Position numbers and translations under genes: made by a program
Shown: piece by piece, positions 1 through 64,000 of the stretch
Position numbering within the stretch: position 1 is the first letter of the stretch
Layout: every line of letters begins with the position of its first letter
The notes under the pieces: model-generated
Database searches by the model: none
Told to the model about the DNA's origin: nothing
Seen by the model: only the letters and a program-made list of their open reading frames with translations
Assembly: GCF_900176365.1 (NCBI RefSeq)
Contig: NZ_FWXY01000011.1
Location: forward strand, 62,001 to 126,000
DNA: 64,000 bases
Origin: Desulfocicer vacuolatum DSM 3385
GTDB taxonomy: Bacteria > Desulfobacterota > Desulfobacteria > Desulfobacterales > Desulfobacteraceae
Reading direction: 5' to 3'

Positions 1-527
1 AAGCACAATGTGAATTTGTATATCATTTGGCCCTGACTGAAAAACTAATAAAAGCAAATATCATACCACTATTTAAAATATATGAATATACAATGGGCGA
101 GATTTATTCTATGAGATGGATGATCATAGGACTATTGCAAATAAAGGATAGAATAGCAAAATGAAAATGATTTAATCGGTTTTTTGATTATAACGGACTT
201 GAAGTATAAATTATAATTTTTTGAAATTATTTAACTTAATCATTTGCGGAGCAAAGAAATTTTAGATTTTGGGATGGGTTGATTTTTAACTTTAAATCCA
301 AAGAGATGATATAGTCTTATTGAAAACATAGCCCCCCTAAATCCGTTATAATTAAAGTATTTTAAACGTATTCCTATTTGGAAAAATTTTAAATTGCGTT
401 GTATTTTACAAATTGCGTGAATTATAATTGATCAAAAAAATTTTATAAATATAAAAATACCTTACAAAATTCAAATTTCACGATATGTGAATCATATCAT
501 CATCACGATCCAGGGAAAAAAATTCGA
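1..527. other. AT-rich intergenic stretch without a recognisable gene
   Basis: This stretch is strongly AT-rich and rich in stop codons in all frames. I see no open reading frame of convincing composition, no RNA gene and no copy of the R1, R2 or R3 repeats found elsewhere in the window. It ends at the promoter of the mttB-like gene. It may contain the far end of an upstream transcription unit outside the window. Confidence 0.5.
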
Positions 528-567
528 TTGACTTCCTGTATAACTATTTATATCTTGTATGTACAAG
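528..567 (+). promoter_or_regulatory. Sigma-70-type promoter overlapped by a HutC-type operator, upstream of the mttB-hutC-ftcD operon
   Basis: A -35 box TTGACT (528-533) and a -10 box TATCTT (551-556) are separated by 17 bp. The dyad CTTGTATGTACAAG (554-567) overlaps the -10 box and the expected start site, so a bound repressor would block transcription. The dyad has the form described for HutC operators of histidine-utilisation genes (family knowledge, recalled and not searched). Two HutC-like regulators are encoded within 5 kb, one in the operon this promoter serves. The 5' leader to the ATG at 666 would be about 100 nt. Confidence 0.6.
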
Positions 568-665
568 TTATTTCAACCTAAGTTGATTTATTATGCTAAC
601 AAGGCAACCTGTTGTGAAAATTTATTCTTTTTGTGGAACAACAAATAGTTATTGGAGATTGTGTG

Positions 666-2105
666 ATGTCGGATTTTGAAATCGGGTTTGAGCCCAGGCT
701 TACCTTTTTAAGTCAGGAAGATAAAAAAAAATTATATGCATCTGCTTTGCAGGTTATGGAAGAAACCGGTATGCTGGTTCAGCATGAAGGGGCATTAAAA
801 CTGTTATCCCATGCCGGGTGCAAGGTGGGAACAGACGGCATGGTTCGAGTGCCCGCGGCCCTGGTGGAAAAAGCCAGAAGCACGGTGCCCAATAATATTG
901 CCATGTATGACCGTGAGGGAAATCATGCCATGGATCTTGGCGGCAGACGGGCTTATTTTGGTACTGGTTCTGATTTGATGTGGTCTGTGGAGTCTAAAAA
1001 CATGCAGCGCCATCGTACCTCTCTGGAAGACATTAAAACTGCAGCAAGGGTATGTGATGCTCTTCCCAATATCGATTTTATCATGTCCTTTGCCCACCCC
1101 CATGAAATGAATCCTGCTCTTTCGTATCTGGCAAGCTTTAAAGCCATGGTTGAAAATTGTACAAAACCCATTGTTAATACTTCGGAAAATCGAAATGATC
1201 TTGAGGCCATGTGGGAAATTTCCAAAATTTTGCGGGGGAGTGAAAAAGAGTTGCGGGAAAAACCATATTGGATACAGTATGCCGAACCCATAAGTCCCCT
1301 GAAACATCCCTTTACCAGCCTGGACAAACTGATTTTCTGTGCAGAAACCGGCTCCCCTGTGATTTACTCTCCTGCCCCCATTGCAGGCTCCACCGCACCC
1401 ATGAGTGTTGCCGGTCACATTGTCCAGGGGCTTGCCGAATCTTTTTTCGGCATGGTGGTTCACCAGCTCGCAGCCCCCGGAGGTCCTTTTTTGATGGGCA
1501 TTGGTGCAGCGGTTCTGGATATGAAAAGCGGGCAGTGTTCCTACAATGCACCGGAGTATCTTCTCACTTACATGGCCATGATCGAGATGAGTAATCATCT
1601 GGATATTCCCAACTGGGGATATGGCGGTACCAGTGATGCCCAGATTCCGGATATGCAGGCATCCTACGAGGCAGGTCTTGAAGCTTTTATGTCTGTTTTT
1701 GCAGGCTCCAACCTTAACCATGATGTGGGATATCTTGATTTTGGGCTCACCGGCAGTCTGGATATGATTGTCATTGTCAATGAAATGGTGGATCAGATTC
1801 AGCGAATGTACAAAGGCATTCCCATAAATGACGATACCCTTGCCATGGATGCCATTTCCCAGGGATTTGCCCAGGGGCAGTTTCTCACCACCCCCCATAC
1901 CATTAAACATTTGAGGAATGTGCAGTGGGAACCGGAATTGTTTTTTCGCCAAGGGCATGATAAGTGGGTTGAGCAGGGAAGGACTTCCCTGTTGGACCGG
2001 GCACGCACCAAGCTGAATTATATTCTTGACACCCATGAACCCCTGGCCGTCCCCCATGAAAAGCAGGCTGCCATTTCAAAGATAGTTGACAACTTTTTAA
2101 AATAA
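666..2105 (+). CDS. MttB-family corrinoid methyltransferase (non-pyrrolysine)
   Basis: 479 aa, belonging to the trimethylamine/glycine-betaine methyltransferase family, whose members move a methyl group from a quaternary or tertiary amine to a cognate corrinoid protein. The C-terminal part has the family signature around NDDTLAMDAI and FLTTPHT. The frame is open throughout with no in-frame TAG, so it is a non-pyrrolysine member like the betaine methyltransferase MtgB, not a true TMA methyltransferase. ATG 666 is preferred over the in-frame GTG 633 because GGAG lies 8 bp upstream of it. It is the first gene of an operon with a HutC-type regulator and a histidine-pathway enzyme, which points to an amine related to histidine, or to glycine betaine; the substrate cannot be read from sequence. 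No corrinoid protein gene is adjacent. Confidence 0.85.
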   Translation: MSDFEIGFEPRLTFLSQEDKKKLYASALQVMEETGMLVQHEGALKLLSHAGCKVGTDGMVRVPAALVEKARSTVPNNIAMYDREGNHAMDLGGRRAYFGTGSDLMWSVESKNMQRHRTSLEDIKTAARVCDALPNIDFIMSFAHPHEMNPALSYLASFKAMVENCTKPIVNTSENRNDLEAMWEISKILRGSEKELREKPYWIQYAEPISPLKHPFTSLDKLIFCAETGSPVIYSPAPIAGSTAPMSVAGHIVQGLAESFFGMVVHQLAAPGGPFLMGIGAAVLDMKSGQCSYNAPEYLLTYMAMIEMSNHLDIPNWGYGGTSDAQIPDMQASYEAGLEAFMSVFAGSNLNHDVGYLDFGLTGSLDMIVIVNEMVDQIQRMYKGIPINDDTLAMDAISQGFAQGQFLTTPHTIKHLRNVQWEPELFFRQGHDKWVEQGRTSLLDRARTKLNYILDTHEPLAVPHEKQAAISKIVDNFLK

Positions 2106-2126
2106 CTGCCATGGGCAGTTATTTTA
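2099..2126. terminator. Perfect palindrome after the mttB-like gene
   Basis: The arms AAAATAACTGCC and GGCAGTTATTTT form a 12-bp stem around a 4-base centre and overlap the mttB stop codon. The T-rich right arm could give partial termination or mRNA stabilisation between mttB and the regulator gene. The core (ACTGCCATGGGCAGT) resembles the CTGCC-ACG-GGCAG start of the R1 repeat, so it may be an R1 remnant. Confidence 0.4.
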
Positions 2127-2187
2127 AAATTGGAGCGATTGCCCAAGGAGGGGAAAAAGAAATTTTGGCAAAGATGGGGAAAGCATA

Positions 2188-2973
2188 ATGACGACACTAT
2201 CACACAGTGGGCCCAAGCCCCTTTATGAACAGGTTAAAGAGTTTATTCTTCAACAGATTAAAACTGAAGTGTGGCTTCCTGATGCCCGTATTCCTTCGGA
2301 AAATGAGCTTGTGAAACTGCTGAAGGTTTCCCGCATCACCGTTAACCGTGCACTGCGGGAATTAACAGACAGCGGAGATCTGGTGCGGGTTCAGGGCGTG
2401 GGAACCTATGTGGCGCATCCCAAACCGTTGACCTCATTGTTTGAGATCTCCTCCATTGATGAAGAAATTATCCAAAGGGGAGGCATTTACTCCTGTAAGA
2501 TTCATATGAATACCATGGAAAAAGCGTATCCTGAATTGGCGGCAGCCATGGAAATTGAAATTGATACGCCAGTATTTCACTCCATCATTGTTCACAAGAG
2601 CAATGACAAACCGGTGATGCTGGAGGATCAATTTATTCATCCGTTATCTGCACCTGAATTTTTGAAGCAAGATTTTTCAAAAATATCTCCGGTGGCATAT
2701 TTGTTGAAAACCATTCAGATCAAAGATGTTGAACATATTATTGAGGCACTGAATCCTGATGAGATGGCCCAGGAGCTGCTCAATCTTTCCCCCCATGACC
2801 CTTGTCTTATTTTGCATCGTCAAACCTGGGACAGCCATCGGGTGGCCACCCACAGCCGAATGACCTACCCGGGAACCGCCCACCGCATGGGAGCTCGCTT
2901 AAAACCGCTGTTTAAAAATTACGTGGAACAATATGGGAAAAACAAATCAAATAAAAAAAGGAATAAAAAATGA
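2188..2973 (+). CDS. GntR-family transcriptional regulator, HutC/UTRA type
   Basis: 261 aa. An N-terminal winged helix-turn-helix (about residues 10-75, with SENELVKLLKVSRITVNRAL) is followed by a UTRA ligand-binding domain (about 95-240). HutC proteins of this class repress histidine-utilisation genes and release DNA when urocanate or a related ligand binds. The lysine-rich tail is short and basic. The gene lies between the mttB-like and ftcD genes on the same strand, and its stop codon overlaps the next start (ATGA), so it is co-transcribed and probably autoregulated through the dyad at 554-567. It is clearly a paralogue of the regulator at 4695-5456. The ligand is inferred from context. 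Confidence 0.85.
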   Translation: MTTLSHSGPKPLYEQVKEFILQQIKTEVWLPDARIPSENELVKLLKVSRITVNRALRELTDSGDLVRVQGVGTYVAHPKPLTSLFEISSIDEEIIQRGGIYSCKIHMNTMEKAYPELAAAMEIEIDTPVFHSIIVHKSNDKPVMLEDQFIHPLSAPEFLKQDFSKISPVAYLLKTIQIKDVEHIIEALNPDEMAQELLNLSPHDPCLILHRQTWDSHRVATHSRMTYPGTAHRMGARLKPLFKNYVEQYGKNKSNKKRNKK

Positions 2974-4586
2974 AAAAAATCGTTGAATGTGTGCCAAATT
3001 TTTCCGAAGGTCGGGATGAAGCTGTTATCAATGCCATTGCCCATGCCATTCGTGAAACAAAGGGATGTACCCTGTTGGATGTGGATCCGGGAAAATCCAC
3101 ACACAGAACAGTGTACACCTTTGTGGGAGATCCTGACAGCGTCATTGAAGGCGCCGTGGCTGCTGCCCGGGTGGCCAAAGAAAAGATAGACATGCGTGTG
3201 CACAAGGGAGAGCATCCCCGGTTTGGTGCCATGGATGTGTGTCCGTTTATTCCTGTGGCCAACATTACCATGGAAGAGTGTGCAGACATTGCAAAACAGT
3301 TTGCAAAAAAAGCGTCTGAAGAGTTGAATATCCCCTTTTTCCTTTATGAGGAAGCTGCAGAACACGATTACCGGCGTAAACTTCCCGATGTCAGAAAAGG
3401 TGAATATGAGGCCCTGGAGGAGCGTCTTAAAGATCCCCGCTGGAAACCTGATTTTGGCCCTTCTGAGTTTGTTCCCACCTGGGGAATCACAGCCACAGGT
3501 GCCCGCATGTTCCTCATTGCCTATAATGTGAATATTCTGGGAACCTCCAACCAGGCCCACCGCATTGCCTTGAACCTGAGGGAGGCTGGCAGGGGGGATG
3601 ATGATCCTGGGCGTTTAAAAGAGGTGAAAGGCATGGGCTGGTTTGTGGATGAGTACAATATGGCCCAGGTCACTGTGAATCTTAACAATTATAACACAAC
3701 CCCCATCCATGTCCTTTTTGAAGCAGTGAAAGAGGAAGCAAAGGCCTTGAATATTGCTGTGGCCGGTTCTGAAATTGTGGGTATTGTCCCCCTGGAATCG
3801 CTTATCATGGCAGCGGACTATTACATTGAAAAGGAAAATCTCTTTATCTATGAAGAGGATCAAAAAGTTCGCCTGGCCATTGAACGTCTGGGACTCAATT
3901 CTGTGGCAGTATTTAATCCCCAGGATAAAATCATTGAATACATTGTGGCAGAACCGCCGGAAGAGCCCCTGGCCAACTTGACAGTAAGGGGATTCATTGA
4001 AGAAATTGCGGCCCGCACGTCGGCCCCGGGGGGAGGCTCTGCATCGGCTGCCATGGCAGCCGTGGGAACAGGCCTTGGTTCCATGGTGGCCAAACTCACC
4101 CAGGGGGTAAGAAAATTTGAGGCCGTGGATTCCCACATGCGCAAAAATATTCCCACACTCCATGAATTGACCAAACAGTTGATTCCCATGATTGATGCAG
4201 ATACTTCTGCCTTTAATGAATACATGGAAGGACTTCGCATGCCCAGGGCAACAGAGGCAGAAAAAACAGCCAGAACTGCAAAGATGCAGGCAGGACTTAA
4301 AACGGCCATCAATATTCCCCTGGGAACCATGCGGTTGGGAGATAAAGCCTGGGATGCCCTTTGTGAAGTTGCCCGGTACGGAAATCCTGCATCAAAATCC
4401 GATACCCAGGTGGGGGCACGGGCACTGGAAACAGGTATCTGGGGTGCGTATCAGAATGTGTTGATTAATATAAAGGATATCCATGATGAGGATTATAAAA
4501 TAAAAATCCTTGAGGAAGCCAATGCCATGGAAAAACGATCCAGAGAAAAATGCGCTGAAGTGCTGGCCATCCTGGATCAAATATGA
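2970..4586 (+). CDS. ftcD: Bifunctional glutamate formimidoyltransferase / formimidoyl-THF cyclodeaminase
   Basis: 538 aa, the expected length of the fused enzyme. The N-terminal half (about residues 1-300) is the formiminotransferase with the motif KGEHPRFGAMDVCPFIPV; the C-terminal part (about 335-535) is the cyclodeaminase with the APGGGSASAAMAA loop. It moves the formimino group of N-formimino-glutamate, made from histidine, to THF and converts it to methenyl-THF plus ammonia. That feeds one-carbon units to the same THF pool used by the GcvT-type proteins further on. The start overlaps the stop of the HutC-like gene by 4 bp. Urocanase and imidazolonepropionase, needed between HutH and this enzyme, are not in the window. 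Confidence 0.93.
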   Translation: MKKIVECVPNFSEGRDEAVINAIAHAIRETKGCTLLDVDPGKSTHRTVYTFVGDPDSVIEGAVAAARVAKEKIDMRVHKGEHPRFGAMDVCPFIPVANITMEECADIAKQFAKKASEELNIPFFLYEEAAEHDYRRKLPDVRKGEYEALEERLKDPRWKPDFGPSEFVPTWGITATGARMFLIAYNVNILGTSNQAHRIALNLREAGRGDDDPGRLKEVKGMGWFVDEYNMAQVTVNLNNYNTTPIHVLFEAVKEEAKALNIAVAGSEIVGIVPLESLIMAADYYIEKENLFIYEEDQKVRLAIERLGLNSVAVFNPQDKIIEYIVAEPPEEPLANLTVRGFIEEIAARTSAPGGGSASAAMAAVGTGLGSMVAKLTQGVRKFEAVDSHMRKNIPTLHELTKQLIPMIDADTSAFNEYMEGLRMPRATEAEKTARTAKMQAGLKTAINIPLGTMRLGDKAWDALCEVARYGNPASKSDTQVGARALETGIWGAYQNVLINIKDIHDEDYKIKILEEANAMEKRSREKCAEVLAILDQI

Positions 4587-4650
4587 TTTTACTTTAAAGG
4601 ATGCGTTGTTCAGACAAGAAAAATAATCAACGTATTCCCTCTCCGTGACA

Positions 4651-4692
4651 TGTTCCACGTGAAACTTCCCCTGGTCTGTTTCACGTGGAACA
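4651..4692. other. parS: Pair of inverted parS-like centromere sites
   Basis: TGTTCCACGTGAAACT (4651-4666) matches the bacterial parS consensus TGTTNCACGTGAAACA at 15 of 16 positions. TGTTTCACGTGGAACA (4677-4692) is, on the minus strand, an exact match. The two face each other across a 10-bp gap, between the 3' ends of two convergent genes. ParB binds such sites to load the partition complex, usually near the replication origin. The inverted arrangement also makes a long hairpin, so a terminator for the flanking convergent genes is an alternative or additional role, but it has no T-run and the parS match is very specific. Confidence 0.75.
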
Positions 4693-4694
4693 CC

Positions 4695-5456
4695 TTATGT
4701 TGCACATGAAGGGTAAAAACGACTTCCAATTTTATGGCGTGATCCTGGATAAATGAAACGATTCTGGGTGGCCACTGTGCTGTTTATCCAGGTTCGGCGG
4801 TGAAGAATCAAGCAAGGTTCTGCACGGGAAATTTCCAATAGCTCTCTGCTCCACTTATCCGGCATCATGGCTTCAATAACATGCTCCACCTCCATGGCAG
4901 GACATATTGCCTGCAGATAGTCACTGGGGGTAATGCGGGTAAAATCCTGTTTTAAAAAATCCGGGGCCACAACCGGATTGATATATCGATCTTCCAGTTG
5001 GATGGGAACACCATTGTCCCTGTGCACCAGGATGGCATGGTAAACCGGCATATTTAATCTAAGTTTCATGTCTGAGGCTACCTTTGGGCTGATTTTTTCC
5101 TGCTGCAACAAATGGATATCACAGGAGTGCTCCCCTCCCCTTTCTATTATTTCCCTGGCAATGGAACGAATCCTTAACAATTCAGTCTGGGGTTTGTGGC
5201 GGGCCACAAAGGTTCCCACGCCCTGGAGGCGAACCAGCTTGCCCTCTGCCGTGAGTTCACGAAGAGCCCGATTCACGGTCATGCGTGAAACCCCCATGGT
5301 TTTTACCAGGCTGTTTTCAGAATCAATCTTCATATCTGGTTTCCACTTTCCCGATTTAATTTTTTCCAGAATATGATCCTTTACCTGTTGATATAAAGGG
5401 CTGGGGGCGATAGTTGATTCTATAGGATTTAAAGGCATATTTATTAATCGTTCCAA
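4695..5456 (-). CDS. GntR-family transcriptional regulator, HutC/UTRA type (second copy)
   Basis: 253 aa. The winged helix is near residues 20-90 (NSLVKTMGVSRMTVNRALRE), the UTRA domain near 105-245. It is closely similar along its length to the regulator at 2188-2973 (shared ITVNRALREL/MTVNRALREL, LVRLQGVGTFVA, LEDRYINPVVAPDFLKQDF), so the two are paralogues that may share operators. It is convergent with ftcD and separated from it by the parS pair. Start codon ATG 5456 is uncertain: the internal Met at residue 7 is also possible. Ligand presumed to be urocanate or another histidine-pathway intermediate. Confidence 0.83.
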   Translation of the reverse strand: MERLINMPLNPIESTIAPSPLYQQVKDHILEKIKSGKWKPDMKIDSENSLVKTMGVSRMTVNRALRELTAEGKLVRLQGVGTFVARHKPQTELLRIRSIAREIIERGGEHSCDIHLLQQEKISPKVASDMKLRLNMPVYHAILVHRDNGVPIQLEDRYINPVVAPDFLKQDFTRITPSDYLQAICPAMEVEHVIEAMMPDKWSRELLEISRAEPCLILHRRTWINSTVATQNRFIYPGSRHKIGSRFYPSCAT

Positions 5457-5544
5457 GGTTAATTGGTGTGGAGTTTTAAAAAAGTTTTACAATTTAAAAT
5501 GAATCTTGATGTTTGTTATATGTTGTTGTTATGTTTATAAATTA

Positions 5545-5723
5545 TATATAACCGCCACGGGCGGAACCTATTTTGATTCCGCCTTGCCCATAAAAAGCTT
5601 GAAATACGCCCCGGATTTGCGGAGTATTCCATATAACCGCCACGGGCGGACCGCATTCTGACCTCGCTCCGCCCACAACAAAGTTAGAAATTCTCCATAA
5701 ATTTACGGAGTGTTTCATATAAA
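5545..5723 (+). repeat. R1 repeat, two tandem copies
   Basis: Two head-to-tail copies of about 95 bp share a TATAA junction near 5631. Each begins with ACCGCCACGGGCGG, has an internal CCGCCCACAACAAAG-type segment, and ends with GGAGTRTTYCATATAA. In the second copy GGGCGGA pairs with TCCGCCC. It lies downstream of hutH, between the converging sense of hutH and the start region of the HutC-like gene. Confidence 0.8.
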
Positions 5724-5727
5724 AAAT

Positions 5728-7260
5728 TTACTTAAAACTTGGTAACAGGTCCTGGGTCACCAAGGGGTTAAATGCTCCTGATTTTACCAAATTGGCAGCT
5801 TTTTTGATATCTGGTGCAAAATAGCGGTCCTGATCGTAAAAGGGTACCTTCTTTCGCAACATTCCCCTGGCCTGCTCCAGGAGGATAGAGGTTTTTAAGG
5901 GGCTTCTGAAGTCAATCCCCTGGCATGCAGCAAGGAGTTCAATGGCCACCACCCCCACGCTGTTTTCAACCATCTCACCCAGCCGCCGTGCAGCAAAGGC
6001 AGCCATGGAAACGTGATCTTCCTGGTTGGCAGAGGTGGGAAGACTGTCCACAGATGCCGGGTGGGCATGGGATTTATTTTCACTGGCCAGGGCAGCTGCA
6101 GTGACCTGGGCAATCATAAAGCCGGAATTAAGCCCCCCCTTTTCCACCAGAAATGGTGGTAATTTACTCATGTGGGTATCAATGAGCAAGGCCAGGCGCC
6201 TTTCAGAAAGGGCGCCAATTTCTGAGATGGCCAGGGCCAGGTTATCCGCTGCCATGGCCACGGGTTCGGCATGGAAATTACCACCGGATATGATATCGCA
6301 GGAATCGCTGAATACCAGGGGGTTATCTGACACGGCATTGGCTTCAATGGCAAGGGTGTCGGCGGCATGGCGAATCTGATCCAGACAGGCTCCCATGACC
6401 TGGGGTTGACACCGAAGGGAATAGGGATCTTGCACACTTTCACAATTGGCATGGGATGTGCCGATGTCACTTTGATCCAGCAGACGTCGATAGTTGGCGG
6501 CGGTATCTATTTGACCGGCATGGCCGCGAACTTCATGGATCATTGCCTCAAATGGACGACGACTGGCAAGGGCCGCCTCCACACTGAGCCCGCCTGTTAC
6601 AAGGGCCGCAGCAAATAGATTTTCCGTGGCAAACAACCCATCAAGGGCAAAGGCCGTGGATGCCTGGGTACCATTTAGCAATGCCAGCCCCTCTTTGGGG
6701 CCCAGGGCAATGGGATCAAGGCCTGCAATTTCAAGGCCCTTTTTACCTGGAATCTGTTGTCCCTGATAAAAGGCCTCGCCTTCGCCGATGAGTACAGCAC
6801 TCATGTGTGCCAGAGGGGCCAGATCCCCGGATGCGCCCACGGAGCCTTTCTGGGGTACACAGGGATAAACCCCATGGTTGATCAACTCAATGAGGGCATT
6901 GATCACTTCCAGGCGGGTACCTGAATATCCCCTGGCAAGACTGTTGATTTTTAATATCATCATCAGCCGCACTGTGGCATTGTCCATGTAATCGCCAATT
7001 CCTGCAGCGTGGGAAAGAACGATGGATCGCTGGAGGTGTTCCAGTTCGTCATGGGGAATCAATGTGTTTGCCAGCAGTCCAAATCCCGTGTTAATACCGT
7101 AAATCACCCGACCCTGCTCCACCACATCACTGACGGTTTTCACCGACTGTTCAATGTTTGGGATACACTGGGGTGCCAGACTTACCTGAACGGGCTGGGC
7201 CATAACCCGTCGTAACTGATTAAGGGTAAGTTTTCCAGGCTCTATTGTCAGTTGAAACAT
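5728..7260 (-). CDS. hutH: Histidine ammonia-lyase
   Basis: 510 aa, the usual length. It deaminates L-histidine to trans-urocanate and ammonia. The Ala-Ser-Gly triad that cyclises to the MIO cofactor is at residues 143-145 in [17 protein letters not shown]; the C-terminal active-site region [18 protein letters not shown] and [10 protein letters not shown] is as in characterised HutH, which argues against the related ergothioneine lyase. ATG 7260 is chosen because GGAGG lies 8 bp upstream; the longer in-frame reading to 7323 has no such site. The gene is monocistronic and divergent from ogt. With ftcD and two HutC-like regulators it marks a partial histidine-utilisation region. Confidence 0.95.
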
Positions 7261-7304
7261 GTTATTTGCCTCCGTTGGGGACCAAGGATTCTTGACTGAT
7301 AATG

Positions 7305-7333
7305 TTCTTACATATATATACAACCCATGTCAA
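7305..7333 (-). promoter_or_regulatory. Probable hutH promoter with HutC-like site in the spacer
   Basis: On the minus strand TTGACA (7333-7328) is followed after 17 bp by TAAGAA (7310-7305), about 45 bp before the hutH start. The spacer carries TTGTATATATATGTAAG, an imperfect relative of the HutC-type dyad at 554-567 with the left half intact. The -10 match is weak, so the exact promoter is uncertain. Confidence 0.4.
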
Positions 7334-7409
7334 TTGAAAGCCGTCGATGAAAAAACGTTATTTATTTTAATATCTTTACCAAATTTTATGTTGGCTGGAA
7401 TTTTAAGAT

Positions 7410-7448
7410 ATATATTGTGGTTCAGATACGACTATGAATACAATATAT
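7410..7448. promoter_or_regulatory. Inverted repeat in the hutH-ogt divergent region
   Basis: ATATATTGT (7410-7418) and ACAATATAT (7440-7448) are perfect 9-bp arms separated by 21 bp, about two helical turns. It lies between the divergent hutH and ogt genes and could be an operator; AT-richness makes chance occurrence possible. Confidence 0.25.
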
Positions 7449-7516
7449 GGTGTTGATAATGCCAAATTTTAAATCGATTTTGAGTCTGGTGGAGGTATTA
7501 ATTGAGGAAAAAATAT

Positions 7517-8002
7517 ATGAACTATGATATTCAAAACAGTATTATCGGCCCCATTCTGGCTGGAGCCGACCACAAAGGATTACGACATATTGGTTTCCAA
7601 AAGGGCGCTCGTCCCATGGAAGTTCCAGGGACATGGAAGTTGGATAAACAGTTCTTAAAGCCGATTTTTGATCAAGTCCATGCTTATTTAAACGGGGAGC
7701 TGAAGAATTTTGATCTTATCCTGGCACCCGCGGGTAGCCCTTTTCAAAAAATGGTTTGGTCTGCATTGCTAAATATCCCCTATGGTAAAACCGTCTCCTA
7801 TGGAGATATTGCCACGGCCATTGGAAGCCCCAAATCATGTCGTGCGGTGGGGGGGGCCAACAGCAAAAATCCCATTCCCTTGATCATTCCCTGCCACAGG
7901 GTTATCGGTGCTGATGGCAGGCTTGTGGGGTATGGCAGCGGGCTTTTTATTAAACAAAAATTACTGTCCCTGGAATTAGAATATCATCATACCAATTTTT
8001 AA
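7517..8002 (+). CDS. ogt: Methylated-DNA-[protein]-cysteine S-methyltransferase
   Basis: 161 aa. It repairs O6-methylguanine (and O4-methylthymine) by irreversible transfer of the alkyl group to its own cysteine. The active-site motif IPCHRVIG is present with the expected downstream GSGLFIKQKLLSLE, and the upstream helix-turn-helix region carries the AVGGANSKNP stretch. ATG 7517 has GAGG about 9 bp upstream; an alternative TTG start at 7502 with GGAGG upstream is also possible. It stands alone, divergent from hutH. Confidence 0.9.
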   Translation: MNYDIQNSIIGPILAGADHKGLRHIGFQKGARPMEVPGTWKLDKQFLKPIFDQVHAYLNGELKNFDLILAPAGSPFQKMVWSALLNIPYGKTVSYGDIATAIGSPKSCRAVGGANSKNPIPLIIPCHRVIGADGRLVGYGSGLFIKQKLLSLELEYHHTNF

Positions 8003-8048
8003 ATTTTTAAAGACCGATTCTGATAAAATTTTAACATTTCATAATTGT

Positions 8049-8214
8049 ACGGGTGGACCTTGTTCTGAGGTTATTCTGCCATAACAAAGATGGAAAATTT
8101 TTTCAGATTTACGGGATTTTTCATATAACTGCCACGGGCAGACCGTATTCTGATCCGGCTCTGCCCACAACGAAGTTTGAAATACGCCCCCGATTTGCGG
8201 AGTATTTCATATAA
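8049..8214 (+). repeat. R1 repeat, one degenerate and one good copy in tandem
   Basis: A degraded copy (8049-8126) runs into a well-preserved copy (8122-8214) that has GGGCAGA paired with TCTGCCC, the A/T version of the G/C pair seen in other copies. It fills most of the ogt to HD-GYP intergenic region; the remaining 8215-8425 shows nothing recognisable apart from the ribosome binding site of the next gene. Confidence 0.75.
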
Positions 8215-8425
8215 AAAGAAATTGCGAAGGTGTTTATCTTAAGTTTACATGGTAATCATTCTATTTGAAATATTTCAAAGATTATTTTATATATTCAGTA
8301 GATTCAAAAACTTCAAGAATCACATATCCTTTGGAAGCAATGTTTCTTGAATGTATAGAGGAGAAAAGCACAAAATCAGTATTTGTTGTTTTAGAAAATT
8401 TTGAACTTATTATCTGGAGATTTTC

Positions 8426-10012
8426 ATGCTGGTAAGAGTGAAACAGTATTTTATAAATAACTTTGAACAACTTTTTGTGCTGACTATCCTTCTCAGTGTC
8501 ACAATTATCAATTACTATGTACCCTATAAATTGGCTTTTTTAAATTTTTATTTTATTCCCGTCCTGGTTGCATCCTATTTTCTTGGAAAAAATAATACCA
8601 TGTTCGGTGCTCTTTTGTGTATTTTCTGGGTGATTCTCATTGTTTTTTTATCGCCCACCTCTTTTTTATTTGAACAAACCCAATTCAGCCTTTTTTTTAA
8701 TATTGTTGCCTGGGCTTCTTTTCTTTTGCTGGCAGGTGGAATCATTGGGAAACTTCAAGAGCAAAATAAGCACCTTATTCAACGTCATAAAGAACAGAGT
8801 GACGCTCTATTCTCTCGCTTATCCACCCATCTGTCCGTGTCCGCAGATTTAAGTTCAGAGTTGGATTTTGATTCCTTGTTTAATTTAATTGTCCATAAAT
8901 TGAGCGAAGCCATGAAGGCCGAGCGAACCAGCCTTTATCTAATTGATGAAAAAAATCAGGAGGTGTGGACCAGGGCCGCAGAGCAAATAGAAGATATTCG
9001 CCTGCCGTTGGGTAACGGTATTTGCGGAAAAGTTGCAGAGACTGGAAAAATCATCAATGTTAAGGATGCTTGGACGTTACCGTATTTCAACCGTGAGTTT
9101 GATCTTAAACACAACTTCAGAACCAAAGCCATGATTTGCATGCCCATAAATAATCGGGCGGGAAAAAGAATGGGGATCATTCAGGTTATCAATAAGGTTG
9201 ATGGCGGTTTTTTCTGCAAAGAAGATGAAAAATTTTTAAAAGGACTGCTTTCGCAAGTGGCCATTGCCCTGGAAAATTCTTTTCTCATGGATGAGCTGGA
9301 ACTTTCCTTTGAAAGCTCCATTAGGACTCTGTCGGCCACCGTGGATGCAAGACACCCCTTGACTGCCGGCCATTCGTTACGCGTCACGGAATACTCTCTT
9401 CTGGTGGCCGAGGAAATGAAATTAGGAAAAAAGGATCAGGAAGTCATAAAATATGCAGCCATTCTGCATGATATCGGTAAAATTGCTGTAAAAGACTCAG
9501 TTTTGTTGAAAAATGGGCAATTCTCTGATGAAGAGCGTGCCGAAATGAATATTCATCCTGCAAAAACAATGGCAATACTGGAAAAATTTTATTTCCCAGA
9601 AAATCTTCAAGAAGTTCCCTTTGTTGCGGCGTGCCATCATGAAAAAATCAATGGTGAAGGATATCCCCAAGGCTTAAAAGGAGATCAATTTCCCCTGGGG
9701 TCAAAAATTTTGGCAGTTGCCGATGTATTTGATGCCCTGACTTCCCCCAGAGATTATCCCAAATACGATGGAAACGAAATATTAAACTTTACGGCCATGC
9801 CCCTGGCCAGGGCCATGGGTATTTTGGAAAATGAGCGGGGAAGCCATTTTGATTCCAATGTCGTGGATGCATTTCTGCGGATATTACCCCAGGCACTTGA
9901 ACGCCACCGTGGAACTCATTTTTCTGATGAATATATAGATGATTACTATGAAAGTATCGCTGACATGACAACCATTGAGGCACAACCCACAAAAGCAAGA
10001 TCAAACAGTTAA
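8426..10012 (+). CDS. Membrane-anchored GAF / HD-GYP domain protein (putative cyclic-di-GMP phosphodiesterase)
   Basis: 528 aa. Four or so hydrophobic segments (about residues 15-115) are followed by a GAF domain (about 150-290) and an HD-GYP domain (about 300-500) with HDIGK and the GYP region. HD-GYP proteins hydrolyse cyclic di-GMP. The usual HHExxDGxGYP reads HHEKINGEGYP here, so the Asp is Asn; metal ligands HD and HH are intact. ATG 8426 has CTGGAG upstream. The gene converges on the gcvT-glyA fusion, and the two stop codons share TTAA (10009-10012). No cognate cyclase is adjacent, so its target process is unknown. Confidence 0.85.
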   Translation: MLVRVKQYFINNFEQLFVLTILLSVTIINYYVPYKLAFLNFYFIPVLVASYFLGKNNTMFGALLCIFWVILIVFLSPTSFLFEQTQFSLFFNIVAWASFLLLAGGIIGKLQEQNKHLIQRHKEQSDALFSRLSTHLSVSADLSSELDFDSLFNLIVHKLSEAMKAERTSLYLIDEKNQEVWTRAAEQIEDIRLPLGNGICGKVAETGKIINVKDAWTLPYFNREFDLKHNFRTKAMICMPINNRAGKRMGIIQVINKVDGGFFCKEDEKFLKGLLSQVAIALENSFLMDELELSFESSIRTLSATVDARHPLTAGHSLRVTEYSLLVAEEMKLGKKDQEVIKYAAILHDIGKIAVKDSVLLKNGQFSDEERAEMNIHPAKTMAILEKFYFPENLQEVPFVAACHHEKINGEGYPQGLKGDQFPLGSKILAVADVFDALTSPRDYPKYDGNEILNFTAMPLARAMGILENERGSHFDSNVVDAFLRILPQALERHRGTHFSDEYIDDYYESIADMTTIEAQPTKARSNS

Positions 10013-12684
10013 AAAGATCCCAGAAAATTTTCTTTTAAATCCAGGATTTCATTGTCGTTAAAGCAATACGCCATGTCAAGGAACCGGCTGCGAAATTGTT
10101 CCACATCACCGGAGGCATCCACGCCCTTTTGAATCACATCTGCCATGATGCAGGCCAGGGCTTCAAAGTCTGTTTCCTTCATGCCGAAACGGGTCATTTC
10201 GCTGACCCCGAGACGGATACCCGAGCTGACCGTAAAGCCTTCATCACTGGGAATGGCCTGGTAATTACAGATAATATGATTTTTCTCCAGGGCCTTGGCC
10301 GCCTCAATACCTTTGCCATACCCCACCCCCACAATGACCTGGTGGGTCTGGGTAAAATCCATGGCAGCGTCCCCCTGGACATCCAGGCCCGTTTTTTTCA
10401 ATGCCCGGGCAAAGGCCTTGGCATTGGCAATGACCTGGCGCTGGTATTCATCTTTAAAGGTGTTCATTTCCATGGCTGCAACCAGAAGCCCAAGAAGGCT
10501 TCCCAGGTGATGATTGGAGACCATGCCGGGGAAGGCTCTTTTACGGATGGTCTGCCACAGCTCATGTTCCGGTGTGTTTTCCCCATCAAAAGCACATCCC
10601 ACAACCCCCCTCTGGGACCCGAAAAATGTTTTGTGGGTGGAGCCGGTGACCAGGTCTGCCCCCTCTTTAAAGGGTTCCTGGAAATGGGGACCAATGAGCC
10701 CCAGAACATGGGCCATGTCATACATCAAAATGGGACGTTTGTTCATGGATTCCAAAAGGGACTTGACCTGGGCCACAGGTTCCGTGTGAAGCACCATGGA
10801 CTTGCCAAACACCATCAGTTCAGGATCTATATCGGCAAGCAATGCCTCCAGGGCATTGAGATCCATCTGGTAGGGGTTGTCTTGAAGTACGGGAAAATTA
10901 AACACATTAAATTTTTCCGTAACAGGATTTTTGGCAATGTAGTCCCGCAATGCGCCCATGGGCTGGGCCGAAAGATGCCCTCCCCTGCCGATGTGGTTGG
11001 TAACGGCACAGGCAATGCGGCCGGGTTCCCTTTTTAAATTTCCCCGGTTCCGCCATTGGACCATGGCACTGAAGGCGGTCATGTTGGCCATCTGCCCACT
11101 CACCGATCGACACTCCACCAGGGGGCATCCCATGAACCGGGACATTTCATGGGCCAGGGCCTCTTCCACCCAGGCGATGAAATCGCATCCCTGGTAATAG
11201 AACACCTCTTGCTCATAGGCCGCAGCCAGTTCCTTGTGTTCGGCATATCGTCCCACGGGATCACTGACCTGGACAAGGCGGGTCCATGGGGACGGGGTCA
11301 TTTCAGAAGGAATGAGATTGATGCATTTTGTCTGTCGCCACTGATGATTTTCCCAGCTTTTTGCAAGCACCCTTTTAAAGCGTGAAATCCCCTGGGTCAT
11401 GGAATTATTATCATGGGATGCCGGAATTTCGTAACCTTCCAAAATGGGATGAAAGTAAGGCGGTGCATCGGAACGCCCATGTGCTTTAACCACCATGGCG
11501 TTGAGGGTGCGTTTTCTCACCTTGATCTGCACCGTCTGTCCGACTTGTATATGGGCATCCAGGAGCCCAAGCACAATGGATCGCTTCCCGGTTTTATCCG
11601 TGGGGGTCATCTCAACCCCATGGCCCTTAAATTGCCAAAAAGGAACGGATGTGCCGCTGGTGATATCCCCCACTTTTTGCTCATCCATGAATACTTCCGC
11701 CCCTTGTCTGGCAACGCCTTTGTCCATCAATGCCAGGCACTTGATGCGCCTTGGCAGGGGTGTCTCTTTTTCAAAAATTCCCTGACGCTGATTTTCATGG
11801 GCCGTCCATTGCCGGGTCAGGGCCTCTTTTCCCACAAAATTTTTCTTTAACGGACTTAAACTCACGGCCACCGTGGCAAGGGGAATGGCAAATATGGGAA
11901 TTTTTTTTTCATCCGGTCCCAGGCCCAGTTCATGGCCATACAGTGGCATGCCTGCCTCCAGGCGCAGGGTGTCCCGGGCCCCCAGACCCACCTGGACAAT
12001 GTTTAACGCCTGCCCTTGGCTGAAAATGGATTCCCATAAAAATACAAATTGATCTGCCGGAGCAAAAATTTCAAAGCTGTTGGGTTCCCCGGTGTAACCG
12101 GTTCTGGAGACCAGGCAGGAAACGCCGCAAAGATCCATTTGGGAGAGGCTGTTCTGGTTGGGTTCGGGAAGAGGAGATTTCCGTGCCACCCGGGTGATGA
12201 GTTCCTTGGCCATGGGGCCCTGAATAGCCATCAATGAAAGGGACTCCGTGTGATTTTCCAGAGTGACATCATCAAATTTGTCGGCGATTTTAATGAGATG
12301 CTTCCAGTCTTTTTCACTGTTGGATGCATTTACCACCAACAGGTAATCCTCCTTGTCAAACCGATATAAAAAAGCATCATCCAGGGCATATCCATTCTCA
12401 TCGGAAATTATGGTATAATGGGCTTCCCTCGGCTGCAGGGCCTGGGCATTACCGGTGAGTGCCCTTTGCAGGAAGGCGATTTTGTCTTTGCCTTTAATGC
12501 GAAAGCGCCCCATGTGACTTACGTCAAACATGCCGCCATATTTTCGGGTGGCAAGGTGTTCCTTAATCACACCGGAATCATATTGCACCGGCATGTCCCA
12601 GCCGGCAAAATCAACCATCTGACCACCATTGTCTTTGTGCCATTGGTAAAGGGGTGTTTTTCTGCATTTATTGTCAGGGCTCAT
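10009..12684 (-). CDS. Fused aminomethyltransferase (GcvT) - serine hydroxymethyltransferase (GlyA)
   Basis: 891 aa in one frame. Residues 1 to about 430 are a GcvT/T-protein domain (FAGWDMPVQYDSGVIKEH, MFDVSHMGRF, SRTGYTGE, MPLYGHELG). Residues about 440-891 are an SHMT with the PLP lysine near residue 695 in GSTHKTFFGSQRG. GcvT makes methylene-THF from an aminomethyl donor and SHMT joins methylene-THF to glycine as serine, so the fusion could channel the one-carbon unit. GcvP and GcvH are not in the window. ATG 12684 is preferred to 12711 because AAGGTGG lies 5 bp upstream. It is the last gene of the minus-strand island carrying demethylating flavoproteins. The SHMT half is divergent from ordinary GlyA, so its exact aldol activity is inferred. 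Confidence 0.88.
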   Translation of the reverse strand: MSPDNKCRKTPLYQWHKDNGGQMVDFAGWDMPVQYDSGVIKEHLATRKYGGMFDVSHMGRFRIKGKDKIAFLQRALTGNAQALQPREAHYTIISDENGYALDDAFLYRFDKEDYLLVVNASNSEKDWKHLIKIADKFDDVTLENHTESLSLMAIQGPMAKELITRVARKSPLPEPNQNSLSQMDLCGVSCLVSRTGYTGEPNSFEIFAPADQFVFLWESIFSQGQALNIVQVGLGARDTLRLEAGMPLYGHELGLGPDEKKIPIFAIPLATVAVSLSPLKKNFVGKEALTRQWTAHENQRQGIFEKETPLPRRIKCLALMDKGVARQGAEVFMDEQKVGDITSGTSVPFWQFKGHGVEMTPTDKTGKRSIVLGLLDAHIQVGQTVQIKVRKRTLNAMVVKAHGRSDAPPYFHPILEGYEIPASHDNNSMTQGISRFKRVLAKSWENHQWRQTKCINLIPSEMTPSPWTRLVQVSDPVGRYAEHKELAAAYEQEVFYYQGCDFIAWVEEALAHEMSRFMGCPLVECRSVSGQMANMTAFSAMVQWRNRGNLKREPGRIACAVTNHIGRGGHLSAQPMGALRDYIAKNPVTEKFNVFNFPVLQDNPYQMDLNALEALLADIDPELMVFGKSMVLHTEPVAQVKSLLESMNKRPILMYDMAHVLGLIGPHFQEPFKEGADLVTGSTHKTFFGSQRGVVGCAFDGENTPEHELWQTIRKRAFPGMVSNHHLGSLLGLLVAAMEMNTFKDEYQRQVIANAKAFARALKKTGLDVQGDAAMDFTQTHQVIVGVGYGKGIEAAKALEKNHIICNYQAIPSDEGFTVSSGIRLGVSEMTRFGMKETDFEALACIMADVIQKGVDASGDVEQFRSRFLDMAYCFNDNEILDLKENFLGSF

Positions 12685-12930
12685 GGGTTCCACCTTTGCA
12701 AGGTTAAGCATTTTATTTTTGGAGTCTCACTGTTCATATAACTGTTTTATTGTGATATTTTAAAAAAAACAAGAAAAAGTTGTAGAAAACCGCAAGAATA
12801 AACACTTTGCCTTTTCCATGAATCTATCTGGGTTTTAAAGCCCTGAGAGGCTGTTTAAAAACAGATGAAACGGCTGCAATCCCATGGAATTTCAATTTTT
12901 CCCCTGAATTTTTAAATAACATCTAAACAA
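12685..12930. other. Intergenic region upstream of the gcvT-glyA fusion
   Basis: About 250 bp of AT-rich sequence that should hold the promoter of the fusion gene. No repeat copy and no convincing -24/-12 element was found. A short segment around 12840-12900 (CTGTTTAAAAACAG) is a local palindrome of unknown meaning. Confidence 0.35.
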
Positions 12931-12963
12931 AAAGGCGAATCAGTCAACAACCGATTCGCCTTT
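12931..12963 (-). terminator. Rho-independent terminator of the usp gene
   Basis: The arms AAAGGCGAATC and GATTCGCCTTT form an 11-bp stem, followed on the minus strand by a T-run (TTTTTGTTT). It is about 45 bp beyond the usp stop and ends that transcript, so the gcvT-glyA gene downstream needs its own promoter. Confidence 0.75.
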
Positions 12964-13007
12964 TCAATTTTACGTAAAACCATGGAGTGATGGAAAAATT
13001 TAAATAA

Positions 13008-13400
13008 TCATGTAACCTTTATGGTGGTCACCGGGCAATGGGCCTCCAGGATGATGAACTGAACGGTGGAGCCAAAGACCAGCTTGCCCACTCTGGATTC
13101 TTTTTTCATGCCAAAAATAATTTCATCCACTGCTTTATCTCTGGCAAAACGCACAATGTCATCACCGGGGGCCAGTCCGCGGATGAGAACATGGACTTCG
13201 CTTTTAACGCCCTGTTTATCCAGATATTCTTTGATGAAATCCAGCTTTTTTTCAATCTCAGAAATTCTCTCCGGCGTTGCATCGGAGGCACAGGTTTTAA
13301 CCAGATAAACAAGTGCACCTGATTCTTTGGCCCTGCGGGCTGTAAGCTCCATGACAGCAGTGGTTCTCAAATTTTTGTCATAACTCACTAAGAGTTTCAT
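13008..13400 (-). CDS. Universal stress protein, UspA family
   Basis: 130 aa, a single Usp domain (Rossmann-like alpha/beta). The N-terminal MKLLVSYDKN strand and the C-terminal nucleotide-loop region GMKKESRVGKLVFGST, followed by CPVTTIKV, are typical of ATP-binding family members. ATG 13400 is chosen for AGGAGAG 7 bp upstream; an upstream in-frame ATG (13448) lacks a site. It lies between the ETF:quinone oxidoreductase gene and the gcvT-glyA fusion, but is separated from both by repeats or a terminator, so a functional link is not shown. Confidence 0.85.
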   Translation of the reverse strand: MKLLVSYDKNLRTTAVMELTARRAKESGALVYLVKTCASDATPERISEIEKKLDFIKEYLDKQGVKSEVHVLIRGLAPGDDIVRFARDKAVDEIIFGMKKESRVGKLVFGSTVQFIILEAHCPVTTIKVT

Positions 13401-13516
13401 ATTGTCTCTCCTGTTGGGTAATATTTTGAAAAACAGTATCATGTTCACGGCGATTTAAAAAGAAAAACCTTAGGCAAAATCACCGGTTACAGCCATTGTA
13501 GTTCCTCTATAATTTT

Positions 13517-13610
13517 TTATATGAAATACTCCGCAAACCGGGGATGTATTTCAATCTTCGTTGTGGTCAGATCCGGAGCAGAATACGGTCCGCCCGTGGC
13601 GGTTTATATA
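13517..13610 (-). repeat. R1 repeat (minus orientation), joined to R2
   Basis: A near-complete R1 copy on the minus strand, from TTATATGAAATACTCCGC at one end to CGCCCGTGGCGGTTTATATA at the other, where it abuts the R2 copy at 13611. Confidence 0.8.
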
Positions 13611-13793
13611 CAAGGTAAACCCCAAAGCTTACCTCAGCAAAGCCCGCCCCGAGGGGCAATAGGAACCGGCCAATTGAGCTGTCTACAGTTCCGGCCGGGA
13701 CCATTGCCCCTCGGGGGGGGGGCGGCATAATGCCATTTGACTCCGGGTCTACGACCCTATATTCGTTGTGTCCGATAGGGCATGTGGGTTATA
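13611..13793 (+). repeat. R2 repeat, copy 1
   Basis: A 180-bp element whose centre is a very stable hairpin: CCCCGAGGGGCAAT (13647-13660) pairs with ATTGCCCCTCGGGG (13703-13716), and inside it CCGGCC pairs with GGCCGG. The far end (GTGGGTTATATCA) runs into the stop codon of the ETF:quinone oxidoreductase gene at 13794, so on the minus strand it could act as a terminator for that gene. It is related to the copies at 46973 and 53431. Confidence 0.8.
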
Positions 13794-15800
13794 TCAACTG
13801 GTTGCTTCATCCATGATTTCAGCAATATCTTTTACCGGAATAACTGTGTCGGTTTCAAGAATACCGTCATTGAGCATGGTGGCACAAAAGGGACATGCGG
13901 CACACACGGTTTTTGCACCGGTGGCAACGGCCTCGGCGGCCCGGACGTTATTGATGCGCTCTCCAATGGTTTCCTCCATGAACATCCTGGCACCTCCTGC
14001 ACCGCAACACATGCCTTTGGAAAAATTTTTATCCATTTCCACAAGATTTCCACCGCTGTTTACCCGGGTGATGAGTTCCCGTGGGGCCTGATAAATATTA
14101 TTCCACCGACCAAGATAACAAGAATCATGGAAGGTGATATCCCCCATCTCTTTACGATTGATGGTCAAACGTCCCTGGTTTGCCAGATCCAGCATGTATT
14201 CTGTGTGATGTACCACAGGATAGGACGCATCAAATTGAGGGTATTCATTTTTAATGACATTGTAACAGTGTGGGCAGCCGGTGAGAATCATTTTGGGTTT
14301 ATACTGATTAAACACTTCGGCATTTTGCTGGATGAGCATTTGGGCCAGATATTCGTTGCCGGCCCGGCGTGCCATGTCTCCGTTGCAGCTCTCTTCTGGT
14401 CCCAGGATGGCAAAATTAACCCCGGCTTTTTGAAGCACCCGGGCCGTTGCCTGGGCAATCTTTTTTCCCCGGTCATCAAAGGAACCTGCACATCCCACAA
14501 AGTAGAGCACATCGGCATCTGGTTTATCACTGATCAGAGGCACATCCATGCCCTTGCACCAGTCTGCCCTTGTGTCTGCACTGAAACCCCAAGGGTTGCC
14601 CTGGTTTTCAATGTTGGTAAAGGTTTCCTGCATTTCTGCGGGGAAATTGGCCTCCATGAGCACCTGGTGTTTACGCATCTCAATGACAAAATCCAGATGC
14701 TGGTTGTTCACCGGGCAAATATCCTCACAGGAGCGGCATGTTGTGCAGGACCAAAGCACATCATCGGTGACAGGAGATCCTTCCCGCATGAGGGGTTCAA
14801 TCTCGTCTTTTTCATCCCCCAGAAGTTTGTCTGCCTGGTCAAACAGATCGACCTTAAAATCATGGAGAATTTTTTTGGGTGACAATGGCTTACCTGTTCC
14901 CGATGCAGGACACAGCTCTTCGCATCGTCCACACTCGGTGCAGGCATATAAATTAAGCACATTCTTCCAGTTGAATTCACTGCATTTGCCAAGCCCGAAG
15001 GTTTCGGCCTCTTCATCTTCAATATCTGTCTTTAATATTGCTTTCTCCATTTCCAGAGGTTTAACAAATACGTTGGGAGCTGCCGCCAGAAGATGGAGAT
15101 GCTTGGAGCCGGGGATATAAATAAGAAAGCCTAATATGGTGCCTATGTGGATGAAATAACTCAGTTCATATCCAAATATAACTTGCCCCTGGGAAAGACC
15201 GGAAAGCCCAAAAATAGAAACCAGAAGCCCGGATATGGGAAAAATACCGCTGTGGGAAGCAGCCCCTGCTTCCAAGGGCATGAGGGTCTGGAAGGCATTG
15301 ATGAAGTGAAAGGAAATTATAATAACACAGGTAAACAAAATAATCAGATTGGCATCCCGCCCCATGGTGAGATACTCCGGCTTAATAACTGTTCGGCGGT
15401 ACAGGGCATAGGCAAAGCCCACCAAGACAAAAAAAGCCAGAATATCTGCAATAAAAAGGTATCCGGTATAAATGGAAGGAATAATATGCAGCAGGTCAAA
15501 TGAGGGAAAGACTCCCCGGATCATCAATTCCAGAGAGTGAACCTGTATGGCCAGGAATCCAAAGAAAATAAGGGTGTGGGAAATACCAGGCATGAGTTTT
15601 CTGCGGACATTGGTTTGCCCGAGCACATCTGTGAATAATACCTTGATTCGATCTGATATTCTGTCCACGGGTTTTTCCACCACCCCATCCACAGCCATCA
15701 TGATCTGGTAAAGTCGTTTCACTTTAAGGAAAAAATATCCAAAGGCGGCCACCAGTGCCACAAACATAACAATTGATTTTACGATTAAATAGTTTTCCAT
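13794..15800 (-). CDS. Membrane-bound Fe-S ETF:(mena)quinone oxidoreductase, HdrD/CCG-domain type
   Basis: 668 aa. About six membrane segments (residues 5-235, NarI-like) are followed by a two-cluster ferredoxin domain (Cys 287, 290, 293, 297 in CTECGRCEELCP and Cys 352, 355, 358, 362 in CTTCRSCEDICP) and by two CCG-type cysteine domains (including CCGAGGARM). Proteins of this DUF224-like architecture sit next to etfAB in syntrophs and sulfate reducers and pass ETF electrons to menaquinone (family knowledge). ATG 15800 begins the first membrane helix (MENYLIVKSIVMF); the longer frame to 15893 is hydrophilic and unlikely. It is co-oriented with etfA and etfB upstream, so it probably takes electrons from dimethylglycine or sarcosine oxidation. 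Confidence 0.85.
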   Translation of the reverse strand: MENYLIVKSIVMFVALVAAFGYFFLKVKRLYQIMMAVDGVVEKPVDRISDRIKVLFTDVLGQTNVRRKLMPGISHTLIFFGFLAIQVHSLELMIRGVFPSFDLLHIIPSIYTGYLFIADILAFFVLVGFAYALYRRTVIKPEYLTMGRDANLIILFTCVIIISFHFINAFQTLMPLEAGAASHSGIFPISGLLVSIFGLSGLSQGQVIFGYELSYFIHIGTILGFLIYIPGSKHLHLLAAAPNVFVKPLEMEKAILKTDIEDEEAETFGLGKCSEFNWKNVLNLYACTECGRCEELCPASGTGKPLSPKKILHDFKVDLFDQADKLLGDEKDEIEPLMREGSPVTDDVLWSCTTCRSCEDICPVNNQHLDFVIEMRKHQVLMEANFPAEMQETFTNIENQGNPWGFSADTRADWCKGMDVPLISDKPDADVLYFVGCAGSFDDRGKKIAQATARVLQKAGVNFAILGPEESCNGDMARRAGNEYLAQMLIQQNAEVFNQYKPKMILTGCPHCYNVIKNEYPQFDASYPVVHHTEYMLDLANQGRLTINRKEMGDITFHDSCYLGRWNNIYQAPRELITRVNSGGNLVEMDKNFSKGMCCGAGGARMFMEETIGERINNVRAAEAVATGAKTVCAACPFCATMLNDGILETDTVIPVKDIAEIMDEATS

Positions 15801-15894
15801 GATTGAGTTATTTCCTTGGGGTTTGTCTGGGCTTGATTTTAACTGGGGGCCCCCCTGGTGTTTTGGCGGCCACCGATGAAAAGAGTTTTCCAAA

Positions 15895-15928
15895 ATCCGG
15901 TGGAGTAAAAAAACTTACCCCACCGGAT
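15895..15928 (-). terminator. Hairpin between etfA and the quinone oxidoreductase gene
   Basis: ATCCGGTGG (15895-15903) and CCACCGGAT (15920-15928) are perfect 9-bp arms around a 16-base loop. On the minus strand the stem is followed by TTTTGG, a weak T-run. It may be a partial terminator or stability element that sets the ratio of EtfA/B to the membrane protein. Confidence 0.45.
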
Positions 15929-15996
15929 GTCAATTTCTTTCTTTAACTATTCTCACGTCCGACACCAGATAGGGTTGGCCGGGTCAAGAAATAATT

Positions 15997-16947
15997 TTAT
16001 TTTAAGGCCTCTGTCAACGCCGGAATGACCTCAAAGATATCTCCGATGATGCCGTAATCAGACTTTGCAAATATGGGAGCATCCTTGTCAGTGTTAATTC
16101 CCACAATGACTTTTGAGGTTTTCATTCCGGCAAAATGCTGTACGGCCCCGGAGACTCCACAGGCCAGATAGAGCTTTGGCCCCACAGTTTTTCCGGTTTG
16201 TCCCACCTGCATGGCGTGGGGGGCATAGCCTGCATCCACGGCGGCCCGGGACGCGCCCACGGCAGCCCCGAGAAGGGCGGCACACTCTTCGAGCATGGTG
16301 AAATTTTCAGCAGATTTAATGGCCCGGCCACCGGTGAGGATTACAGGGGCCTCTGTGAGGTCAATTTTACCGCCGTCCCCCTTTTTCCTTTCAATGATTT
16401 TAACCCCGGCACCATCGGCAACCGTTGCAGAAAAAGAGAGCACTTCGCCATCCACCGGGGCCTCCACAGCCTCAATGGCATTGGGTCTTACGGTGCACAG
16501 CATAAGATCGGCATCCACCTTTACAGTGGCAAAGGTTTTACCCGAAAAATGGGATTTTACGCCGGATTTTTCATCAATATCCACTGAGATACAGTCAGAT
16601 ATCAGGGGAAGATCAAGGCTTGCTGCCATACGGGCGAAAAGATCTCGTCCAATGGTGCTGGCAAGGCCCATGACAGCTTTAAGATCATACTCTTTTGCCG
16701 CAGCGGCAATGGCTCCGGCCTGGGCTTCCGGACTTGCGGCAAGATCACCTGATGCAAGGGAAACGGCAATAACTTTCTGAACACCAAACTTACAAAGTTC
16801 AGCTTTTAACGCCTCTGCATCACCGTCAATGAGAAGGGCATACACCTCATTGTCTCCGCCCTTTCCCCGGGCAGCCGTCAGAACACCAAAATTGGTTTCC
16901 TTGATTTTTCCTTCACCCGTTTCTATTAAAACACCTGTCCTGGTCAT
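15997..16947 (-). CDS. etfA: Electron transfer flavoprotein alpha subunit (copy 1)
   Basis: 316 aa. The N-terminal domain (1-190) and C-terminal FAD domain are present, with the FAD-binding region PKLYLACGVSGAVQHFAGM and the end motif IIGDIFEVIPALTEAL. With EtfB it accepts electrons from flavoprotein dehydrogenases. GGGAGAA precedes ATG 16947. It follows etfB with 168 bp between them, and the membrane oxidoreductase that reoxidises ETF comes next. The second pair at 28075-29833 is clearly diverged, so the two may serve different dehydrogenases. Confidence 0.93.
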   Translation of the reverse strand: MTRTGVLIETGEGKIKETNFGVLTAARGKGGDNEVYALLIDGDAEALKAELCKFGVQKVIAVSLASGDLAASPEAQAGAIAAAAKEYDLKAVMGLASTIGRDLFARMAASLDLPLISDCISVDIDEKSGVKSHFSGKTFATVKVDADLMLCTVRPNAIEAVEAPVDGEVLSFSATVADGAGVKIIERKKGDGGKIDLTEAPVILTGGRAIKSAENFTMLEECAALLGAAVGASRAAVDAGYAPHAMQVGQTGKTVGPKLYLACGVSGAVQHFAGMKTSKVIVGINTDKDAPIFAKSDYGIIGDIFEVIPALTEALK

Positions 16948-17115
16948 ATTTTTGTTCTCCCTATGAACAATTTAAACTTTATCTTGTGACAACAATTTAA
17001 CATGGCACATTGCAATTGCTAAAAATCAAAATCTGTCATGATGATGCAATGCCAACCACACCCGTTTGCAATGAACATTCCCTGACATTGTGTCATGGTA
17101 ATGCAATGGGTTTGT

Positions 17116-17886
17116 CTATATGATTTTTTCGTCTTCCCTGAGGACTTTTATCAATTGGGCCACCTGCTCCTGCACAGAGCCTTCCAGCATTTTTGCTCCG
17201 GACCTCTCAGGAACAGCTTCCAGTTTCACAAGTTGGGATGCGCCTGCGTTTTCATCAATGCCCAGATCACCAATGGCCATTTCCTGAATTTTTTTCTTTT
17301 TGGCCTTCATAATATCCGGAAATTTAGGATACCGGGGTTCATTGAGCCCCTTGGTGGCACCGATGATACCCGGCAGGGGCATTTCCAGAACTTCCCGCTC
17401 TCCTCCGCCGATCTCTTTTTCCATGGTGGCTTTCTGACCGTCAATGGTCAGCCGGGACACTTCATTGACCACGGGAAGCCCCATGGCGGCAGCCAGTCGA
17501 TACTGGGTCTGGGCACCTTCTGTATCCACAGAGCCTTTTCCTGTAAAAATAAGATCAGCAGCACCATCCTGATCCATGGCAGCCTTGAGCGCTTTGGCTG
17601 TGAGTGTGCTGTCCAGAAACTGCCCCTGGGTCTGAACATGGATGGCCCTTGCAGCCCCCATGGCCATGGCACTTCTGAGGGTGGCGGTGGCAGCACCTTT
17701 ACCAACGGTGACAACGACCACTTCTCCACCCTCTTTTTCCACCAGACTCACTGCCTCTTCCAGGCCGTATTCGTCGTAGGGATTTACAATGAATTTGCAT
17801 TCTGAATCTTCAAATCCGTTATCCCCAACCAGCTTTATATTGGCTGCAGTATCGGGAACATGCTTGATGCATACAAAGATTTTCAT
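17116..17886 (-). CDS. etfB: Electron transfer flavoprotein beta subunit (copy 1)
   Basis: 256 aa. MKIFVCIKHVPD at the N-terminus and the AMP/nucleotide-binding loop VGKGAATATLRSAMAMGAARA are typical. It pairs with EtfA (15997-16947). Its place between the dimethylglycine-dehydrogenase-like gene and the quinone oxidoreductase suggests the electron route flavoprotein, ETF, membrane Fe-S protein, menaquinone (inference). The start ATG 17886 has AGAGGAT upstream, and a candidate -24/-12 promoter lies about 75-100 bp upstream. Confidence 0.93.
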   Translation of the reverse strand: MKIFVCIKHVPDTAANIKLVGDNGFEDSECKFIVNPYDEYGLEEAVSLVEKEGGEVVVVTVGKGAATATLRSAMAMGAARAIHVQTQGQFLDSTLTAKALKAAMDQDGAADLIFTGKGSVDTEGAQTQYRLAAAMGLPVVNEVSRLTIDGQKATMEKEIGGGEREVLEMPLPGIIGATKGLNEPRYPKFPDIMKAKKKKIQEMAIGDLGIDENAGASQLVKLEAVPERSGAKMLEGSVQEQVAQLIKVLREDEKII

Positions 17887-17952
17887 AATCTCATATCCTC
17901 TGAATCTTAACGTTTTTTGTTAGAAAATCCGGGCAAGGGGATTTTCAAGTTT

Positions 17953-18006
17953 TGTTGTGGCGAATACAAAAGCAAATATCGGTCCGCCTGTGGTGGTTTA
18001 CATAAA
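17953..18006 (-). repeat. R1 repeat, truncated and altered
   Basis: The left third of R1 on the minus strand (GTCCGCCTGTGGTGGTTTACATA at the CCGCC end, TTTTGTTGTGGCGAATAC at the other). Relative to intact copies the middle is changed to GCAAATATCGGTCC, which creates the candidate -24/-12 promoter described separately. Confidence 0.55.
17971..17987 (-). promoter_or_regulatory. Candidate sigma-54 promoter of etfB-etfA, inside an R1 remnant
   Basis: On the minus strand CGGACC-GATAT-TTGCT places GG and GC exactly 10 bases apart, as in sigma-54 promoters (consensus TGGCAC-N5-TTGCW; the first T is C here). It is about 85 bp before the etfB ATG. The match is imperfect and the basis is sequence only. 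Confidence 0.35.
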
Positions 18007-18007
18007 A

Positions 18008-18053
18008 ACAAATGATGATGTCGCAGTAAAACGTCTGGTTCATCATCATTTGT
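18008..18053 (-). terminator. Rho-independent terminator of the dimethylglycine dehydrogenase-like gene
   Basis: ACAAATGATGATG (18008-18020) and CATCATCATTTGT (18041-18053) make a perfect 13-bp stem with a 20-base loop; on the minus strand it is followed by TTTTTATG. It separates the dehydrogenase gene from the etfB transcript. Confidence 0.75.
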
Positions 18054-18178
18054 CAAATCCTTTGGTATTCTTTATCTTGCTTTGCAAACGGGATTATAGT
18101 CTTTAAAAATTTTTCTCAAAAAAAAGTTTCCACGGAAAGCATACTTTAAGAAACCAAGGATAACTGTTCTTTATAATT

Positions 18179-20599
18179 TCAGGCTTTCATTTTTTCATTT
18201 TTGGGATCATACAGCGGCATGGAAACCACTTCTGCTGATCTCATTCTGCCCAGAATCTCAACTTCCAGTTTTGTGCCGGGAACTGCCAGTTCCGGGGCGA
18301 TGTACCCCAAAGCAATACTTTTGTCAACACGGTGTCCGTAACCGCCGGCAGAAGTGATGCCCACTCTTTCACCGTCTTTGTAGATACCATTGTATCCATA
18401 GGGATCGGAATCAGTGGCTTCCACAACCATGCAGGCCAGTTTCTGGGTGATATCAGCTTCTTTTTTCTTGAGAAGCGCCTCTTTTCCAATAAAATCCTTA
18501 TCCCATTTAACAGTCCAGGCCACATTGGTTTCCAGGGGGTGATGATGACGATTCATCTCACATTTCCAGGCAAGATAGCCTTTTTCCAACCGCATGGAAT
18601 CCATAGCATACATGCCGAACATTTTCAGATCAAACTCTGCGCCTGCTTCCATGAGATGGTTGTACAGGGAAATCTGCTGCTCCATGGGATGGAAAATTTC
18701 ATACCCAAGCTCTCCCACATAGTTCATGCGGTTTACCCGGCATTTCACCCGGCCCACGTAGATTTCTTTGGTGGTGCTGAATTTGAAATTTTCATTGGAA
18801 ACATCATCATAACTGGCCTTGGCAAGGACCTCCCGGCTTTTGGGTCCGGCAAGAACCAGACATCCCATTTTGTAAGTAAGGTCTTCCATTACAACGGAAC
18901 CGTCTTCCGGGAGATTCTGGAGCATCCAGTGCTGATCATGTTTTTTACCCACACTGGCGGTGACACAGAAATAGTCATTTTCTGCGGTGCGGGACACGGT
19001 CATATCCGTTTTAAACATTCCTTCATGGTCAAGGCAGGGAGTTAAGGAAAGGGCACCGTCCTTTGTGGGCACTTTCTGGCAGGTGAGATTGTTCAGCCAT
19101 GCCTCGGCACCGGGTCCGGAAATGCGGGTTTTTGCAAACCGTGTAAGATCCAGAAGTCCCACTTTTTCCATAACATGCTTGCATTCGGCCTTTACATTCT
19201 CAAAGGAGTTGTTGCGTCGCCAGGAGGGGGTTTCGTGATTGTCTTCCCCTTGAGGTGCAAAGTAATTGGGGCATTCCCATCCAAAATAATCCCCAAAAGA
19301 GGCATTGGCAGCCTTCTGGTATTCAAATATGGGGCTGGTACGATTGGGTCTGGCTGCATCCCGCCACTCATTGGGATAGATGATGGAATAGAGTCTGGGA
19401 TAGGTATCTGCAATTTTCTCATGATTATAGGCCCAGTTGGCAAAACTACCGTATCTACGGCTGTCCATGTCCCACAGATCGATTTCAGGTTCTCCGTTCA
19501 TGATCCATCCGGCAAGGAAATGGCCGATGCCGCCGGCCTGGGTAATGCCGAAACTGTAGCCACAGGCATGGTAGAAATTTTTCAGGGGAGCGGCCGGACC
19601 CACCAGGGGATCTCCGTTGGGGGTGTAGGTGATGGGGCCGGCAGTGACATGCTTAAAGCCTGTATCGCCCAGTACGGGGAAGCGGTACATGCCGTGCTCA
19701 ATGTTTTCGGAAATGTTATCAATGTCCGGGTTGATTTCCGTCTGGGCATAATCCCAGGGTACCCCTTTGGCCTTCCACTGCTGGCCGTATTTTTCGTACA
19801 TGCCAAGAATCAGACTGTCCATTTCCTGGCGAAGATAGATGGAACGATCAGGATCACGTACCAGCGGGAGCATGGTTTCACGTTCGTCAACGGCATTGAT
19901 TTTTTCATAGAGGATATGGGTGTGGGCAATGGCGATGGAGGGGATTTCAAGACCCACCATTTTGGCAACTTCCGGGGCCCACAGACCTGCGGCATTGATT
20001 ACATGTTCACAGGTGATGTCTCCCTTGTCTGTTTTTACCAGCCAGTCGCCGGAGGCAAGTTTTTCAATGCCGGTGACCATGGTGTGAAGATTCAGCTCTG
20101 CACCGTATTTTCTGGCACCCATGGCCAGGGCCTGGGTCAGACTGTTGGGGTCCACATCCCCGTCATCTGGCCAGTAAAGGCCTCCAAGCAACCCTTCTGT
20201 GTGCATTAACGGATGCAGCTCCTTCATTTTTTCCGGAGTAACCCAATCCACATCCAGGCCCAGACATTTACTCATGGAATAGAAATATCCCAGTTCGTCC
20301 ATTCGATTTTTATTATCTGCCGTACGGATGGAACCTGTGGTGTGCCAGCCGGTATTCTGGCCGGTTTCTTTTTCAAGGTTCTTGAAGATTTCAATACTCT
20401 TCATGTTTACCTGGGTGCCGTAATAACTTGAATGAAAAAAGGAAACATTGCCTGCGGCCATCCAGGTTGATCCAGAGGTGAGTTCATGTTTTTCCACAAG
20501 AACCACATCATTCCCCCAGCCATATTTCGCCAGATGATAAGCAACACTTACACCAATAGCTCCACCGCCGATAACCACTGCCCTTGCATTTGTTTTCAT
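18179..20599 (-). CDS. Dimethylglycine/sarcosine dehydrogenase-like flavoprotein with GcvT domain
   Basis: 806 aa. The N-terminal DAO/FAD domain (GGGAIGVSVAYHLAKYG, about 1-380) is followed by the FAO_M-type bridge and a C-terminal GcvT-like THF domain (about 430-800, with GELGYEIFHPMEQ). Family members oxidatively demethylate dimethylglycine or sarcosine and hand formaldehyde to THF, giving methylene-THF, with ETF as electron acceptor. The histidine that links FAD covalently in DMGDH/SARDH (STWHAAG) is Met47 here (STWMAAGN), so FAD is probably not covalently bound by that bond. ATG 20599 has AGGAGAG upstream. Neighbours etfBA and a Liv-type importer fit; the exact substrate is inferred. Confidence 0.83.
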   Translation of the reverse strand: MKTNARAVVIGGGAIGVSVAYHLAKYGWGNDVVLVEKHELTSGSTWMAAGNVSFFHSSYYGTQVNMKSIEIFKNLEKETGQNTGWHTTGSIRTADNKNRMDELGYFYSMSKCLGLDVDWVTPEKMKELHPLMHTEGLLGGLYWPDDGDVDPNSLTQALAMGARKYGAELNLHTMVTGIEKLASGDWLVKTDKGDITCEHVINAAGLWAPEVAKMVGLEIPSIAIAHTHILYEKINAVDERETMLPLVRDPDRSIYLRQEMDSLILGMYEKYGQQWKAKGVPWDYAQTEINPDIDNISENIEHGMYRFPVLGDTGFKHVTAGPITYTPNGDPLVGPAAPLKNFYHACGYSFGITQAGGIGHFLAGWIMNGEPEIDLWDMDSRRYGSFANWAYNHEKIADTYPRLYSIIYPNEWRDAARPNRTSPIFEYQKAANASFGDYFGWECPNYFAPQGEDNHETPSWRRNNSFENVKAECKHVMEKVGLLDLTRFAKTRISGPGAEAWLNNLTCQKVPTKDGALSLTPCLDHEGMFKTDMTVSRTAENDYFCVTASVGKKHDQHWMLQNLPEDGSVVMEDLTYKMGCLVLAGPKSREVLAKASYDDVSNENFKFSTTKEIYVGRVKCRVNRMNYVGELGYEIFHPMEQQISLYNHLMEAGAEFDLKMFGMYAMDSMRLEKGYLAWKCEMNRHHHPLETNVAWTVKWDKDFIGKEALLKKKEADITQKLACMVVEATDSDPYGYNGIYKDGERVGITSAGGYGHRVDKSIALGYIAPELAVPGTKLEVEILGRMRSAEVVSMPLYDPKNEKMKA

Positions 20600-20737
20600 G
20601 TAAAAGCTCTCCTTTTTTTGATTCAAGTAAGTACCCTTTTATCTCACCAGTGCAGAGATGAATACACCTTTGCAGATGAGGTGCTTTCCATCAAAGGGTT
20701 ATTTCTAAAAGCGACTTGATTGCTTTAAAAATGCATA

Positions 20738-20753
20738 TGCAAATTACAATCCA
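20738..20753 (-). promoter_or_regulatory. Candidate sigma-54 promoter of the dimethylglycine dehydrogenase-like gene
   Basis: On the minus strand TGGATT-GTAAT-TTGCA has the GG and GC dinucleotides exactly 10 bases apart and a perfect TTGCA -12 box (consensus TGGCAC-N5-TTGCW). It is about 140 bp upstream of the ATG. A sigma-54 activator is encoded 6 kb away in the same island. Confidence 0.45.
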
Positions 20754-20810
20754 TTATTTAGTATTTTTTAAAAAGCAATTGTATAAAATTACAAATTTAT
20801 CATATTTCCC

Positions 20811-20845
20811 AGATCAGATCAGATCAGATCAGATCAGATCAGATC
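20811..20845. repeat. Seven tandem copies of the pentamer AGATC
   Basis: Seven perfect AGATC units lie 8 bp beyond the livM stop codon, in the intergenic region upstream of the dehydrogenase promoter. The final unit joins TGATT to form the palindrome ATCAGATCTGAT. Each unit holds a GATC site. Such short tandem arrays can change length by slippage; this one is outside coding sequence, so any effect would be on spacing of regulatory elements. Confidence 0.8.
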
Positions 20846-20852
20846 TGATTAA

Positions 20853-21875
20853 TTATGCGTTCCCCGTCAAAATCCTCAAAATTTTATTTTTTGACTGTCT
20901 GATATGCACGTCAAAGAAATGGGAAAAACCACCTGGATAATAAATCATCACCAGAATGAGCATCAAGGCGTAAATCACAAGATTCAGCCCTGGTAAATGG
21001 GACAGGGTGGAGCGAATAATCTCCATGAGAAAAATAAAGGGAAACGCAACAACCGCCCCCCCCCAAAGACTTCCCCGTCCCCCGATGTAGGCCACGGCCA
21101 GTACCTCAACGGTTTTGGTGGTGTGCATCACCTCAGGAGTGAGAATCCCGTAATAATGACCGTAAAAGCCCCCCAAAATTCCGGCAAGGGCACAGGAAAG
21201 TGTAAAATTAAAAACCCGGTAAAACACCGGGTTGATGCCGGATGTTCTTGCAGCATCCATGTTTTGTCCAATGGCTTTAAAGGCCAGGCCCATTTTGGAG
21301 TTCACCACCATTTTACAAATGACATAGGTGAGGATTAACAGCACAATAATTAGATAATAAAAGGGAATATTGGATTCAGTTTCAAACATTCGGGGGGTTC
21401 GAAGTCCCAGGGGGCCCCTTGTGAGCCATACAAGTTTGGTGGCAAGGCCCATGAGGGCCAGACCAAAAAACCAGGAAAGACATGCGGCAAAAATCCCCCG
21501 AAGCCGCAGGGATATCATACCGATGATCAGTCCCAGTACAGCGGCATTGGCCCCGCCAATGAAAATCCCGATCCAGGGGGAAATGTTCAGATTAACCGCC
21601 AGCAGGGCTGAAGTATATCCTCCGTAACCGGCCACGGCAGCATAGCCGAAGTTAACAATATTGATATATCCAGAGGTAAAGTCAAATCCCACGGACAAGG
21701 TGGCAATAAAGGCGGCATATATAAGCCACCGCAAAAGATATTCCTGGTTAAAAGGCGGTATAAAAGGCAGTGCCATCAACAGGAAAACACAGAGAATGCC
21801 TGCCGGGTTGAATCCGATTTTTCCCAGGAGCGTTCCCCATGCAGGACTTGATTGAACGGTGTTTGTTGTTTCCAT
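20853..21875 (-). CDS. livM: Branched-chain amino acid-type ABC transporter permease (LivM-like)
   Basis: 340 aa, multiple membrane segments, family motif GYINIVNFGYAAVAGYGGYTSA (a LivM hallmark) and the EAA-like loop near NPVFYRVFNFTLSC. It forms the membrane pore with LivH. ATG 21875 has AGGAGA upstream; a GTG one codon earlier is also possible. livH ends 9 bp before it. In this island the importer more likely carries an N-methylated amino acid or betaine than leucine, but the sequence alone cannot tell. Confidence 0.88.
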   Translation of the reverse strand: METTNTVQSSPAWGTLLGKIGFNPAGILCVFLLMALPFIPPFNQEYLLRWLIYAAFIATLSVGFDFTSGYINIVNFGYAAVAGYGGYTSALLAVNLNISPWIGIFIGGANAAVLGLIIGMISLRLRGIFAACLSWFFGLALMGLATKLVWLTRGPLGLRTPRMFETESNIPFYYLIIVLLILTYVICKMVVNSKMGLAFKAIGQNMDAARTSGINPVFYRVFNFTLSCALAGILGGFYGHYYGILTPEVMHTTKTVEVLAVAYIGGRGSLWGGAVVAFPFIFLMEIIRSTLSHLPGLNLVIYALMLILVMIYYPGGFSHFFDVHIRQSKNKILRILTGNA

Positions 21876-21884
21876 CACTATCTC

Positions 21885-22910
21885 CTATGTATCCAGAACG
21901 CCACGGACTTCAGAGCCGAATATTCCGCTGGGTTTAAAAATGAGAATGAGCATGATCAAAATGGAGGGCACCACAAAATCCCATCCGGCCCCCACATATT
22001 CCACGGTGACCACTTTTAAAAGTGCCACCATAAAGGCACCGGCCACGGCCCCCAGAATATTGCCAAGGCCCGATAAAATCACCACAAACCACGCCATGTA
22101 AAGGGGTTCAAGGCCCATGGTGGGATAGGAAGGGTACATGAACAAAAGGCTGCCGCCAGCAACACCTGCCAGGGCACAACTCAAAGAGATGGTCATCAAC
22201 ACAATGGTTTCAATGTTAATGCCCACGATCTGTGCCCCTGTGGCATCCTGGGATACGGCCCGGATGGCCCTGCCCGTGCGGGTGTAGGTCATGAAGGCCC
22301 AGAACAGAAACACAATAAAGGCAGACAGGCAAAAGGAGATGACACGGTCCCGGGAGATAAAGACATCGGCAAAGGAAAACGGCATCCCCCCCCAGTATCG
22401 GACGATCCCTTTAAAATCGGCACCAAAGATGAGTTGATGAAGATTCACCAGCAGAACGCTTAAGCCCACGGTGAGCAAAAAAGAGTTCATGACCCAGTTT
22501 TCTGCGGCCCGTTTTCTCAACGGGCGAAACACCAGGAATTCGGCGATGATACCGGCAATGGCACCCACCACCATGGAGGTGAAAATGGCCACCATGGGTC
22601 CCCAGGTTACCAGAAAGGAGTCTGGATGCATGGCGGTGTAATTGCTGATGGGGGTAAATACGTAATAAGCAGATAAAGAGCCTATCATGAAAAATTCACC
22701 ATGGGCAAACATAGCAATGTTCAACACCCCCAGCATCAGGGTGAGGCCCGTTGACACAAGGGCCAGCATGCCCCCTGTAATAATGGTATTAACAAGGACA
22801 TAGGGGCCGCTGTTAATGGTGGCAAAAAGGGCCAGGAAAATGGAGCCCAGGATGGTGATACCTTTGGCAGATTTCATCCAGGCAATCTTATCCTTAAGGT
22901 TGTCAGACAT
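21885..22910 (-). CDS. livH: Branched-chain amino acid-type ABC transporter permease (LivH-like)
   Basis: 341 aa with about eight membrane segments and the LivH signature TGLTLMLGVLNIAMFAHGEFFM. The EAA loop region is near QDATGAQIVGINIETIVLMT. GGAGA precedes ATG 22910. It partners LivM (next gene) and the ATPases LivF and LivG upstream. The N-terminal 20 residues are longer and more polar than in most LivH proteins. Confidence 0.9.
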   Translation of the reverse strand: MSDNLKDKIAWMKSAKGITILGSIFLALFATINSGPYVLVNTIITGGMLALVSTGLTLMLGVLNIAMFAHGEFFMIGSLSAYYVFTPISNYTAMHPDSFLVTWGPMVAIFTSMVVGAIAGIIAEFLVFRPLRKRAAENWVMNSFLLTVGLSVLLVNLHQLIFGADFKGIVRYWGGMPFSFADVFISRDRVISFCLSAFIVFLFWAFMTYTRTGRAIRAVSQDATGAQIVGINIETIVLMTISLSCALAGVAGGSLLFMYPSYPTMGLEPLYMAWFVVILSGLGNILGAVAGAFMVALLKVVTVEYVGAGWDFVVPSILIMLILIFKPSGIFGSEVRGVLDT

Positions 22911-22936
22911 ACAATTTCTCCAGACTTGGTTTGATG

Positions 22937-23644
22937 TTAAACGCCCAGGAACACCTTTTTGACATAGGCATCATTTAAAAGATCCGAACTTTTGCCCTCC
23001 AGTCCCACTTTGCCGTTTTCCAGAACATAGCCCCGGTCGGTGATGGACAAAGTGGTGGTGACGTTCTGTTCCACCAGCATGATGGTGACCCCGGTTTTTC
23101 GAAGGACCTCCAGAGATTCAAACACGCTGGCCGTCAACTGGGGGGCCAGTCCAAAGGAGGGTTCATCCACCAGCATCAAGGTGGGATCGGACATCATGCC
23201 ACGGCCGATGGCCAGCATTTTACGCTCACCACCGCTCATGGTACCGGCCAATTGGGTTTTTCGCTCGGCCAGGCGGGGAAAGAGGTCAAATACAAATTCC
23301 AGGCGCTCCTTTTGAACGTTTTTATCCCGGATGATATAGGCCCCCATGAGAAGATTTTCCTGCACAGACATGTTGACAAAAAGGTTCATCTCTTCTGATA
23401 CAAAGGCAATGCCCTTCTGGGTAATCTGGTAGGCGGGAAGTCCTGTGATCTCTTCTCCGTTAAATGTGATGCTACCTGCCATGGGGCTGATTAAACCTGC
23501 AATGGTTTTCATGGTGGTACTTTTGCCGGCACCGTTGGGTCCCACAATGCAGACATACTCTCCTTTGTCCACATTGAGACTGACCTTTCTCAGGATTTGC
23601 AGATATCCGTATCCGGCATCCAGTTCTTTTATTTCTAACAGCAT
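22937..23644 (-). CDS. livF: ABC transporter ATP-binding protein (LivF-like)
   Basis: 235 aa. Walker A GPNGAGKST, signature MSGGERKMLAIGRGMM, and Walker B LMLVDEPSFGLAP are all intact. It powers the Liv importer together with LivG. ATG 23644 is preferred over the upstream 23683 because MLLEIKELDAGYG is the conserved N-terminus and GGAG lies 5 bp before it. It is 26 bp upstream of livH, so they are co-transcribed. Confidence 0.92.
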   Translation of the reverse strand: MLLEIKELDAGYGYLQILRKVSLNVDKGEYVCIVGPNGAGKSTTMKTIAGLISPMAGSITFNGEEITGLPAYQITQKGIAFVSEEMNLFVNMSVQENLLMGAYIIRDKNVQKERLEFVFDLFPRLAERKTQLAGTMSGGERKMLAIGRGMMSDPTLMLVDEPSFGLAPQLTASVFESLEVLRKTGVTIMLVEQNVTTTLSITDRGYVLENGKVGLEGKSSDLLNDAYVKKVFLGV

Positions 23645-23779
23645 GGCATCTCCATTGATTTGGGATTCTTCTGCGGATTTCATGGAAAAAAGTGTTTAGC
23701 AGCTGACAGGTTCATGGGGAATCATGCACCCACACTATTTTAAAACAGTTTTTTCATTCTTTATTCTGGGTAAACCCGG

Positions 23780-23816
23780 CAAAGAAAGCGGGCCTGCCCA
23801 TGGCAGTCATTGACAT
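23780..23816 (-). repeat. R1 repeat fragment between livG and livF
   Basis: Only the CCGCC-end of R1 is recognisable (CTGCCCATGGCAG followed by TCATTGACATATG on the plus strand). The rest of the livG-livF gap shows nothing else. Confidence 0.4.
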
Positions 23817-23826
23817 ATGCCTGCCG

Positions 23827-24549
23827 TCAGTCGGCACTGCCCAGATAGGCCTTGGTAACCCTGGGATCATTGGCCACCTCCTGGGTGGGCCCCTCTGCGA
23901 TTTTGGTGCCGAACTGGATGCACAAAAGGCGATTACACACGGCCATGATCAGCTGCATGATATGTTCGATCATGAGTATGGAGATGCCTTTCCGGCTTAT
24001 TTTGTCAAGGATACGCATGATATCGGACAACTCCCCTTCACTGAGTCCCGATGCCATTTCATCCATGAATAACAATTTCGGGTGGCTGGCCAGGGCCCGG
24101 GCCAGGTCAAGGCGTTTGAGCTGCACAGTGTTGAGCTGTTCCGACAGTACATCCTCGGCCATGGGAAATTCCACAAAATCCAGCATTTCCCGGCTGTGCT
24201 GCACAGGATCTTTTACCACACCGGGTGCATTACCGAAAATACTGGCTGTCATGACACTTTCAATGGCGGTCATTTTGGGAAAAGGACTGGGGATTTGAAA
24301 GGTGCGGGACAGTCCTTTTTTACACATTTGTTCCGGGGTGAGCCCGGTGGTGTCTTCTCCAAAAAAGGTCACTTTGCCCGATGTGGGGGGATTGAGCCCT
24401 GATATGGCATTGACAAAGGTGGTCTTACCGGCACCGTTGGGACCGATAAGCCCCACAATATCACCTTGGTTTATTGTCATGGAGACGGCATTGACGGCGG
24501 TGAGACCTCCAAATTGTTTGGTTAGATTCTGGGTTTCCAGTACGATCAT
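23827..24549 (-). CDS. livG: ABC transporter ATP-binding protein (LivG-like)
   Basis: 240 aa. Walker A GPNGAGKTTFV, the LivG-type signature region SEQLNTVQLKRLDLARALA (note LNTVQLKR in place of LSGGQQRR), and Walker B LLFMDEMASGLSEGE. The signature loop departs from the canonical LSGGQ: LNTVQ replaces it, which could lower ATPase cycling or reflect family variation. It is separated from livF by 182 bp with an R1 remnant and from the binding-protein gene by 350 bp containing a hairpin. Confidence 0.88.
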   Translation of the reverse strand: MIVLETQNLTKQFGGLTAVNAVSMTINQGDIVGLIGPNGAGKTTFVNAISGLNPPTSGKVTFFGEDTTGLTPEQMCKKGLSRTFQIPSPFPKMTAIESVMTASIFGNAPGVVKDPVQHSREMLDFVEFPMAEDVLSEQLNTVQLKRLDLARALASHPKLLFMDEMASGLSEGELSDIMRILDKISRKGISILMIEHIMQLIMAVCNRLLCIQFGTKIAEGPTQEVANDPRVTKAYLGSAD

Positions 24550-24585
24550 AATAAATACATTTTCCTTAAATGGTTACCGGTGCAA

Positions 24586-24645
24586 CTGCCACGGGCAGAT
24601 CTTATATTTACCGAACTCTGCCCTCAAAATAGTTTTCAAAACTTT
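24586..24645 (+). repeat. R1 repeat, degraded copy
   Basis: The CTGCCACGGGCAG start and CTCTGCCC partner are preserved; the right half has decayed. It lies just upstream of livG. Confidence 0.5.
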
Positions 24646-24693
24646 TGGTGTTAGCAGCAGCTTTTTTCATACAAGTATAAAAGCGATCTTTTT

Positions 24694-24720
24694 AAGGGTT
24701 CCGGCCCGGCCGGAACCCTT
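24694..24720. terminator. Strong hairpin between the binding-protein gene and livG
   Basis: AAGGGTTCCGGCC and GGCCGGAACCCTT form a near-perfect 13-bp stem. On the minus strand it follows the binding-protein gene but lacks a clear T-run there, so it may attenuate transcription or stabilise the binding-protein mRNA, giving more binding protein than permease, as is common in such operons. Confidence 0.55.
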
Positions 24721-24761
24721 TTAGCTTTGCATGTCCAAGGCCCAGGTTCTGGGGTAAATTT

Positions 24762-24850
24762 TTATATGAAACACTCTGCAAATCAGGGACGTATTTCAAG
24801 CTTTGTTATGGGCAGCACCGGGTGGAATAAGGTCTGCCCATGGCAGTTAT
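24762..24850 (-). repeat. R1 repeat (minus orientation)
   Basis: A full-length copy: TTATATGAAACACTCTGC at one end, GTCTGCCCATGGCAGTTATA at the other. The stem reads GGGCAG/CTGCCC. It sits 50 bp beyond the stop of the binding-protein gene. Confidence 0.75.
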
Positions 24851-24900
24851 AAAAAAACAAAATTAATCTTGAACCGCAGTTTTCAGATTGCCTGCCGGTA

Positions 24901-26166
24901 CTATTTTTTGGGTTCAAACTCTTTTACTTTCCATACATCCGGAAAAATAATGCTGCCTTTACCCGCCTTGTACTGGAGAATGGGGAAAAAATAGGCATCA
25001 CTTGACACCACCATGTCAGGCATGGTTTCCGGGGTATATTTGTATTCATTCATGATAATGGCACCGTCTTTTTTGCCATAGGTAAGCTGGCCGGTGTTAA
25101 CTTCTTCCACCATGACTTTGTGGATGGATTCTTTGTCCAGCACACTATATTTTTCGTAGGTTCTGTTAAGGATTTTAATGAACATGCGAATGCCGTCATA
25201 GGAGAGACCGCCTGCAGAAGGGCTGGGATTGAACCCCACTTTTGCCTTAACATCTTTGGCCCATTGCTGGGCTTCGGGGGTGGTGAGCTGGGGAATGGAA
25301 TCCAGAACATAATCAGAGGCAGGACCCGTCATTTTGTACCAGTCTCCGATCCATCCAAGACCCGAGGCCACTAAAACACTCTTCAGTCCCACCTCTGAAA
25401 ATTGTTTCACAAAAGAGGTCAGAGCAGCAGGGGAAGTGGAGGTTCCCATTACCGCAGAAACACCTGCTTTTTTAAATTTACTCAGCAGGGGATAAAAATC
25501 GGTCTGGGTGGCAGGAAAATACTCTTCTGCAAAAATTTCCCAACCACTGGCTTCCAGGGCTTTCTTATATGAGCCACCGGCACTTCTGCCCCAATCTGTG
25601 TCTTCGCCGTAGATGGCGGCGATTTTCTTTTTGGGTGTCCAGATACCGGCTTTGACGGCATTGTTCAGTGCTTCCACATAATTTTTCTCAAGCTTGGCAG
25701 GAACGGGCCAGCCTTTGCCCCCCCAATAGCTGTATTTTTCAGGATCTGCCTGCCATTTCTGGTTCACCACTTCACTGGCACCAAAACCAAACATGTGGGG
25801 CACCTTGTACTGGGCTGCCACATCCATCACAGAAATGGCCACAGAGGAGTGCCAGTTGAGAACACCTGCCTGAATGCCCTTGCCCTCAACAGCTTCGGCA
25901 TAGGCCCCGGCAGCCTTGGCAGGGTCTGACTGGGAATCCACCCATACAACATCAATTTTATAGTCGCCCACGGTGTAATCAATGGCTTCCATGGCCATTT
26001 GAACGGATGCTTTAAATTCCTCCCCTGTCTGTGCTGAAGGTCCGGTAAAGGGACCCAGAACGCCCACAGCAATACTTTTACCGGCAGCAAAGACATTGGC
26101 TGCACTGAACAACATAAAAAAGGCAAGGGTCAAGATGGGCAGTAATACTTTTTTCCTGTTTCTCAT
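24901..26166 (-). CDS. Periplasmic substrate-binding protein of the Liv-type ABC transporter
   Basis: 421 aa. A signal peptide is evident (MRNRKKVLLPILTLAFFMLF, then AANVFAAGKS with cleavage after AFAA-like AAVFAA). The mature part is a type I periplasmic fold (SIAVGVLGPFTGPSAQTGEEF start). It captures the substrate for LivFGHM. ATG 26166 has GGAG 9 bp upstream and begins the signal peptide; the longer frame to 26214 does not. It is first in the transporter operon and has a candidate sigma-54 promoter about 200 bp upstream. Ligand unknown; context suggests betaine, dimethylglycine or sarcosine. Confidence 0.88.
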   Translation of the reverse strand: MRNRKKVLLPILTLAFFMLFSAANVFAAGKSIAVGVLGPFTGPSAQTGEEFKASVQMAMEAIDYTVGDYKIDVVWVDSQSDPAKAAGAYAEAVEGKGIQAGVLNWHSSVAISVMDVAAQYKVPHMFGFGASEVVNQKWQADPEKYSYWGGKGWPVPAKLEKNYVEALNNAVKAGIWTPKKKIAAIYGEDTDWGRSAGGSYKKALEASGWEIFAEEYFPATQTDFYPLLSKFKKAGVSAVMGTSTSPAALTSFVKQFSEVGLKSVLVASGLGWIGDWYKMTGPASDYVLDSIPQLTTPEAQQWAKDVKAKVGFNPSPSAGGLSYDGIRMFIKILNRTYEKYSVLDKESIHKVMVEEVNTGQLTYGKKDGAIIMNEYKYTPETMPDMVVSSDAYFFPILQYKAGKGSIIFPDVWKVKEFEPKK

Positions 26167-26357
26167 ACTCGTTTCTCCAAAACTTAAAATGTTCTTAGAT
26201 TGACTGCCGCTCAATTTTGATGAACAAAAATTCAGACGCTCTTCCGGATATTCTGTGATATCGCGGCGACATGGAATGGTGTTAAATCAAATTAAAGCAG
26301 CATACGAATGGGACAGGTCTTACAGGGCGGCCCCGGTTGGCCACAGGTCAGTAAAAA
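26167..26357. other. Long leader region of the transporter operon
   Basis: About 190 bp between the binding-protein start and the candidate -24/-12 promoter. Apart from the ribosome binding site I see no gene, repeat or hairpin of note. Confidence 0.35.
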
Positions 26358-26373
26358 AGCAAATAATATACCA
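26358..26373 (-). promoter_or_regulatory. Candidate sigma-54 promoter of the transporter operon
   Basis: On the minus strand TGGTAT-ATTAT-TTGCT, with GG and GC exactly 10 bases apart, fits the sigma-54 consensus TGGCAC-N5-TTGCW with two changes. It reads toward the binding-protein gene. The neighbouring gene upstream encodes a sigma-54 activator, and repeated TTTTTACAC elements lie 80-170 bp behind it, where enhancer sites are expected. Confidence 0.5.
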
Positions 26374-26450
26374 AGTAAAGATAAAAGATGAGGTAAAAAA
26401 ACAATTCCTGGGAAATATGGAGATTAATTTTAAAAATGAATAAAATTTAT

Positions 26451-26543
26451 TTTTTACACAAACAGTTCCGAACACACAACCTGTAAAAAACTTTTTTTGC
26501 AGTAAGGTTTTTTTACACTTACAGTAAAATATTTTTACACTTA
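26451..26543. promoter_or_regulatory. Cluster of TTTTTACAC elements, possible activator-binding (enhancer) sites
   Basis: TTTTTACAC occurs at 26451-26459, within 26509-26519 and at 26532-26541, and TGTAAAAAA in the opposite sense at 26482-26490. The last two direct copies are about 22 bp apart, two helical turns. The cluster is just beyond the 3' end of the sigma-54 activator gene and behind the candidate -24/-12 promoter. Confidence 0.4.
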
Positions 26544-26586
26544 TCTCCAGTAACGGGCATGCCCTGACGGACACAACATAACAGCA

Positions 26587-28038
26587 TCACTGGAGGTAAT
26601 CTTCCCTGAGCATTTTATATTTTTTCATTTTGTAATAGAGAAGTTGGCGGGAAATTCCCAGGCTGGCTGCAGCCCGTGCAATGTTGCCGGCATGCAGGGT
26701 CAGGGCATCATGGACAGTATCCTTTTCATGGGCTGCTTTTTTTTCAATGAGACTGGGGGGGCGGGGGCGCCCAGAGGCCAATGGGGAGGACGGTGCAGGG
26801 GGGGGCATGGCATCTTCAACAGGTGCCGGCGGGGCGGGAGCCGGTATGACGGAAAAGTGGGACTGGAGGTGACGAAGCTGGATGGTATCACTTGCCCCCA
26901 CAATGTTCATGGCCCCTTCAATGGCATGCTCCAGTTCTCTTACGTTTCCCGGCCAGTGATATGACCGAAATCGAACCATGACGTTGTCAGAGACCCCTTT
27001 GACTGCTTTTCCCATGAGTTTATTGTGTTTATTAATAAAATGGCTCACCAGCAAATCCAGATCTCCCATGCGCCCGGCCAGGGGAACAATATGAATAAAC
27101 ACCACCCCCAGACGATAGAAAAGGTCCGAACGCAGGGTGCCGTTGGCCATGGCCACATGGGGATCTTCATTCACGGAACTGATGATCTTAACATCAATGG
27201 TGGTTTCCTTTAATGCCCCCACTCTTCTTACCTTTCGTTCCTGAAGTACCCGCAAAATTTTACTCTGGAGCCCCACCGGCATGGAGTTGAGTTCATCCAG
27301 AAAAATGGTACCACCATGGGTTTTTTCAAACAGACCCGCCTTGTTCACCGACCCTGTGAACGCTCCCTTGGAAGTGCCAAATAAAATACCCTCCAGCAGA
27401 TTTTCCGGTATGGCCGCACAGTTTACCGGGGTGTATTTCTGGCGACTTCTGGCACTGTGGTTATGGATGGCCCTGGCAAAAAGCTCTTTGCCCGTGCCGG
27501 TCTGTCCATAGAGCATCACAGGGGATGGGGTGTTTGCCGCCATTTTTGCCGAGGAAACCGCCTTAATGAGTTCCGGGTCTTCACCAATGATGGAATCAAA
27601 AAAAATGTCTGTGTCAAAGGCTGTCTGAACAACGGGCATATCTGCAATGGTTTCTGCAAGAACATTGTAATCCCTCACAAAGCAGATGATGCCGATGATT
27701 TTACTGTTCCTTGTCAGGGGGAATGCGCTGTGAACGGTGTTTGCCACTTTTCCCATGCGGGTGCGATAATAAATGGGCCGGTCAATGATGGGTTCGCCCT
27801 TGAAAAGGCACTGCATGATGATGCTGTCATCGTTGGTGAGGTGGTAGACATCTGTGATTTTTTTATGCAGTGCCTCCCGGGGGTCCAGCTCATCAATGCG
27901 GGACATGGCCCGGTTGTAATAGATAATCACTCCGTTAAGGTCTGTGACCAGAACGCCTTCACTGAATTTATCAAAAACAGAGATAAAATCGGCATCTGTG
28001 ACAGCGTGTTTGCAATATTTTGTCTCTTTTTTTGTCAA
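26587..28038 (-). CDS. Sigma-54-dependent transcriptional activator (PAS - AAA+ - Fis HTH)
   Basis: 483 aa. An N-terminal PAS-like sensor (about 15-125), an AAA+ domain (about 145-385) with Walker A GQTGTGKE at 178-185 and Walker B IFLDEL at 245-250, a proline/alanine-rich linker (about 395-435), and a Fis-type HTH at the C-terminus (AAASLGISRQLLYYKMKKY). The sigma-54-contacting loop reads GAFTGS (225-230), not GAFTGA. The layout resembles RocR-type activators of amino acid catabolism. It lies between the transporter operon and the second etf pair, so it likely controls the island in response to a small molecule sensed by the PAS domain. Confidence 0.88.
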   Translation of the reverse strand: MTKKETKYCKHAVTDADFISVFDKFSEGVLVTDLNGVIIYYNRAMSRIDELDPREALHKKITDVYHLTNDDSIIMQCLFKGEPIIDRPIYYRTRMGKVANTVHSAFPLTRNSKIIGIICFVRDYNVLAETIADMPVVQTAFDTDIFFDSIIGEDPELIKAVSSAKMAANTPSPVMLYGQTGTGKELFARAIHNHSARSRQKYTPVNCAAIPENLLEGILFGTSKGAFTGSVNKAGLFEKTHGGTIFLDELNSMPVGLQSKILRVLQERKVRRVGALKETTIDVKIISSVNEDPHVAMANGTLRSDLFYRLGVVFIHIVPLAGRMGDLDLLVSHFINKHNKLMGKAVKGVSDNVMVRFRSYHWPGNVRELEHAIEGAMNIVGASDTIQLRHLQSHFSVIPAPAPPAPVEDAMPPPAPSSPLASGRPRPPSLIEKKAAHEKDTVHDALTLHAGNIARAAASLGISRQLLYYKMKKYKMLREDYLQ

Positions 28039-28074
28039 TTCATTCCTTTTGCGTTGTTATTACATCATGCATCA

Positions 28075-29034
28075 CTATTTGGCTTTCTGGGTTAAACGCT
28101 GCGTTAACAGGGGGACAATTTCAAATAGATCTCCCTCTATGAAATAGTCGCAATTGGATACCATGGCAGCCTCAGCATTGGTATTTATGGCAATGATCAT
28201 ACCAGACATTTTCATTCCGGCAAAGTGTTGTATGGAACCGGAAATTCCACAGGCAATATACACCCGGGGGCTGACCTTTTCACCGGTTTGTCCCACCTGC
28301 ATGGTATAGGGAACCCACCCCATATCCACAGCCACGCGGCTTGCCCCCACAGCGGCTCCCATGGTGTGGGCGCATTGGAACAGCAGATCAAAATTTTCTT
28401 TGCTCTGCATGGCGCGACCGCCGGAGATGATAATATCCGCCTCGGTGATATCTGTTTGGGATGATTGTCCGGGGAGTATTTCAACAGTTTTAAATTTGCC
28501 TGACACCGGTGTGTCAATGGGCATGGAAATCATTTTTGCCTTTGTTTTCACCGGAACCGGGGCAATGACATTGGGGCGGATGCCAAAGAGCTCATGGGAG
28601 CCTGTGACCTGTATGGTGCCGATGGTCTTACCGGAATAGAGTGTGGTGCGGGCAAGGCCTTTTTCCAGATCCACGTCAATGCAGTCCATCACCAGCGGCG
28701 CATCCAATGCCGCTGCAATGCGGGGAAGCAATTCGCGTCCCATGGGGGTGGTCAATGCCAGCAAGGCTTTAATATGGAGGGCCTCCATGGCAGTTATGAT
28801 AGCCCGGGTGTGCTGTTCCGGATTCCAAGGGGTGTGGTCTGCACCGCCGGTGGTGATTTCAACCATGGCATGGACACCATGGGCTTCCAGTATTTCCCTG
28901 AAATTTTCTGCAGTATCGTTAAGTATAAGGGCATATACCTCACGATTTGCGGCTCTGGCACAGGCAATCATGCCCAGATTGGCATCTTTTATCCGGCCCT
29001 TTTTTATTTCAATTACAACTCCTGTTTTTTCCAT
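28075..29034 (-). CDS. etfA: Electron transfer flavoprotein alpha subunit (copy 2)
   Basis: 319 aa. The FAD-binding C-terminal region SPRVYIACGISGSIQHFAGM and the end IEGDLFEIVPLLTQRL are intact. It is well diverged from copy 1 (15997-16947), especially in the N-terminal half. It lies 22 bp after etfB copy 2 and 36 bp before the sigma-54 activator gene. AAGGAAG precedes ATG 29034. Its likely partner dehydrogenase is the DAO-family flavoprotein at 30102-31439 (inference). Confidence 0.92.
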   Translation of the reverse strand: MEKTGVVIEIKKGRIKDANLGMIACARAANREVYALILNDTAENFREILEAHGVHAMVEITTGGADHTPWNPEQHTRAIITAMEALHIKALLALTTPMGRELLPRIAAALDAPLVMDCIDVDLEKGLARTTLYSGKTIGTIQVTGSHELFGIRPNVIAPVPVKTKAKMISMPIDTPVSGKFKTVEILPGQSSQTDITEADIIISGGRAMQSKENFDLLFQCAHTMGAAVGASRVAVDMGWVPYTMQVGQTGEKVSPRVYIACGISGSIQHFAGMKMSGMIIAINTNAEAAMVSNCDYFIEGDLFEIVPLLTQRLTQKAK

Positions 29035-29056
29035 GATTCTTCCTTATTGCCACCTG

Positions 29057-29833
29057 TTAATTAAGAACCTTTGCTTCATTCCGAAGGATGTTCACAAGGG
29101 TCTGGACCTGCTCTGCGGGGGTGCCTGTGATTTCCCGGGCCCGTCGCTCCTGGGCAAAGGGTTCAAGGGAAATAACCGACATGGACGATGGCGACGGGGT
29201 GATGTTTAAATCCTTTACATCAATGGTTTTAACCTCTTTTTTCCGGGCCTTGACCACATCGGGAAAGGTGGGGTAAGAAGGCGTGTTGATGCCTCTTCCC
29301 ACACCCAGAACACAGGGCATGGAAAGATGATAAATATTTTTTCCGCCCCCTTCAGTCTGGGATTCCACTGTGGCGCTGTTTTTTTCCGGTGTAAATTTTA
29401 TCACATTGGAGGCCACGGGGAAACCAAATGCAGCCCCCAGACGGAACATGGTCTGCATCCCTTCCATGTCAATGGATTCTCTGCCGGTGAAAATAATGGC
29501 CGGACTTCCGTCCTGATCAATGGCGGCTTTCAGCGCCCGGGCTGTGAAAATGCTGTCCCTTTGCCTGTCTGTTTTCACCAGTATGGAACGATCTGCTCCC
29601 ATGGCCATGGCCGATCGAAGGGTTTTTTCCACATCTTCGGTGCCCAGGGAAATGGCAATGACCTCCCCCCGGCCCAGATGTTTTTTAAGGGCTGCCGCCT
29701 CTGTGACAGCATGCTCATCATAGGGATTCAAAAGAAATGAGATCTTGTCGTCAATGGTGTTGCCGTCCTTTACCGCAATGTTTGCGGCAGAGTCTGGAAC
29801 ATGCTTTACGCAAACATAAATTTTCATATCCAT
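29057..29833 (-). CDS. etfB: Electron transfer flavoprotein beta subunit (copy 2)
   Basis: 258 aa. It starts KIYVCVKHVPDSAANI and carries the nucleotide loop LGTEDVEKTLRSAMAMGADRS. It forms a heterodimer with EtfA copy 2, directly downstream. Met1 and Met3 are both possible starts; AAAGGTGATG lies about 7 bp before Met1. There is no second quinone oxidoreductase in the window, so both ETFs may feed the one at 13794-15800. Confidence 0.92.
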   Translation of the reverse strand: MDMKIYVCVKHVPDSAANIAVKDGNTIDDKISFLLNPYDEHAVTEAAALKKHLGRGEVIAISLGTEDVEKTLRSAMAMGADRSILVKTDRQRDSIFTARALKAAIDQDGSPAIIFTGRESIDMEGMQTMFRLGAAFGFPVASNVIKFTPEKNSATVESQTEGGGKNIYHLSMPCVLGVGRGINTPSYPTFPDVVKARKKEVKTIDVKDLNITPSPSSMSVISLEPFAQERRAREITGTPAEQVQTLVNILRNEAKVLN

Positions 29834-29903
29834 AAATCATCACCTTTGGATCAAAATACCATTTTCAATATTTGTTGCTGATATTGTCGGCATTTACGAA
29901 AAA

Positions 29904-30015
29904 TAAATATTCGGGTTGGTAATGCAAATGTTTGGGCCGTGATCTGTTTGGGGTATTGCTAAGGGGGGGTGAGCAGGCCAAAACAGATGAAGATGGGATA
30001 CTCACCGAATATTTA
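29904..30015 (-). repeat. R3 MITE-like element, copy 1
   Basis: 112 bp bounded by perfect 11-bp terminal inverted repeats, TAAATATTCGG and CCGAATATTTA. The interior matches the R3 copies at 47347 and 60009 in reverse orientation (GTTTGGGC, GTGAGCAGGCC, GATGAAGATGGG) but is shorter in the middle. No coding capacity. It lies between the second etfB and the flavoprotein gene. Confidence 0.75.
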
Positions 30016-30020
30016 CTACG

Positions 30021-30053
30021 AAAAAGGGACTTGTTTAAAAAAACAAGCCCCTT
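30021..30053 (-). terminator. Rho-independent terminator of the DAO-family flavoprotein gene
   Basis: AAGGGACTTGTTT and AAACAAGCCCCTT pair over 13 bp (one mismatch), followed on the minus strand by TTTTTCG. It is about 50 bp beyond the stop at 30102. Confidence 0.65.
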
Positions 30054-30101
30054 AACGACGTTTTAATTCATCCAACCCATGTCAGAATATGCCTGCATGG
30101 A

Positions 30102-31439
30102 TTATCCATTTACGGAAAAACTGGAGTTGTAATTGATCTCTCTCTTGCGTGAGAAAAATCCCACATCCATTGTTCTGCCTGTGTATTTATAGGTGAACTG
30201 GAAGGGCTCGTTGTCATGGTCCAGACCCTTTTCGCAGGCATCAATGAGTTCTGCCATCATTCGACCCACCACCGGGGCGTTTTTGTATTGATTTCCACTG
30301 GTTCCAACGGCAAGATAAAAGCCGCCAAGGTCTGTTTTGTCATAGACTGGAATCCAGTCATCGGAGCAGTCGTAAAGATCACACACCCCTTTGGACTGGT
30401 TGGGAACTTTGAGCTCTGGAATACGCTTTCCAAGACGATAGCACTGGGCTTTCCACTGCTCATCGGTGAGCTGGTTGTCTTTGCCGTGTCCGCCTTTACC
30501 TGCGTAAAACTCATCGGGATCAACCCATTCCTGGGGATCACAGTCAGGATCTTCGCTGCCGATGAGGAACATGTTGCCAACCTCAGGTCTTACATAGCAG
30601 CCAATGTCACCGTCGGACATGTGGTAACCGTCATTGAGATAATCATATCCGTCTGGAGAGGGACAATGCATGACTTCGTGGCGCAGGGCTTTGGTTTTAA
30701 TGTTGCATCCTTCCCATACACCCTCGGCCATCTTGGTGATTTTAAAGGAGTGGGGGCCACCGGCATTGACCACCACAGGCGCATCAATCTGTGTGCCGTC
30801 TTTCAGGGTAATACCAAGCACCTTGCCGTTTTCGCTGCGAATTTCCACAACCTCGGCATTGAACATGAATGTGCCACCCTTGGCTTCGGCTGCTCTCATG
30901 ATATTATGGGCAGACAGAGCAGGATCATTGACATATCCACCCTCGGCGCAGAAAATGCCGCCTTCCAGCATCTCTGTGGGCTCATCATAAAAAGCAGGAT
31001 CTTCGGGACGTCTCACCGGCCAGAACTTGTGAAGATCAATGGGGGGTACTTTTGCCTTGATGGTTTCATTGTCCCACTCTTCATATTTTACGCCCACTTC
31101 ATCGTAATTTGCCTGGACTTTTTTCCAGTCATGACCTTCGGATTTAAGGAGAAGAGATCCGGTGTTCATGTATTTGGCAAGCCCTTTTTCATCCTCTGCA
31201 TGATCCAGGTAATTTTCCCAGTCCAGCCAGTATTTAAAGCCCTCATAGGCCATGGCCACGCCATCTGCCGTTGAGTAATGGGCCCTTACGATGGCGCAGG
31301 AACCTGCAGTGGAACCTTCTCCGGCATCGGGAAGCTTGTCAACGTTAAGGGTTTTGTAACCCATTTTGCAAAGTTCATAAGCAATGGGGGATCCTATAAC
31401 GCCGGCTCCGATAATGATGGCATCATACTTTTTGGTCAT
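30102..31439 (-). CDS. FAD-dependent DAO-family oxidoreductase (sarcosine oxidase beta / demethylating dehydrogenase-like)
   Basis: 445 aa. The N-terminal Rossmann motif GAGVIGSPIAYELCKMGYKT is followed by the DAO fold, ending near GGFYLAVGTSGNQYKNAPVVG. Members oxidise secondary or tertiary amino acids (sarcosine, dimethylglycine, glycine betaine-derived amines). There is no GcvT domain, unlike the 806-aa flavoprotein at 18179. AAGGAGAG precedes ATG 31439. Placed at the head of the minus-strand island and beside etfBA copy 2, it is presumably an ETF-linked dehydrogenase and not an oxygen-using oxidase (inference). Confidence 0.82.
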   Translation of the reverse strand: MTKKYDAIIIGAGVIGSPIAYELCKMGYKTLNVDKLPDAGEGSTAGSCAIVRAHYSTADGVAMAYEGFKYWLDWENYLDHAEDEKGLAKYMNTGSLLLKSEGHDWKKVQANYDEVGVKYEEWDNETIKAKVPPIDLHKFWPVRRPEDPAFYDEPTEMLEGGIFCAEGGYVNDPALSAHNIMRAAEAKGGTFMFNAEVVEIRSENGKVLGITLKDGTQIDAPVVVNAGGPHSFKITKMAEGVWEGCNIKTKALRHEVMHCPSPDGYDYLNDGYHMSDGDIGCYVRPEVGNMFLIGSEDPDCDPQEWVDPDEFYAGKGGHGKDNQLTDEQWKAQCYRLGKRIPELKVPNQSKGVCDLYDCSDDWIPVYDKTDLGGFYLAVGTSGNQYKNAPVVGRMMAELIDACEKGLDHDNEPFQFTYKYTGRTMDVGFFSRKREINYNSSFSVNG

Positions 31440-31564
31440 TTTCTTTTGCTCTCCTTACACGTCATACCGTAAATGGTATAGTTAATAATTGACAATGATC
31501 CACTGTGATGGGTTATGGCCGGTTTTTCCGTCCAAGGGGGGTGCCATTGAGGCCACTGTCAAGT
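31440..31564. other. Intergenic region upstream of the DAO-family flavoprotein
   Basis: Upstream region that should carry the flavoprotein promoter. ACCGTAAATGGT (31466-31477) is a local palindrome close to the start codon. No -24/-12 element was found. The intergenic gap continues to 32223 and is mostly R1 repeats. Confidence 0.3.
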
Positions 31565-31816
31565 GATACAGCCTTATTTTGACTCCGGTCTGCCCACAAC
31601 AAAGCTTACAAACCAGTGGTCTACACGGGTGTTTCATATAAACTGCCACGGGCAGAAGGCTCTATTTTGACTCGGTCCTGCCCACAACAAAGCTTAAAAT
31701 ACATCCCTGATCTACGGGGAATTTCATATAACCGCCACGGGCGGATCGTATTCTGATCCGGTTACGCCCACAACAAAGCTTGAAATACGCCCCGGTTTAC
31801 GGAGTATTTCATATAA
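31565..31816 (+). repeat. R1 repeat array, three tandem copies
   Basis: Three head-to-tail copies: a degraded one (31565-31641), a second with GGGCAG/CTGCCC (31636-31731) and a third with GGGCGGA/TACGCCC (31726-31816). Each ends in TTTCATATAA, which serves as the start of the next. This is the longest R1 array in the window. Confidence 0.8.
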
Positions 31817-32223
31817 AAAAACGATTAGGGGATACTCACCGTTACGATTTTATGATTTTATTGCCATAAAATCTGAATAAAATTAAAGCAATTTCGATGC
31901 CACAATGAAATTTAAATATATGAGTTGCTGTTACGGCGAAAAACAATCAAAAGGTATTCTGTATCTCTGATACTTAATGTTTTAAATAATGTCAAGCTAA
32001 AAATTGTTTAAAAATATAAAAAATGGTCTAAAAAATTACGGTATTGCAAAAACAATATATTGTTTTTTGTTGTTTTATAAGAAAGCATAGATTAGTCGTG
32101 CACGCTTTCATGCTTTGTTGTGGACAGAGTCGGATCAGAATGTGGCATATTACCATTTTTTATATTCGTTATGGGTGGCGTTTGCTGGCGAATCTGCGGA
32201 TAGTCCGCCGAATCAAAGAGACT
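31817..32223. other. Intergenic stretch with one degraded R1 copy
   Basis: AT-rich sequence with no convincing gene. A degraded R1 is at 32104-32148. GGGATACTCACCG near 31830 repeats 13 bases of the right end of the R3 copy at 29904-30015, possibly a relic of R3. Confidence 0.35.
32104..32148 (-). repeat. R1 repeat, degraded copy
   Basis: The central segment of R1 on the minus strand (GCTTTGTTGTGGACAGAGTC, then GGATCAGAATGTGG) is recognisable; the ends are lost. Confidence 0.45.
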
Positions 32224-33147
32224 TCACACGGTTCCCGATACCACCCGACAAAAAAGTCCAGCTTGTTTTATCTCTTTTTCCATGATTGCCGCCAGTTTAA
32301 GCATATGCTGATTGTCAGGGGGGGCCAGCCTATTTAATTCATATTGTTTCTCCAGCAGGTTGTATTTGTGCGCCCCCAGATTGTGGTAGGGCAACAGCTC
32401 CACATGCTCTATGCCCCGGGCAAGCGTACGGCAAAATTGAGCCAAACGTCCAATGTGGGTTTCTGAATCATTAAAACCCGGGATGACAGGAATTCTGAGT
32501 ATGATCTGTTTATCAGCCAGACACAATTTTTTAAGATTCTTTAAGATTTTGTTACTCTTTTGTCCGGTGCCACGAACATGCTTCTTGTCATCAAGGTGTT
32601 TCACATCATAAAGAAATAGATCTGTATGGGGGATTACTTTTTCAAAATTGTCCCAGGGCAGGCACCCTGCCGTTTCCACGGCTGTATGAATCCCCAGATC
32701 CCTGCATCGTTTCAATATCTCTTTTGTAAAACCAGGCTGCATCAGGGGCTCCCCACCGGAAAGAGTCACGCCACCGCCGGAATTGCGGTAAAAGACAATG
32801 TCTTGTTCCACCGTTTCCATCACCTGGTCGGGGGTCATGACTGCCCCGGCCATCTCCATGGCCCCGGATGGACACTGTTTTGTGCATTCACCGCATCCGA
32901 TGCATAAAGATCTGTCAATTTGCGGCACCTCACCGTTAAACGCAATGGCTGAACAGACCCGGCTGCATTGGCCGCATGAGCGGCAGCGATCATAAAAAAA
33001 CAACGGTTCCGGCATGGGGTTCTGGGAGACGGGGTTGGCACACCATTGGCAAGCCAGCGTACATCCCTTCAAGAAGACCACCGTGCGAATACCCGGGCCG
33101 TCATGGATGCAGAATTTTTGAATGTTGAGAACAGTGTTTGGGGTCAT
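32224..33147 (-). CDS. Glycyl-radical enzyme activating protein (radical SAM)
   Basis: 307 aa. The radical SAM cluster motif CTLACQWC is near the N-terminus, followed by a two-cluster ferredoxin insert (CRSCGQCSRVC and CIGCGECTKQC) and the GGGVTLSGGEPLMQ motif. It uses SAM to place the glycyl radical on its partner, the glycyl radical enzyme encoded 55 bp upstream. ATG 33147 is chosen because AAGGTGAG precedes it; an in-frame ATG 27 bp upstream has no site. The insert is typical of activases for dehydratase-type glycyl radical enzymes, and not for pyruvate formate-lyase. Confidence 0.92.
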   Translation of the reverse strand: MTPNTVLNIQKFCIHDGPGIRTVVFLKGCTLACQWCANPVSQNPMPEPLFFYDRCRSCGQCSRVCSAIAFNGEVPQIDRSLCIGCGECTKQCPSGAMEMAGAVMTPDQVMETVEQDIVFYRNSGGGVTLSGGEPLMQPGFTKEILKRCRDLGIHTAVETAGCLPWDNFEKVIPHTDLFLYDVKHLDDKKHVRGTGQKSNKILKNLKKLCLADKQIILRIPVIPGFNDSETHIGRLAQFCRTLARGIEHVELLPYHNLGAHKYNLLEKQYELNRLAPPDNQHMLKLAAIMEKEIKQAGLFCRVVSGTV

Positions 33148-33202
33148 GCTCACCTTTTTTGCCCCATCTCGCATGAATTCAGTGACAGGGCCATGGAAAA
33201 AT

Positions 33203-35605
33203 TCACTGAACAGTGTGATATTGAGTACGGTTAATGATATCGTCCTGGATATCTTTGCTTAACTCCACAAAATAAGCGCTGTAGCCTGCCACCCGTACCA
33301 ACAGAGAATTATATTCATCGGGACTGGCCTGGGCAAGTCTCAGGGTTTTTGCATCCACCACATTGAACTGCACATGGTATAAATCCAGATCCTGAAAACT
33401 TCTGATCAGGGATACCAGACGGGTAATTCCCCCCTGGTCTTTAAAAACCACGGGATCAAATTTCATATTCAGCAGCAATCCGCCGTCGGCGTCCTCACAA
33501 TTGAGCTTGGACATGGATTTAAGCACTGCCGTGGGCCCCAGTTTATCTGTGCCCTGGCAGGGGGAGCATCCATCGGCCAAAGGTTTGTATGCATTTCTTC
33601 CTGAAGGCAGGGCGCAGACGGTGTGACCGTGGGGCACATTGGATGACACCGGATAATAAGACGGCATGAGTTCTGATCCCAGGACACCGTGCAGGCCGTG
33701 ATGAAACGCATTGATCGTATCCATAACCCTGACCAGGATGTCATCCACCCGGTCATCATCATTTCCCCATTTAGGGGCTTTGCTCACCAGATGGTGCTGT
33801 AATTGTTCATGGCCCTTAAAATTATCTTTAATGGCGTTGACCAATTCATCCATCTTAATGGTTTTATCAACAAACACCAATTGTTTCACCGCTGCAAGGG
33901 AATTAACCAGGTCTGCGGCCCCAATGCCGTTGGTGCCGGGTCCAATGGTGTATTTTGCACCGTTTCGCATCAGATCCTTTCCCTTTTCAATGCAGTCCAC
34001 CATCAGGGTGGAGGCAAGGGGCATGGGCAAAAGTTCCTGGTGAAGGGTCTCGATGATATGGCTGGAGATGGTAAAGTGCCGGATCTGATCTTTTATCTGC
34101 TCCATAACCGCATTTTCAAATGCTTCATAGTCTTTAAATTCAACTGGATTTCCGGTTTTAAGTCCCAGGGATTTACCGGATTTAAGATGCACACCGTTGG
34201 TCAGGGCAAATTCCACGGCAGTGGCAAGATTATAGTGACCGCTTGAACTCCACTGGGACAATTTGCCGGGCAGATTGGGCTCCACACAGCCCACAATACA
34301 CCAGTTTCTGGCTTCGGGTGCTGTAACTCCTTTTTTCATGAGCATCTTTATTCCCACATCATCGTTATGAACGGCAGGGAATCCAGTACCAAGTCGGATC
34401 ACCTCGGCAATTTTACGATAAAATTTTTCAGGATTTTTCCGGTTAATGCGCACCGAAAGAGACGGTTGACACAATTGAACCCTGGCTGTGGCATCCAGAA
34501 TCATATAGGATAATTCGTTCACAGCATCCCGGCCATTGGGGGTCACCCCCCCCACGCATAAATTTTGAAAAGCGGTATAACCTGCAAAGTATTTGGCGGA
34601 ATTCTCAGTCTGATACCACACCTGCTCAGCCAGCTTTACCCAGAGGCACTCCAGAAGTTCCTGGCCCTTTTCTTTATCCAGACGCGCTTGTTCACAATCG
34701 TTTTTGTAGTAGGGGTACATGTATTGATCCATGCGTCCCGGAGAATAGGAAGGCGCATTGGCCTCCATGTAAAGGGCAATCTGACTGAACCATATCAGCT
34801 GCAATGCCTCGTGAAAGGTGCGCGGGGGATTTGTGGCCACCCAGTCACACACCTCGGCAATATTTTCAAGCTCCCGACAACGGATGGGATCTGTTTCTTT
34901 TAAAGCCATTTCCCTGGCTTTTTCAGCATGACGCCGGGCCAGGACCTCCATGGCATCACACACGATGATGACCGATTGCCAGAACCATGCTTTTTCATGA
35001 TTTTCAGGCACTGTAAGATCAGCTGAACCAAGGGCTGTTTCTGCTTCTTTTCTAAGTCCACCGTAGCCTTTGGGTAATAGCAGTTCCTCATAAGCCGGTG
35101 CTATTTCACCCGGTCCGCCTTCAAGTTTCAGATCCGCATCAATAATTCCGGTTTTGTAGGCAATGGCCCGGGTATTTTCAGGGATTCTGGCATGCCAGTG
35201 TTCGCTGAGGGTTTTTCCCTGCCAATAGGGTTCGATCTCTTTTTTAAAAAGTTTTTTTTGATCTTCAGTGATCAGATAGGGGTCCTGGGGCCGGGTTGAA
35301 ACCGTGTCCAGTTCATTTCCCAGCCAGTGATTGGACAGTTCCGGACAGATACAGGCTGTCCTGGGACCAAATCCGGCGTTGCCGACAATCAATTCATGGT
35401 CCTGAATATTGATGGTTTTGGTACGGCAATGGCGCCTGATGGCCTTGGCCCTGCGAATGATAATGGGCTCACCTTCAGTTTCCTTAAAAACATCTGTGCG
35501 GCTCTTGGCACACTCAAGGCAGATGGCCGGTTTGTGGGTAAAATATTGTTTTTTAAGCAGCTCTGTGCGGGAAAAAATGGTTATAATATTCGATTTTTCT
35601 TTCAT
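33203..35605 (-). CDS. Glycyl radical enzyme, dehydratase/C-N or C-S lyase subgroup, substrate unknown
   Basis: 800 aa, full length. The thiyl-radical cysteine C440 and acid E442 are in the GCVEP motif, and the glycyl radical G774 is in VRVAGYSAYF. This places it with diol/glycerol dehydratase, choline TMA-lyase, hydroxyproline dehydratase and isethionate lyase, not with pyruvate formate-lyase (which has two adjacent cysteines). Where many of these carry a Gly-His before Pro-Asp-Tyr, this protein has GPGEIAPAYEELL (164-176), so a conserved active-site His is apparently Glu. AGGAG precedes ATG 35605. No microcompartment, aldehyde dehydrogenase or ProC gene is near, so the usual substrate clues are missing. 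An amine or betaine substrate is possible. Confidence 0.85.
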   Translation of the reverse strand: MKEKSNIITIFSRTELLKKQYFTHKPAICLECAKSRTDVFKETEGEPIIIRRAKAIRRHCRTKTINIQDHELIVGNAGFGPRTACICPELSNHWLGNELDTVSTRPQDPYLITEDQKKLFKKEIEPYWQGKTLSEHWHARIPENTRAIAYKTGIIDADLKLEGGPGEIAPAYEELLLPKGYGGLRKEAETALGSADLTVPENHEKAWFWQSVIIVCDAMEVLARRHAEKAREMALKETDPIRCRELENIAEVCDWVATNPPRTFHEALQLIWFSQIALYMEANAPSYSPGRMDQYMYPYYKNDCEQARLDKEKGQELLECLWVKLAEQVWYQTENSAKYFAGYTAFQNLCVGGVTPNGRDAVNELSYMILDATARVQLCQPSLSVRINRKNPEKFYRKIAEVIRLGTGFPAVHNDDVGIKMLMKKGVTAPEARNWCIVGCVEPNLPGKLSQWSSSGHYNLATAVEFALTNGVHLKSGKSLGLKTGNPVEFKDYEAFENAVMEQIKDQIRHFTISSHIIETLHQELLPMPLASTLMVDCIEKGKDLMRNGAKYTIGPGTNGIGAADLVNSLAAVKQLVFVDKTIKMDELVNAIKDNFKGHEQLQHHLVSKAPKWGNDDDRVDDILVRVMDTINAFHHGLHGVLGSELMPSYYPVSSNVPHGHTVCALPSGRNAYKPLADGCSPCQGTDKLGPTAVLKSMSKLNCEDADGGLLLNMKFDPVVFKDQGGITRLVSLIRSFQDLDLYHVQFNVVDAKTLRLAQASPDEYNSLLVRVAGYSAYFVELSKDIQDDIINRTQYHTVQ

Positions 35606-35616
35606 CCGATTCTCCT

Positions 35617-35923
35617 TTATTGCTTTTTTATGAGACAGGCATCAAAATCCAATCCATTATTATCCATTATGCTGCGCAATGCGTTTTGTTTTTCCCGGCT
35701 CAATTCAGGCTGTTTATTAAGATACCAACAGCCTGTTTTTTTCAATTTCTGTGGAATTGACCAATTCAGCCTGATGATCCCTTTTGGTGAGTTGCCCACG
35801 CTTGGATATTCGAGGAGAATACAATTCCTGCCTGCATTTTTGAAAGGGGTGGGGCTGGGTGAGAAATTCTCCCCCTATACCGGCTGCGTCAATCACATGT
35901 TTTGCCAGCTCGTCATCTGATAC
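35617..35923 (-). pseudogene. Decayed 3' end of an MttB-family methyltransferase gene
   Basis: Read on the minus strand, three frames successively resemble the C-terminus of MttB proteins. From 35923: VSDDELAKHVIDAAGIGGEF and FLTQPHPFQKC, matching the NDDTLAMDAI / FLTTPHT region of the intact gene at 666-2105. Then NIQAWATHQKG in a second frame (the usual Y-x-x-W-x-x-x-G stretch). Then a third frame ending PELSREKQNALRSIM, similar to the family C-terminus. At least two frameshifts are needed, and upstream sequence beyond 35923 is non-coding. It is directly upstream of the glycyl radical enzyme gene. Alignment is by eye. Confidence 0.5.
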
Positions 35924-36228
35924 CTTTTTAAAAAAAATGAGGTCAGGGATAAATGTGATTATATGTGTCAGTTTGTTTTTGGTCTTTATTAATATATTTA
36001 TTTTAAATTGTCAACACCATCGCCACATTGGGTGGAGCGACAATTAATATCGCATATTTTTGATTTTACTTAAAATAAAATAAAAACGAGCAGAGAATTG
36101 ACCCTGCATGAATTTAAACAAATCTACACAAAAATATATTTATTGTTTAATGGTTTTCATGGGATGGTGTAAAAGAGAAAGGGGGGTAAGCGATGTGGCA
36201 GTGGTAGTTCCCGGGGGGTAGGTAACGC
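35924..36228. other. AT-rich intergenic stretch
   Basis: No gene, repeat or RNA recognised. A TATTTT-rich segment around 36000-36150 may hold promoters for the glycyl radical enzyme region. The short G-runs near 36180-36220 have no obvious pairing partner. Confidence 0.35.
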
Positions 36229-36885
36229 TCAAGTATTAATTCTTTTGCCCACTTCGATTATAAAGCCGTTTAAGTGACGTTTTATGATTTTTTTCATGAG
36301 GGGAATATCCTTTTCAAAAAGGGTATCCATCAGTGCATGAAGGTCATTGATTCCAAAAAAAACATCATCACCGGGGGTGGTGAGGCAATACCAGACCCTT
36401 GCGCATTTGTCGTGGAGCAGCCCAAGCAGCGTTGCCAGTTCCGGATTTTGTGTGGCTTGATATATGGCAGTATGAAATTGAATTTCCAGCCGGGCAAACC
36501 GATACCCGGCGCTGGCTGTATAGGCTAACTTTTCCAGATTTTTCAGTTGTGTTTTCAACCCATTTAATTGATCGGTGGTGATTCTTTTACAGGCCAGTTC
36601 GCCTGCAAACAATTCCAGGGGCATCCTGGTTTCCATGGTGTACATAAAGCTGTTTATATCCAGAGGGGCGATGACAGTGCCCCCCCGGGGTCTTCTTATG
36701 ATAAGACCGTCCTGCTGAATTCTTAAAAAAATTTCACGCAACGGGGTGCGCCCAATGGAGAATTTTTCCATGAATTCCATTTCGGTTAATGTTGTTCCCG
36801 GTTTTAATCGACCCGTGACAATTTCGGCCTTCAAGGCTTGGTAACAAGCCTCTTTTTTCTGTTTTTTATTAGATGGTGTATTCAT
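36229..36885 (-). CDS. GntR-family transcriptional regulator, FadR/FCD type
   Basis: 218 aa. A winged helix (about 8-75, with EFMEKFSIGRTPLREIFLRI) precedes an all-helical FCD ligand domain (about 80-215) that has the FH of the usual metal/ligand-binding helix (EIQFHTAIYQAT). FCD regulators respond to small organic acids or related ligands. It is co-directional with, and about 620 bp upstream of, the glycyl radical enzyme gene, with the mttB remnant between them, so it is a candidate regulator of that locus. Start codon uncertain: no strong ribosome binding site precedes ATG 36885. Confidence 0.83.
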   Translation of the reverse strand: MNTPSNKKQKKEACYQALKAEIVTGRLKPGTTLTEMEFMEKFSIGRTPLREIFLRIQQDGLIIRRPRGGTVIAPLDINSFMYTMETRMPLELFAGELACKRITTDQLNGLKTQLKNLEKLAYTASAGYRFARLEIQFHTAIYQATQNPELATLLGLLHDKCARVWYCLTTPGDDVFFGINDLHALMDTLFEKDIPLMKKIIKRHLNGFIIEVGKRINT

Positions 36886-37032
36886 TACTGGAGATTAAGC
36901 TTATTATCCATTGCATTGCAAGTTAATTTCTGATCTGGATTACCTGAAAATCAAAAGGCATCATGTGCCGATTTCAGGAGCGAACGTCTCGCCCCCGGTA
37001 TCGGTGATGCCGGTCTTTCAGACCCATGGAAA

Positions 37033-38748
37033 TTATTTTAAAGCCCTTCTCAATACCTTTCCCACATTGGATGTTGGAATATCATCTGTGAACTCAATAA
37101 ATCGAGGCCTTTTATACCCGGTTAATTTCTCCTTGCAAAATGCCATCAACTCCGCTTCTGAGGCGGTGAGACCCGGTTTCAGGGCAACAAAAGCCTTAAC
37201 TGCCTCTCCCTGTTTTTCGTCAGGTACCCCCACCACAGCGGCCAGTGCCACACTGGGATGGGCATAAAGCGCATCTTCAATTTCCCTTGGGTATACATTG
37301 AACCCGCTGACAATGATCATGTCTTTTTTACGGTCAGTGATGGAAATGTACCCGTCCTCATCAATCCTGGCAATGTCTCCGGTGAGAAAATAACGTTTAT
37401 CCTCAAGGGTTGTAAAGGTTTCGGCATTGGCATCGGGTCTTTTCCAATACCCCTTCATCACCTGGGGGCCATGAACGGCCAGCTCCCCCTCTTCACCAAT
37501 GGGAAGGATGGTTGTACCGGTGTCAATGTCAACGATTTTCACATCTGTGCCCGGTATGGGAAATCCAATGGAGCCTATTTTTCGGTGCTCCTTTGTGGGG
37601 GGATTTGATGTAACAGCAGGGGCGGTTTCAGTGAGCCCATAGACCTCAAAAAGAATGGCTCCGGTTTTTTCTTCAAACTGTCGACACACTTCCGGGGGCA
37701 TTGGGGCTCCGGCGCAGATGCACGCCTTAATGGCTGAAAGATCATATTTTTTAAGGTGGGGATGGTTGGTGATGGCCACAAACAATGTGGGGACCCCCGG
37801 GACAAAGGTGGGTCTGTATTTAACCACGGCTTTTAACATATCAGTAAAAGCGGGTTTTCCGGCCCTGGGATCTGGAATGCAAATAAGTCTGTTTCCTGAA
37901 AAAACAGAAAAAAGCATGGCCCCGGTGAGCCCGAAACTGTGGTACCAGGGCAGTACCCCGAGAATGGTGTGCGCCCCCCCCGGACGAAAGGATTCCGGAG
38001 CTTCCCCCGGAGCGTGACTGATCTGAAAAAATTCATGGGCTGCTTTTAAATCATAGGTGAAATTGGTGTGGGTAAGTTCCGCCCCCTTGGGTACCCCTGT
38101 TGTCCCACCGGTGTAGAGCATCACAGCGGCGTCTTTTTCCGGATCTATCTCCACAACAGGGGGGCTTGGGGCGGCATCTGCCACAATATCATCAAAGTTG
38201 AGGTGTTCCTCAAGGTGTCTGGCTGCCTTGGGAATCTTACCCAGCAGACTTCCCATGAGGGCCTTGGCAGCGGGAAGGTAGGACTTGATGTTGCAGATCA
38301 CAACGGTTTCAACATCTGTGTGCTCAATGGCGGTGACAACCGTGTCATACAAGGTGGGATGGTCCATGCAAAAGATCATCCTGGCCCCGGAATCACTTAA
38401 TTGATGATTGAGCTCCGATGCCGTGTACATGGGGTTGCAGTTAACGCACACGGCCCCGGCTTTTAAAATGCCAAAGAAAATTTCAGGAAACTGAGGGATA
38501 TTGGGCAGAAAAATAGCCACCCGGTCTCCCTTTTTGATGCCGTATTGTGCCAGAAAGTTGGCCACCCTGTTGGCGGTATCCCAGGTCTGGGCATAGGTTC
38601 TGGCCTTTCCGTTAAACAAAGTAAATGTCTGTTCCGGGTATTTTTGAGCGGTATCATCCAGAATCCGGCTTAAGGGATAGTGGTAGTCTGAAATGGTGCG
38701 GGCCACCCCTTTGGGCCAAAAGGGGGTTTCCCAATATACTGTTGTCAT
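37033..38748 (-). CDS. Long-chain fatty acid-CoA ligase / AMP-dependent acyl-CoA synthetase
   Basis: 571 aa. The AMP-binding motif LYTGGTTGVPKGAELTH, the ATP/AMP motif YGLTETAPAV, the domain-hinge TGDIARIDEDGY and the C-terminal catalytic lysine region TSNVGKVLRRALK are present. It activates a carboxylic acid to its CoA thioester; its length and FadD-like motifs favour medium or long fatty acids. ATG 38748 has AGGAGC 7 bp upstream; the longer frame to 38832 overlaps an R1 relic and is unlikely. It lies between an unrelated regulator and glnE; no beta-oxidation genes are adjacent. Confidence 0.9.
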   Translation of the reverse strand: MTTVYWETPFWPKGVARTISDYHYPLSRILDDTAQKYPEQTFTLFNGKARTYAQTWDTANRVANFLAQYGIKKGDRVAIFLPNIPQFPEIFFGILKAGAVCVNCNPMYTASELNHQLSDSGARMIFCMDHPTLYDTVVTAIEHTDVETVVICNIKSYLPAAKALMGSLLGKIPKAARHLEEHLNFDDIVADAAPSPPVVEIDPEKDAAVMLYTGGTTGVPKGAELTHTNFTYDLKAAHEFFQISHAPGEAPESFRPGGAHTILGVLPWYHSFGLTGAMLFSVFSGNRLICIPDPRAGKPAFTDMLKAVVKYRPTFVPGVPTLFVAITNHPHLKKYDLSAIKACICAGAPMPPEVCRQFEEKTGAILFEVYGLTETAPAVTSNPPTKEHRKIGSIGFPIPGTDVKIVDIDTGTTILPIGEEGELAVHGPQVMKGYWKRPDANAETFTTLEDKRYFLTGDIARIDEDGYISITDRKKDMIIVSGFNVYPREIEDALYAHPSVALAAVVGVPDEKQGEAVKAFVALKPGLTASEAELMAFCKEKLTGYKRPRFIEFTDDIPTSNVGKVLRRALK

Positions 38749-38766
38749 TTTAATGCTCCTATTTTT

Positions 38767-38835
38767 TTCATGAAATACTCCGCAGATCAAAAGCGTATGT
38801 AAGCTTTGTTGTGCACAAAAGATTTTGATCATAAA
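38767..38835 (-). repeat. R1 repeat, degraded copy
   Basis: TGAAATACTCCGCAGATC and AAGCTTTGTTGTGCACAAAA mark a minus-strand R1 whose CCGCC end has decayed. It separates the acyl-CoA ligase gene from glnE. Confidence 0.5.
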
Positions 38836-38845
38836 CCGTTATGAC

Positions 38846-41716
38846 CTAATCATAAAGCATCCGTTGAAACAGCTGTGAGACCATCCGTGTCTTCTTCGTA
38901 AGATCTGTCCCTGGACGGTACTCTGTTTTTTCCTTGAGATCAAGGCGATGAAGGGCTTTTCGAAGGACAATATAGGTTTCCCGAAGATTAAGGGCCTGGG
39001 TTTCGGATAAGATCCTTTCTTTTTCCAGGGTTTCAATGAGGCGGATATTATCGGTCCACCGGATCAGGGCCGGATGATTCCGGGCATGGTTCAAGGTTAA
39101 AAATTGAACCAGAAATTCAATATCCACAATCCCCCCCCTTCCCTGCTTTATATCAAATCCGTGGGACAGGGCATCAAATCGCTGCTTTTTCATTCGTTCC
39201 CGCATTTCCCGGATTTCCTGCCTCAGGGTGGGGGTGTGACGTTTAATTTCCATCACCTGTTGTCGAATGGCATTAAACTTTTTCCATAACAGAGGATCTC
39301 CAGCCACCGGACGGGCCCGGATGATGGCCTGGTGTTCCCAGGTCCAGGCCTGGGTTTCCATATACTCATAAAAGGCGTCTATGTGACTGACAATCATGCC
39401 AGCCTGGCCACTGGGACGAAGTCGCATGTCCGGTTTGTAAAGGGTGCCTGCCGGGGTGTGCATGGTGAGCATGGTAATAATTCGCTGGCCAAGCAATGTA
39501 TAGAATCTCATATTTTCAATGGATCGTGGCCCGCCTGAGGTGACTCCCCGGCTTTCTGAATGAACAAACACCAGGTCAAGATCAGATTTATATCCCAGTT
39601 CAATACCCCCAAGTTTCCCATAGGCAACGGCGGCAAACCCCGGTGTGGCTCCCGGGGCCGGTTCAATTCCCGATGGAACACCGTATCTTCTCCGGGTTTG
39701 CTGCCAGGCAATGCACAGCACCTGCTGAAGAACGGTTTCGGCAATGTCGGTGAGGGCATCGCTCACCTTCATTAAAGGATAATCACCGCTGATATCTGCG
39801 GCTGCCACCCGCAGAGTGCCGGTGAGTTTAAACAGACACAACTCTTCCAGCTGGAACTCAAAATCTTCAGGCGGGATGGCAGCCATGCGATGGGCCAGAT
39901 CCCGCTCCAGGGAAGGACGATCAGGTGGTTTATAAAGGGTGGCCGGATCAAGAAGCTCATCCAGAAGGGCCGGGTGCCGGGAAAGAAAGGAGATGATCCA
40001 GGGACTTTGGGTGGCAAGGGTGGCAAGGGTGATTATGGCTGTGGGATTTTCCAGAAGAAGAGACAGATAACAGGTGCGTTGCTCTATGGCAATGATAAGT
40101 GAAATGAGACGTTCCAGGGTTATTTCCGGCTGGGGTTGCTCCCCTGCAATCTCTGCCACAAGGGGGATCAGGTCATTGAGTCTGCGTCTTCCGGTGCGGG
40201 TCAATTTTCGGGTGTGGGGGTGTTCAGCCAGGGTTTCCAGGCTTTGGAGTACTTTTTCCGGTGCAGTGTAGCCGGAAACCAACGACGCTTTTACATCGGC
40301 CTGGGGATCATTAATGGTTTCCCACAGGTATCTGAAGGGGCTTTCTGCCTTACCGTTTTTTTTCTTGCTTTCTTTGGATACCAGTAATTTATTAAAGTGC
40401 TGGTGAACCATATCCATATGACGGTGTAACGCTTTTTCCAATCCATCCCAGCTGTCAAACCCCATGGATAATGCCAGGCAATGCCTTTTGCTTTTTCCCC
40501 CGGGGATATCATGGGTTTGGCGGTCATCGTACTCCTGCAGCCGATGTTCCACGGTGCGCAGAAAAACATAGGCACTTTTAAGATCCCGGGCTGTGGCGGC
40601 GTTGATAAAGCCTTCCCTGGCCAGAAGCGCCAGCACCTTGAGGATCTTTTTTTCCTGGAGCCGGGGGGTCACCCCCCCCCGGATGAGCTGGAACAATTGA
40701 CCAAAAAATTCAATTTCCCGTATGCCCCCTGCCCCCAGTTTAATATTGTTTTTCCACCGTTTGTCCCGGATTTGCATGGTGATTCTGGCCTTCATGTCCC
40801 GGAAGGCATCAAAGGTGCCATAGTCCAGATAACGTCTGAACACAAAGGGTTTCAATGTTGCCAGAAGGGCATGCCCTGCCGCAAGATCACCGGCCATGGG
40901 GCGGGCTTTTATCAAGGCATAACGTTCCCACTCCCGCCCCTGGGTCTGGTAGTAGATCTCCATGGCTTCACAGCTCATCACAAGGGGGCCGCTCTCCCCA
41001 AAGGGCCTCAGCCGGGTGTCCACCCGAAAAATGGGAAGCCCCGTGGATCTGCTGTTAAAAATGTTTAAAAATTCCCGGCATAATTTGGTGAAAAAAGCTT
41101 CACAACCGGGCATTCTAACTGCATTTTCAATGGTGCCTTCCCGGGGAAAAGCAAAAATCAAATCAATGTCCGAAGAGAAATTAAGTTCGCCGGCCCCAAG
41201 TTTTCCCATGCCAAGGACAATGATTTTAAGGGGATCGCCGTGGGGGTCCATGGGGACACCGTGGGTGGTGCATAATTTTTCATGGAGCACCGTCATGGCC
41301 GTTTCCACACATGCGTCGGCCAGGGCCGACAAATCTGCCATGGTTTCTTCCAGGGCTGCATGGCCGTTGAGGTCCCGCCAGGCAATTCGCACCATCTCCC
41401 TTAATCTCAAAGTACCAAGAAAACGTTGAAGGACGTGGGCCTTTTCCGGGAGATTAAGGATGGGTTCTGTTTTTTTGATGTATTCTCCGGGGGAATAGGT
41501 GCGATACAGATCTTTTGAATCCAGGAGATCCATGAGAATTTCCGGGGTTTTGATGAGGCTTGTGGCAATGAATTTACTGAACATCAATGCCGTATTGAGT
41601 TCCTTTAAAAAAAACGCATCCCCGGGAATTGAAAGGCCCCGGCTTGCCAGGGAGGCATCCAGCGCTTCCTTAAAAAGAATGGCCTGTTCACTGCAAAAAT
41701 TCACGTCCACCCCCAC
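38846..41716 (-). CDS. glnE: Bifunctional glutamine synthetase adenylyltransferase / adenylyl-removing enzyme
   Basis: 956 aa, full length. Two nucleotidyltransferase domains are visible: LGMGKLGAGELNFSSDIDL in the N-terminal adenylyl-removase half (about residues 170-190), and VAYGKLGGIELGYKSDLDL in the C-terminal adenylylating half (about 675-695). It sets glutamine synthetase activity by adenylylating or deadenylylating GlnA under PII control. It is divergent from the split glutamate synthase, so both nitrogen-assimilation units share the 41717-41836 promoter region. A GTG start at 41716 is chosen; the exact start is uncertain. Confidence 0.93.
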   Translation of the reverse strand: MGVDVNFCSEQAILFKEALDASLASRGLSIPGDAFFLKELNTALMFSKFIATSLIKTPEILMDLLDSKDLYRTYSPGEYIKKTEPILNLPEKAHVLQRFLGTLRLREMVRIAWRDLNGHAALEETMADLSALADACVETAMTVLHEKLCTTHGVPMDPHGDPLKIIVLGMGKLGAGELNFSSDIDLIFAFPREGTIENAVRMPGCEAFFTKLCREFLNIFNSRSTGLPIFRVDTRLRPFGESGPLVMSCEAMEIYYQTQGREWERYALIKARPMAGDLAAGHALLATLKPFVFRRYLDYGTFDAFRDMKARITMQIRDKRWKNNIKLGAGGIREIEFFGQLFQLIRGGVTPRLQEKKILKVLALLAREGFINAATARDLKSAYVFLRTVEHRLQEYDDRQTHDIPGGKSKRHCLALSMGFDSWDGLEKALHRHMDMVHQHFNKLLVSKESKKKNGKAESPFRYLWETINDPQADVKASLVSGYTAPEKVLQSLETLAEHPHTRKLTRTGRRRLNDLIPLVAEIAGEQPQPEITLERLISLIIAIEQRTCYLSLLLENPTAIITLATLATQSPWIISFLSRHPALLDELLDPATLYKPPDRPSLERDLAHRMAAIPPEDFEFQLEELCLFKLTGTLRVAAADISGDYPLMKVSDALTDIAETVLQQVLCIAWQQTRRRYGVPSGIEPAPGATPGFAAVAYGKLGGIELGYKSDLDLVFVHSESRGVTSGGPRSIENMRFYTLLGQRIITMLTMHTPAGTLYKPDMRLRPSGQAGMIVSHIDAFYEYMETQAWTWEHQAIIRARPVAGDPLLWKKFNAIRQQVMEIKRHTPTLRQEIREMRERMKKQRFDALSHGFDIKQGRGGIVDIEFLVQFLTLNHARNHPALIRWTDNIRLIETLEKERILSETQALNLRETYIVLRKALHRLDLKEKTEYRPGTDLTKKTRMVSQLFQRMLYD

Positions 41717-41836
41717 GGAAATCCATCAACCCACGGCGTTGAGGAAGAAATTCATTGAAAAAAATTCAAATTTTGCTTATATTTAACAGCTTATATATTG
41801 CTCAAACATGTGAAAATAACAAGGAGAAAAAAGAGA

Positions 41837-42967
41837 ATGTGCCGTTTGTTTGCACTTACAAGCAAAGAGCCTGTATCTCCCATGCTTGCCATCAAAGCCC
41901 TTGATGTAATGAAGGAGGGGCATGACGGTTCCGGTGTGGGAATTCTGCTTCGAGATCTTGGGGGCCCCTTTGAGGAGATGAAGGATGTGCCCATCCTGTC
42001 TGGTATTTTCAGTGAAGAGGGTATACGAAAGCTGGATTTGTTCATGATGGATCGCGGGTTCATGACAAAGTACAAAATGAATATCAAGCTGCCCAAGGAG
42101 GGACTGGAGGGAACCCCCAGAAGGGGAATGTACCTCATCCGGGCCTATGAGTATCCCGAATCCTGGGAAACACTTGATAAGGACGAAATTGCCCATGGTC
42201 TTATGAGCATACGGCTAAAAATTCGTGACATGGGGGAAGAAAAGAAGGATATGATCGTCTACTCCTTCTGGCCTGATACCATCATGGTGAAAGAACTGGG
42301 AGATCCCATGGCCATCGGTGAATATCTCGGCCTGGATCGTAAGGATCTCAAGGCCCGGACCATCATGGCCCAGGGACGACAAAACACAAATTATGCCATC
42401 AATCTTTATGCCTGCCATCCGTTTTTTGTTGAGGGCTTCTCCACCATGACCAATGGTGAGAATACGGCGTTTATTCCCATAAAGGATTTTTTATCAAGCC
42501 GGAAATTCCCCGGTTACAGCGGTTATCAGTCTGATTCCGAAGTGTTTGCCCATATCCTTCACTACACCATGAAGGAGCTGGGCCTGGGTCTGGATGCTTA
42601 TAAGCATATCATCACTCCATTGCAGGACAGAGACATTGATGCCCATGCAGATAAGGACTTTTTAAGACACCTTAAAAAGACCTGTCGTCAATTGATCATT
42701 GACGGCCCCAACTGCGTCATTGGAACCCTCCTGGATAACACCCTTTTCATGGCCCAGGACAGAAAAAAACTCAGGCCCGGGGTTGTGGGTGGAAGACCGG
42801 GATTCTTTGCCTTTTCTTCGGAAATATGTGGTCTGGATGCTGTGATACCGGACCGGGACAAAAGCAAAGATATTCAACCCATGCACCTTGATACCGCCAT
42901 TGTCGGCCCCGATCGTCAGGAGATAAAAATATGTCGTCAAACAGAACCATTACGCCTTCCACTTTAA
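41837..42967 (+). CDS. Glutamate synthase, glutamine amidotransferase class II subunit (archaeal-type GltB1)
   Basis: 376 aa. It begins MCRLFALTS, so after removal of Met the N-terminal Cys is the class II amidotransferase nucleophile; the start at ATG 41837 is fixed by this and by AAGGAG upstream. It releases ammonia from glutamine for the FMN subunit encoded next. The domain corresponds to the first part of a normal GltB. The gene overlaps the next by 37 bp, indicating translational coupling. Confidence 0.87.
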   Translation: MCRLFALTSKEPVSPMLAIKALDVMKEGHDGSGVGILLRDLGGPFEEMKDVPILSGIFSEEGIRKLDLFMMDRGFMTKYKMNIKLPKEGLEGTPRRGMYLIRAYEYPESWETLDKDEIAHGLMSIRLKIRDMGEEKKDMIVYSFWPDTIMVKELGDPMAIGEYLGLDRKDLKARTIMAQGRQNTNYAINLYACHPFFVEGFSTMTNGENTAFIPIKDFLSSRKFPGYSGYQSDSEVFAHILHYTMKELGLGLDAYKHIITPLQDRDIDAHADKDFLRHLKKTCRQLIIDGPNCVIGTLLDNTLFMAQDRKKLRPGVVGGRPGFFAFSSEICGLDAVIPDRDKSKDIQPMHLDTAIVGPDRQEIKICRQTEPLRLPL

Positions 42968-44565
42968 GCCTGAGTGACCTGCCCTGGCAGATTAACTGGA
43001 ATAAGGATCGGTGTACCCTTTGTGGTCAATGCACCGCTGTCTGCCCTGTGCAGGCCATAAAATTATCGGTTTTCAGAAAACGAAACCTGGATACCTCCCT
43101 GGACCCTGCCAAACGAAGGATGTCCGGCTTTGAAACCTTTTATGGCATTAAACAAAATACCACCATTGAAGAGGCGTGCATCGGTTGTGCCATGTGCTCC
43201 ATGGTGTGTCCCAACGATGCCATTGCCCCGGAAAGAAATCCCGGCACAGAACGATTTAAATTCCATAGAGATCAGGAAGGGGTACCGCGAACCCGGGGGG
43301 GCAGGAGAAACAGCACCGATTCACTCCTGGACCAAATCAAATTCATTCGAATTTCCATGCTCACCGATCCGGCCCTGGATGCTGGGCGTCATGAGTTTGA
43401 ACTTAAAACCCTGCTGGGACGCATTCTGCCCCCCAAGGAGAATCTGCACCGTCTCAAAACCAAGGGCTGGATTCCCCCGGTGAGAGAGATCTATCCGTTG
43501 ATCATCGGCGGGATGTCCTTTGGTGCCCTTTCCCCCACCATGTGGGAGGGATTGCAGATGGGAGTGGCATATCTCAATGAAGAGCTGGGTATGCCTGTTC
43601 GCATCTCCACCGGCGAAGGGGGATGCCCCCCCCGATTGCTCAAAAGCCGGTTTTTAAAATATGTAATTTTACAGATTGCTTCGGGGTATTTTGGCTGGGA
43701 TGAAATCATCCATGCCATTCCCCACATGAAAGAAGACCCCTGCGCCATTGAGATTAAATACGGCCAGGGAGCCAAACCGGGAGACGGCGGGCTTTTGATG
43801 TGGCACAAGGTAAACAAACTCATTGCCGCCATCCGGGGGGTTCCCCAGGGTGTCAGCCTGCCAAGTCCCCCCACCCACCAGACCCAGTACTCCATTGAGG
43901 AGTCTGTGGCCAAAATGATCATGTCCATGTCCATGGCATGGGGATTCAGGGTGCCGGTGTATCCAAAAATTTCAGCTTCTTCCACCTCCCTTGCCGTGTT
44001 AAATAATCTTACCCGTAACGATTATGCATCGGCGTTGGCCATTGACGGTGAAGATGGGGGCACAGGGGCGGCCTATTCCGTTTCCATGGATCACATGGGG
44101 CACCCCATTGCCTCTTGTTTAAGGGACAATTACCTTAATCTGGTTAAAATCGGAAAACAAAATGAAATTCCGCTGTTTGCCGGCGGCGGCATTGGCAAAA
44201 ACGGTAATATTGCGGCCAACGCCGCCTCTTTGATCATGCTGGGTGCCAGTGGTGTTCAAATCGGTAAATATGTGATGCAGGCTGCAGCCGGTTGTGTGGG
44301 TACGGAACGGGATCGATGCAATGTGTGCAACCTTGGTATCTGTCCCAAGGGAATCACCTCCCAGGACCCCAGGCTTTATAGACGTCTTGATCCCGAGCAT
44401 GTGGCCCAGCGCATCGTGGATCTCTTTGTCTCCTTTGATATGGAATTAAAAAAGATTGTTGCGCCCCTGGGACGCTCCACGTCCCTTCCCATTGGTATGT
44501 CCGATGCCCTTGGCATCAACGATTATGAAGCGGCCCAACGTCTGAATATCAAGTATGTGGTTTAG
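42931..44565 (+). CDS. Glutamate synthase, FMN/Fe-S synthase subunit with N-terminal ferredoxin domain (archaeal-type GltB2)
   Basis: 544 aa. Two 4Fe-4S motifs are near the N-terminus (CTLCGQCTAVCP, CIGCAMCSMVCP), followed by the glutamate synthase alpha/beta barrel with the conserved GEGG, KYGQGAKPGDGG, IDGEDGGTGAA and GIGKNGNIAANAASLIMLGA segments, and a C-terminal Cys cluster (CNVCNLGICPKGI). It combines ammonia with 2-oxoglutarate. The start overlaps the preceding gene by 37 bp, and the next gene begins 11 bp after its stop with GGAGG nearby. Confidence 0.92.
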   Translation: MSSNRTITPSTLSLSDLPWQINWNKDRCTLCGQCTAVCPVQAIKLSVFRKRNLDTSLDPAKRRMSGFETFYGIKQNTTIEEACIGCAMCSMVCPNDAIAPERNPGTERFKFHRDQEGVPRTRGGRRNSTDSLLDQIKFIRISMLTDPALDAGRHEFELKTLLGRILPPKENLHRLKTKGWIPPVREIYPLIIGGMSFGALSPTMWEGLQMGVAYLNEELGMPVRISTGEGGCPPRLLKSRFLKYVILQIASGYFGWDEIIHAIPHMKEDPCAIEIKYGQGAKPGDGGLLMWHKVNKLIAAIRGVPQGVSLPSPPTHQTQYSIEESVAKMIMSMSMAWGFRVPVYPKISASSTSLAVLNNLTRNDYASALAIDGEDGGTGAAYSVSMDHMGHPIASCLRDNYLNLVKIGKQNEIPLFAGGGIGKNGNIAANAASLIMLGASGVQIGKYVMQAAAGCVGTERDRCNVCNLGICPKGITSQDPRLYRRLDPEHVAQRIVDLFVSFDMELKKIVAPLGRSTSLPIGMSDALGINDYEAAQRLNIKYVV

Positions 44566-44576
44566 GAGGTGAAGAT

Positions 44577-46910
44577 ATGGAAGAAATAAAATATAAAATC
44601 GTTTCCGGAAAGGACGACGAAAAACGGATTCCCTCCCGCATCCTTGAGGAGATGGTACAAAAGGAAGTAAAGCACGGCCACCGGGCCATTGAGGTGGACG
44701 CCTTTGGCCAGCACGGCATTGGTGGACGACTGTGGCAGGAGGGTGATGACACCATAAACATTCGTATCCGGGGTCAGGCAGGCCAGCGGGCCGGTTCCCT
44801 GGGGTCGCCCCACACCCGGATTGAAATCCTGGGACCGGTGTCCGATGATGTGGGCTGGCTCAATGCCGGGGCTGAAATCACGGTCCACGGTAATGCCTCC
44901 AACGGTGTCATGAACGGCGGCGCCCAGGGCAAGGTCTACATCGGGGGCAACATTGGTGCCCGGGGAATGACCATGACCAAACACAACCCACGGTTTGAAC
45001 CGCCTGAACTTTGGGTTCTGGGCTCCTGCGGGGACTATTTCGGAGAATTCATGGCCGGCGGCATCGCCGTTGTGTGCGGGTTTGATAAGAGTTCCCATGA
45101 AAACACATTGGGATATCGTCCCCTGGTGGGCATGGTGGGGGGAAAGGTGTTTTTCCGGGGGGATGCCTCGGATTACAGCAAAAAAGATGCCCGACCGGCC
45201 CCCGTTTCCGATGAAGAATGGGACTGGCTGTGCACCAATCTTTTAGTCTTTCTGGACAAGGTGGAAAAACCGGAACTGTTTGACCGCCTTTCCATGCGCT
45301 CTGAATGGCAGCTGTTAAAGGCCAGGGGGCCCATGGATAAGATGACGGAATCCGGTGCCCTTTCCATGGCTGCATTCCGCCAGGATGTATGGGACAGGGA
45401 GTTGGGCCGGGGAGGCCTTATTGGAGATCTGCAACAGCTGGATCGGGGTACCATTCCTTTAATCACCAAGGGAGAGTTGCGGCGAAGAGTGCCGGTGTGG
45501 GAACATGCGGTGTACAAAGCCCCTTGCCAGGCCAATTGCCCCACAGGCATTCCCGTGCAGGAACGGTGGCATCTGGTTCGCAACGGCCTCATTGACGAAG
45601 CAACCGCCATGGGATTACAATATACGCCATTTCCCGCCACGGTGTGCGGCTATCTTTGCCCCAGCCCCTGCATGGCATCCTGTACCAAAAATCTTCAATA
45701 CATGACCCCTGTGGATGTACGGATACTGGGCAAGGCCGGTGAAGGCACAGAGTTACCCGAAGTGCTGCCCCCTTCCGGTAAAAAAGTGGCTGTCATCGGT
45801 GCCGGTCCCGGGGGAATTTCCGCAGCCTGGCATTTAACACTCAAGGGGCATGAAACCGTATTACTGGATGAATCCACTGCCATCGGGGGTAAAATTGCCT
45901 CTGTGATCCCCGACTCCAGGATTCCCAGGGAAACCCTGGAAAATGAGCTGGACCGTGTGAAACGCCTTATCCCGGACATTCGCTTGGAACAGAAAATCAC
46001 GGCCAAAGCATTTAAAAAAATCAAACAGGAATTTGATTATGTGGTGGTGGCTGCCGGTGCCAGAAAACCAAGGATGCTGCCGGTGCCAGGTATTGAACTT
46101 GCCGTTTCTGCCAATGATTTTCTGGCAGAGGCAAAAAAGGACACGGCAACACCCGGCAAAAGAGTGGTGATCATCGGAGCCGGTAATGTGGGATGTGATG
46201 TGGCCACCGAGGCCCATCGGTTGGGTGCAGAAATCATCAGCCTCATTGATGTGCAGAAACCGGCGGCCTTTGGCAAGGAAAAAGAAGATGCCCAGGCTGT
46301 GGGTGCCACCTTTCAATGGCCCTGCTTTACCAAAGAAATCACCGCACAGGGGGTTGTCCTGGACGATGGAGAGCTTCTTGAGGCCGATACAGTGGTGGTA
46401 TCCATTGGAGATGCTCCGGACACGGCCTTTCTTGGCAAGGGCATTGCCACAAGAAACGGATTTTTATCGGTGAACAGCTTTAATCAAACTTCGGATAAAA
46501 CGATTTTTGCCCTGGGAGACATTGTGGGGCCGGGACTGATCACCAATGCCATTGGTGATGGAAAAAGGGTGGCTGAAGCCATTGACAGTATCATTTCCGG
46601 CAAAGCCCCTCTGCCCATGGACACCCGTTCGGAGATTGATAAAAACCGGGTCAGCCTGGAATATTTCAACCCCATGGTAAAATCCTTTGATTCCCTTCAC
46701 CAATGTGGGGATGAATGCGCCTCCTGTGGACGCTGCCGGGATTGCAGCATCTGTGTCAATGTCTGCCCCGAGGCTGCCATTGAGCGTGTGGAAGATGAAG
46801 AGGGTAATTTTGAATATAAGGTGGACCCGGATCAATGTATTGGCTGTGGATTCTGTGTGGGGGCCTGCCCCTGCGGTATTTGGAATCTGGTGCCCAATGA
46901 TCCCATGTGA
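44577..46910 (+). CDS. Glutamate synthase GXGXG subunit fused to GltD-type oxidoreductase and C-terminal ferredoxin
   Basis: 777 aa. Residues 1 to about 250 are the GXGXG beta-helix domain normally at the C-terminus of GltB; about 290-690 is a GltD-like FAD/NAD(P) module (VIGAGPGGISAAWHL; VVIIGAGNVGCDVA) with a cysteine-rich N-terminal region (CQANCPTGIPVQ); the C-terminus has two ferredoxin motifs (CASCGRCRDCSICVNVCP and CIGCGFCVGACPCG). It supplies electrons to the FMN subunit from NAD(P)H and completes the split enzyme. GXGXG plus GltD in one chain is a distinctive layout. It is last in the operon. Confidence 0.9.
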   Translation: MEEIKYKIVSGKDDEKRIPSRILEEMVQKEVKHGHRAIEVDAFGQHGIGGRLWQEGDDTINIRIRGQAGQRAGSLGSPHTRIEILGPVSDDVGWLNAGAEITVHGNASNGVMNGGAQGKVYIGGNIGARGMTMTKHNPRFEPPELWVLGSCGDYFGEFMAGGIAVVCGFDKSSHENTLGYRPLVGMVGGKVFFRGDASDYSKKDARPAPVSDEEWDWLCTNLLVFLDKVEKPELFDRLSMRSEWQLLKARGPMDKMTESGALSMAAFRQDVWDRELGRGGLIGDLQQLDRGTIPLITKGELRRRVPVWEHAVYKAPCQANCPTGIPVQERWHLVRNGLIDEATAMGLQYTPFPATVCGYLCPSPCMASCTKNLQYMTPVDVRILGKAGEGTELPEVLPPSGKKVAVIGAGPGGISAAWHLTLKGHETVLLDESTAIGGKIASVIPDSRIPRETLENELDRVKRLIPDIRLEQKITAKAFKKIKQEFDYVVVAAGARKPRMLPVPGIELAVSANDFLAEAKKDTATPGKRVVIIGAGNVGCDVATEAHRLGAEIISLIDVQKPAAFGKEKEDAQAVGATFQWPCFTKEITAQGVVLDDGELLEADTVVVSIGDAPDTAFLGKGIATRNGFLSVNSFNQTSDKTIFALGDIVGPGLITNAIGDGKRVAEAIDSIISGKAPLPMDTRSEIDKNRVSLEYFNPMVKSFDSLHQCGDECASCGRCRDCSICVNVCPEAAIERVEDEEGNFEYKVDPDQCIGCGFCVGACPCGIWNLVPNDPM

Positions 46911-46972
46911 TGTGCATTCTGCGGTCCCGGTGGCTGCTCGGCTTTGCTGAGGGTACTTGAATACTGCCGTTT

Positions 46973-47165
46973 CATATAAACGAGCGTGTTCTATGGGACA
47001 CAACGAATATTGGGTCGTAGACGCGGAGCCAAATGGTATTACACCGCCGCCCCCCGACGGGCAATGGGCCCGGACCGGAACTGTAGACAGCTCAATTGTC
47101 CGGTTCCTATTGCCCGTCGGGGGGCAGCTCTGCCTTAGGTTGCCTTGGAGGCTGCATTGTATATA
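46973..47165 (-). repeat. R2 repeat, copy 2
   Basis: Reverse orientation. CCCCCCGACGGGCAAT (47050-47065) pairs perfectly over 16 bp with ATTGCCCGTCGGGGGG (47109-47124); relative to copy 1 (GAGGGG/CCCCTC) both arms change to GACGGG/CCCGTC. Its right end abuts the CCGCC-end of an R1. Confidence 0.82.
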
Positions 47166-47253
47166 ACCGCCACGGGCGGACCGTATTCTGATCCGGTTCC
47201 ACCCACAACAAAGCTTGAAATACACCCCTGATTCACGGAGTATTTCATATAAA
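47160..47253 (+). repeat. R1 repeat
   Basis: Near-consensus copy from TATATAACCGCCACGGGCGG to GGAGTATTTCATATAA. It joins R2 copy 2 at 47160-47165. Confidence 0.82.
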
Positions 47254-47346
47254 AAACATACATGGCTGCAAACACCGGCCACAACGAAAAACGAAACGCC
47301 CGTGATTCCAGATTGCCGGAGGGCCTTTCACAAAAAAATAAAAACG

Positions 47347-47480
47347 TAACTATTCGGCCGGCACCCCCATCTTTACTCGTTTGGGCCTGCTCACACCTTA
47401 GCAGTAGTATGCTACGCAGTCCCAGCTAAGGCGAATATGGGGCACCGGCCAAACATTTGCAGAACCAACCCGAATATTTA
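47347..47480 (+). repeat. R3 MITE-like element, copy 2
   Basis: 134 bp with terminal repeats TAACTATTCGG (one mismatch) and CCGAATATTTA. Inside, CTTAGC/GCTAAG and CCCCAT/ATGGGG can pair. It ends 28 bp before the carA ATG, so it must provide, or be transcribed through from, the carA promoter region. Confidence 0.75.
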
Positions 47481-47507
47481 CATAAAAACAAGTGGAAATT
47501 AAGGAAT

Positions 47508-48641
47508 ATGAAAGCGTTATTGGCTCTTGAGGATGGCAGGACATTTCCCTGTCGAAGTTTTACAGGTGCAGGAGAAGCCCGGGGTGAAGTGGTGTTTAAC
47601 ACCAGCATGACCGGTTACCAGGAGATTCTCACCGACCCCTCCTACCATGGACAAATGGTGACCATGACCTGCCCCATGATGGGTAATTACGGGGTATGCC
47701 CCGAAGATGTGGAGTCCGACAGAATCCAGGCATCAGCATTGATTGTCCGGGAATATGTGGATCTCCCCAGTAACTGGCGATCCACAGGCACCCTGGCAGA
47801 TTATCTTAAAAAAGAGGGCGTGCTGGGCATTGAAGACCTTGATACAAGGGCACTGACGCGCCATATCCGAAATGCCGGAGCCATGCGTGCGGTGATATCC
47901 ACCACTGATCTTGATCCGGCCTCCCTTGTGGAAAAGGCCAGACAGGTTCCCCCCATGGAAGGGTGTAATCTGGTGGACCTGGTGAGCACAAAAACGCCCT
48001 ACTTCTGGCGGGAAAATCTACCGGACTACATGAACGACTGCACCCTTTTGGATGCCTCCATGTGGCGTCACAAGAAAGAGCGCCATTCTGTGGTGGCCCT
48101 TGATTTCGGCATCAAATACAATATTATCCGATGCCTTGAAGAGGCGGGATGCGAAGTGCTTGTGGTCCCTGCCACCACCTCTGCCGATGCCATTCGCGCC
48201 CTGGAACCGGATGGAATATTTCTATCCAACGGTCCGGGAGATCCCGAACCTGTCAGTTATGCCGTTGATACCATCCGGGATCTTCTGGGATATCGTCCCA
48301 TGTTTGGTATATGCCTTGGCATGCAGCTTCTGGGACTTGCCATGGGGGCCAAAACCCATAAGATAAAATTTGGTCATCGCGGCGGAAACCAGCCGGTGAA
48401 AAACTTTGCCACGGGCAAAGTGGAAATCACCTCCCAGAATCATGGATTTGCCGTGGATCTGAACACATTGGGGGATAGGGATGTCACCATGACCCACATC
48501 AACCTCAATGAAGACTCCCTGGAAGGCATTAAAAATGATGCTGTAAAGGCCTTTGCGGTGCAATATCACCCCGAAGCTTCACCCGGACCCCATGATGCTG
48601 CCTACCTTTTTAACCAGTTTGCCGAGATGATGGATAAGTAA
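47508..48641 (+). CDS. carA: Carbamoyl-phosphate synthase small subunit
   Basis: 377 aa, the usual length. It hydrolyses glutamine and passes ammonia to CarB. The class I amidotransferase nucleophile is in [11 protein letters not shown] and the catalytic His-x-Glu in [14 protein letters not shown] 47508 matches the conserved N-terminus [10 protein letters not shown]; the longer frame to 47457 runs into the R3 element. The upstream Shine-Dalgarno is weak. carB starts 2 bp after the carA stop. Confidence 0.95.
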
Positions 48642-48643
48642 AA

Positions 48644-51600
48644 ATGCCAAAACGTACAGATATTAAAAAAATTCTCATTATTGGAGCAGGCCCCATCATC
48701 ATCAGCCAGGCCTGCGAATTTGATTATTCCGGCACCCAGGCGTGCAAGGCCCTTAAGGAAGAAGGGTATGAGGTGGTGTTGATCAACTCCAATCCGGCCA
48801 CCATCATGACCGATCCGGATACGGCAGACAGGGTGTACATTGAACCGGTCACCCCGGAGACCGTGGCCAAGGTCATTGAAAAGGAGCGCCCCGATGCCCT
48901 GTTACCCACCCTTGGGGGGCAGACCGGCCTGAACACGGCTGTGGAAGCCGCCAAAATGGGGGTTCTGGAAAAATACAATGTGGAGATGATCGGCGCCTCT
49001 GTGGAGGCCATTAACAAGGCCGAAGACCGGGAGCTGTTCCGGGACGCCATGAATAAAATCAATCTCAGAATCCCCAGAAGCGGATTTGCCACCACCATGC
49101 ACGAAGTGGAAGAGGTGGCAGCAGAAATAGGATTTCCCATTATTGTCAGGCCAAGCTTCACCCTGGGGGGCACCGGCGGCGGTGTGGCTTACAACCCCGA
49201 GGAACTTGCAGTCATGGCCAAAAGCGGTCTGGATGCAAGTTTCATCACCCAGGTGATGCTGGAAGAGTCTGTTCTTGGCTGGAAAGAGTATGAGCTTGAG
49301 GTAATGCGGGACAATGCCGGCAATGTGGTGATTATCTGCTCCATTGAAAACATTGATGCCATGGGGGTCCACACCGGTGACTCCATCACCGTGGCACCGG
49401 CCCAGACCCTTTCTGACAAAGAGTACCAGCAGCTTCGGGATGCCTCCATTGCCATCATGCAGGAGATCGGAGTGGACACCGGGGGCAGTAATGTTCAATT
49501 TGCCATCAACCCCGCAGACGGGGAGTTGATCATCGTGGAAATGAATCCCAGGGTGTCCAGAAGTTCAGCCCTGGCCTCCAAGGCCACAGGGTTTCCCATT
49601 GCCAAGATTGCGGCAAAACTTGCCGTGGGATTTACACTGGATGAGATCGAAAACGACATCACCGGTGAAACACTGGCATGCTTTGAGCCCTCCATTGATT
49701 ATGTGGTGATAAAAATTCCCCGGTGGACCTTTGAAAAATTCCCTGAAACCGATGATATCCTCACCACGGCCATGAAATCCGTGGGGGAAACCATGGCCAT
49801 CGGCAGAACCTTTAAAGAGGCCTTTCAAAAGGGATTTCGTTCCCTGGAAATCAATCGATTCGGATTTGGCGGTGACGGCAAGGACCCCCTGCCGGGCACT
49901 GTGTCTAAAACCGAGCTGGAGTACAAGCTTGCCACCCCCAATTCCCAGCGTATGTTTTTTATTAAACATGCCATGGAAAACGGCATGGCCCAGGAAACCA
50001 TCCACTCCCTCACCGGCATTGATCCCTGGTTTCTCTACCAGATGAAGCAGATTGTGGAATTTGAAAAACGCATCCGCCTTGCCGGTAAAGATATTGCCCA
50101 GGAAACCCTGGAAAAAGCCAAACGCATGGGTTTTTCCGACCGCCAACTTTCCCATCTCACAGGGCTTTCCGAAGATAAGCTGGAATCTTTACGCAAAAAA
50201 CTGGGTATTGTTCCGGTGTATAAGCTTGTGGATACCTGTGCTGCTGAATTCCGAGCCTCCACACCCTATTACTACTCCACCTATGAAAAGGAGTGTGAAG
50301 CCAGGGTGTCGGATCGCAAAAAGGTGATGATTCTCGGCGGCGGTCCCAACCGCATCGGCCAGGGTATTGAGTTTGACTACTGCTGTGTCCAGGCCTCCTT
50401 TGCCCTTCGGGAAGAAGGGGTGGAGAGCATCATGGTCAACAGTAACCCCGAAACCGTGAGCACCGATTATGACACCTCGGACAAACTCTATTTTGAGCCC
50501 CTGACCCACGAAGATGTGCTGCACATTGTGGAAAAGGAAAAACCCGACGGTGTCATTGTGCAGTTTGGCGGGCAGACCCCCCTTAATCTTGCCACGGCCC
50601 TTAAAGATGCCGGGGTTCCCATCATTGGGACCACCCCTGAAAGCATTGACATGGCCGAAGACAGGGACCTGTTCCAGGCCATGCTCAAAAAACTGGACAT
50701 TGCTCAGCCTGCCAACGGCATTGCCGTTAACATTGAAGAGGCAAGGGAAATTGCCCAGACCATTGGGTATCCTGTCATGGTAAGACCCTCCTTTGTTCTG
50801 GGGGGCCGGGCCATGAAGATTGTGTTTGATCCCGATGAGCTGGAAGGTTATTTCAACCTTGCCGTATCCGCCTCCCCTGACCACCCTGTTCTCATTGACC
50901 AGTTTCTGGAAGATGCCTTTGAGCTGGATGTGGATGCCATTTCCGATGGTGAAACCACCGTCATCGGCGGCATGATGGAGCACATTGAAGAGGCCGGTAT
51001 CCATTCCGGGGATTCTGCCTGTGTGCTGCCCCCTTACAGCATTGCCCAGGAACACATTGATGAAATGACAAGGGCCACCGCAGCCCTGGCAAAGGAATTG
51101 AACGTGGTGGGGCTGATGAACATTCAGTTTGGCATCATGGACGGCAAGGTGTATGTCATTGAGGTTAATCCCCGGGCATCCCGCACCGTTCCCTTTGTGA
51201 GTAAAGCCACCGGGGTTTCCCTGGCAAAACTTGCCACCAAGGTGATGCTGGGTAAAACCCTTAAAGAGCTGGGATTCACCCAACAGGTGATTCCGGCCCA
51301 TTATTCTGTTAAAGAGGCAGTGCTTCCCTTTGACCGTTTTGCCAAGGTGGACCCGGTTCTGGGACCGGAGATGAAATCCACCGGTGAGGTCATGGGCATT
51401 GATAAAGACCTGGGAGCCGCCGTGGCCAAGGCCCAGCTGGGGGCCGGACAGAATCTTCCCATTGAAGGCAATGTGTTCATCAGCGTCCAGGACAGCGATA
51501 AGATGGCAGCACTGTCCGTGGCCAAAGATTTTTATGACATGGGCTTCAAGCTTCTGGCCACCCGGGGAACGGCCATGTTTCTGGAGGATAATTCCATCCC

Positions 51601-51874
51601 TGCCAAGGTGGTGGAAAAGGTTTCCACCGGTCGTCCCCATGTGGTGGACGCCGTTAAAAACAGCGAAATCCAGTTAATTCTCAACACCGGCTCCAACAGC
51701 CAGACCAAACGGGACGGTTATGAAATCCGGCGGGCAGCCATTCGGTTTAAAATCCCCTATGCCACCACCACTGACGGGGCAAAAACCATCTGCAAGGCAA
51801 TCAAGGCCCTTAAAAAAGAGAGTCTTACTGTCATCGCCATCCAGGATTACCATATGCAAGGCGGTAAGGTATGA
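48644..51874 (+). CDS. carB: Carbamoyl-phosphate synthase large subunit
   Basis: 1076 aa, full length with two homologous ATP-grasp halves. The N-terminal half starts [20 protein letters not shown]; the second half starts [20 protein letters not shown]; the allosteric MGS domain is at the C-terminus ([25 protein letters not shown]). It makes carbamoyl phosphate for pyrimidine and arginine synthesis. Its stop overlaps the purF start (ATGA). Confidence 0.96.
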
Positions 51875-53292
51875 TAATGGAAAGTGAAAGGCCCAAAGAT
51901 GAGTGTGGTGTGTTTGGTCTGTACAGGCATCCGGAAGCTGCCCAGCTGACCTATTTTGGTCTCTATGCCCTGCAGCACAGGGGCCAGGAGAGTGCAGGCA
52001 TTTCTGTGGCCCGGGACAAGGATAAAATCTACTCCCACAAGGGAATGGGCCTGGTCCATGATATTTTTAACACAGAGGATTTAAAAAAAATTGAAGGGGC
52101 CGGCGGCAGTGCCATTGGTCATGTGCGCTACTCCACCACCGGAGATTCCAATCTCACCAATGCCCAGCCCTTTGTGGTGCAGCACCGGGGAAGGGCCTAT
52201 GCCGTGGCCCACAACGGTAACCTTGTGAACGCCCACACCCTGAAGCAGGAGCTGGAGGAGAGCGGCTCCATTTTCCAGACCACCATGGACAGTGAGGTGT
52301 TTCTTCATCTGTTCATCAAAAATCTGAAACAGGGGGATGTGGTAACAGCCATCCAAAAGGCTGTGGCCAAAATCCAAGGGGCCTACTCCTTTGTGCTGCT
52401 CACCTGCAAGGGGGAAGTGATCGGGGTTAAAGATCCCAACAGTTTTCGCCCCCTGGCCCTGGGTAAACTCAACGGACACTATGTGCTGGCTTCTGAAACC
52501 TGTGCATTTGATCTTGTGCAGGCAGAATTTGTAAGGGAGCTTGAGCCCGGTGAGATTGTCATCATCAATGAAGACGGGGTGACCAGCATCATGCCCCGGG
52601 AACCTGTTGAAAAAAAATCGTTGTGTATTTTTGAATACATCTACTTTGCACGGCCGGACAGCACCATTTACGGCAAAAACGTCTATCAGATGAGAAAGGC
52701 CCATGGAAAACGCCTGGCAAGGGAAGCACCTGTGGATGCCGACATGGTCATGCCCTTTCCCGATTCCGGGAACTACTCTGCAATCGGTTATGCCGAAGAG
52801 TCGGGTATTCCCTTTGAAATGGCCATGATACGCAACCATTATGTGGGACGAAGTTTTATCCAGCCCACCCAGGGCATGCGGGATTTTGCCGTAAGGGTGA
52901 AGCTCAATCCAGTGCGGGAACTGATCCGGAACAAGGAGATCATCATCATTGAAGACTCCATTATCCGGGGCACCACAGCCAAGACACGGGTCCAGGCCCT
53001 GCGGGATCTGGGGGCAAAAAAGGTGCACATGCGCATCTCCTGTCCCCCCCATAAATTCCCCTGTTATTATGGTATCGATTTTTCCACCAAGGGGGAACTT
53101 GTGGCTGCCACCAAGTCAGAGGAAGAATTGACCCAATTTCTGGGCTTAGATTCCCTGCATTACCTCAGCATTGAAGGCATGCTGGAGGCCGGCGGGGTTG
53201 AAAATCCGGAAAATAATTTCTGCAAGGCCTGCTTTGACGGCTCTTATCCTGTGGCCTTTGATCCCAACCTGTCCAAGCAATGCATGGGATAA
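51871..53292 (+). CDS. purF: Amidophosphoribosyltransferase
   Basis: 473 aa. It makes phosphoribosylamine, the first committed step of purine synthesis. The N-terminal [16 protein letters not shown] shows an 11-residue propeptide before the Cys12 nucleophile, and conserved cysteines ([16 protein letters not shown]) mark the oxygen-sensitive 4Fe-4S type. The PRPP motif [12 protein letters not shown]-like [15 protein letters not shown] is intact. It overlaps carB by 4 bp, linking pyrimidine and purine entry enzymes in one operon. Confidence 0.95.
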
Positions 53293-53325
53293 TCCCCTTG
53301 TGCTTGTGAAATTTGTTTGATATGC

Positions 53326-53362
53326 AAAACCCCTTGGATGTTCACATCCAGGGGTTTTTGTT
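53326..53362 (+). terminator. Rho-independent terminator of the carAB-purF operon
   Basis: AAAACCCCTTGGATG pairs with CATCCAGGGGTTTTT around a TTCA loop, one mismatch, with a T-run after it. It lies 35 bp beyond the purF stop. Confidence 0.85.
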
Positions 53363-53392
53363 TTTGGGGGTTTTATTTTTGTCTTATGCCAT

Positions 53393-53430
53393 CAAATTCC
53401 CAATATGATCTGCCCATGGCAGTTTTATAT
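53393..53430 (-). repeat. R1 repeat, CCGCC-end fragment
   Basis: AATATGATCTGCCCATGGCAG followed by TTTTATATA is the end of R1 that joins R2 copy 3. The remaining part is lost or merged with the terminator region. Confidence 0.55.
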
Positions 53431-53603
53431 AAAAGGCAGCCTCCAAGGCAAGCTAAGGCAGAGCCGCCCCCCCGACGGGCAATAGGAACCGGACAATTGA
53501 GCTGTCTACAGTTCCGGTCCGGGACCATTGCCCGTTGGGGGGGCGGCGGTATAATACCATATTTCTATATCTGTTGTGTCCGACAGGACATGTCCGTTTA
53601 TAT
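53431..53603 (+). repeat. R2 repeat, copy 3
   Basis: CCCCCGACGGGCAAT (53468-53482) pairs with ATTGCCCGTTGGGGG (53527-53541), one G-T pair. The inner stem is CCGGAC/GTCCGG where copy 1 has CCGGCC/GGCCGG. Flanked by R1 sequence on both sides. Confidence 0.82.
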
Positions 53604-53697
53604 AAAACGCCATCCAAAGATCTGTAATAATTGTAATTTCATTTTTCGTTGTGGACAGGTCAAATTCCAATATGATCTACCCATGGCAGTTATATGA
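53600..53697 (-). repeat. R1 repeat, degraded copy
   Basis: Full-length but decayed minus-strand copy (TTATATAAAACGCC at one end, CTACCCATGGCAGTTATATG at the other, TTCGTTGTGGACAGG inside). It extends to about 30 bp before the radical SAM gene. Confidence 0.6.
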
Positions 53698-53725
53698 ACA
53701 ATCCCATTGTGGAGCCTATGTAATT

Positions 53726-54730
53726 ATGAATAAAAAAACAGTTGCCTTTTCAAAGGATTCTTCAAATCTCTTTTTTCATCTTTTAACCAAATGCAATCTT
53801 TCTTGTAAACATTGTTATATTAACAAAAAAGAGCATGGTGAAAACACCCTGGACATTGAGACCATTAAACGGTGGCTCAATCTTTTTTCCGAAAAATGCA
53901 ACACCATTAATGTGATTTTTCTGGGGGGGGAGCCCACCTTGCATCCAGATTTGTCCCTGGCAGTGAAGGAGGCCGGAAGACTGGGGTTTAAATCCATCAC
54001 CATTGATACCAACGGGTATCTCTTCCATGATATCCTGCATCGGGTCACCCCGGATGAGGTGGATTTTATCAGTTTCTCCCTGGATGGGGCCACGCCTGCC
54101 ACCAACGATGTCATCCGGGGAAAGGGATGTCATGAACAGGTGGTAAAAGGGGTGAAAAAAGCCGTGGCTGAAGGTTTTTCCACCTCCATGATTTACACGG
54201 TGAGCGGAGATAACATCCACGAACTTCATCGCATGCCGGAGCTTGTGAAAGGATGGGGGCTTGAACGATTTTTCATCCAGGTCATCGGTATCAGGGGAGA
54301 ATCGGCAGACACCAACAACGATCTCCAGGTCTCCATGGAACAATGGCTGAATGTGGTACCCGGTGTGGCAGAAGCCATGGCCCGCCAAGGAATTATTGTG
54401 ACCTATCCCAGGGTGTTCTTAGATGAAACAGAACCGTTCCAGTGTGCAGGCATTGTGGCGGATAACTATTTTATTTTTCCCAATGGACGTATCTATCGAT
54501 GTCCTTTGTGTGAAGATTTTCCCCTGCACAGCTTTACCATTGATGGCAACGCCATTGTGCCCACAGGCAAAATAAACGAAACCGATCTGTTTGACCTTAC
54601 CATCCCCGAAGGATGTGTCATGAACAAAATGATCCAGCCGGGTAATATCACCTACAAATCCGATGGAACCCCCCTTAAGAGAATTGCCTGCTGTATGCTT
54701 AAAGAGGAAATGTCGCCAATAAATGTTTAG
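53726..54730 (+). CDS. Radical SAM protein with SPASM-like C-terminus, function unknown
   Basis: 334 aa. The SAM cluster motif CNLSCKHC is at residues 23-30, followed by the GGEP motif (FLGGEPTLHPD). A C-terminal set of cysteines (CAG, then YRCPLCEDFPLH and IACCML) suggests one or more auxiliary clusters, as in SPASM/twitch proteins that modify peptides or tetrapyrroles. ATG 53726 has GGAG about 11 bp upstream; the longer frame to 53651 is R1 repeat sequence. The downstream gene on the same strand (54869) may be a partner. No short precursor peptide gene was recognised in the 138-bp gap. Confidence 0.8.
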   Translation: MNKKTVAFSKDSSNLFFHLLTKCNLSCKHCYINKKEHGENTLDIETIKRWLNLFSEKCNTINVIFLGGEPTLHPDLSLAVKEAGRLGFKSITIDTNGYLFHDILHRVTPDEVDFISFSLDGATPATNDVIRGKGCHEQVVKGVKKAVAEGFSTSMIYTVSGDNIHELHRMPELVKGWGLERFFIQVIGIRGESADTNNDLQVSMEQWLNVVPGVAEAMARQGIIVTYPRVFLDETEPFQCAGIVADNYFIFPNGRIYRCPLCEDFPLHSFTIDGNAIVPTGKINETDLFDLTIPEGCVMNKMIQPGNITYKSDGTPLKRIACCMLKEEMSPINV

Positions 54731-54868
54731 CTCATAATAGGGCCTGATTCGTCCGAGATTATTTTAAAGAATTAGAATATTGATTTAGCGTTTCAAATAT
54801 TCAAAAGGTTGAGGGGTAAAACGGTAAATTGAAAACTGCGAATTTCCTTGGATGGGGAGATCTGTTTG

Positions 54869-55732
54869 ATGATAATGAATAGCAATATACATGATGTTGC
54901 GGTGATTACCGCAGAAGAGGTGATGGCGCTGAATTTTATTAATCTCTCTCCCGCCTGCCATCTTCGGAGGTATTTTCGTCAAGGTTTGCGCTCTCATATA
55001 TTTGAAGTGCTGGATGTCTGCGATGTATCAAAAGAAACACAAGGGGAGCTTTCAAAGGGGGTAAGATGGTTTCCACGGGCAGTTCCCCAAAAAATGTTAC
55101 GGATATTGAGAACCCGGTTCTCCCAACTTTCCCAGGCCCTTGATGAGGTGAATAAGTACACCATGATTTTAAAATTTCTGGGACCTGAATTTATTGCTGT
55201 TTCCCAGGAGTTCATTGTTGAATATCATGGCGCAAATGGTTCTGAAATTATTCTTTGCGGACTCCAGGAATATGTCCAGGGAAAGGCGTTGGATCCATGG
55301 GATCTAAGTGGAGACAATCCCATTGATATATTTTTTCAAAGGCACTTCCCCGGGCAGAACAGTGGGGGAAAAAGTGTGAAAAAGGCAATTGAATCCATTT
55401 CATTTTTTGTTAAAAAAGTAAAAAGAATGGCCATGGATGAGGGCTATATTCCTGATCTTGCAGGGAATGGTAATTTGATTATTACGGCCCGGGGTGAGTT
55501 AAAACTTGTGGATATAAATAACATAATAAAAGTCCATTACAATGAAAAAATTTTTCTTGATGATAAAAAATATCCATCCTGTGATAAATCCGTGGAAGTG
55601 CTTGCCATTCTGGAGCAAAAGGTGATGAAAAATAAATTTTTTTTGGATGGGCAGCTGTATCGCCATTTCTTTTCCACGGAGCGACGGCAGCGGGTGAAAG
55701 AGCTTGAAGAAAAATTTTATCAAAATTGGTAG
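54869..55732 (+). CDS. Uncharacterised protein, protein-kinase-fold-like
   Basis: 287 aa. I do not recognise a named family. The segment DLAGNGNLII followed by ELKLVDINNI resembles the D-x-x-x-x-N and D-[FI] catalytic and metal loops of small-molecule kinase (APH/RIO-like) folds, with the first Asp and the Asn in the right spacing. It also has a Gly-rich N-terminal region lacking a clear P-loop. ATG 54869 has GGGGAG about 9 bp upstream. It follows the radical SAM gene by 138 bp on the same strand. A role in phosphorylating a product of that enzyme is speculative. Confidence 0.55.
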   Translation: MIMNSNIHDVAVITAEEVMALNFINLSPACHLRRYFRQGLRSHIFEVLDVCDVSKETQGELSKGVRWFPRAVPQKMLRILRTRFSQLSQALDEVNKYTMILKFLGPEFIAVSQEFIVEYHGANGSEIILCGLQEYVQGKALDPWDLSGDNPIDIFFQRHFPGQNSGGKSVKKAIESISFFVKKVKRMAMDEGYIPDLAGNGNLIITARGELKLVDINNIIKVHYNEKIFLDDKKYPSCDKSVEVLAILEQKVMKNKFFLDGQLYRHFFSTERRQRVKELEEKFYQNW

Positions 55733-55854
55733 AATCTTTTTAAATTTCCCGCTTATTTACTTCCATGGTGTTGATAAGAAAACAAATTGACTTTCAGAGG
55801 AAAACAGTTTATTTTGCCTGATAATTTATAGTTTCAGAGATCATTGGGAATTGA

Positions 55855-56026
55855 TTGAATGACGGTAGATTCCTGTATGAGTGAGGGGAATCCTGTGAAA
55901 ACCAGGAGCGGACCCGCCGCTGTAACTGGTATTTTTTTGTTCAAAACCGTGATGTAAAATAACTGCCGGTTGTTTTAGGGGCGGCTTAAAGATTTAAAAT
56001 TATACCGGAAGCCAGAAGACCTGTCT
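55855..56026 (+). ncRNA. Cobalamin (adenosylcobalamin-type) riboswitch
   Basis: The core shows GGGGAATCCTGTGAAAACC, then GCGGACCCGCCGCTGTAAC (the conserved junction), and the B12-box-like GAAGCCAGAAGACCTGTC near 56007-56026. These are in the expected order and spacing for the cobalamin riboswitch family. It precedes btuC and would lower expression of the uptake and synthesis genes when cobalamin is plentiful. The gene closest downstream starts about 140 bp later. Confidence 0.92.
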
Positions 56027-56165
56027 GAAACAAGTGACCTGGAAATGTGCACGCGGTTGGACAGGGTTACTACACCATTTGAGGATACAATACGGCGTCC
56101 CCATATCGATTAAAATATCGGTATGGGTTTTTTTGTGCCTGTGGATTAAAGGGAGCCTTTTTGTT

Positions 56166-57215
56166 GTGAATTGGATTCAGCCATGTCTGACTGCAGGGAG
56201 AACACAGATACTTGCAGGTCTCTTTTCCATACTTCTTTTGGGCCTTGTGGTGTTATCTGCCTCCCTTGGGTATATGAAGATAGAGTTTTTTGATGTCTTA
56301 AAAATTATCCTTGCCCGCTTACCGGGCCAGGCCCATCTGGCAGAGGCCGTTTCCCAGGCTTCCCAAGTGGTTGTGATGGATGTGCGTCTGCCACGGATAT
56401 TGACCTGTGCCGCCGTGGGGGGAGGACTTGCCCTGTCCGGGGTTATTTTTCAAGGGATTTTATTAAATCCCCTGGCAGACCCTTATACATTGGGGGTTTC
56501 TGCCGGGGCTGCCTTTGGTGCCTGTTTTGCCATTTTGCTGAATCTGGGTGCCGCTTTTGTGTCTGTACCTCTGTTTGCCTTTGCCGGGGCCTGTCTCACC
56601 CTGTTTTTTGTGATTTTCCTTTCCTACACCGGTAAAAACTCCGCTGCGGTTCTCTCTTCCAACAGCCTTATTCTTTCCGGTATTATTGTGGCTGCCATTT
56701 TATCTGCGGGCATCAGCTTTTTAAAATATACCGCAGATGAACAGGTTTCCATTATTATCTTCTGGCTCATGGGCAGCTTTGCATCCAAGACCTGGCTGGA
56801 TGTGGGGGTGACCCTGTTGAGCCTTGTCCTTGGACTTTTGGTGTCCATGGTGTTTGCCAGGGATTTGAATCTTATCTCCCTGGGGGAACGATCCGCCGCA
56901 AGCCTTGGAGTGGACACCCGCAAGGTAACACTGATGCTGCTGGTGACAGGTTCCATGCTGGCGGCGGTGTCTGTGTCTGTGTCTGGGATTATCGGGTTTG
57001 TGGGACTGTTGGTGCCTCATATGGTGCGACTTTTCACAGGGCCGGACAATCGACGTCTGATTCCCGTATCTTTGCTGGCCGGGGCCCTGTTGCTGCTGGG
57101 GGCTGACACCATTACCCGGGCTGTTCTGCCCCATGAAATTCCCATTGGCATTTTAACGGCCCTCATCGGCGGGCCCGTGTTTTGCTGGATATTTAAACGG
57201 GGGGCCATTCGGTAG
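56166..57215 (+). CDS. btuC: Cobalamin ABC transporter permease
   Basis: 349 aa, FecCD/BtuC family with about nine membrane segments and motifs RLPRILTCAAVGGGLALSG and NPLADPYTLGVSAGAAFGA. It forms the inner membrane channel for cobalamin. GTG 56166 has GGGAG 10 bp upstream and gives a normal family length; the longer frame to 56034 overlaps the end of the riboswitch and is unlikely. It is the first gene after the cobalamin riboswitch. Confidence 0.9.
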   Translation: MNWIQPCLTAGRTQILAGLFSILLLGLVVLSASLGYMKIEFFDVLKIILARLPGQAHLAEAVSQASQVVVMDVRLPRILTCAAVGGGLALSGVIFQGILLNPLADPYTLGVSAGAAFGACFAILLNLGAAFVSVPLFAFAGACLTLFFVIFLSYTGKNSAAVLSSNSLILSGIIVAAILSAGISFLKYTADEQVSIIIFWLMGSFASKTWLDVGVTLLSLVLGLLVSMVFARDLNLISLGERSAASLGVDTRKVTLMLLVTGSMLAAVSVSVSGIIGFVGLLVPHMVRLFTGPDNRRLIPVSLLAGALLLLGADTITRAVLPHEIPIGILTALIGGPVFCWIFKRGAIR

Positions 57216-57221
57216 AAGACC

Positions 57222-58025
57222 ATGAAACAGGCGCTTACACCCACCGGCCCTGACATTTTTCTTGACAATGTCTCCTTTGCCTATGAAAAAGAGCCGGTGC
57301 TCAAGGAAATTTCACTTACCTTTGAACCGGGGCGTTTTTACTCCATACTGGGCCCCAACGGGTGTGGCAAAACCACATTGCTGGATCTTCTCATCGGGCA
57401 CATGACCCCTGACAAAGGGCGTGTGTTTCTGAGGGGAAAGGAGTTGGCAGCATGGTCCAGAAAAAAAATCGCCCGCACCATCGCCCTGGTATCTCAAAAC
57501 TATAATATTAATTTTCCGTTCACCGTGGAAGAGGTGATTATGATGGGCAGACATCCCTGGATTCCACGTTTTTCCCAGCCGGACCAAAAGGATATGGACA
57601 GGGTCAAGGCGGTGATGGCACGGACGGGTACAGATACCTTTCATGACAGAAAAATAACAGCCTTGAGCGGTGGTGAACGCCAGCGGTGTGTGTTTGCCAG
57701 GGCCCTTTGCCAGGATACCCCCATTCTTTTTTTGGATGAGGCCTTTTCCAACATGGATATCAGCCACACCCTGCGTCTTTTGAATCTTGTTAAAGAGGAA
57801 GTGTCAATGCAGAATCGCACGGTGATCTCGGTATTCCATGATATTAACCTTGCATCCATCTGGTCGGATCATTTGATTTTCATGAAACAGGGCAGGGTGG
57901 CTGCATGCGGCCCCACGGACGAAGTTATGAATGCGGCTGTTATTGAAGAGGTTTTTCAGGTGGAAAGCCACGTGGCATACAATGAATACTCCCGGGCCAG
58001 GCAGGCCTGTTTTAAGGCGGGATGA
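57222..58025 (+). CDS. btuD: Cobalamin ABC transporter ATP-binding protein
   Basis: 267 aa. Walker A GPNGCGKTTLLD, signature LSGGERQRCVFARAL, Walker B ILFLDEAFSNMD, switch His in VISVFHDINLA. It energises BtuC. ATG 57222 is 6 bp after the btuC stop. The C-terminal 40 residues are longer than the minimal ATPase, as in FepC-type members. Confidence 0.93.
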   Translation: MKQALTPTGPDIFLDNVSFAYEKEPVLKEISLTFEPGRFYSILGPNGCGKTTLLDLLIGHMTPDKGRVFLRGKELAAWSRKKIARTIALVSQNYNINFPFTVEEVIMMGRHPWIPRFSQPDQKDMDRVKAVMARTGTDTFHDRKITALSGGERQRCVFARALCQDTPILFLDEAFSNMDISHTLRLLNLVKEEVSMQNRTVISVFHDINLASIWSDHLIFMKQGRVAACGPTDEVMNAAVIEEVFQVESHVAYNEYSRARQACFKAG

Positions 58026-58026
58026 T

Positions 58027-59106
58027 ATGGTGAGTCTGAACAAAAAAAAGGTGCTATCCAGGGGGAACGGCCATGGGGCATGGCTGATCATTTTATTTGC
58101 ATTATTTGCAGCAATGTCCGGTTTTTTTCTCAATTTCCGGATCGGGGCATGTGAAAATGTTTTTTGGAAGGCAGGCAGGGGCAGGGGACTTCAGTTTTTT
58201 TTCTGGGTGATTATGTGCTGGCAGTTTGCCCATGGCGTGACCTTTGCCGGAGCCACGGAAATAGTTGATGCCCGGGGAGAGACAGTGACATTTGACCGGC
58301 CCTTTCAGCGCATCATCTCCCTTTATGGCGCCCACACGGAAAATCTTTTTTTTCTGGGCCTTGATCAGGAGATCATCGGGGTTTCTAAAAATGAATGCTA
58401 CCCTGAAGCGGCAAAACAAAAAAAGTGGTTTTCCTACCATGATGATCCTGAAAAATTCCTGGCAGCCGAACCGGATCTTGTGCTGGTTCGTCCCATGGTG
58501 GAGAGGGGATACCCTGCTTTGATTGAGAGATTACGAAAGTCCGGCATCACGGTGGTGTCCCTTCAGCCTTCCTCGGTGGATGGACTTTACCGATACTGGA
58601 TGGCATTGGGGACGCTTACAGGTAAAAGAGAAAGGGCCAAAACGATGATCCGGGATTTTAAGGCCCGGGTGTCTTATTTTTCGCAATTAACCCGGGATGT
58701 TAAAAAAAAGAAACGGGTCTACTTTGAAGCCATCCATTCCCGCATGAAAACATTTGTACCAGGGTCCATGGCTATCTTTGTCCTGGAAAGTGCCGGGGGG
58801 CTGAATGTGGCCCCGGATGCGGTATCTTCCCGGGGAACCAATATCGGCATATACGGCAAAGAACGGATTTTGTCCCATGCCGGGGAGATTGATGTATTTC
58901 TGGCCCAGACCGGTGTCATGAATCACACCTCCCTGGAGATTATTAAAAAAGAGCCGGGATTTCGTATCATCCGGGCTGTAAAGGAAAATCAGGTTTACTT
59001 AATTGATGAAGTGCTGGTGTCCCGGCCTATTTTCAGGCTTCTTATCGGCATTGAAACCATAGGGAAAATACTGTATCCGAAACGTTTTGGATCGGATTTT
59101 ATATAA
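58027..59106 (+). CDS. btuF: Cobalamin-type periplasmic binding protein
   Basis: 359 aa. The BtuF/FecB fold begins near TEIVDARGETVTFDRPFQRIIS-like (FDRPFQRIISLYGAHTENL). The N-terminal region has two hydrophobic segments (GAWLIILFALFAAMSGFF, then LQFFFWVIMCWQF) before AHGVTFAGA, unlike the single signal peptide of most BtuF. Either the true start is later, giving a normal signal peptide, or the protein is membrane-anchored. ATG 58027 overlaps the end of btuD by proximity only (2 bp gap). Confidence 0.83.
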   Translation: MVSLNKKKVLSRGNGHGAWLIILFALFAAMSGFFLNFRIGACENVFWKAGRGRGLQFFFWVIMCWQFAHGVTFAGATEIVDARGETVTFDRPFQRIISLYGAHTENLFFLGLDQEIIGVSKNECYPEAAKQKKWFSYHDDPEKFLAAEPDLVLVRPMVERGYPALIERLRKSGITVVSLQPSSVDGLYRYWMALGTLTGKRERAKTMIRDFKARVSYFSQLTRDVKKKKRVYFEAIHSRMKTFVPGSMAIFVLESAGGLNVAPDAVSSRGTNIGIYGKERILSHAGEIDVFLAQTGVMNHTSLEIIKKEPGFRIIRAVKENQVYLIDEVLVSRPIFRLLIGIETIGKILYPKRFGSDFI

Positions 59107-59157
59107 CCGCCACGGGCAGTACCGGATCAGAATACGGTCTGTTTCTGGCAGTGATAA
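59103..59157 (+). repeat. R1 repeat, degraded copy
   Basis: TATAACCGCCACGGGCAG start is preserved, then decayed sequence ending TTTCTGGCAGTGATAAC. It lies between btuF and cbiL, close to the cbiL start. Confidence 0.5.
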
Positions 59158-59183
59158 CGAACATAGATGAGGTAATGAATATA

Positions 59184-59891
59184 ATGGATAATCAAGGAAA
59201 ATTGTATGGTATCGGCGTGGGCCCCGGAGATCCGGAGCTGCTCACTTTAAAAGCCGTGAGAGTGATTAATGAAGCAGATGTGGTTTTCACAGCGGCATCG
59301 GCCAAGAGAAGCTACAGTCTGGCCATGGAGATTGCCCGGCCCCACCTGTCTGACTCTGTGACCCTGGAATCTTTGTCCTTTACCATGACAGAAGATAAAG
59401 GGGCCACCGAAGCTGCCTGGGATGCCAATGCTGAAAAAATTGCCGCAGTGATGAAGGAAGGCAAAAATGCGGCATTTTTGACCCTGGGAGATCCCATGAC
59501 TTACTCTACTTTTGGATATATTTTAAAGAGTTTGAAAAAAATCATGCCCCGGGCCCAGGTGGAGACCATCCCCGGAATCACCTCCTTTCATGCCGCTGCA
59601 GCCCGCTTGAACAGAACCTTGGTGGAGGGGGAAGAATCCCTTCTTGTCACCTCCGGGGCCTATGGTGGAAACCAGCTGCAACGGGTGGGAAATGCCGTTG
59701 AAAACATTGTGATGATGAAAGCCTATAAAAATATCAAAAAGAACAATGAGGCCCTGGCTGCCAGCGGTATGCTTGAGAACAGTGTGGCCGTCACTAAATG
59801 CGGCCGCCATGGAGAAGAGATCATTCAGGACATTCGATCCCTGGAAACCCGTGACCCGGATTATTGGACATTGATTCTGGCCGGTAAATGA
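59184..59891 (+). CDS. cbiL: Cobalt-factor II C20-methyltransferase
   Basis: 235 aa, tetrapyrrole methylase family. The N-terminal motif GIGVGPGDPELLTLKAV and the GDPMTYSTF loop are diagnostic of CbiL/CobI. It methylates the corrin precursor at C20 with SAM. GAGG lies 11 bp before ATG 59184; upstream in-frame Met codons have no better site. The next gene is 266 bp away, with R3 copy 3 between. Confidence 0.9.
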   Translation: MDNQGKLYGIGVGPGDPELLTLKAVRVINEADVVFTAASAKRSYSLAMEIARPHLSDSVTLESLSFTMTEDKGATEAAWDANAEKIAAVMKEGKNAAFLTLGDPMTYSTFGYILKSLKKIMPRAQVETIPGITSFHAAAARLNRTLVEGEESLLVTSGAYGGNQLQRVGNAVENIVMMKAYKNIKKNNEALAASGMLENSVAVTKCGRHGEEIIQDIRSLETRDPDYWTLILAGK

Positions 59892-60008
59892 GGGATGGTT
59901 TTCCACGATATGGTCTGGCTTTCCAACCTGGGTAACTGATACAGTGCTACCGTTACCGCTGCCTTTATTTCCGGGCCTTATGTGGTGGCATGAAAAACAA
60001 TTGTGAAG

Positions 60009-60137
60009 TAAATATTCGGTCATCACCCCATCTTCACCTGTTTGGGCCTGCTCACATAGCAATAGTATGCTACGCAGTCCCAAACAGGCAAATATGGGGC
60101 ACTGCCCAAACATTTACATTACCAAGCCGAATATTTA
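60009..60137 (+). repeat. R3 MITE-like element, copy 3
   Basis: 129 bp with perfect terminal inverted repeats TAAATATTCGG (60009-60019) and CCGAATATTTA (60127-60137). The inner arms CCTGTTTGGG and CCCAAACAGG are a perfect 10-bp pair. It lies inside the cobalamin gene cluster without breaking a gene. Confidence 0.8.
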
Positions 60138-60157
60138 CACTGTGAAGGAAAATAACC

Positions 60158-61456
60158 ATGTCAAATGTGCATGTTATCGGCCTTGGGCTTTCCAGGGAAG
60201 ATCTGACCCTGAAGCATCTTGAAATAATAAAAACAGCAGATCTTCTGGTGGGGGGACAACGGCATCTGGATTATTTCAGGGAAAACCATGTTGAAAAGGT
60301 GGTTATCACCCGGGATATTGCGTTGGTGATCCAGAAGATAAAAGAGCGCATGGATTCACAAAAGGTAGTGGTTCTGGCTTCGGGGGACCCATTATTTTAT
60401 GGTATTGGTGCCACCCTGGTAAAGGCCCTTGGCCGGGAAAAGGTGGAGATTCATCCCAATATTTCATCCCCTGCAGCGGCCTTTGCCGCCATGGGTGAGC
60501 CCTGGCAGGATGCTCGCCTGATAAGTTTCCATGGCCGGGTGTCGGATGATTTTGAACACCTTGTGAAAACTGAAAACAAGATTGGCATACTCACCGATGC
60601 CACCCATACCCCCGGGTGGATTGCAAAGTTCCTGTTGTCCAGAAAAATAACAGATTTCCATTGCCATGTATTTGAACGTCTGGGCAGTGGGGATGCAAAG
60701 AGTTATATCTTTGATGATCTCTCTCTGGTGGATACGCACACCTTTGCCATGCCCAATGTTGTGGTGCTTAAACGACAAAAACAAGAGGACTCTTTTTGCC
60801 ATGGAAGAAAATCAACCGCTTCCATGCACAGGGATGGAAAAGACCGGGCCGTTTCATGTGAAGCCGTACCACCTCCTGTTTATCCTGGAATGCCCGATGA
60901 TCAGTTTTTTCATGAAAATGGCCTTATCACCAAATCCGAGGTGAGAAGCGTTGCCCTGTCAAAGTTGAAACTTGATGCACAGGATTACACCTTCTGGGAT
61001 CTGGGGGCGGGTTCCGGCTCTGTCTCCATTGAGGTGTCCCGATTTTTGTCCCGGGGCCAATTGTTTGCTGTGGAGAAAAATGAAAAGCGAATTGTGCTGA
61101 TTGAACGGAATAAGCAGAAATTCTGTGTGCCCAATTTAACAGTGTGCCACGGGAGTCTGCCCGGTGCCATGGATGCCTTACCCGATCCGGACAGGGTTTT
61201 TGTGGGAGGCGGGGGTAAAAATATTGCCCGGATCATCCATCGGGCCGGAGACAGGCTTTCCATGCATGGGGTCATGGTGATTAACACGGTTCTGGTTCAA
61301 ACCATGTATCTTGCAGTTGAAGCGCTTAAAAAAATGGGATTTAAAACACAATTTGTGCAGCTCCAGGTGGCGGGGTCCAGTCCCATGCCCTTTGGGGAGC
61401 GCCTTGAGGCTTTGAATCCTGTGTGGATTATCACCGGGGAAAAACAGGGCCTGTAG
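60158..61456 (+). CDS. cbiET: Cobalt-precorrin-7 C5-methyltransferase / cobalt-precorrin-6B C15-methyltransferase (CbiE-CbiT fusion)
   Basis: 432 aa. The N-terminal half (about 1-205) is a tetrapyrrole methylase (CbiE; GLGLSREDLTL, GDPLFYGIG). The C-terminal part (about 245-432) is CbiT, with the SAM-binding WDLGAGSGSVSIE. The fused CobL-like enzyme methylates C5 and C15 and decarboxylates the acetate side chain. The linker between the halves is polar. AAGGAAA lies upstream of ATG 60158. Confidence 0.92.
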   Translation: MSNVHVIGLGLSREDLTLKHLEIIKTADLLVGGQRHLDYFRENHVEKVVITRDIALVIQKIKERMDSQKVVVLASGDPLFYGIGATLVKALGREKVEIHPNISSPAAAFAAMGEPWQDARLISFHGRVSDDFEHLVKTENKIGILTDATHTPGWIAKFLLSRKITDFHCHVFERLGSGDAKSYIFDDLSLVDTHTFAMPNVVVLKRQKQEDSFCHGRKSTASMHRDGKDRAVSCEAVPPPVYPGMPDDQFFHENGLITKSEVRSVALSKLKLDAQDYTFWDLGAGSGSVSIEVSRFLSRGQLFAVEKNEKRIVLIERNKQKFCVPNLTVCHGSLPGAMDALPDPDRVFVGGGGKNIARIIHRAGDRLSMHGVMVINTVLVQTMYLAVEALKKMGFKTQFVQLQVAGSSPMPFGERLEALNPVWIITGEKQGL

Positions 61457-61476
61457 TCTATCCATTTTCAATATTT

Positions 61477-61653
61477 ACAAACTGCCACGGGCAGGCATTA
61501 TTCTGAGCTCGTTCTGCCCACAACAAAAATAAAAATACGCCTCTGATTTGCGGAGTATTTCATATAAGTGCCATGGGCAGACCTTATTTTGACCTCGGTC
61601 AGCCCTCAACAAAGCTTGAAATACGCCTCTGATTTGCGGAGTGTTTCATATAA
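61477..61653 (+). repeat. R1 repeat, two tandem copies
   Basis: Copies at 61477-61567 (GGGCAG/CTGCCC) and 61561-61653 share the CATATAA junction. Both have GCCTCTGATTTGCGGAGT at the right end. They fill the gap before cbiF. Confidence 0.82.
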
Positions 61654-61694
61654 AACAATCTGTGATTGATAAAAATAAAGGAGAGTTAATAATC

Positions 61695-62462
61695 ATGTCA
61701 ACCAACCCAGTACTCTTTGTGGGGGCAGGTCCCGGAGACCCCGATCTCATCACTGTGAAGGGACAAAAAGCACTTCAGCAGGCAGACCTTATTATATATG
61801 CGGGCTCCCTGGTTCCCCGGGAGCTGCTCACCTGGAACCCAAAGGCCGAGGCTGTGGACAGTGCACCCTTGAATCTGGATGAGATCGTAGAGTTGATACA
61901 AAAGGCCCATGGGGAAAATAAGAAAGTGGTGCGTCTGCACACCGGAGATCCATCTCTTTACGGTGCTATCTTTGAACAGATGAGGGCTTTGGATAAATAT
62001 GAAATCTCCTATAAGGTGATACCCGGTGTCACTGCTGCCTTTGCCGCAGCTGCTGCCATGGGCATGGAGTACACCCTTCCCGAGGTGACACAGACCCTGA
62101 TTTTAACCCGGATTTCCGGACGAACCCCGGTGCCGGATCAGGAGGCGCTGACCTTGCTTGCGGCCCACCGGAGTTCCATGGCCATTTATTTGAGCATTGC
62201 CCATGTGGAACGGGTGCAGGAGATTCTGGCGGAAAATTATGGTCCGGAAAGCACCTGCGCCATTGCCTACAAGGTGAGCCATCCCCAGGAACGCATTGTG
62301 TTCACCAAAATAAATGCCCTGGCTGCCACGGTAAAGACGGAAAAGCTCAACCGCCAGGCTTTGATTCTTGTGGGAAGAGCCGTGGAAGCGGCCCATGAAA
62401 AACCGGAAGTGATAAAATCAAAACTTTATGATGCGGGATTTGCCCATGGTTTCAGATCCTGA
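61695..62462 (+). CDS. cbiF: Cobalt-precorrin-4 C11-methyltransferase
   Basis: 255 aa. The N-terminal VGAGPGDPDLITVKG and the HTGDPSLYGAIFEQM loop identify CbiF/CobM. ATG 61695 has AAAGGAGAG upstream; the longer frame to 61641 runs into an R1 end. It overlaps cbiG by 17 bp, so the two are translationally coupled. Confidence 0.93.
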   Translation: MSTNPVLFVGAGPGDPDLITVKGQKALQQADLIIYAGSLVPRELLTWNPKAEAVDSAPLNLDEIVELIQKAHGENKKVVRLHTGDPSLYGAIFEQMRALDKYEISYKVIPGVTAAFAAAAAMGMEYTLPEVTQTLILTRISGRTPVPDQEALTLLAAHRSSMAIYLSIAHVERVQEILAENYGPESTCAIAYKVSHPQERIVFTKINALAATVKTEKLNRQALILVGRAVEAAHEKPEVIKSKLYDAGFAHGFRS

Positions 62463-63504
62463 AAAAATATGCATCTGGGCCATCACCCCCGGTGGAATTA
62501 TCCTGGGGGAAAAACTCCAGGCCCATTTTCCCGGAAGTGATTTCATGGTCTCTTCCGGTGCTTTGGGAAAAAATCCTTTACCCGTCACTGCCGGGCTTTT
62601 TAACCGCCTGGGCACTGCCCTGGAAAAGGATTTCAAGCATTATGACGGCCATATCTGCATTTTTTCAACGGGTATTGCCGTGCGCCTGCTGGCTCCTTTG
62701 CTCCATTCCAAGTTAAACGATCCGGCTGTGGTGGTGATGGATGACAGAGGACTTCACGCCATCAGTTTGATTTCCGGTCATCTGGGGGGGGGAAATGAAC
62801 TTGCCCACCGGGCGGCCGGGGCCACCGGGGCCACGCCGGTGATTACCACTGCCACGGATGTCAATGCGCTGCCGTCCATTGACATGATTGCCCAAAAATG
62901 CGGGTTTGTCATTGAGAATCCACAGTTGATAAAAACCGTGAACATGGCGTTTTTGAAAAGAGAGAAAGTGGCCCTTGTTGATCCTTTGCCCTGTCTTGTT
63001 AAATCCCTTTGTGAAGAATTTCTGGAAGAACCGGGGCAATCCGGAAAAAAGACGGTTTTCATCCAGTGCAGTGACAAGGTGGAACCTGTTCCACGTGAAA
63101 CCCTTGTGTTGAGACCCAAATCATTGGTGGCAGGTATGGGATGTAACCGCGGCACCGATCAGGCAGAGTTGTGGGCATTATTGTGTGACTCTTTTGAAAA
63201 ACACGGCTTGTCATTACAAAGCCTTGCTGCCCTTGGAACCACCGAAGTAAAAGCCGATGAACCGGGGCTTCTGGATTTGGCCCGATCCCTGGATGTCCCC
63301 ATTTTATTTTATGATAAAGAAACATTGAATTCAGTTAAAAATATACAAAATCCATCCAAAACGGTGGAAAAATTTCTGGGAGTAAAAAGCGTATGCGAAG
63401 CAGCAGCGATTCTGGCGTCACACAACGGAAAACTGGTGGTACCCAAGATAAAAAAGGGCAATGCAACCCTTGCAGTGGCAAGAATAGAGCCCGATTATTT
63501 GTAA
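62446..63504 (+). CDS. cbiG: Cobalt-precorrin-5A hydrolase
   Basis: 352 aa. The central region has GHLGGGNELAHR and the C-terminal domain has VAGMGCNRGTD, both CbiG hallmarks. It opens the ring and releases acetaldehyde in the anaerobic pathway. ATG 62446 is preferred because GGGA precedes it; an in-frame ATG 18 bp upstream is possible. A parS-like site lies within it (63087-63102). Confidence 0.92.
   Translation: MVSDPEKICIWAITPGGIILGEKLQAHFPGSDFMVSSGALGKNPLPVTAGLFNRLGTALEKDFKHYDGHICIFSTGIAVRLLAPLLHSKLNDPAVVVMDDRGLHAISLISGHLGGGNELAHRAAGATGATPVITTATDVNALPSIDMIAQKCGFVIENPQLIKTVNMAFLKREKVALVDPLPCLVKSLCEEFLEEPGQSGKKTVFIQCSDKVEPVPRETLVLRPKSLVAGMGCNRGTDQAELWALLCDSFEKHGLSLQSLAALGTTEVKADEPGLLDLARSLDVPILFYDKETLNSVKNIQNPSKTVEKFLGVKSVCEAAAILASHNGKLVVPKIKKGNATLAVARIEPDYL
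63087..63102 (+). other. parS: parS-like site inside cbiG
   Basis: TGTTCCACGTGAAACC matches the parS consensus TGTTNCACGTGAAACA at 15 of 16 positions, the same core as the pair at 4651-4692. parS sites inside genes are common. Confidence 0.65.
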
Positions 63505-64000
63505 TTGGAACCGGACCGGGGGATGTATCCTATATGGCACCCCGGGCAGCAACGCTTCTGGAAATGTCTGATTCCGTTGCCGGCTACACCACATACATTG
63601 ATCTTATCCATGATGCCATTGGTGATAAAAAAATTATTTCCACCGGCATGATGAAGGAAGTGGACAGGGTGGAAATGGCCATTGCCGAGGCATTGAAAGG
63701 CACCACCTGTTCCCTGGTATCCGGGGGGGATTCCGGTATCTACGCCATGGCGGGTCTGGTGTTTGAAATGTGCGAAAAAAAGGGACTGACCCTGGTGCGC
63801 CATGGAGAGGCCTGTCCTGAAAACAGTGACGGCACCTGCCTTGAAATTGAGGTGGTTCCGGGTATTCCGGCCCTTGCCGCCGGTGCATCCCTTGTGGGTG
63901 CCCCCTTGACCCACGATTTTGCCGTTATCAGCTTAAGCGATCTCTTAACTCCCTGGGAAAAAATTGAAAAGCGAATTTCTGCTGCGGCCAGCGCCGACTT
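63393..64000 (+). CDS. cbiH: Cobalt-factor III C17-methyltransferase, partial
   Basis: At least 202 aa; the gene runs off the window end. The tetrapyrrole methylase start RLFVIGTGPGDVSYMAPRA, the GMMKEVDRVEMA stretch and the SGGDSGIYAMAG loop identify CbiH/CobJ, the ring-contraction methyltransferase. The conserved core begins about residue 35 from ATG 63393, which has GGGAG 10 bp upstream; that start makes a 34-residue polar, cysteine-containing extension and overlaps cbiG by 112 bp. No other ATG or GTG in frame lies closer to the conserved core, so a rare start codon nearer the core cannot be excluded. Confidence 0.82.
   Translation, partial: MRSSSDSGVTQRKTGGTQDKKGQCNPCSGKNRARLFVIGTGPGDVSYMAPRAATLLEMSDSVAGYTTYIDLIHDAIGDKKIISTGMMKEVDRVEMAIAEALKGTTCSLVSGGDSGIYAMAGLVFEMCEKKGLTLVRHGEACPENSDGTCLEIEVVPGIPALAAGASLVGAPLTHDFAVISLSDLLTPWEKIEKRISAAASAD

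Follow-up and report, generated by a model that had tools for sequence, protein, structure and literature searches.

The window analyzed here, the whole 64-kb stretch of DNA from Desulfocicer vacuolatum DSM 3385, carries a minus-strand gene that joins GcvT and serine hydroxymethyltransferase (SHMT) in a single frame (Table 1). Residues are numbered by the 900-aa frame; the later start (Met10), which the first-pass annotation had chosen, is favored because AGGTGG lies five bases upstream and because it falls within three residues of the common start of the family. That annotation had also read the fusion as one frame, and both halves are complete: Pfam GCV_T (E = 1.3e-76), GCV_T_C, and SHMT (residues 453 to 854, E = 8e-36, 123.9 bits versus a cutoff of 27) all score above cutoff, and no DAO (FAD oxidoreductase) domain was found in the chain by Pfam at E ≤ 1. 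An AF2 model built from 74 sequences (pLDDT 90.8, pTM 0.88) superseded one built from 18 (pTM 0.49); its block 571-580, within the SHMT half, has a pLDDT of 58, below that of linker block 431-440.

Table 1. Features at the fusion locus, in coordinates of the 64-kb window
Feature	Coordinates	Strand	Remarks
GcvT-SHMT fusion gene	10009..12711	-	900 aa from ATG 12711; 891 aa from the preferred ATG 12684
T-protein folate-binding domain (Pfam GCV_T, residues 21-262)	11926..12651	-	
Asp111-Asp112, aspartate pair of the T-protein folate site	12376..12381	-	Invariant in the 74 fusions
T-protein C-terminal barrel (residues 321-420)	11452..11751	-	Pfam GCV_T_C; structure match extends to residue 414-420
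Interdomain linker (about residues 419-437)	11401..11457	-	Block 431-440 has a pLDDT of only 63
SHMT half (residues 438-880)	10072..11400	-	Pfam SHMT 453-854; structure match to MjSHMT 4bhd
Lys694, PLP lysine in GSTHKTFFGSQRG	10630..10632	-	At the position of the canonical SHMT lysine; found in all 74 fusions
Hairpin resembling an intrinsic terminator, lying between the fusion and USP genes	12929..12965	-	Seen in sequence
Membrane FeS/cysteine-rich oxidoreductase, ETF alpha and beta, DMGDH-like FAD+GCV_T protein	13794..20626	-	Context only, outside the system

The N-terminal half has the properties of a T-protein. It scores above the NCBIfam gcvT equivalog cutoff (TIGR00528, residues 17 to 410, 261.2 versus 235.85 bits), and the fusion scores 314.3 against the NF001567 cutoff of 300. 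Asp111-Asp112 aligns with the DD of Thermotoga maritima T-protein 1woo, the aspartate pair of the T-protein folate site. The whole fold matches the T-protein structures of Bacillus subtilis (1yx2) and T. maritima (1wos), with Z scores of 48.4 and 47.5 and an rmsd of 1.9. For the family, though not at every locus, a GcvP/GcvH genome context completes the resemblance, the gene often lying among gcv genes; unlike a T-protein, the fusion continues C-terminally into an SHMT half some 440 residues long. Dimethylglycine dehydrogenase and oxidase (5l46, 1pj5) share the GCV_T fold, but their partner domain is an FAD oxidase, whereas that of the fusion is SHMT.

The C-terminal half belongs to the SHMT superfamily, with the Pfam domain, the PLP lysine, and equivalents of Glu57, Tyr65, Asp200, His203, and Arg363; residues S35, E57, Y65, S175, D200, H203, K229, and R363 are kept in all 74 fusions (E. 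coli SHMT numbering). The divergent lysine loop GSTHKTFFGSQRG is as first quoted and resembles the Methanocaldococcus SHMT loop, GSTHKTFFGPQGG. Departures from canonical SHMT lie at E. coli positions H126 (K, R, N, or Q), K346 (Y or F), and N347 (Q), and F takes the place of the second Arg in the TRRG motif; the folate-side loops carry insertions, and the loop after E57 is longer. Because the canonical folate-side residues H126/K346/N347 are absent and the NCBIfam SHMT cutoff of 335 is missed (scores of 252.8 and 264.1), we did not file this half as GlyA type. It shares the core PLP and substrate residues with bacterial GlyA, but differs in its folate-side residues, in identity (20 to 28% in the structure alignments listed), and in its separate branch in a quick tree with SH-aLRT support. 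On sequence grounds, it is instead a member of the archaeal-type branch of the superfamily. The closest solved protein is archaeal MjSHMT (E = 1.6e-48; 4bhd, 4uqv), which superposes over 394 residues (Z = 41.9, rmsd 2.2, 32% identity) and shares the PLP lysine loop and core residues; the fusion differs in being joined to GcvT, in its folate-side insertions, and in having Y-Q for K-N at E. coli positions 346 and 347. MjSHMT uses tetrahydromethanopterin.

Surveying taxa for the fusion, we found it in a further 17 genomes from the same order, at 47 to 51% identity. A contig scan confirmed at least 572 relatives of the SHMT half, of which the best 80 were kept; GcvT and SHMT share one frame at 74 of these 80 public loci, from several phyla (72 by the first frame scan, plus L066 and L106). 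Two of the 74 (L035 and L051) are truncated by contig ends, and in one (L100) the GcvT portion contains a frame break; of the other six, L040 and L061 are unfused, L072, L089, and L098 run off their contigs, and L088 appears split. In the family of G455, the fusion frame was found at 11 of 12 loci, and the twelfth, L153, has a frame break instead. Desulfobacterota, Bacillota, and Planctomycetota all share the architecture; the fusion is real and far beyond chance, and the same join in independent genomes of several phyla excludes an assembly error. The D. vacuolatum fusion is placed outside its own family by the quick tree (SH-aLRT). Among the articles listed by our searches of openly licensed PMC literature, none on a GcvT-SHMT fusion was found, although other papers may describe one.

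Genes for gcvH, gcvPA, or gcvPB lie near the fusion at 34 of 80 loci (at least two of them at 31 of 80), in 4 of 17 order genomes, and at all 12 loci in the family of G455; these gene families were spot-checked. The remaining 46 of 80 loci have no gcv gene in the stretch searched, which is cut by contig ends at some of them. A glycine riboswitch precedes the fusion at every Bacillota locus tested (8 of 8 and 12 of 12) and at L060 of Phycisphaerae, 25 to 268 nt from the script-chosen start at the 20 loci measured; outside Bacillota, 16 loci were tested and just 1 has a riboswitch upstream of the fusion. Within the order of D. vacuolatum, a conserved neighbor was considered and rejected, since neighbors vary. 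Genes for an MFS transporter, a DsbD-like protein, DUF3786, and an acyltransferase/glycerol-3-phosphate-dehydrogenase-like protein recur there, with no shared function.

The window itself has no glycine riboswitch, and tblastn found no match to gcvH, gcvPA, or gcvPB in its 64 kb, bearing out the first-pass remark that no GcvP or GcvH is near. A gcvT-gcvH-gcvPA-gcvPB cluster (gene families confirmed) lies on another contig of the genome, as does a standard glyA. In this host, the fusion is therefore an extra copy beside separate GcvT and GlyA, and could use methylene-tetrahydrofolate (methylene-THF) from any source. Each of the 18 genomes tested in the order likewise keeps canonical GlyA; these are the ones with clear fusions, without the partial matches in G010 and G041.

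No GCV_T frame besides the fusion (E ≤ 0.001) turned up in 19 of 28 genomes, hand-picked from the 80 chiefly because gcv genes lie close by, with some isolates added. The same holds for 9 of 14 genomes of a second set (G449 and G455 are shared by both sets), and for G036 and single-contig G033, whose gcvH-gcvPA-gcvPB lacks an adjoining gcvT. For SHMT, 35 of 50 holders (representing 50 of the 80 loci) keep a canonical copy, and 15 have no other SHMT above cutoff (13 with the fusion and 2 with the unfused pair, including G477, whose second match falls below cutoff). In the family of G455, canonical SHMT is absent from 8 of 14 holders versus 17 of 136 nonholders (Fisher P = 3e-4, kinship ignored). 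In that count, G518 (whose second match, of 440 aa, is weak at E = 6.4e-8), G587, and G620 (best E values of 2.8e-4 and 8.4e-5) were scored as lacking canonical SHMT, and G602, in which another 397-aa frame (E = 4e-32) accompanies a canonical SHMT, as a nonholder. Among 147 Pirellulales genomes, 5 lack canonical SHMT, 3 of which have fusion-type SHMT, one of them unfused; at least one holder there (G662, unfused) also has canonical SHMT. Neither a T-protein nor an SHMT other than the fusion was found in G452, G453, G456, G460, G500, G581, G606, G618, and G637; in G581, a single contig makes up 2.55 Mb of the 2.6-Mb genome. All of these absences are weaker than they look, because most of the public genomes are MAGs given without completeness values, even where a completeness of 90 was requested (the G455-family and Pirellulales counts). 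Judged by gene content, the fusion evidently takes the place of a stand-alone T-protein and, in part of the genomes, of GlyA too, and the genomes where a second SHMT was looked for and not found make inactivity of the SHMT half unlikely.

That glycine cleavage and SHMT work together is textbook knowledge, both for photorespiration and for the reductive glycine pathway. A 1994 study reportedly dealt with methylene-THF transfer between the two as separate enzymes. By sequence, both halves of the fusion are complete and keep their catalytic residues, gcv genes recur nearby, and the Bacillota loci carry glycine riboswitches. We think it probable that the fusion is a bifunctional component of glycine cleavage. 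The N-terminal half, as a T-protein, would take the aminomethyl group from lipoyl-H-protein, release ammonia, and form 5,10-methylene-THF; the C-terminal PLP half would add the methylene unit to a second glycine, yielding serine and returning THF. With P- and H-proteins, the sum would be 2 glycine to serine plus CO2 and NH3, reversibly, and local hand-over of methylene-THF, which we infer along with the activity of each half and the serine product, would limit its loss as formaldehyde. SHMT curbs the formation of formaldehyde by the glycine cleavage system in vitro (PMC7227101). Streptomyces has a comparable arrangement (PMC12452182), a gcvT-gcvH-glyA-sdhA operon in which T-protein and SHMT genes are coregulated by glycine through riboswitches, but as separate proteins.

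Within this bifunctional reading, there is about an even chance that two ordinary enzymes have simply been joined without channeling, the gain being equal expression only. The linker stretch between P418 and N455 has anywhere from 32 to 113 residues (median 34) in the 74 aligned fusions, the unfused gcvT and SHMT genes of L061 and L040 adjoin, 197 bp apart, and Streptomyces has the operon just described (PMC12452182). Yet the architecture is conserved across phyla, the pTM of the model suggests a defined domain arrangement, and the altered residues of the SHMT half are those of the folate side. A stronger version, in which methylene-THF passes within the single chain from the T-protein half to the remodeled SHMT folate pocket and bypasses the bulk pool, we advance only tentatively, and we lean against it.

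The first-pass annotation proposed that the fusion takes methylene-THF from oxidative demethylation of dimethylglycine or sarcosine and adds it to the resulting glycine to make serine. Transfer of a one-carbon unit onto glycine stands, by the logic of the fusion; demethylation as its donor is improbable. The DMGDH-like protein, ETF, and membrane oxidoreductase genes do lie on the same strand of the window, four GCV_T frames of 819 to 974 aa (the DMGDH-like one included) occur in the genome besides the fusion and gcvT, and with GcvT and GlyA also encoded separately, the fusion could take on a different task. However, a USP gene and the terminator-like hairpin (17 pairs, a stem running into a U-run, ΔG −23.4 kcal/mol, z = −7.7; absent from the output of a consensus terminator scan) intervene, and a GCV_T domain is already part of the DMGDH-like enzyme. 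Neither EtfA, EtfB, nor the flavin part of a DMGDH-like protein occurs near the fusion at any of the 80, 17, or 12 loci of the three sets (DMGDH matches under 150 bits were dropped, since the GcvT half of the fusion itself matches that query; the flavin part of the query gives no match at any locus), and a membrane oxidoreductase gave one weak match (66 bits) in the 80-locus set and one in the 17-locus set. The closest relatives, L032 and L033 (Desulfohalobiaceae), have DUF1015 beside the fusion and no demethylase genes, and the gcv context at 34 of 80 loci and riboswitches at 20 of 20 Bacillota loci also speak against this donor. In the openly licensed PMC literature searched, we found no paper combining sarcosine and glyA. 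A demethylase partner as a general rule is rejected on these neighborhoods; in the D. vacuolatum genome alone, supply from demethylation is possible.

More improbable still is that the SHMT half is an L-threonine-transaldolase-like or other beta-hydroxy-amino-acid aldolase: the transaldolase ObiH (7k34) is the second-closest solved protein, the NCBIfam SHMT cutoff is missed, and the altered folate pocket with its longer loop after E57 recalls the equivalent loop 1 that marks transaldolase clusters, one with an 11-residue insertion (PMC10495429), but MjSHMT is closer (1.6e-48 versus 3.2e-34), the fluorothreonine transaldolase model TIGR04506 scores only 120 against its cutoff of 650, the domain is fused to a folate enzyme with recurrent gcv neighbors and Bacillota glycine riboswitches, and it is the only SHMT-family frame found in the nine genomes where the fusion is also the only T-protein.

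Returning to the bifunctional glycine cleavage component, a natural fusion under Bacillota glycine riboswitches makes the hand-over of methylene-THF testable in one protein. Since the SHMT half scores below the NCBI SHMT cutoff, such fusions are likely annotated as GcvT only, and a host can seem to lack SHMT. In synthetic reductive-glycine routes, which lose by formaldehyde leakage, the fusion could serve as a component. If channeling is true, then together with P- and H-protein it would form a closed unit converting 2 glycine to serine with no formaldehyde leakage, and this unit would be the only link between glycine and serine in some Oscillospiraceae-type and other species.

The glycine cleavage system is the recurring partner of the GcvT-SHMT fusion. 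One or more of gcvH, gcvPA, and gcvPB lie in the locus stretch at 34 of 80 public loci, at 4 of 17 loci from the order of Desulfocicer vacuolatum, and at all 12 loci of a further set (the family of genome G455); family assignment confirmed the gcv reference genes and examples. A separate gcvT is often missing between the fusion and these genes, as in the order fusion-gcvH-gcvPA-gcvPB. The first-pass annotation had proposed oxidative demethylation as the source of methylene-THF, but the loci show no conservation of such a partner, since 0 of the 80 public loci, 0 of the 17 in the order, and 0 of the 12 in the further set have EtfA, EtfB, or the DMGDH-like protein's flavin part near the fusion. 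In the window, a universal-stress-protein (USP) gene and a terminator-like hairpin, which is absent from the list of a consensus terminator scan, stand between the fusion and the demethylase/ETF genes. The two ETF pairs of the window, with their amine-oxidising flavoproteins, likely serve N-methyl amino acid catabolism. D. vacuolatum itself has a separate gcvT-H-PA-PB as well as a separate glyA, whose presence the earlier reading had left to be checked; thus, the fusion is an extra copy in this organism, and its carbon source there is less certain.

Features of the window and of compared loci (L numbers)
Feature	Location	Strand	Remarks
MttB-family methyltransferase	633-2105	+	Pfam MTTB; under NCBIfam trimethylamine methyltransferase cut-off; adjoins histidine-utilisation genes FTCD, HutC, HutH
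GcvT-SHMT fusion gene	10009-12711	-	One open frame, 900 aa
Terminator-like hairpin	12929-12965		Strong; -23.4 kcal/mol, z -7.7
Long, very stable hairpin	13640-13735	-	Flanked by the genes for the membrane oxidoreductase and USP; -63.4 kcal/mol, z -6.1
Two ETF pairs, each with amine-oxidising flavoprotein	18179-20626, 15997-17886, 28075-31439	-	Partners: DMGDH-like FAD+GCV_T protein, stand-alone DAO; Liv-type ABC transporter nearby
Glycyl radical enzyme with its activase	33203-35605 and 32224-33174	-	Over PFL2-3 subfamily cut-off; under those for choline lyase, hydroxyproline dehydratase, and other equivalogs listed
Cobalamin riboswitch	55850-56042	+	Directly 5' of BtuC-like permease and ATPase
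Serine-kinase-like gene	L022:3522-4721	-	After fusion, before gcvH-gcvPA-gcvPB; 2-hydroxyacid-dehydrogenase N-terminal domain plus SbnI/SerK-like serine-kinase part
DUF1015 genes, two Desulfohalobiaceae MAGs	L032:3122-4390, L033:8401-9660		Directly downstream of fusion
Fusion of genome G001	L029:8411-11314		Gln/Thr-rich repeat in linker; P418-N455 stretch 113 residues (median 34)

The fusion contains a full T-protein (Pfam GCV_T, residues 21 to 262, plus GCV_T_C) and a full SHMT domain (Pfam, residues 453 to 854). The start at 12684 favored by the first-pass annotation is well placed, having a stronger ribosome-binding site and lying close to the family's common start. The T-protein half exceeds the NCBI gcvT equivalog cut-off (261.2 versus 235.85), while the SHMT half does not reach the SHMT cut-off (252.8 versus 335), as is also true of the G581 homologue; automatic annotation therefore likely displays "GcvT" and conceals the SHMT half. 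A structure predicted with 74 family members was confident overall (pLDDT 90.8, pTM 0.88), with a mean pLDDT of 58 in loop 571-580. In structure comparisons, Foldseek included, residues 15 to 420 resemble T-proteins (1yx2, Z 48.4) and residues from about 440 to 899 resemble SHMTs, the top match being Methanocaldococcus SHMT (4bhd, MjSHMT; Z 41.9).

In the T-protein half, the aspartates of the folate site do not vary, nor do Asn128, Glu214, and Arg246. The SHMT core residues S35, E57, Y65, S175, D200, H203, K229, and R363 (E. coli numbers, positioned by motif) are present in 74 of 74 fusions. Judged by sequence, the folate side of this half is remodelled: K346 is replaced by Tyr/Phe, N347 by Gln, and H126 by Lys/Arg/Asn/Gln, and there are insertions after E57 and elsewhere. 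MjSHMT too departs from canonical SHMT, at H126 and R372, so the divergent lysine loop flagged earlier is a trait of the archaeal-type SHMT branch.

The single frame is genuine rather than an artefact, because the same join recurs in independent genomes. The full fusion occurs in 18 of 58 genomes searched, that of D. vacuolatum included; the other 17 are 47 to 51% identical to its copy over its length, and G010 and G041 gave partial matches on short contigs. With the SHMT half as query, a scan of public species genomes confirmed at least 572 relatives; among the best 80, both halves share a frame in 72 loci, and in 74 after an improved start search, although a few of these end at contig ends and one (L100) is broken inside the GcvT part. 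Record titles include Desulfobacterota-type genomes, Planctomycetota, Bacillota, Actinomycetota, Armatimonadota, SAR324, and Gammaproteobacteria, some of which may reflect MAG binning errors. In two planctomycete MAGs (L061 and L040), gcvT and the SHMT gene are unfused neighbors on the same strand, with 197 bp between them. In the phylum of D. vacuolatum, 51 of 395 genomes have an SHMT-half match at E ≤ 1e-60; 33 of these 51, D. vacuolatum counted, are fused (frame ≥744 aa). In a quick tree, the 74 fusion SHMT halves share a single branch with three unfused sequences (SH-aLRT 100), separate from canonical GlyA and MjSHMT. The window copy groups with a Desulfohalobiaceae copy (73% identical; SH-aLRT 97) and not with those of its own family, a placement suggestive of either lateral transfer or an old paralogue. 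One genome (G458, locus L080) has two different fusion copies, of 887 and 888 aa, and archaeal-type SHMT-like proteins that stand alone (L155-L165; 420 to 460 aa) make up a distinct group in the phylum of D. vacuolatum.

Of 28 genomes, selected from the 80 largely because gcv genes lie close to the fusion, 19 have the fusion as their sole GCV_T frame. So do 9 of 14 in a second set (two genomes common to both), as well as G036 and G033, the latter a single contig; GcvP was present in each of the 18 order members tested. In 15 of 50 holders drawn from the 80, no second SHMT frame passed the cut-off. Among 150 genomes sampled from one family, canonical SHMT is missing from 8 of 14 holders versus 17 of 136 nonholders (Fisher p 3e-4, kinship ignored, completeness values unlisted). 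It is retained in 35 of the 50 holders, 6 of the 14, and 18 of 18 in the order. Nine genomes yielded neither a T-protein nor an SHMT besides the fusion; one of them, G581, has a contig of 2.55 of 2.6 Mb. Such replacement is what would be expected if both halves were active, and is weaker where the genomes are MAGs.

The fusion is preceded by a glycine riboswitch in 8 of 8 Bacillota loci tested, in 12 of 12 further loci (family of a record titled Oscillospiraceae, Bacillota), and in 1 of 16 non-Bacillota loci tested, the Phycisphaerae locus L060. The riboswitch lies 25 to 268 nt from the start (20 loci measured, start codons scripted), and about 140 nt separate it from the fusion in L153, which has a frame break. 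None was found in the window; in Dethiosulfatarculus (L042), it lies beside the other gcvT.

We found no description of a GcvT-SHMT fusion in the open-access PMC literature searched, nor any mention in the parts consulted of PMC7227101, PMC7547702, PMC12452182, and PMC10495429. The parts (T-protein and SHMT) and the pathway are already known. That literature appears to contain no account of the single-chain form, of how widely it occurs, or of its substitution for the two separate enzymes.

P-protein decarboxylates glycine onto H-protein. The T half would then yield methylene-THF, whose carbon the SHMT half would transfer onto a second glycine; this route is most likely how the fusion works. 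The resulting serine would be open to deamination or, perhaps, phosphorylation, in view of the serine-kinase-like gene next to the fusion in L022. The position of the DUF1015 genes is possibly a serine-metabolism clue for that family. PMC7227101 reports that, when the E. coli system is supplemented with SHMT in vitro, the formaldehyde otherwise lost from methylene-THF is suppressed, which provides a motive for joining both enzymes; we hypothesize that methylene-THF is channelled between the two halves.
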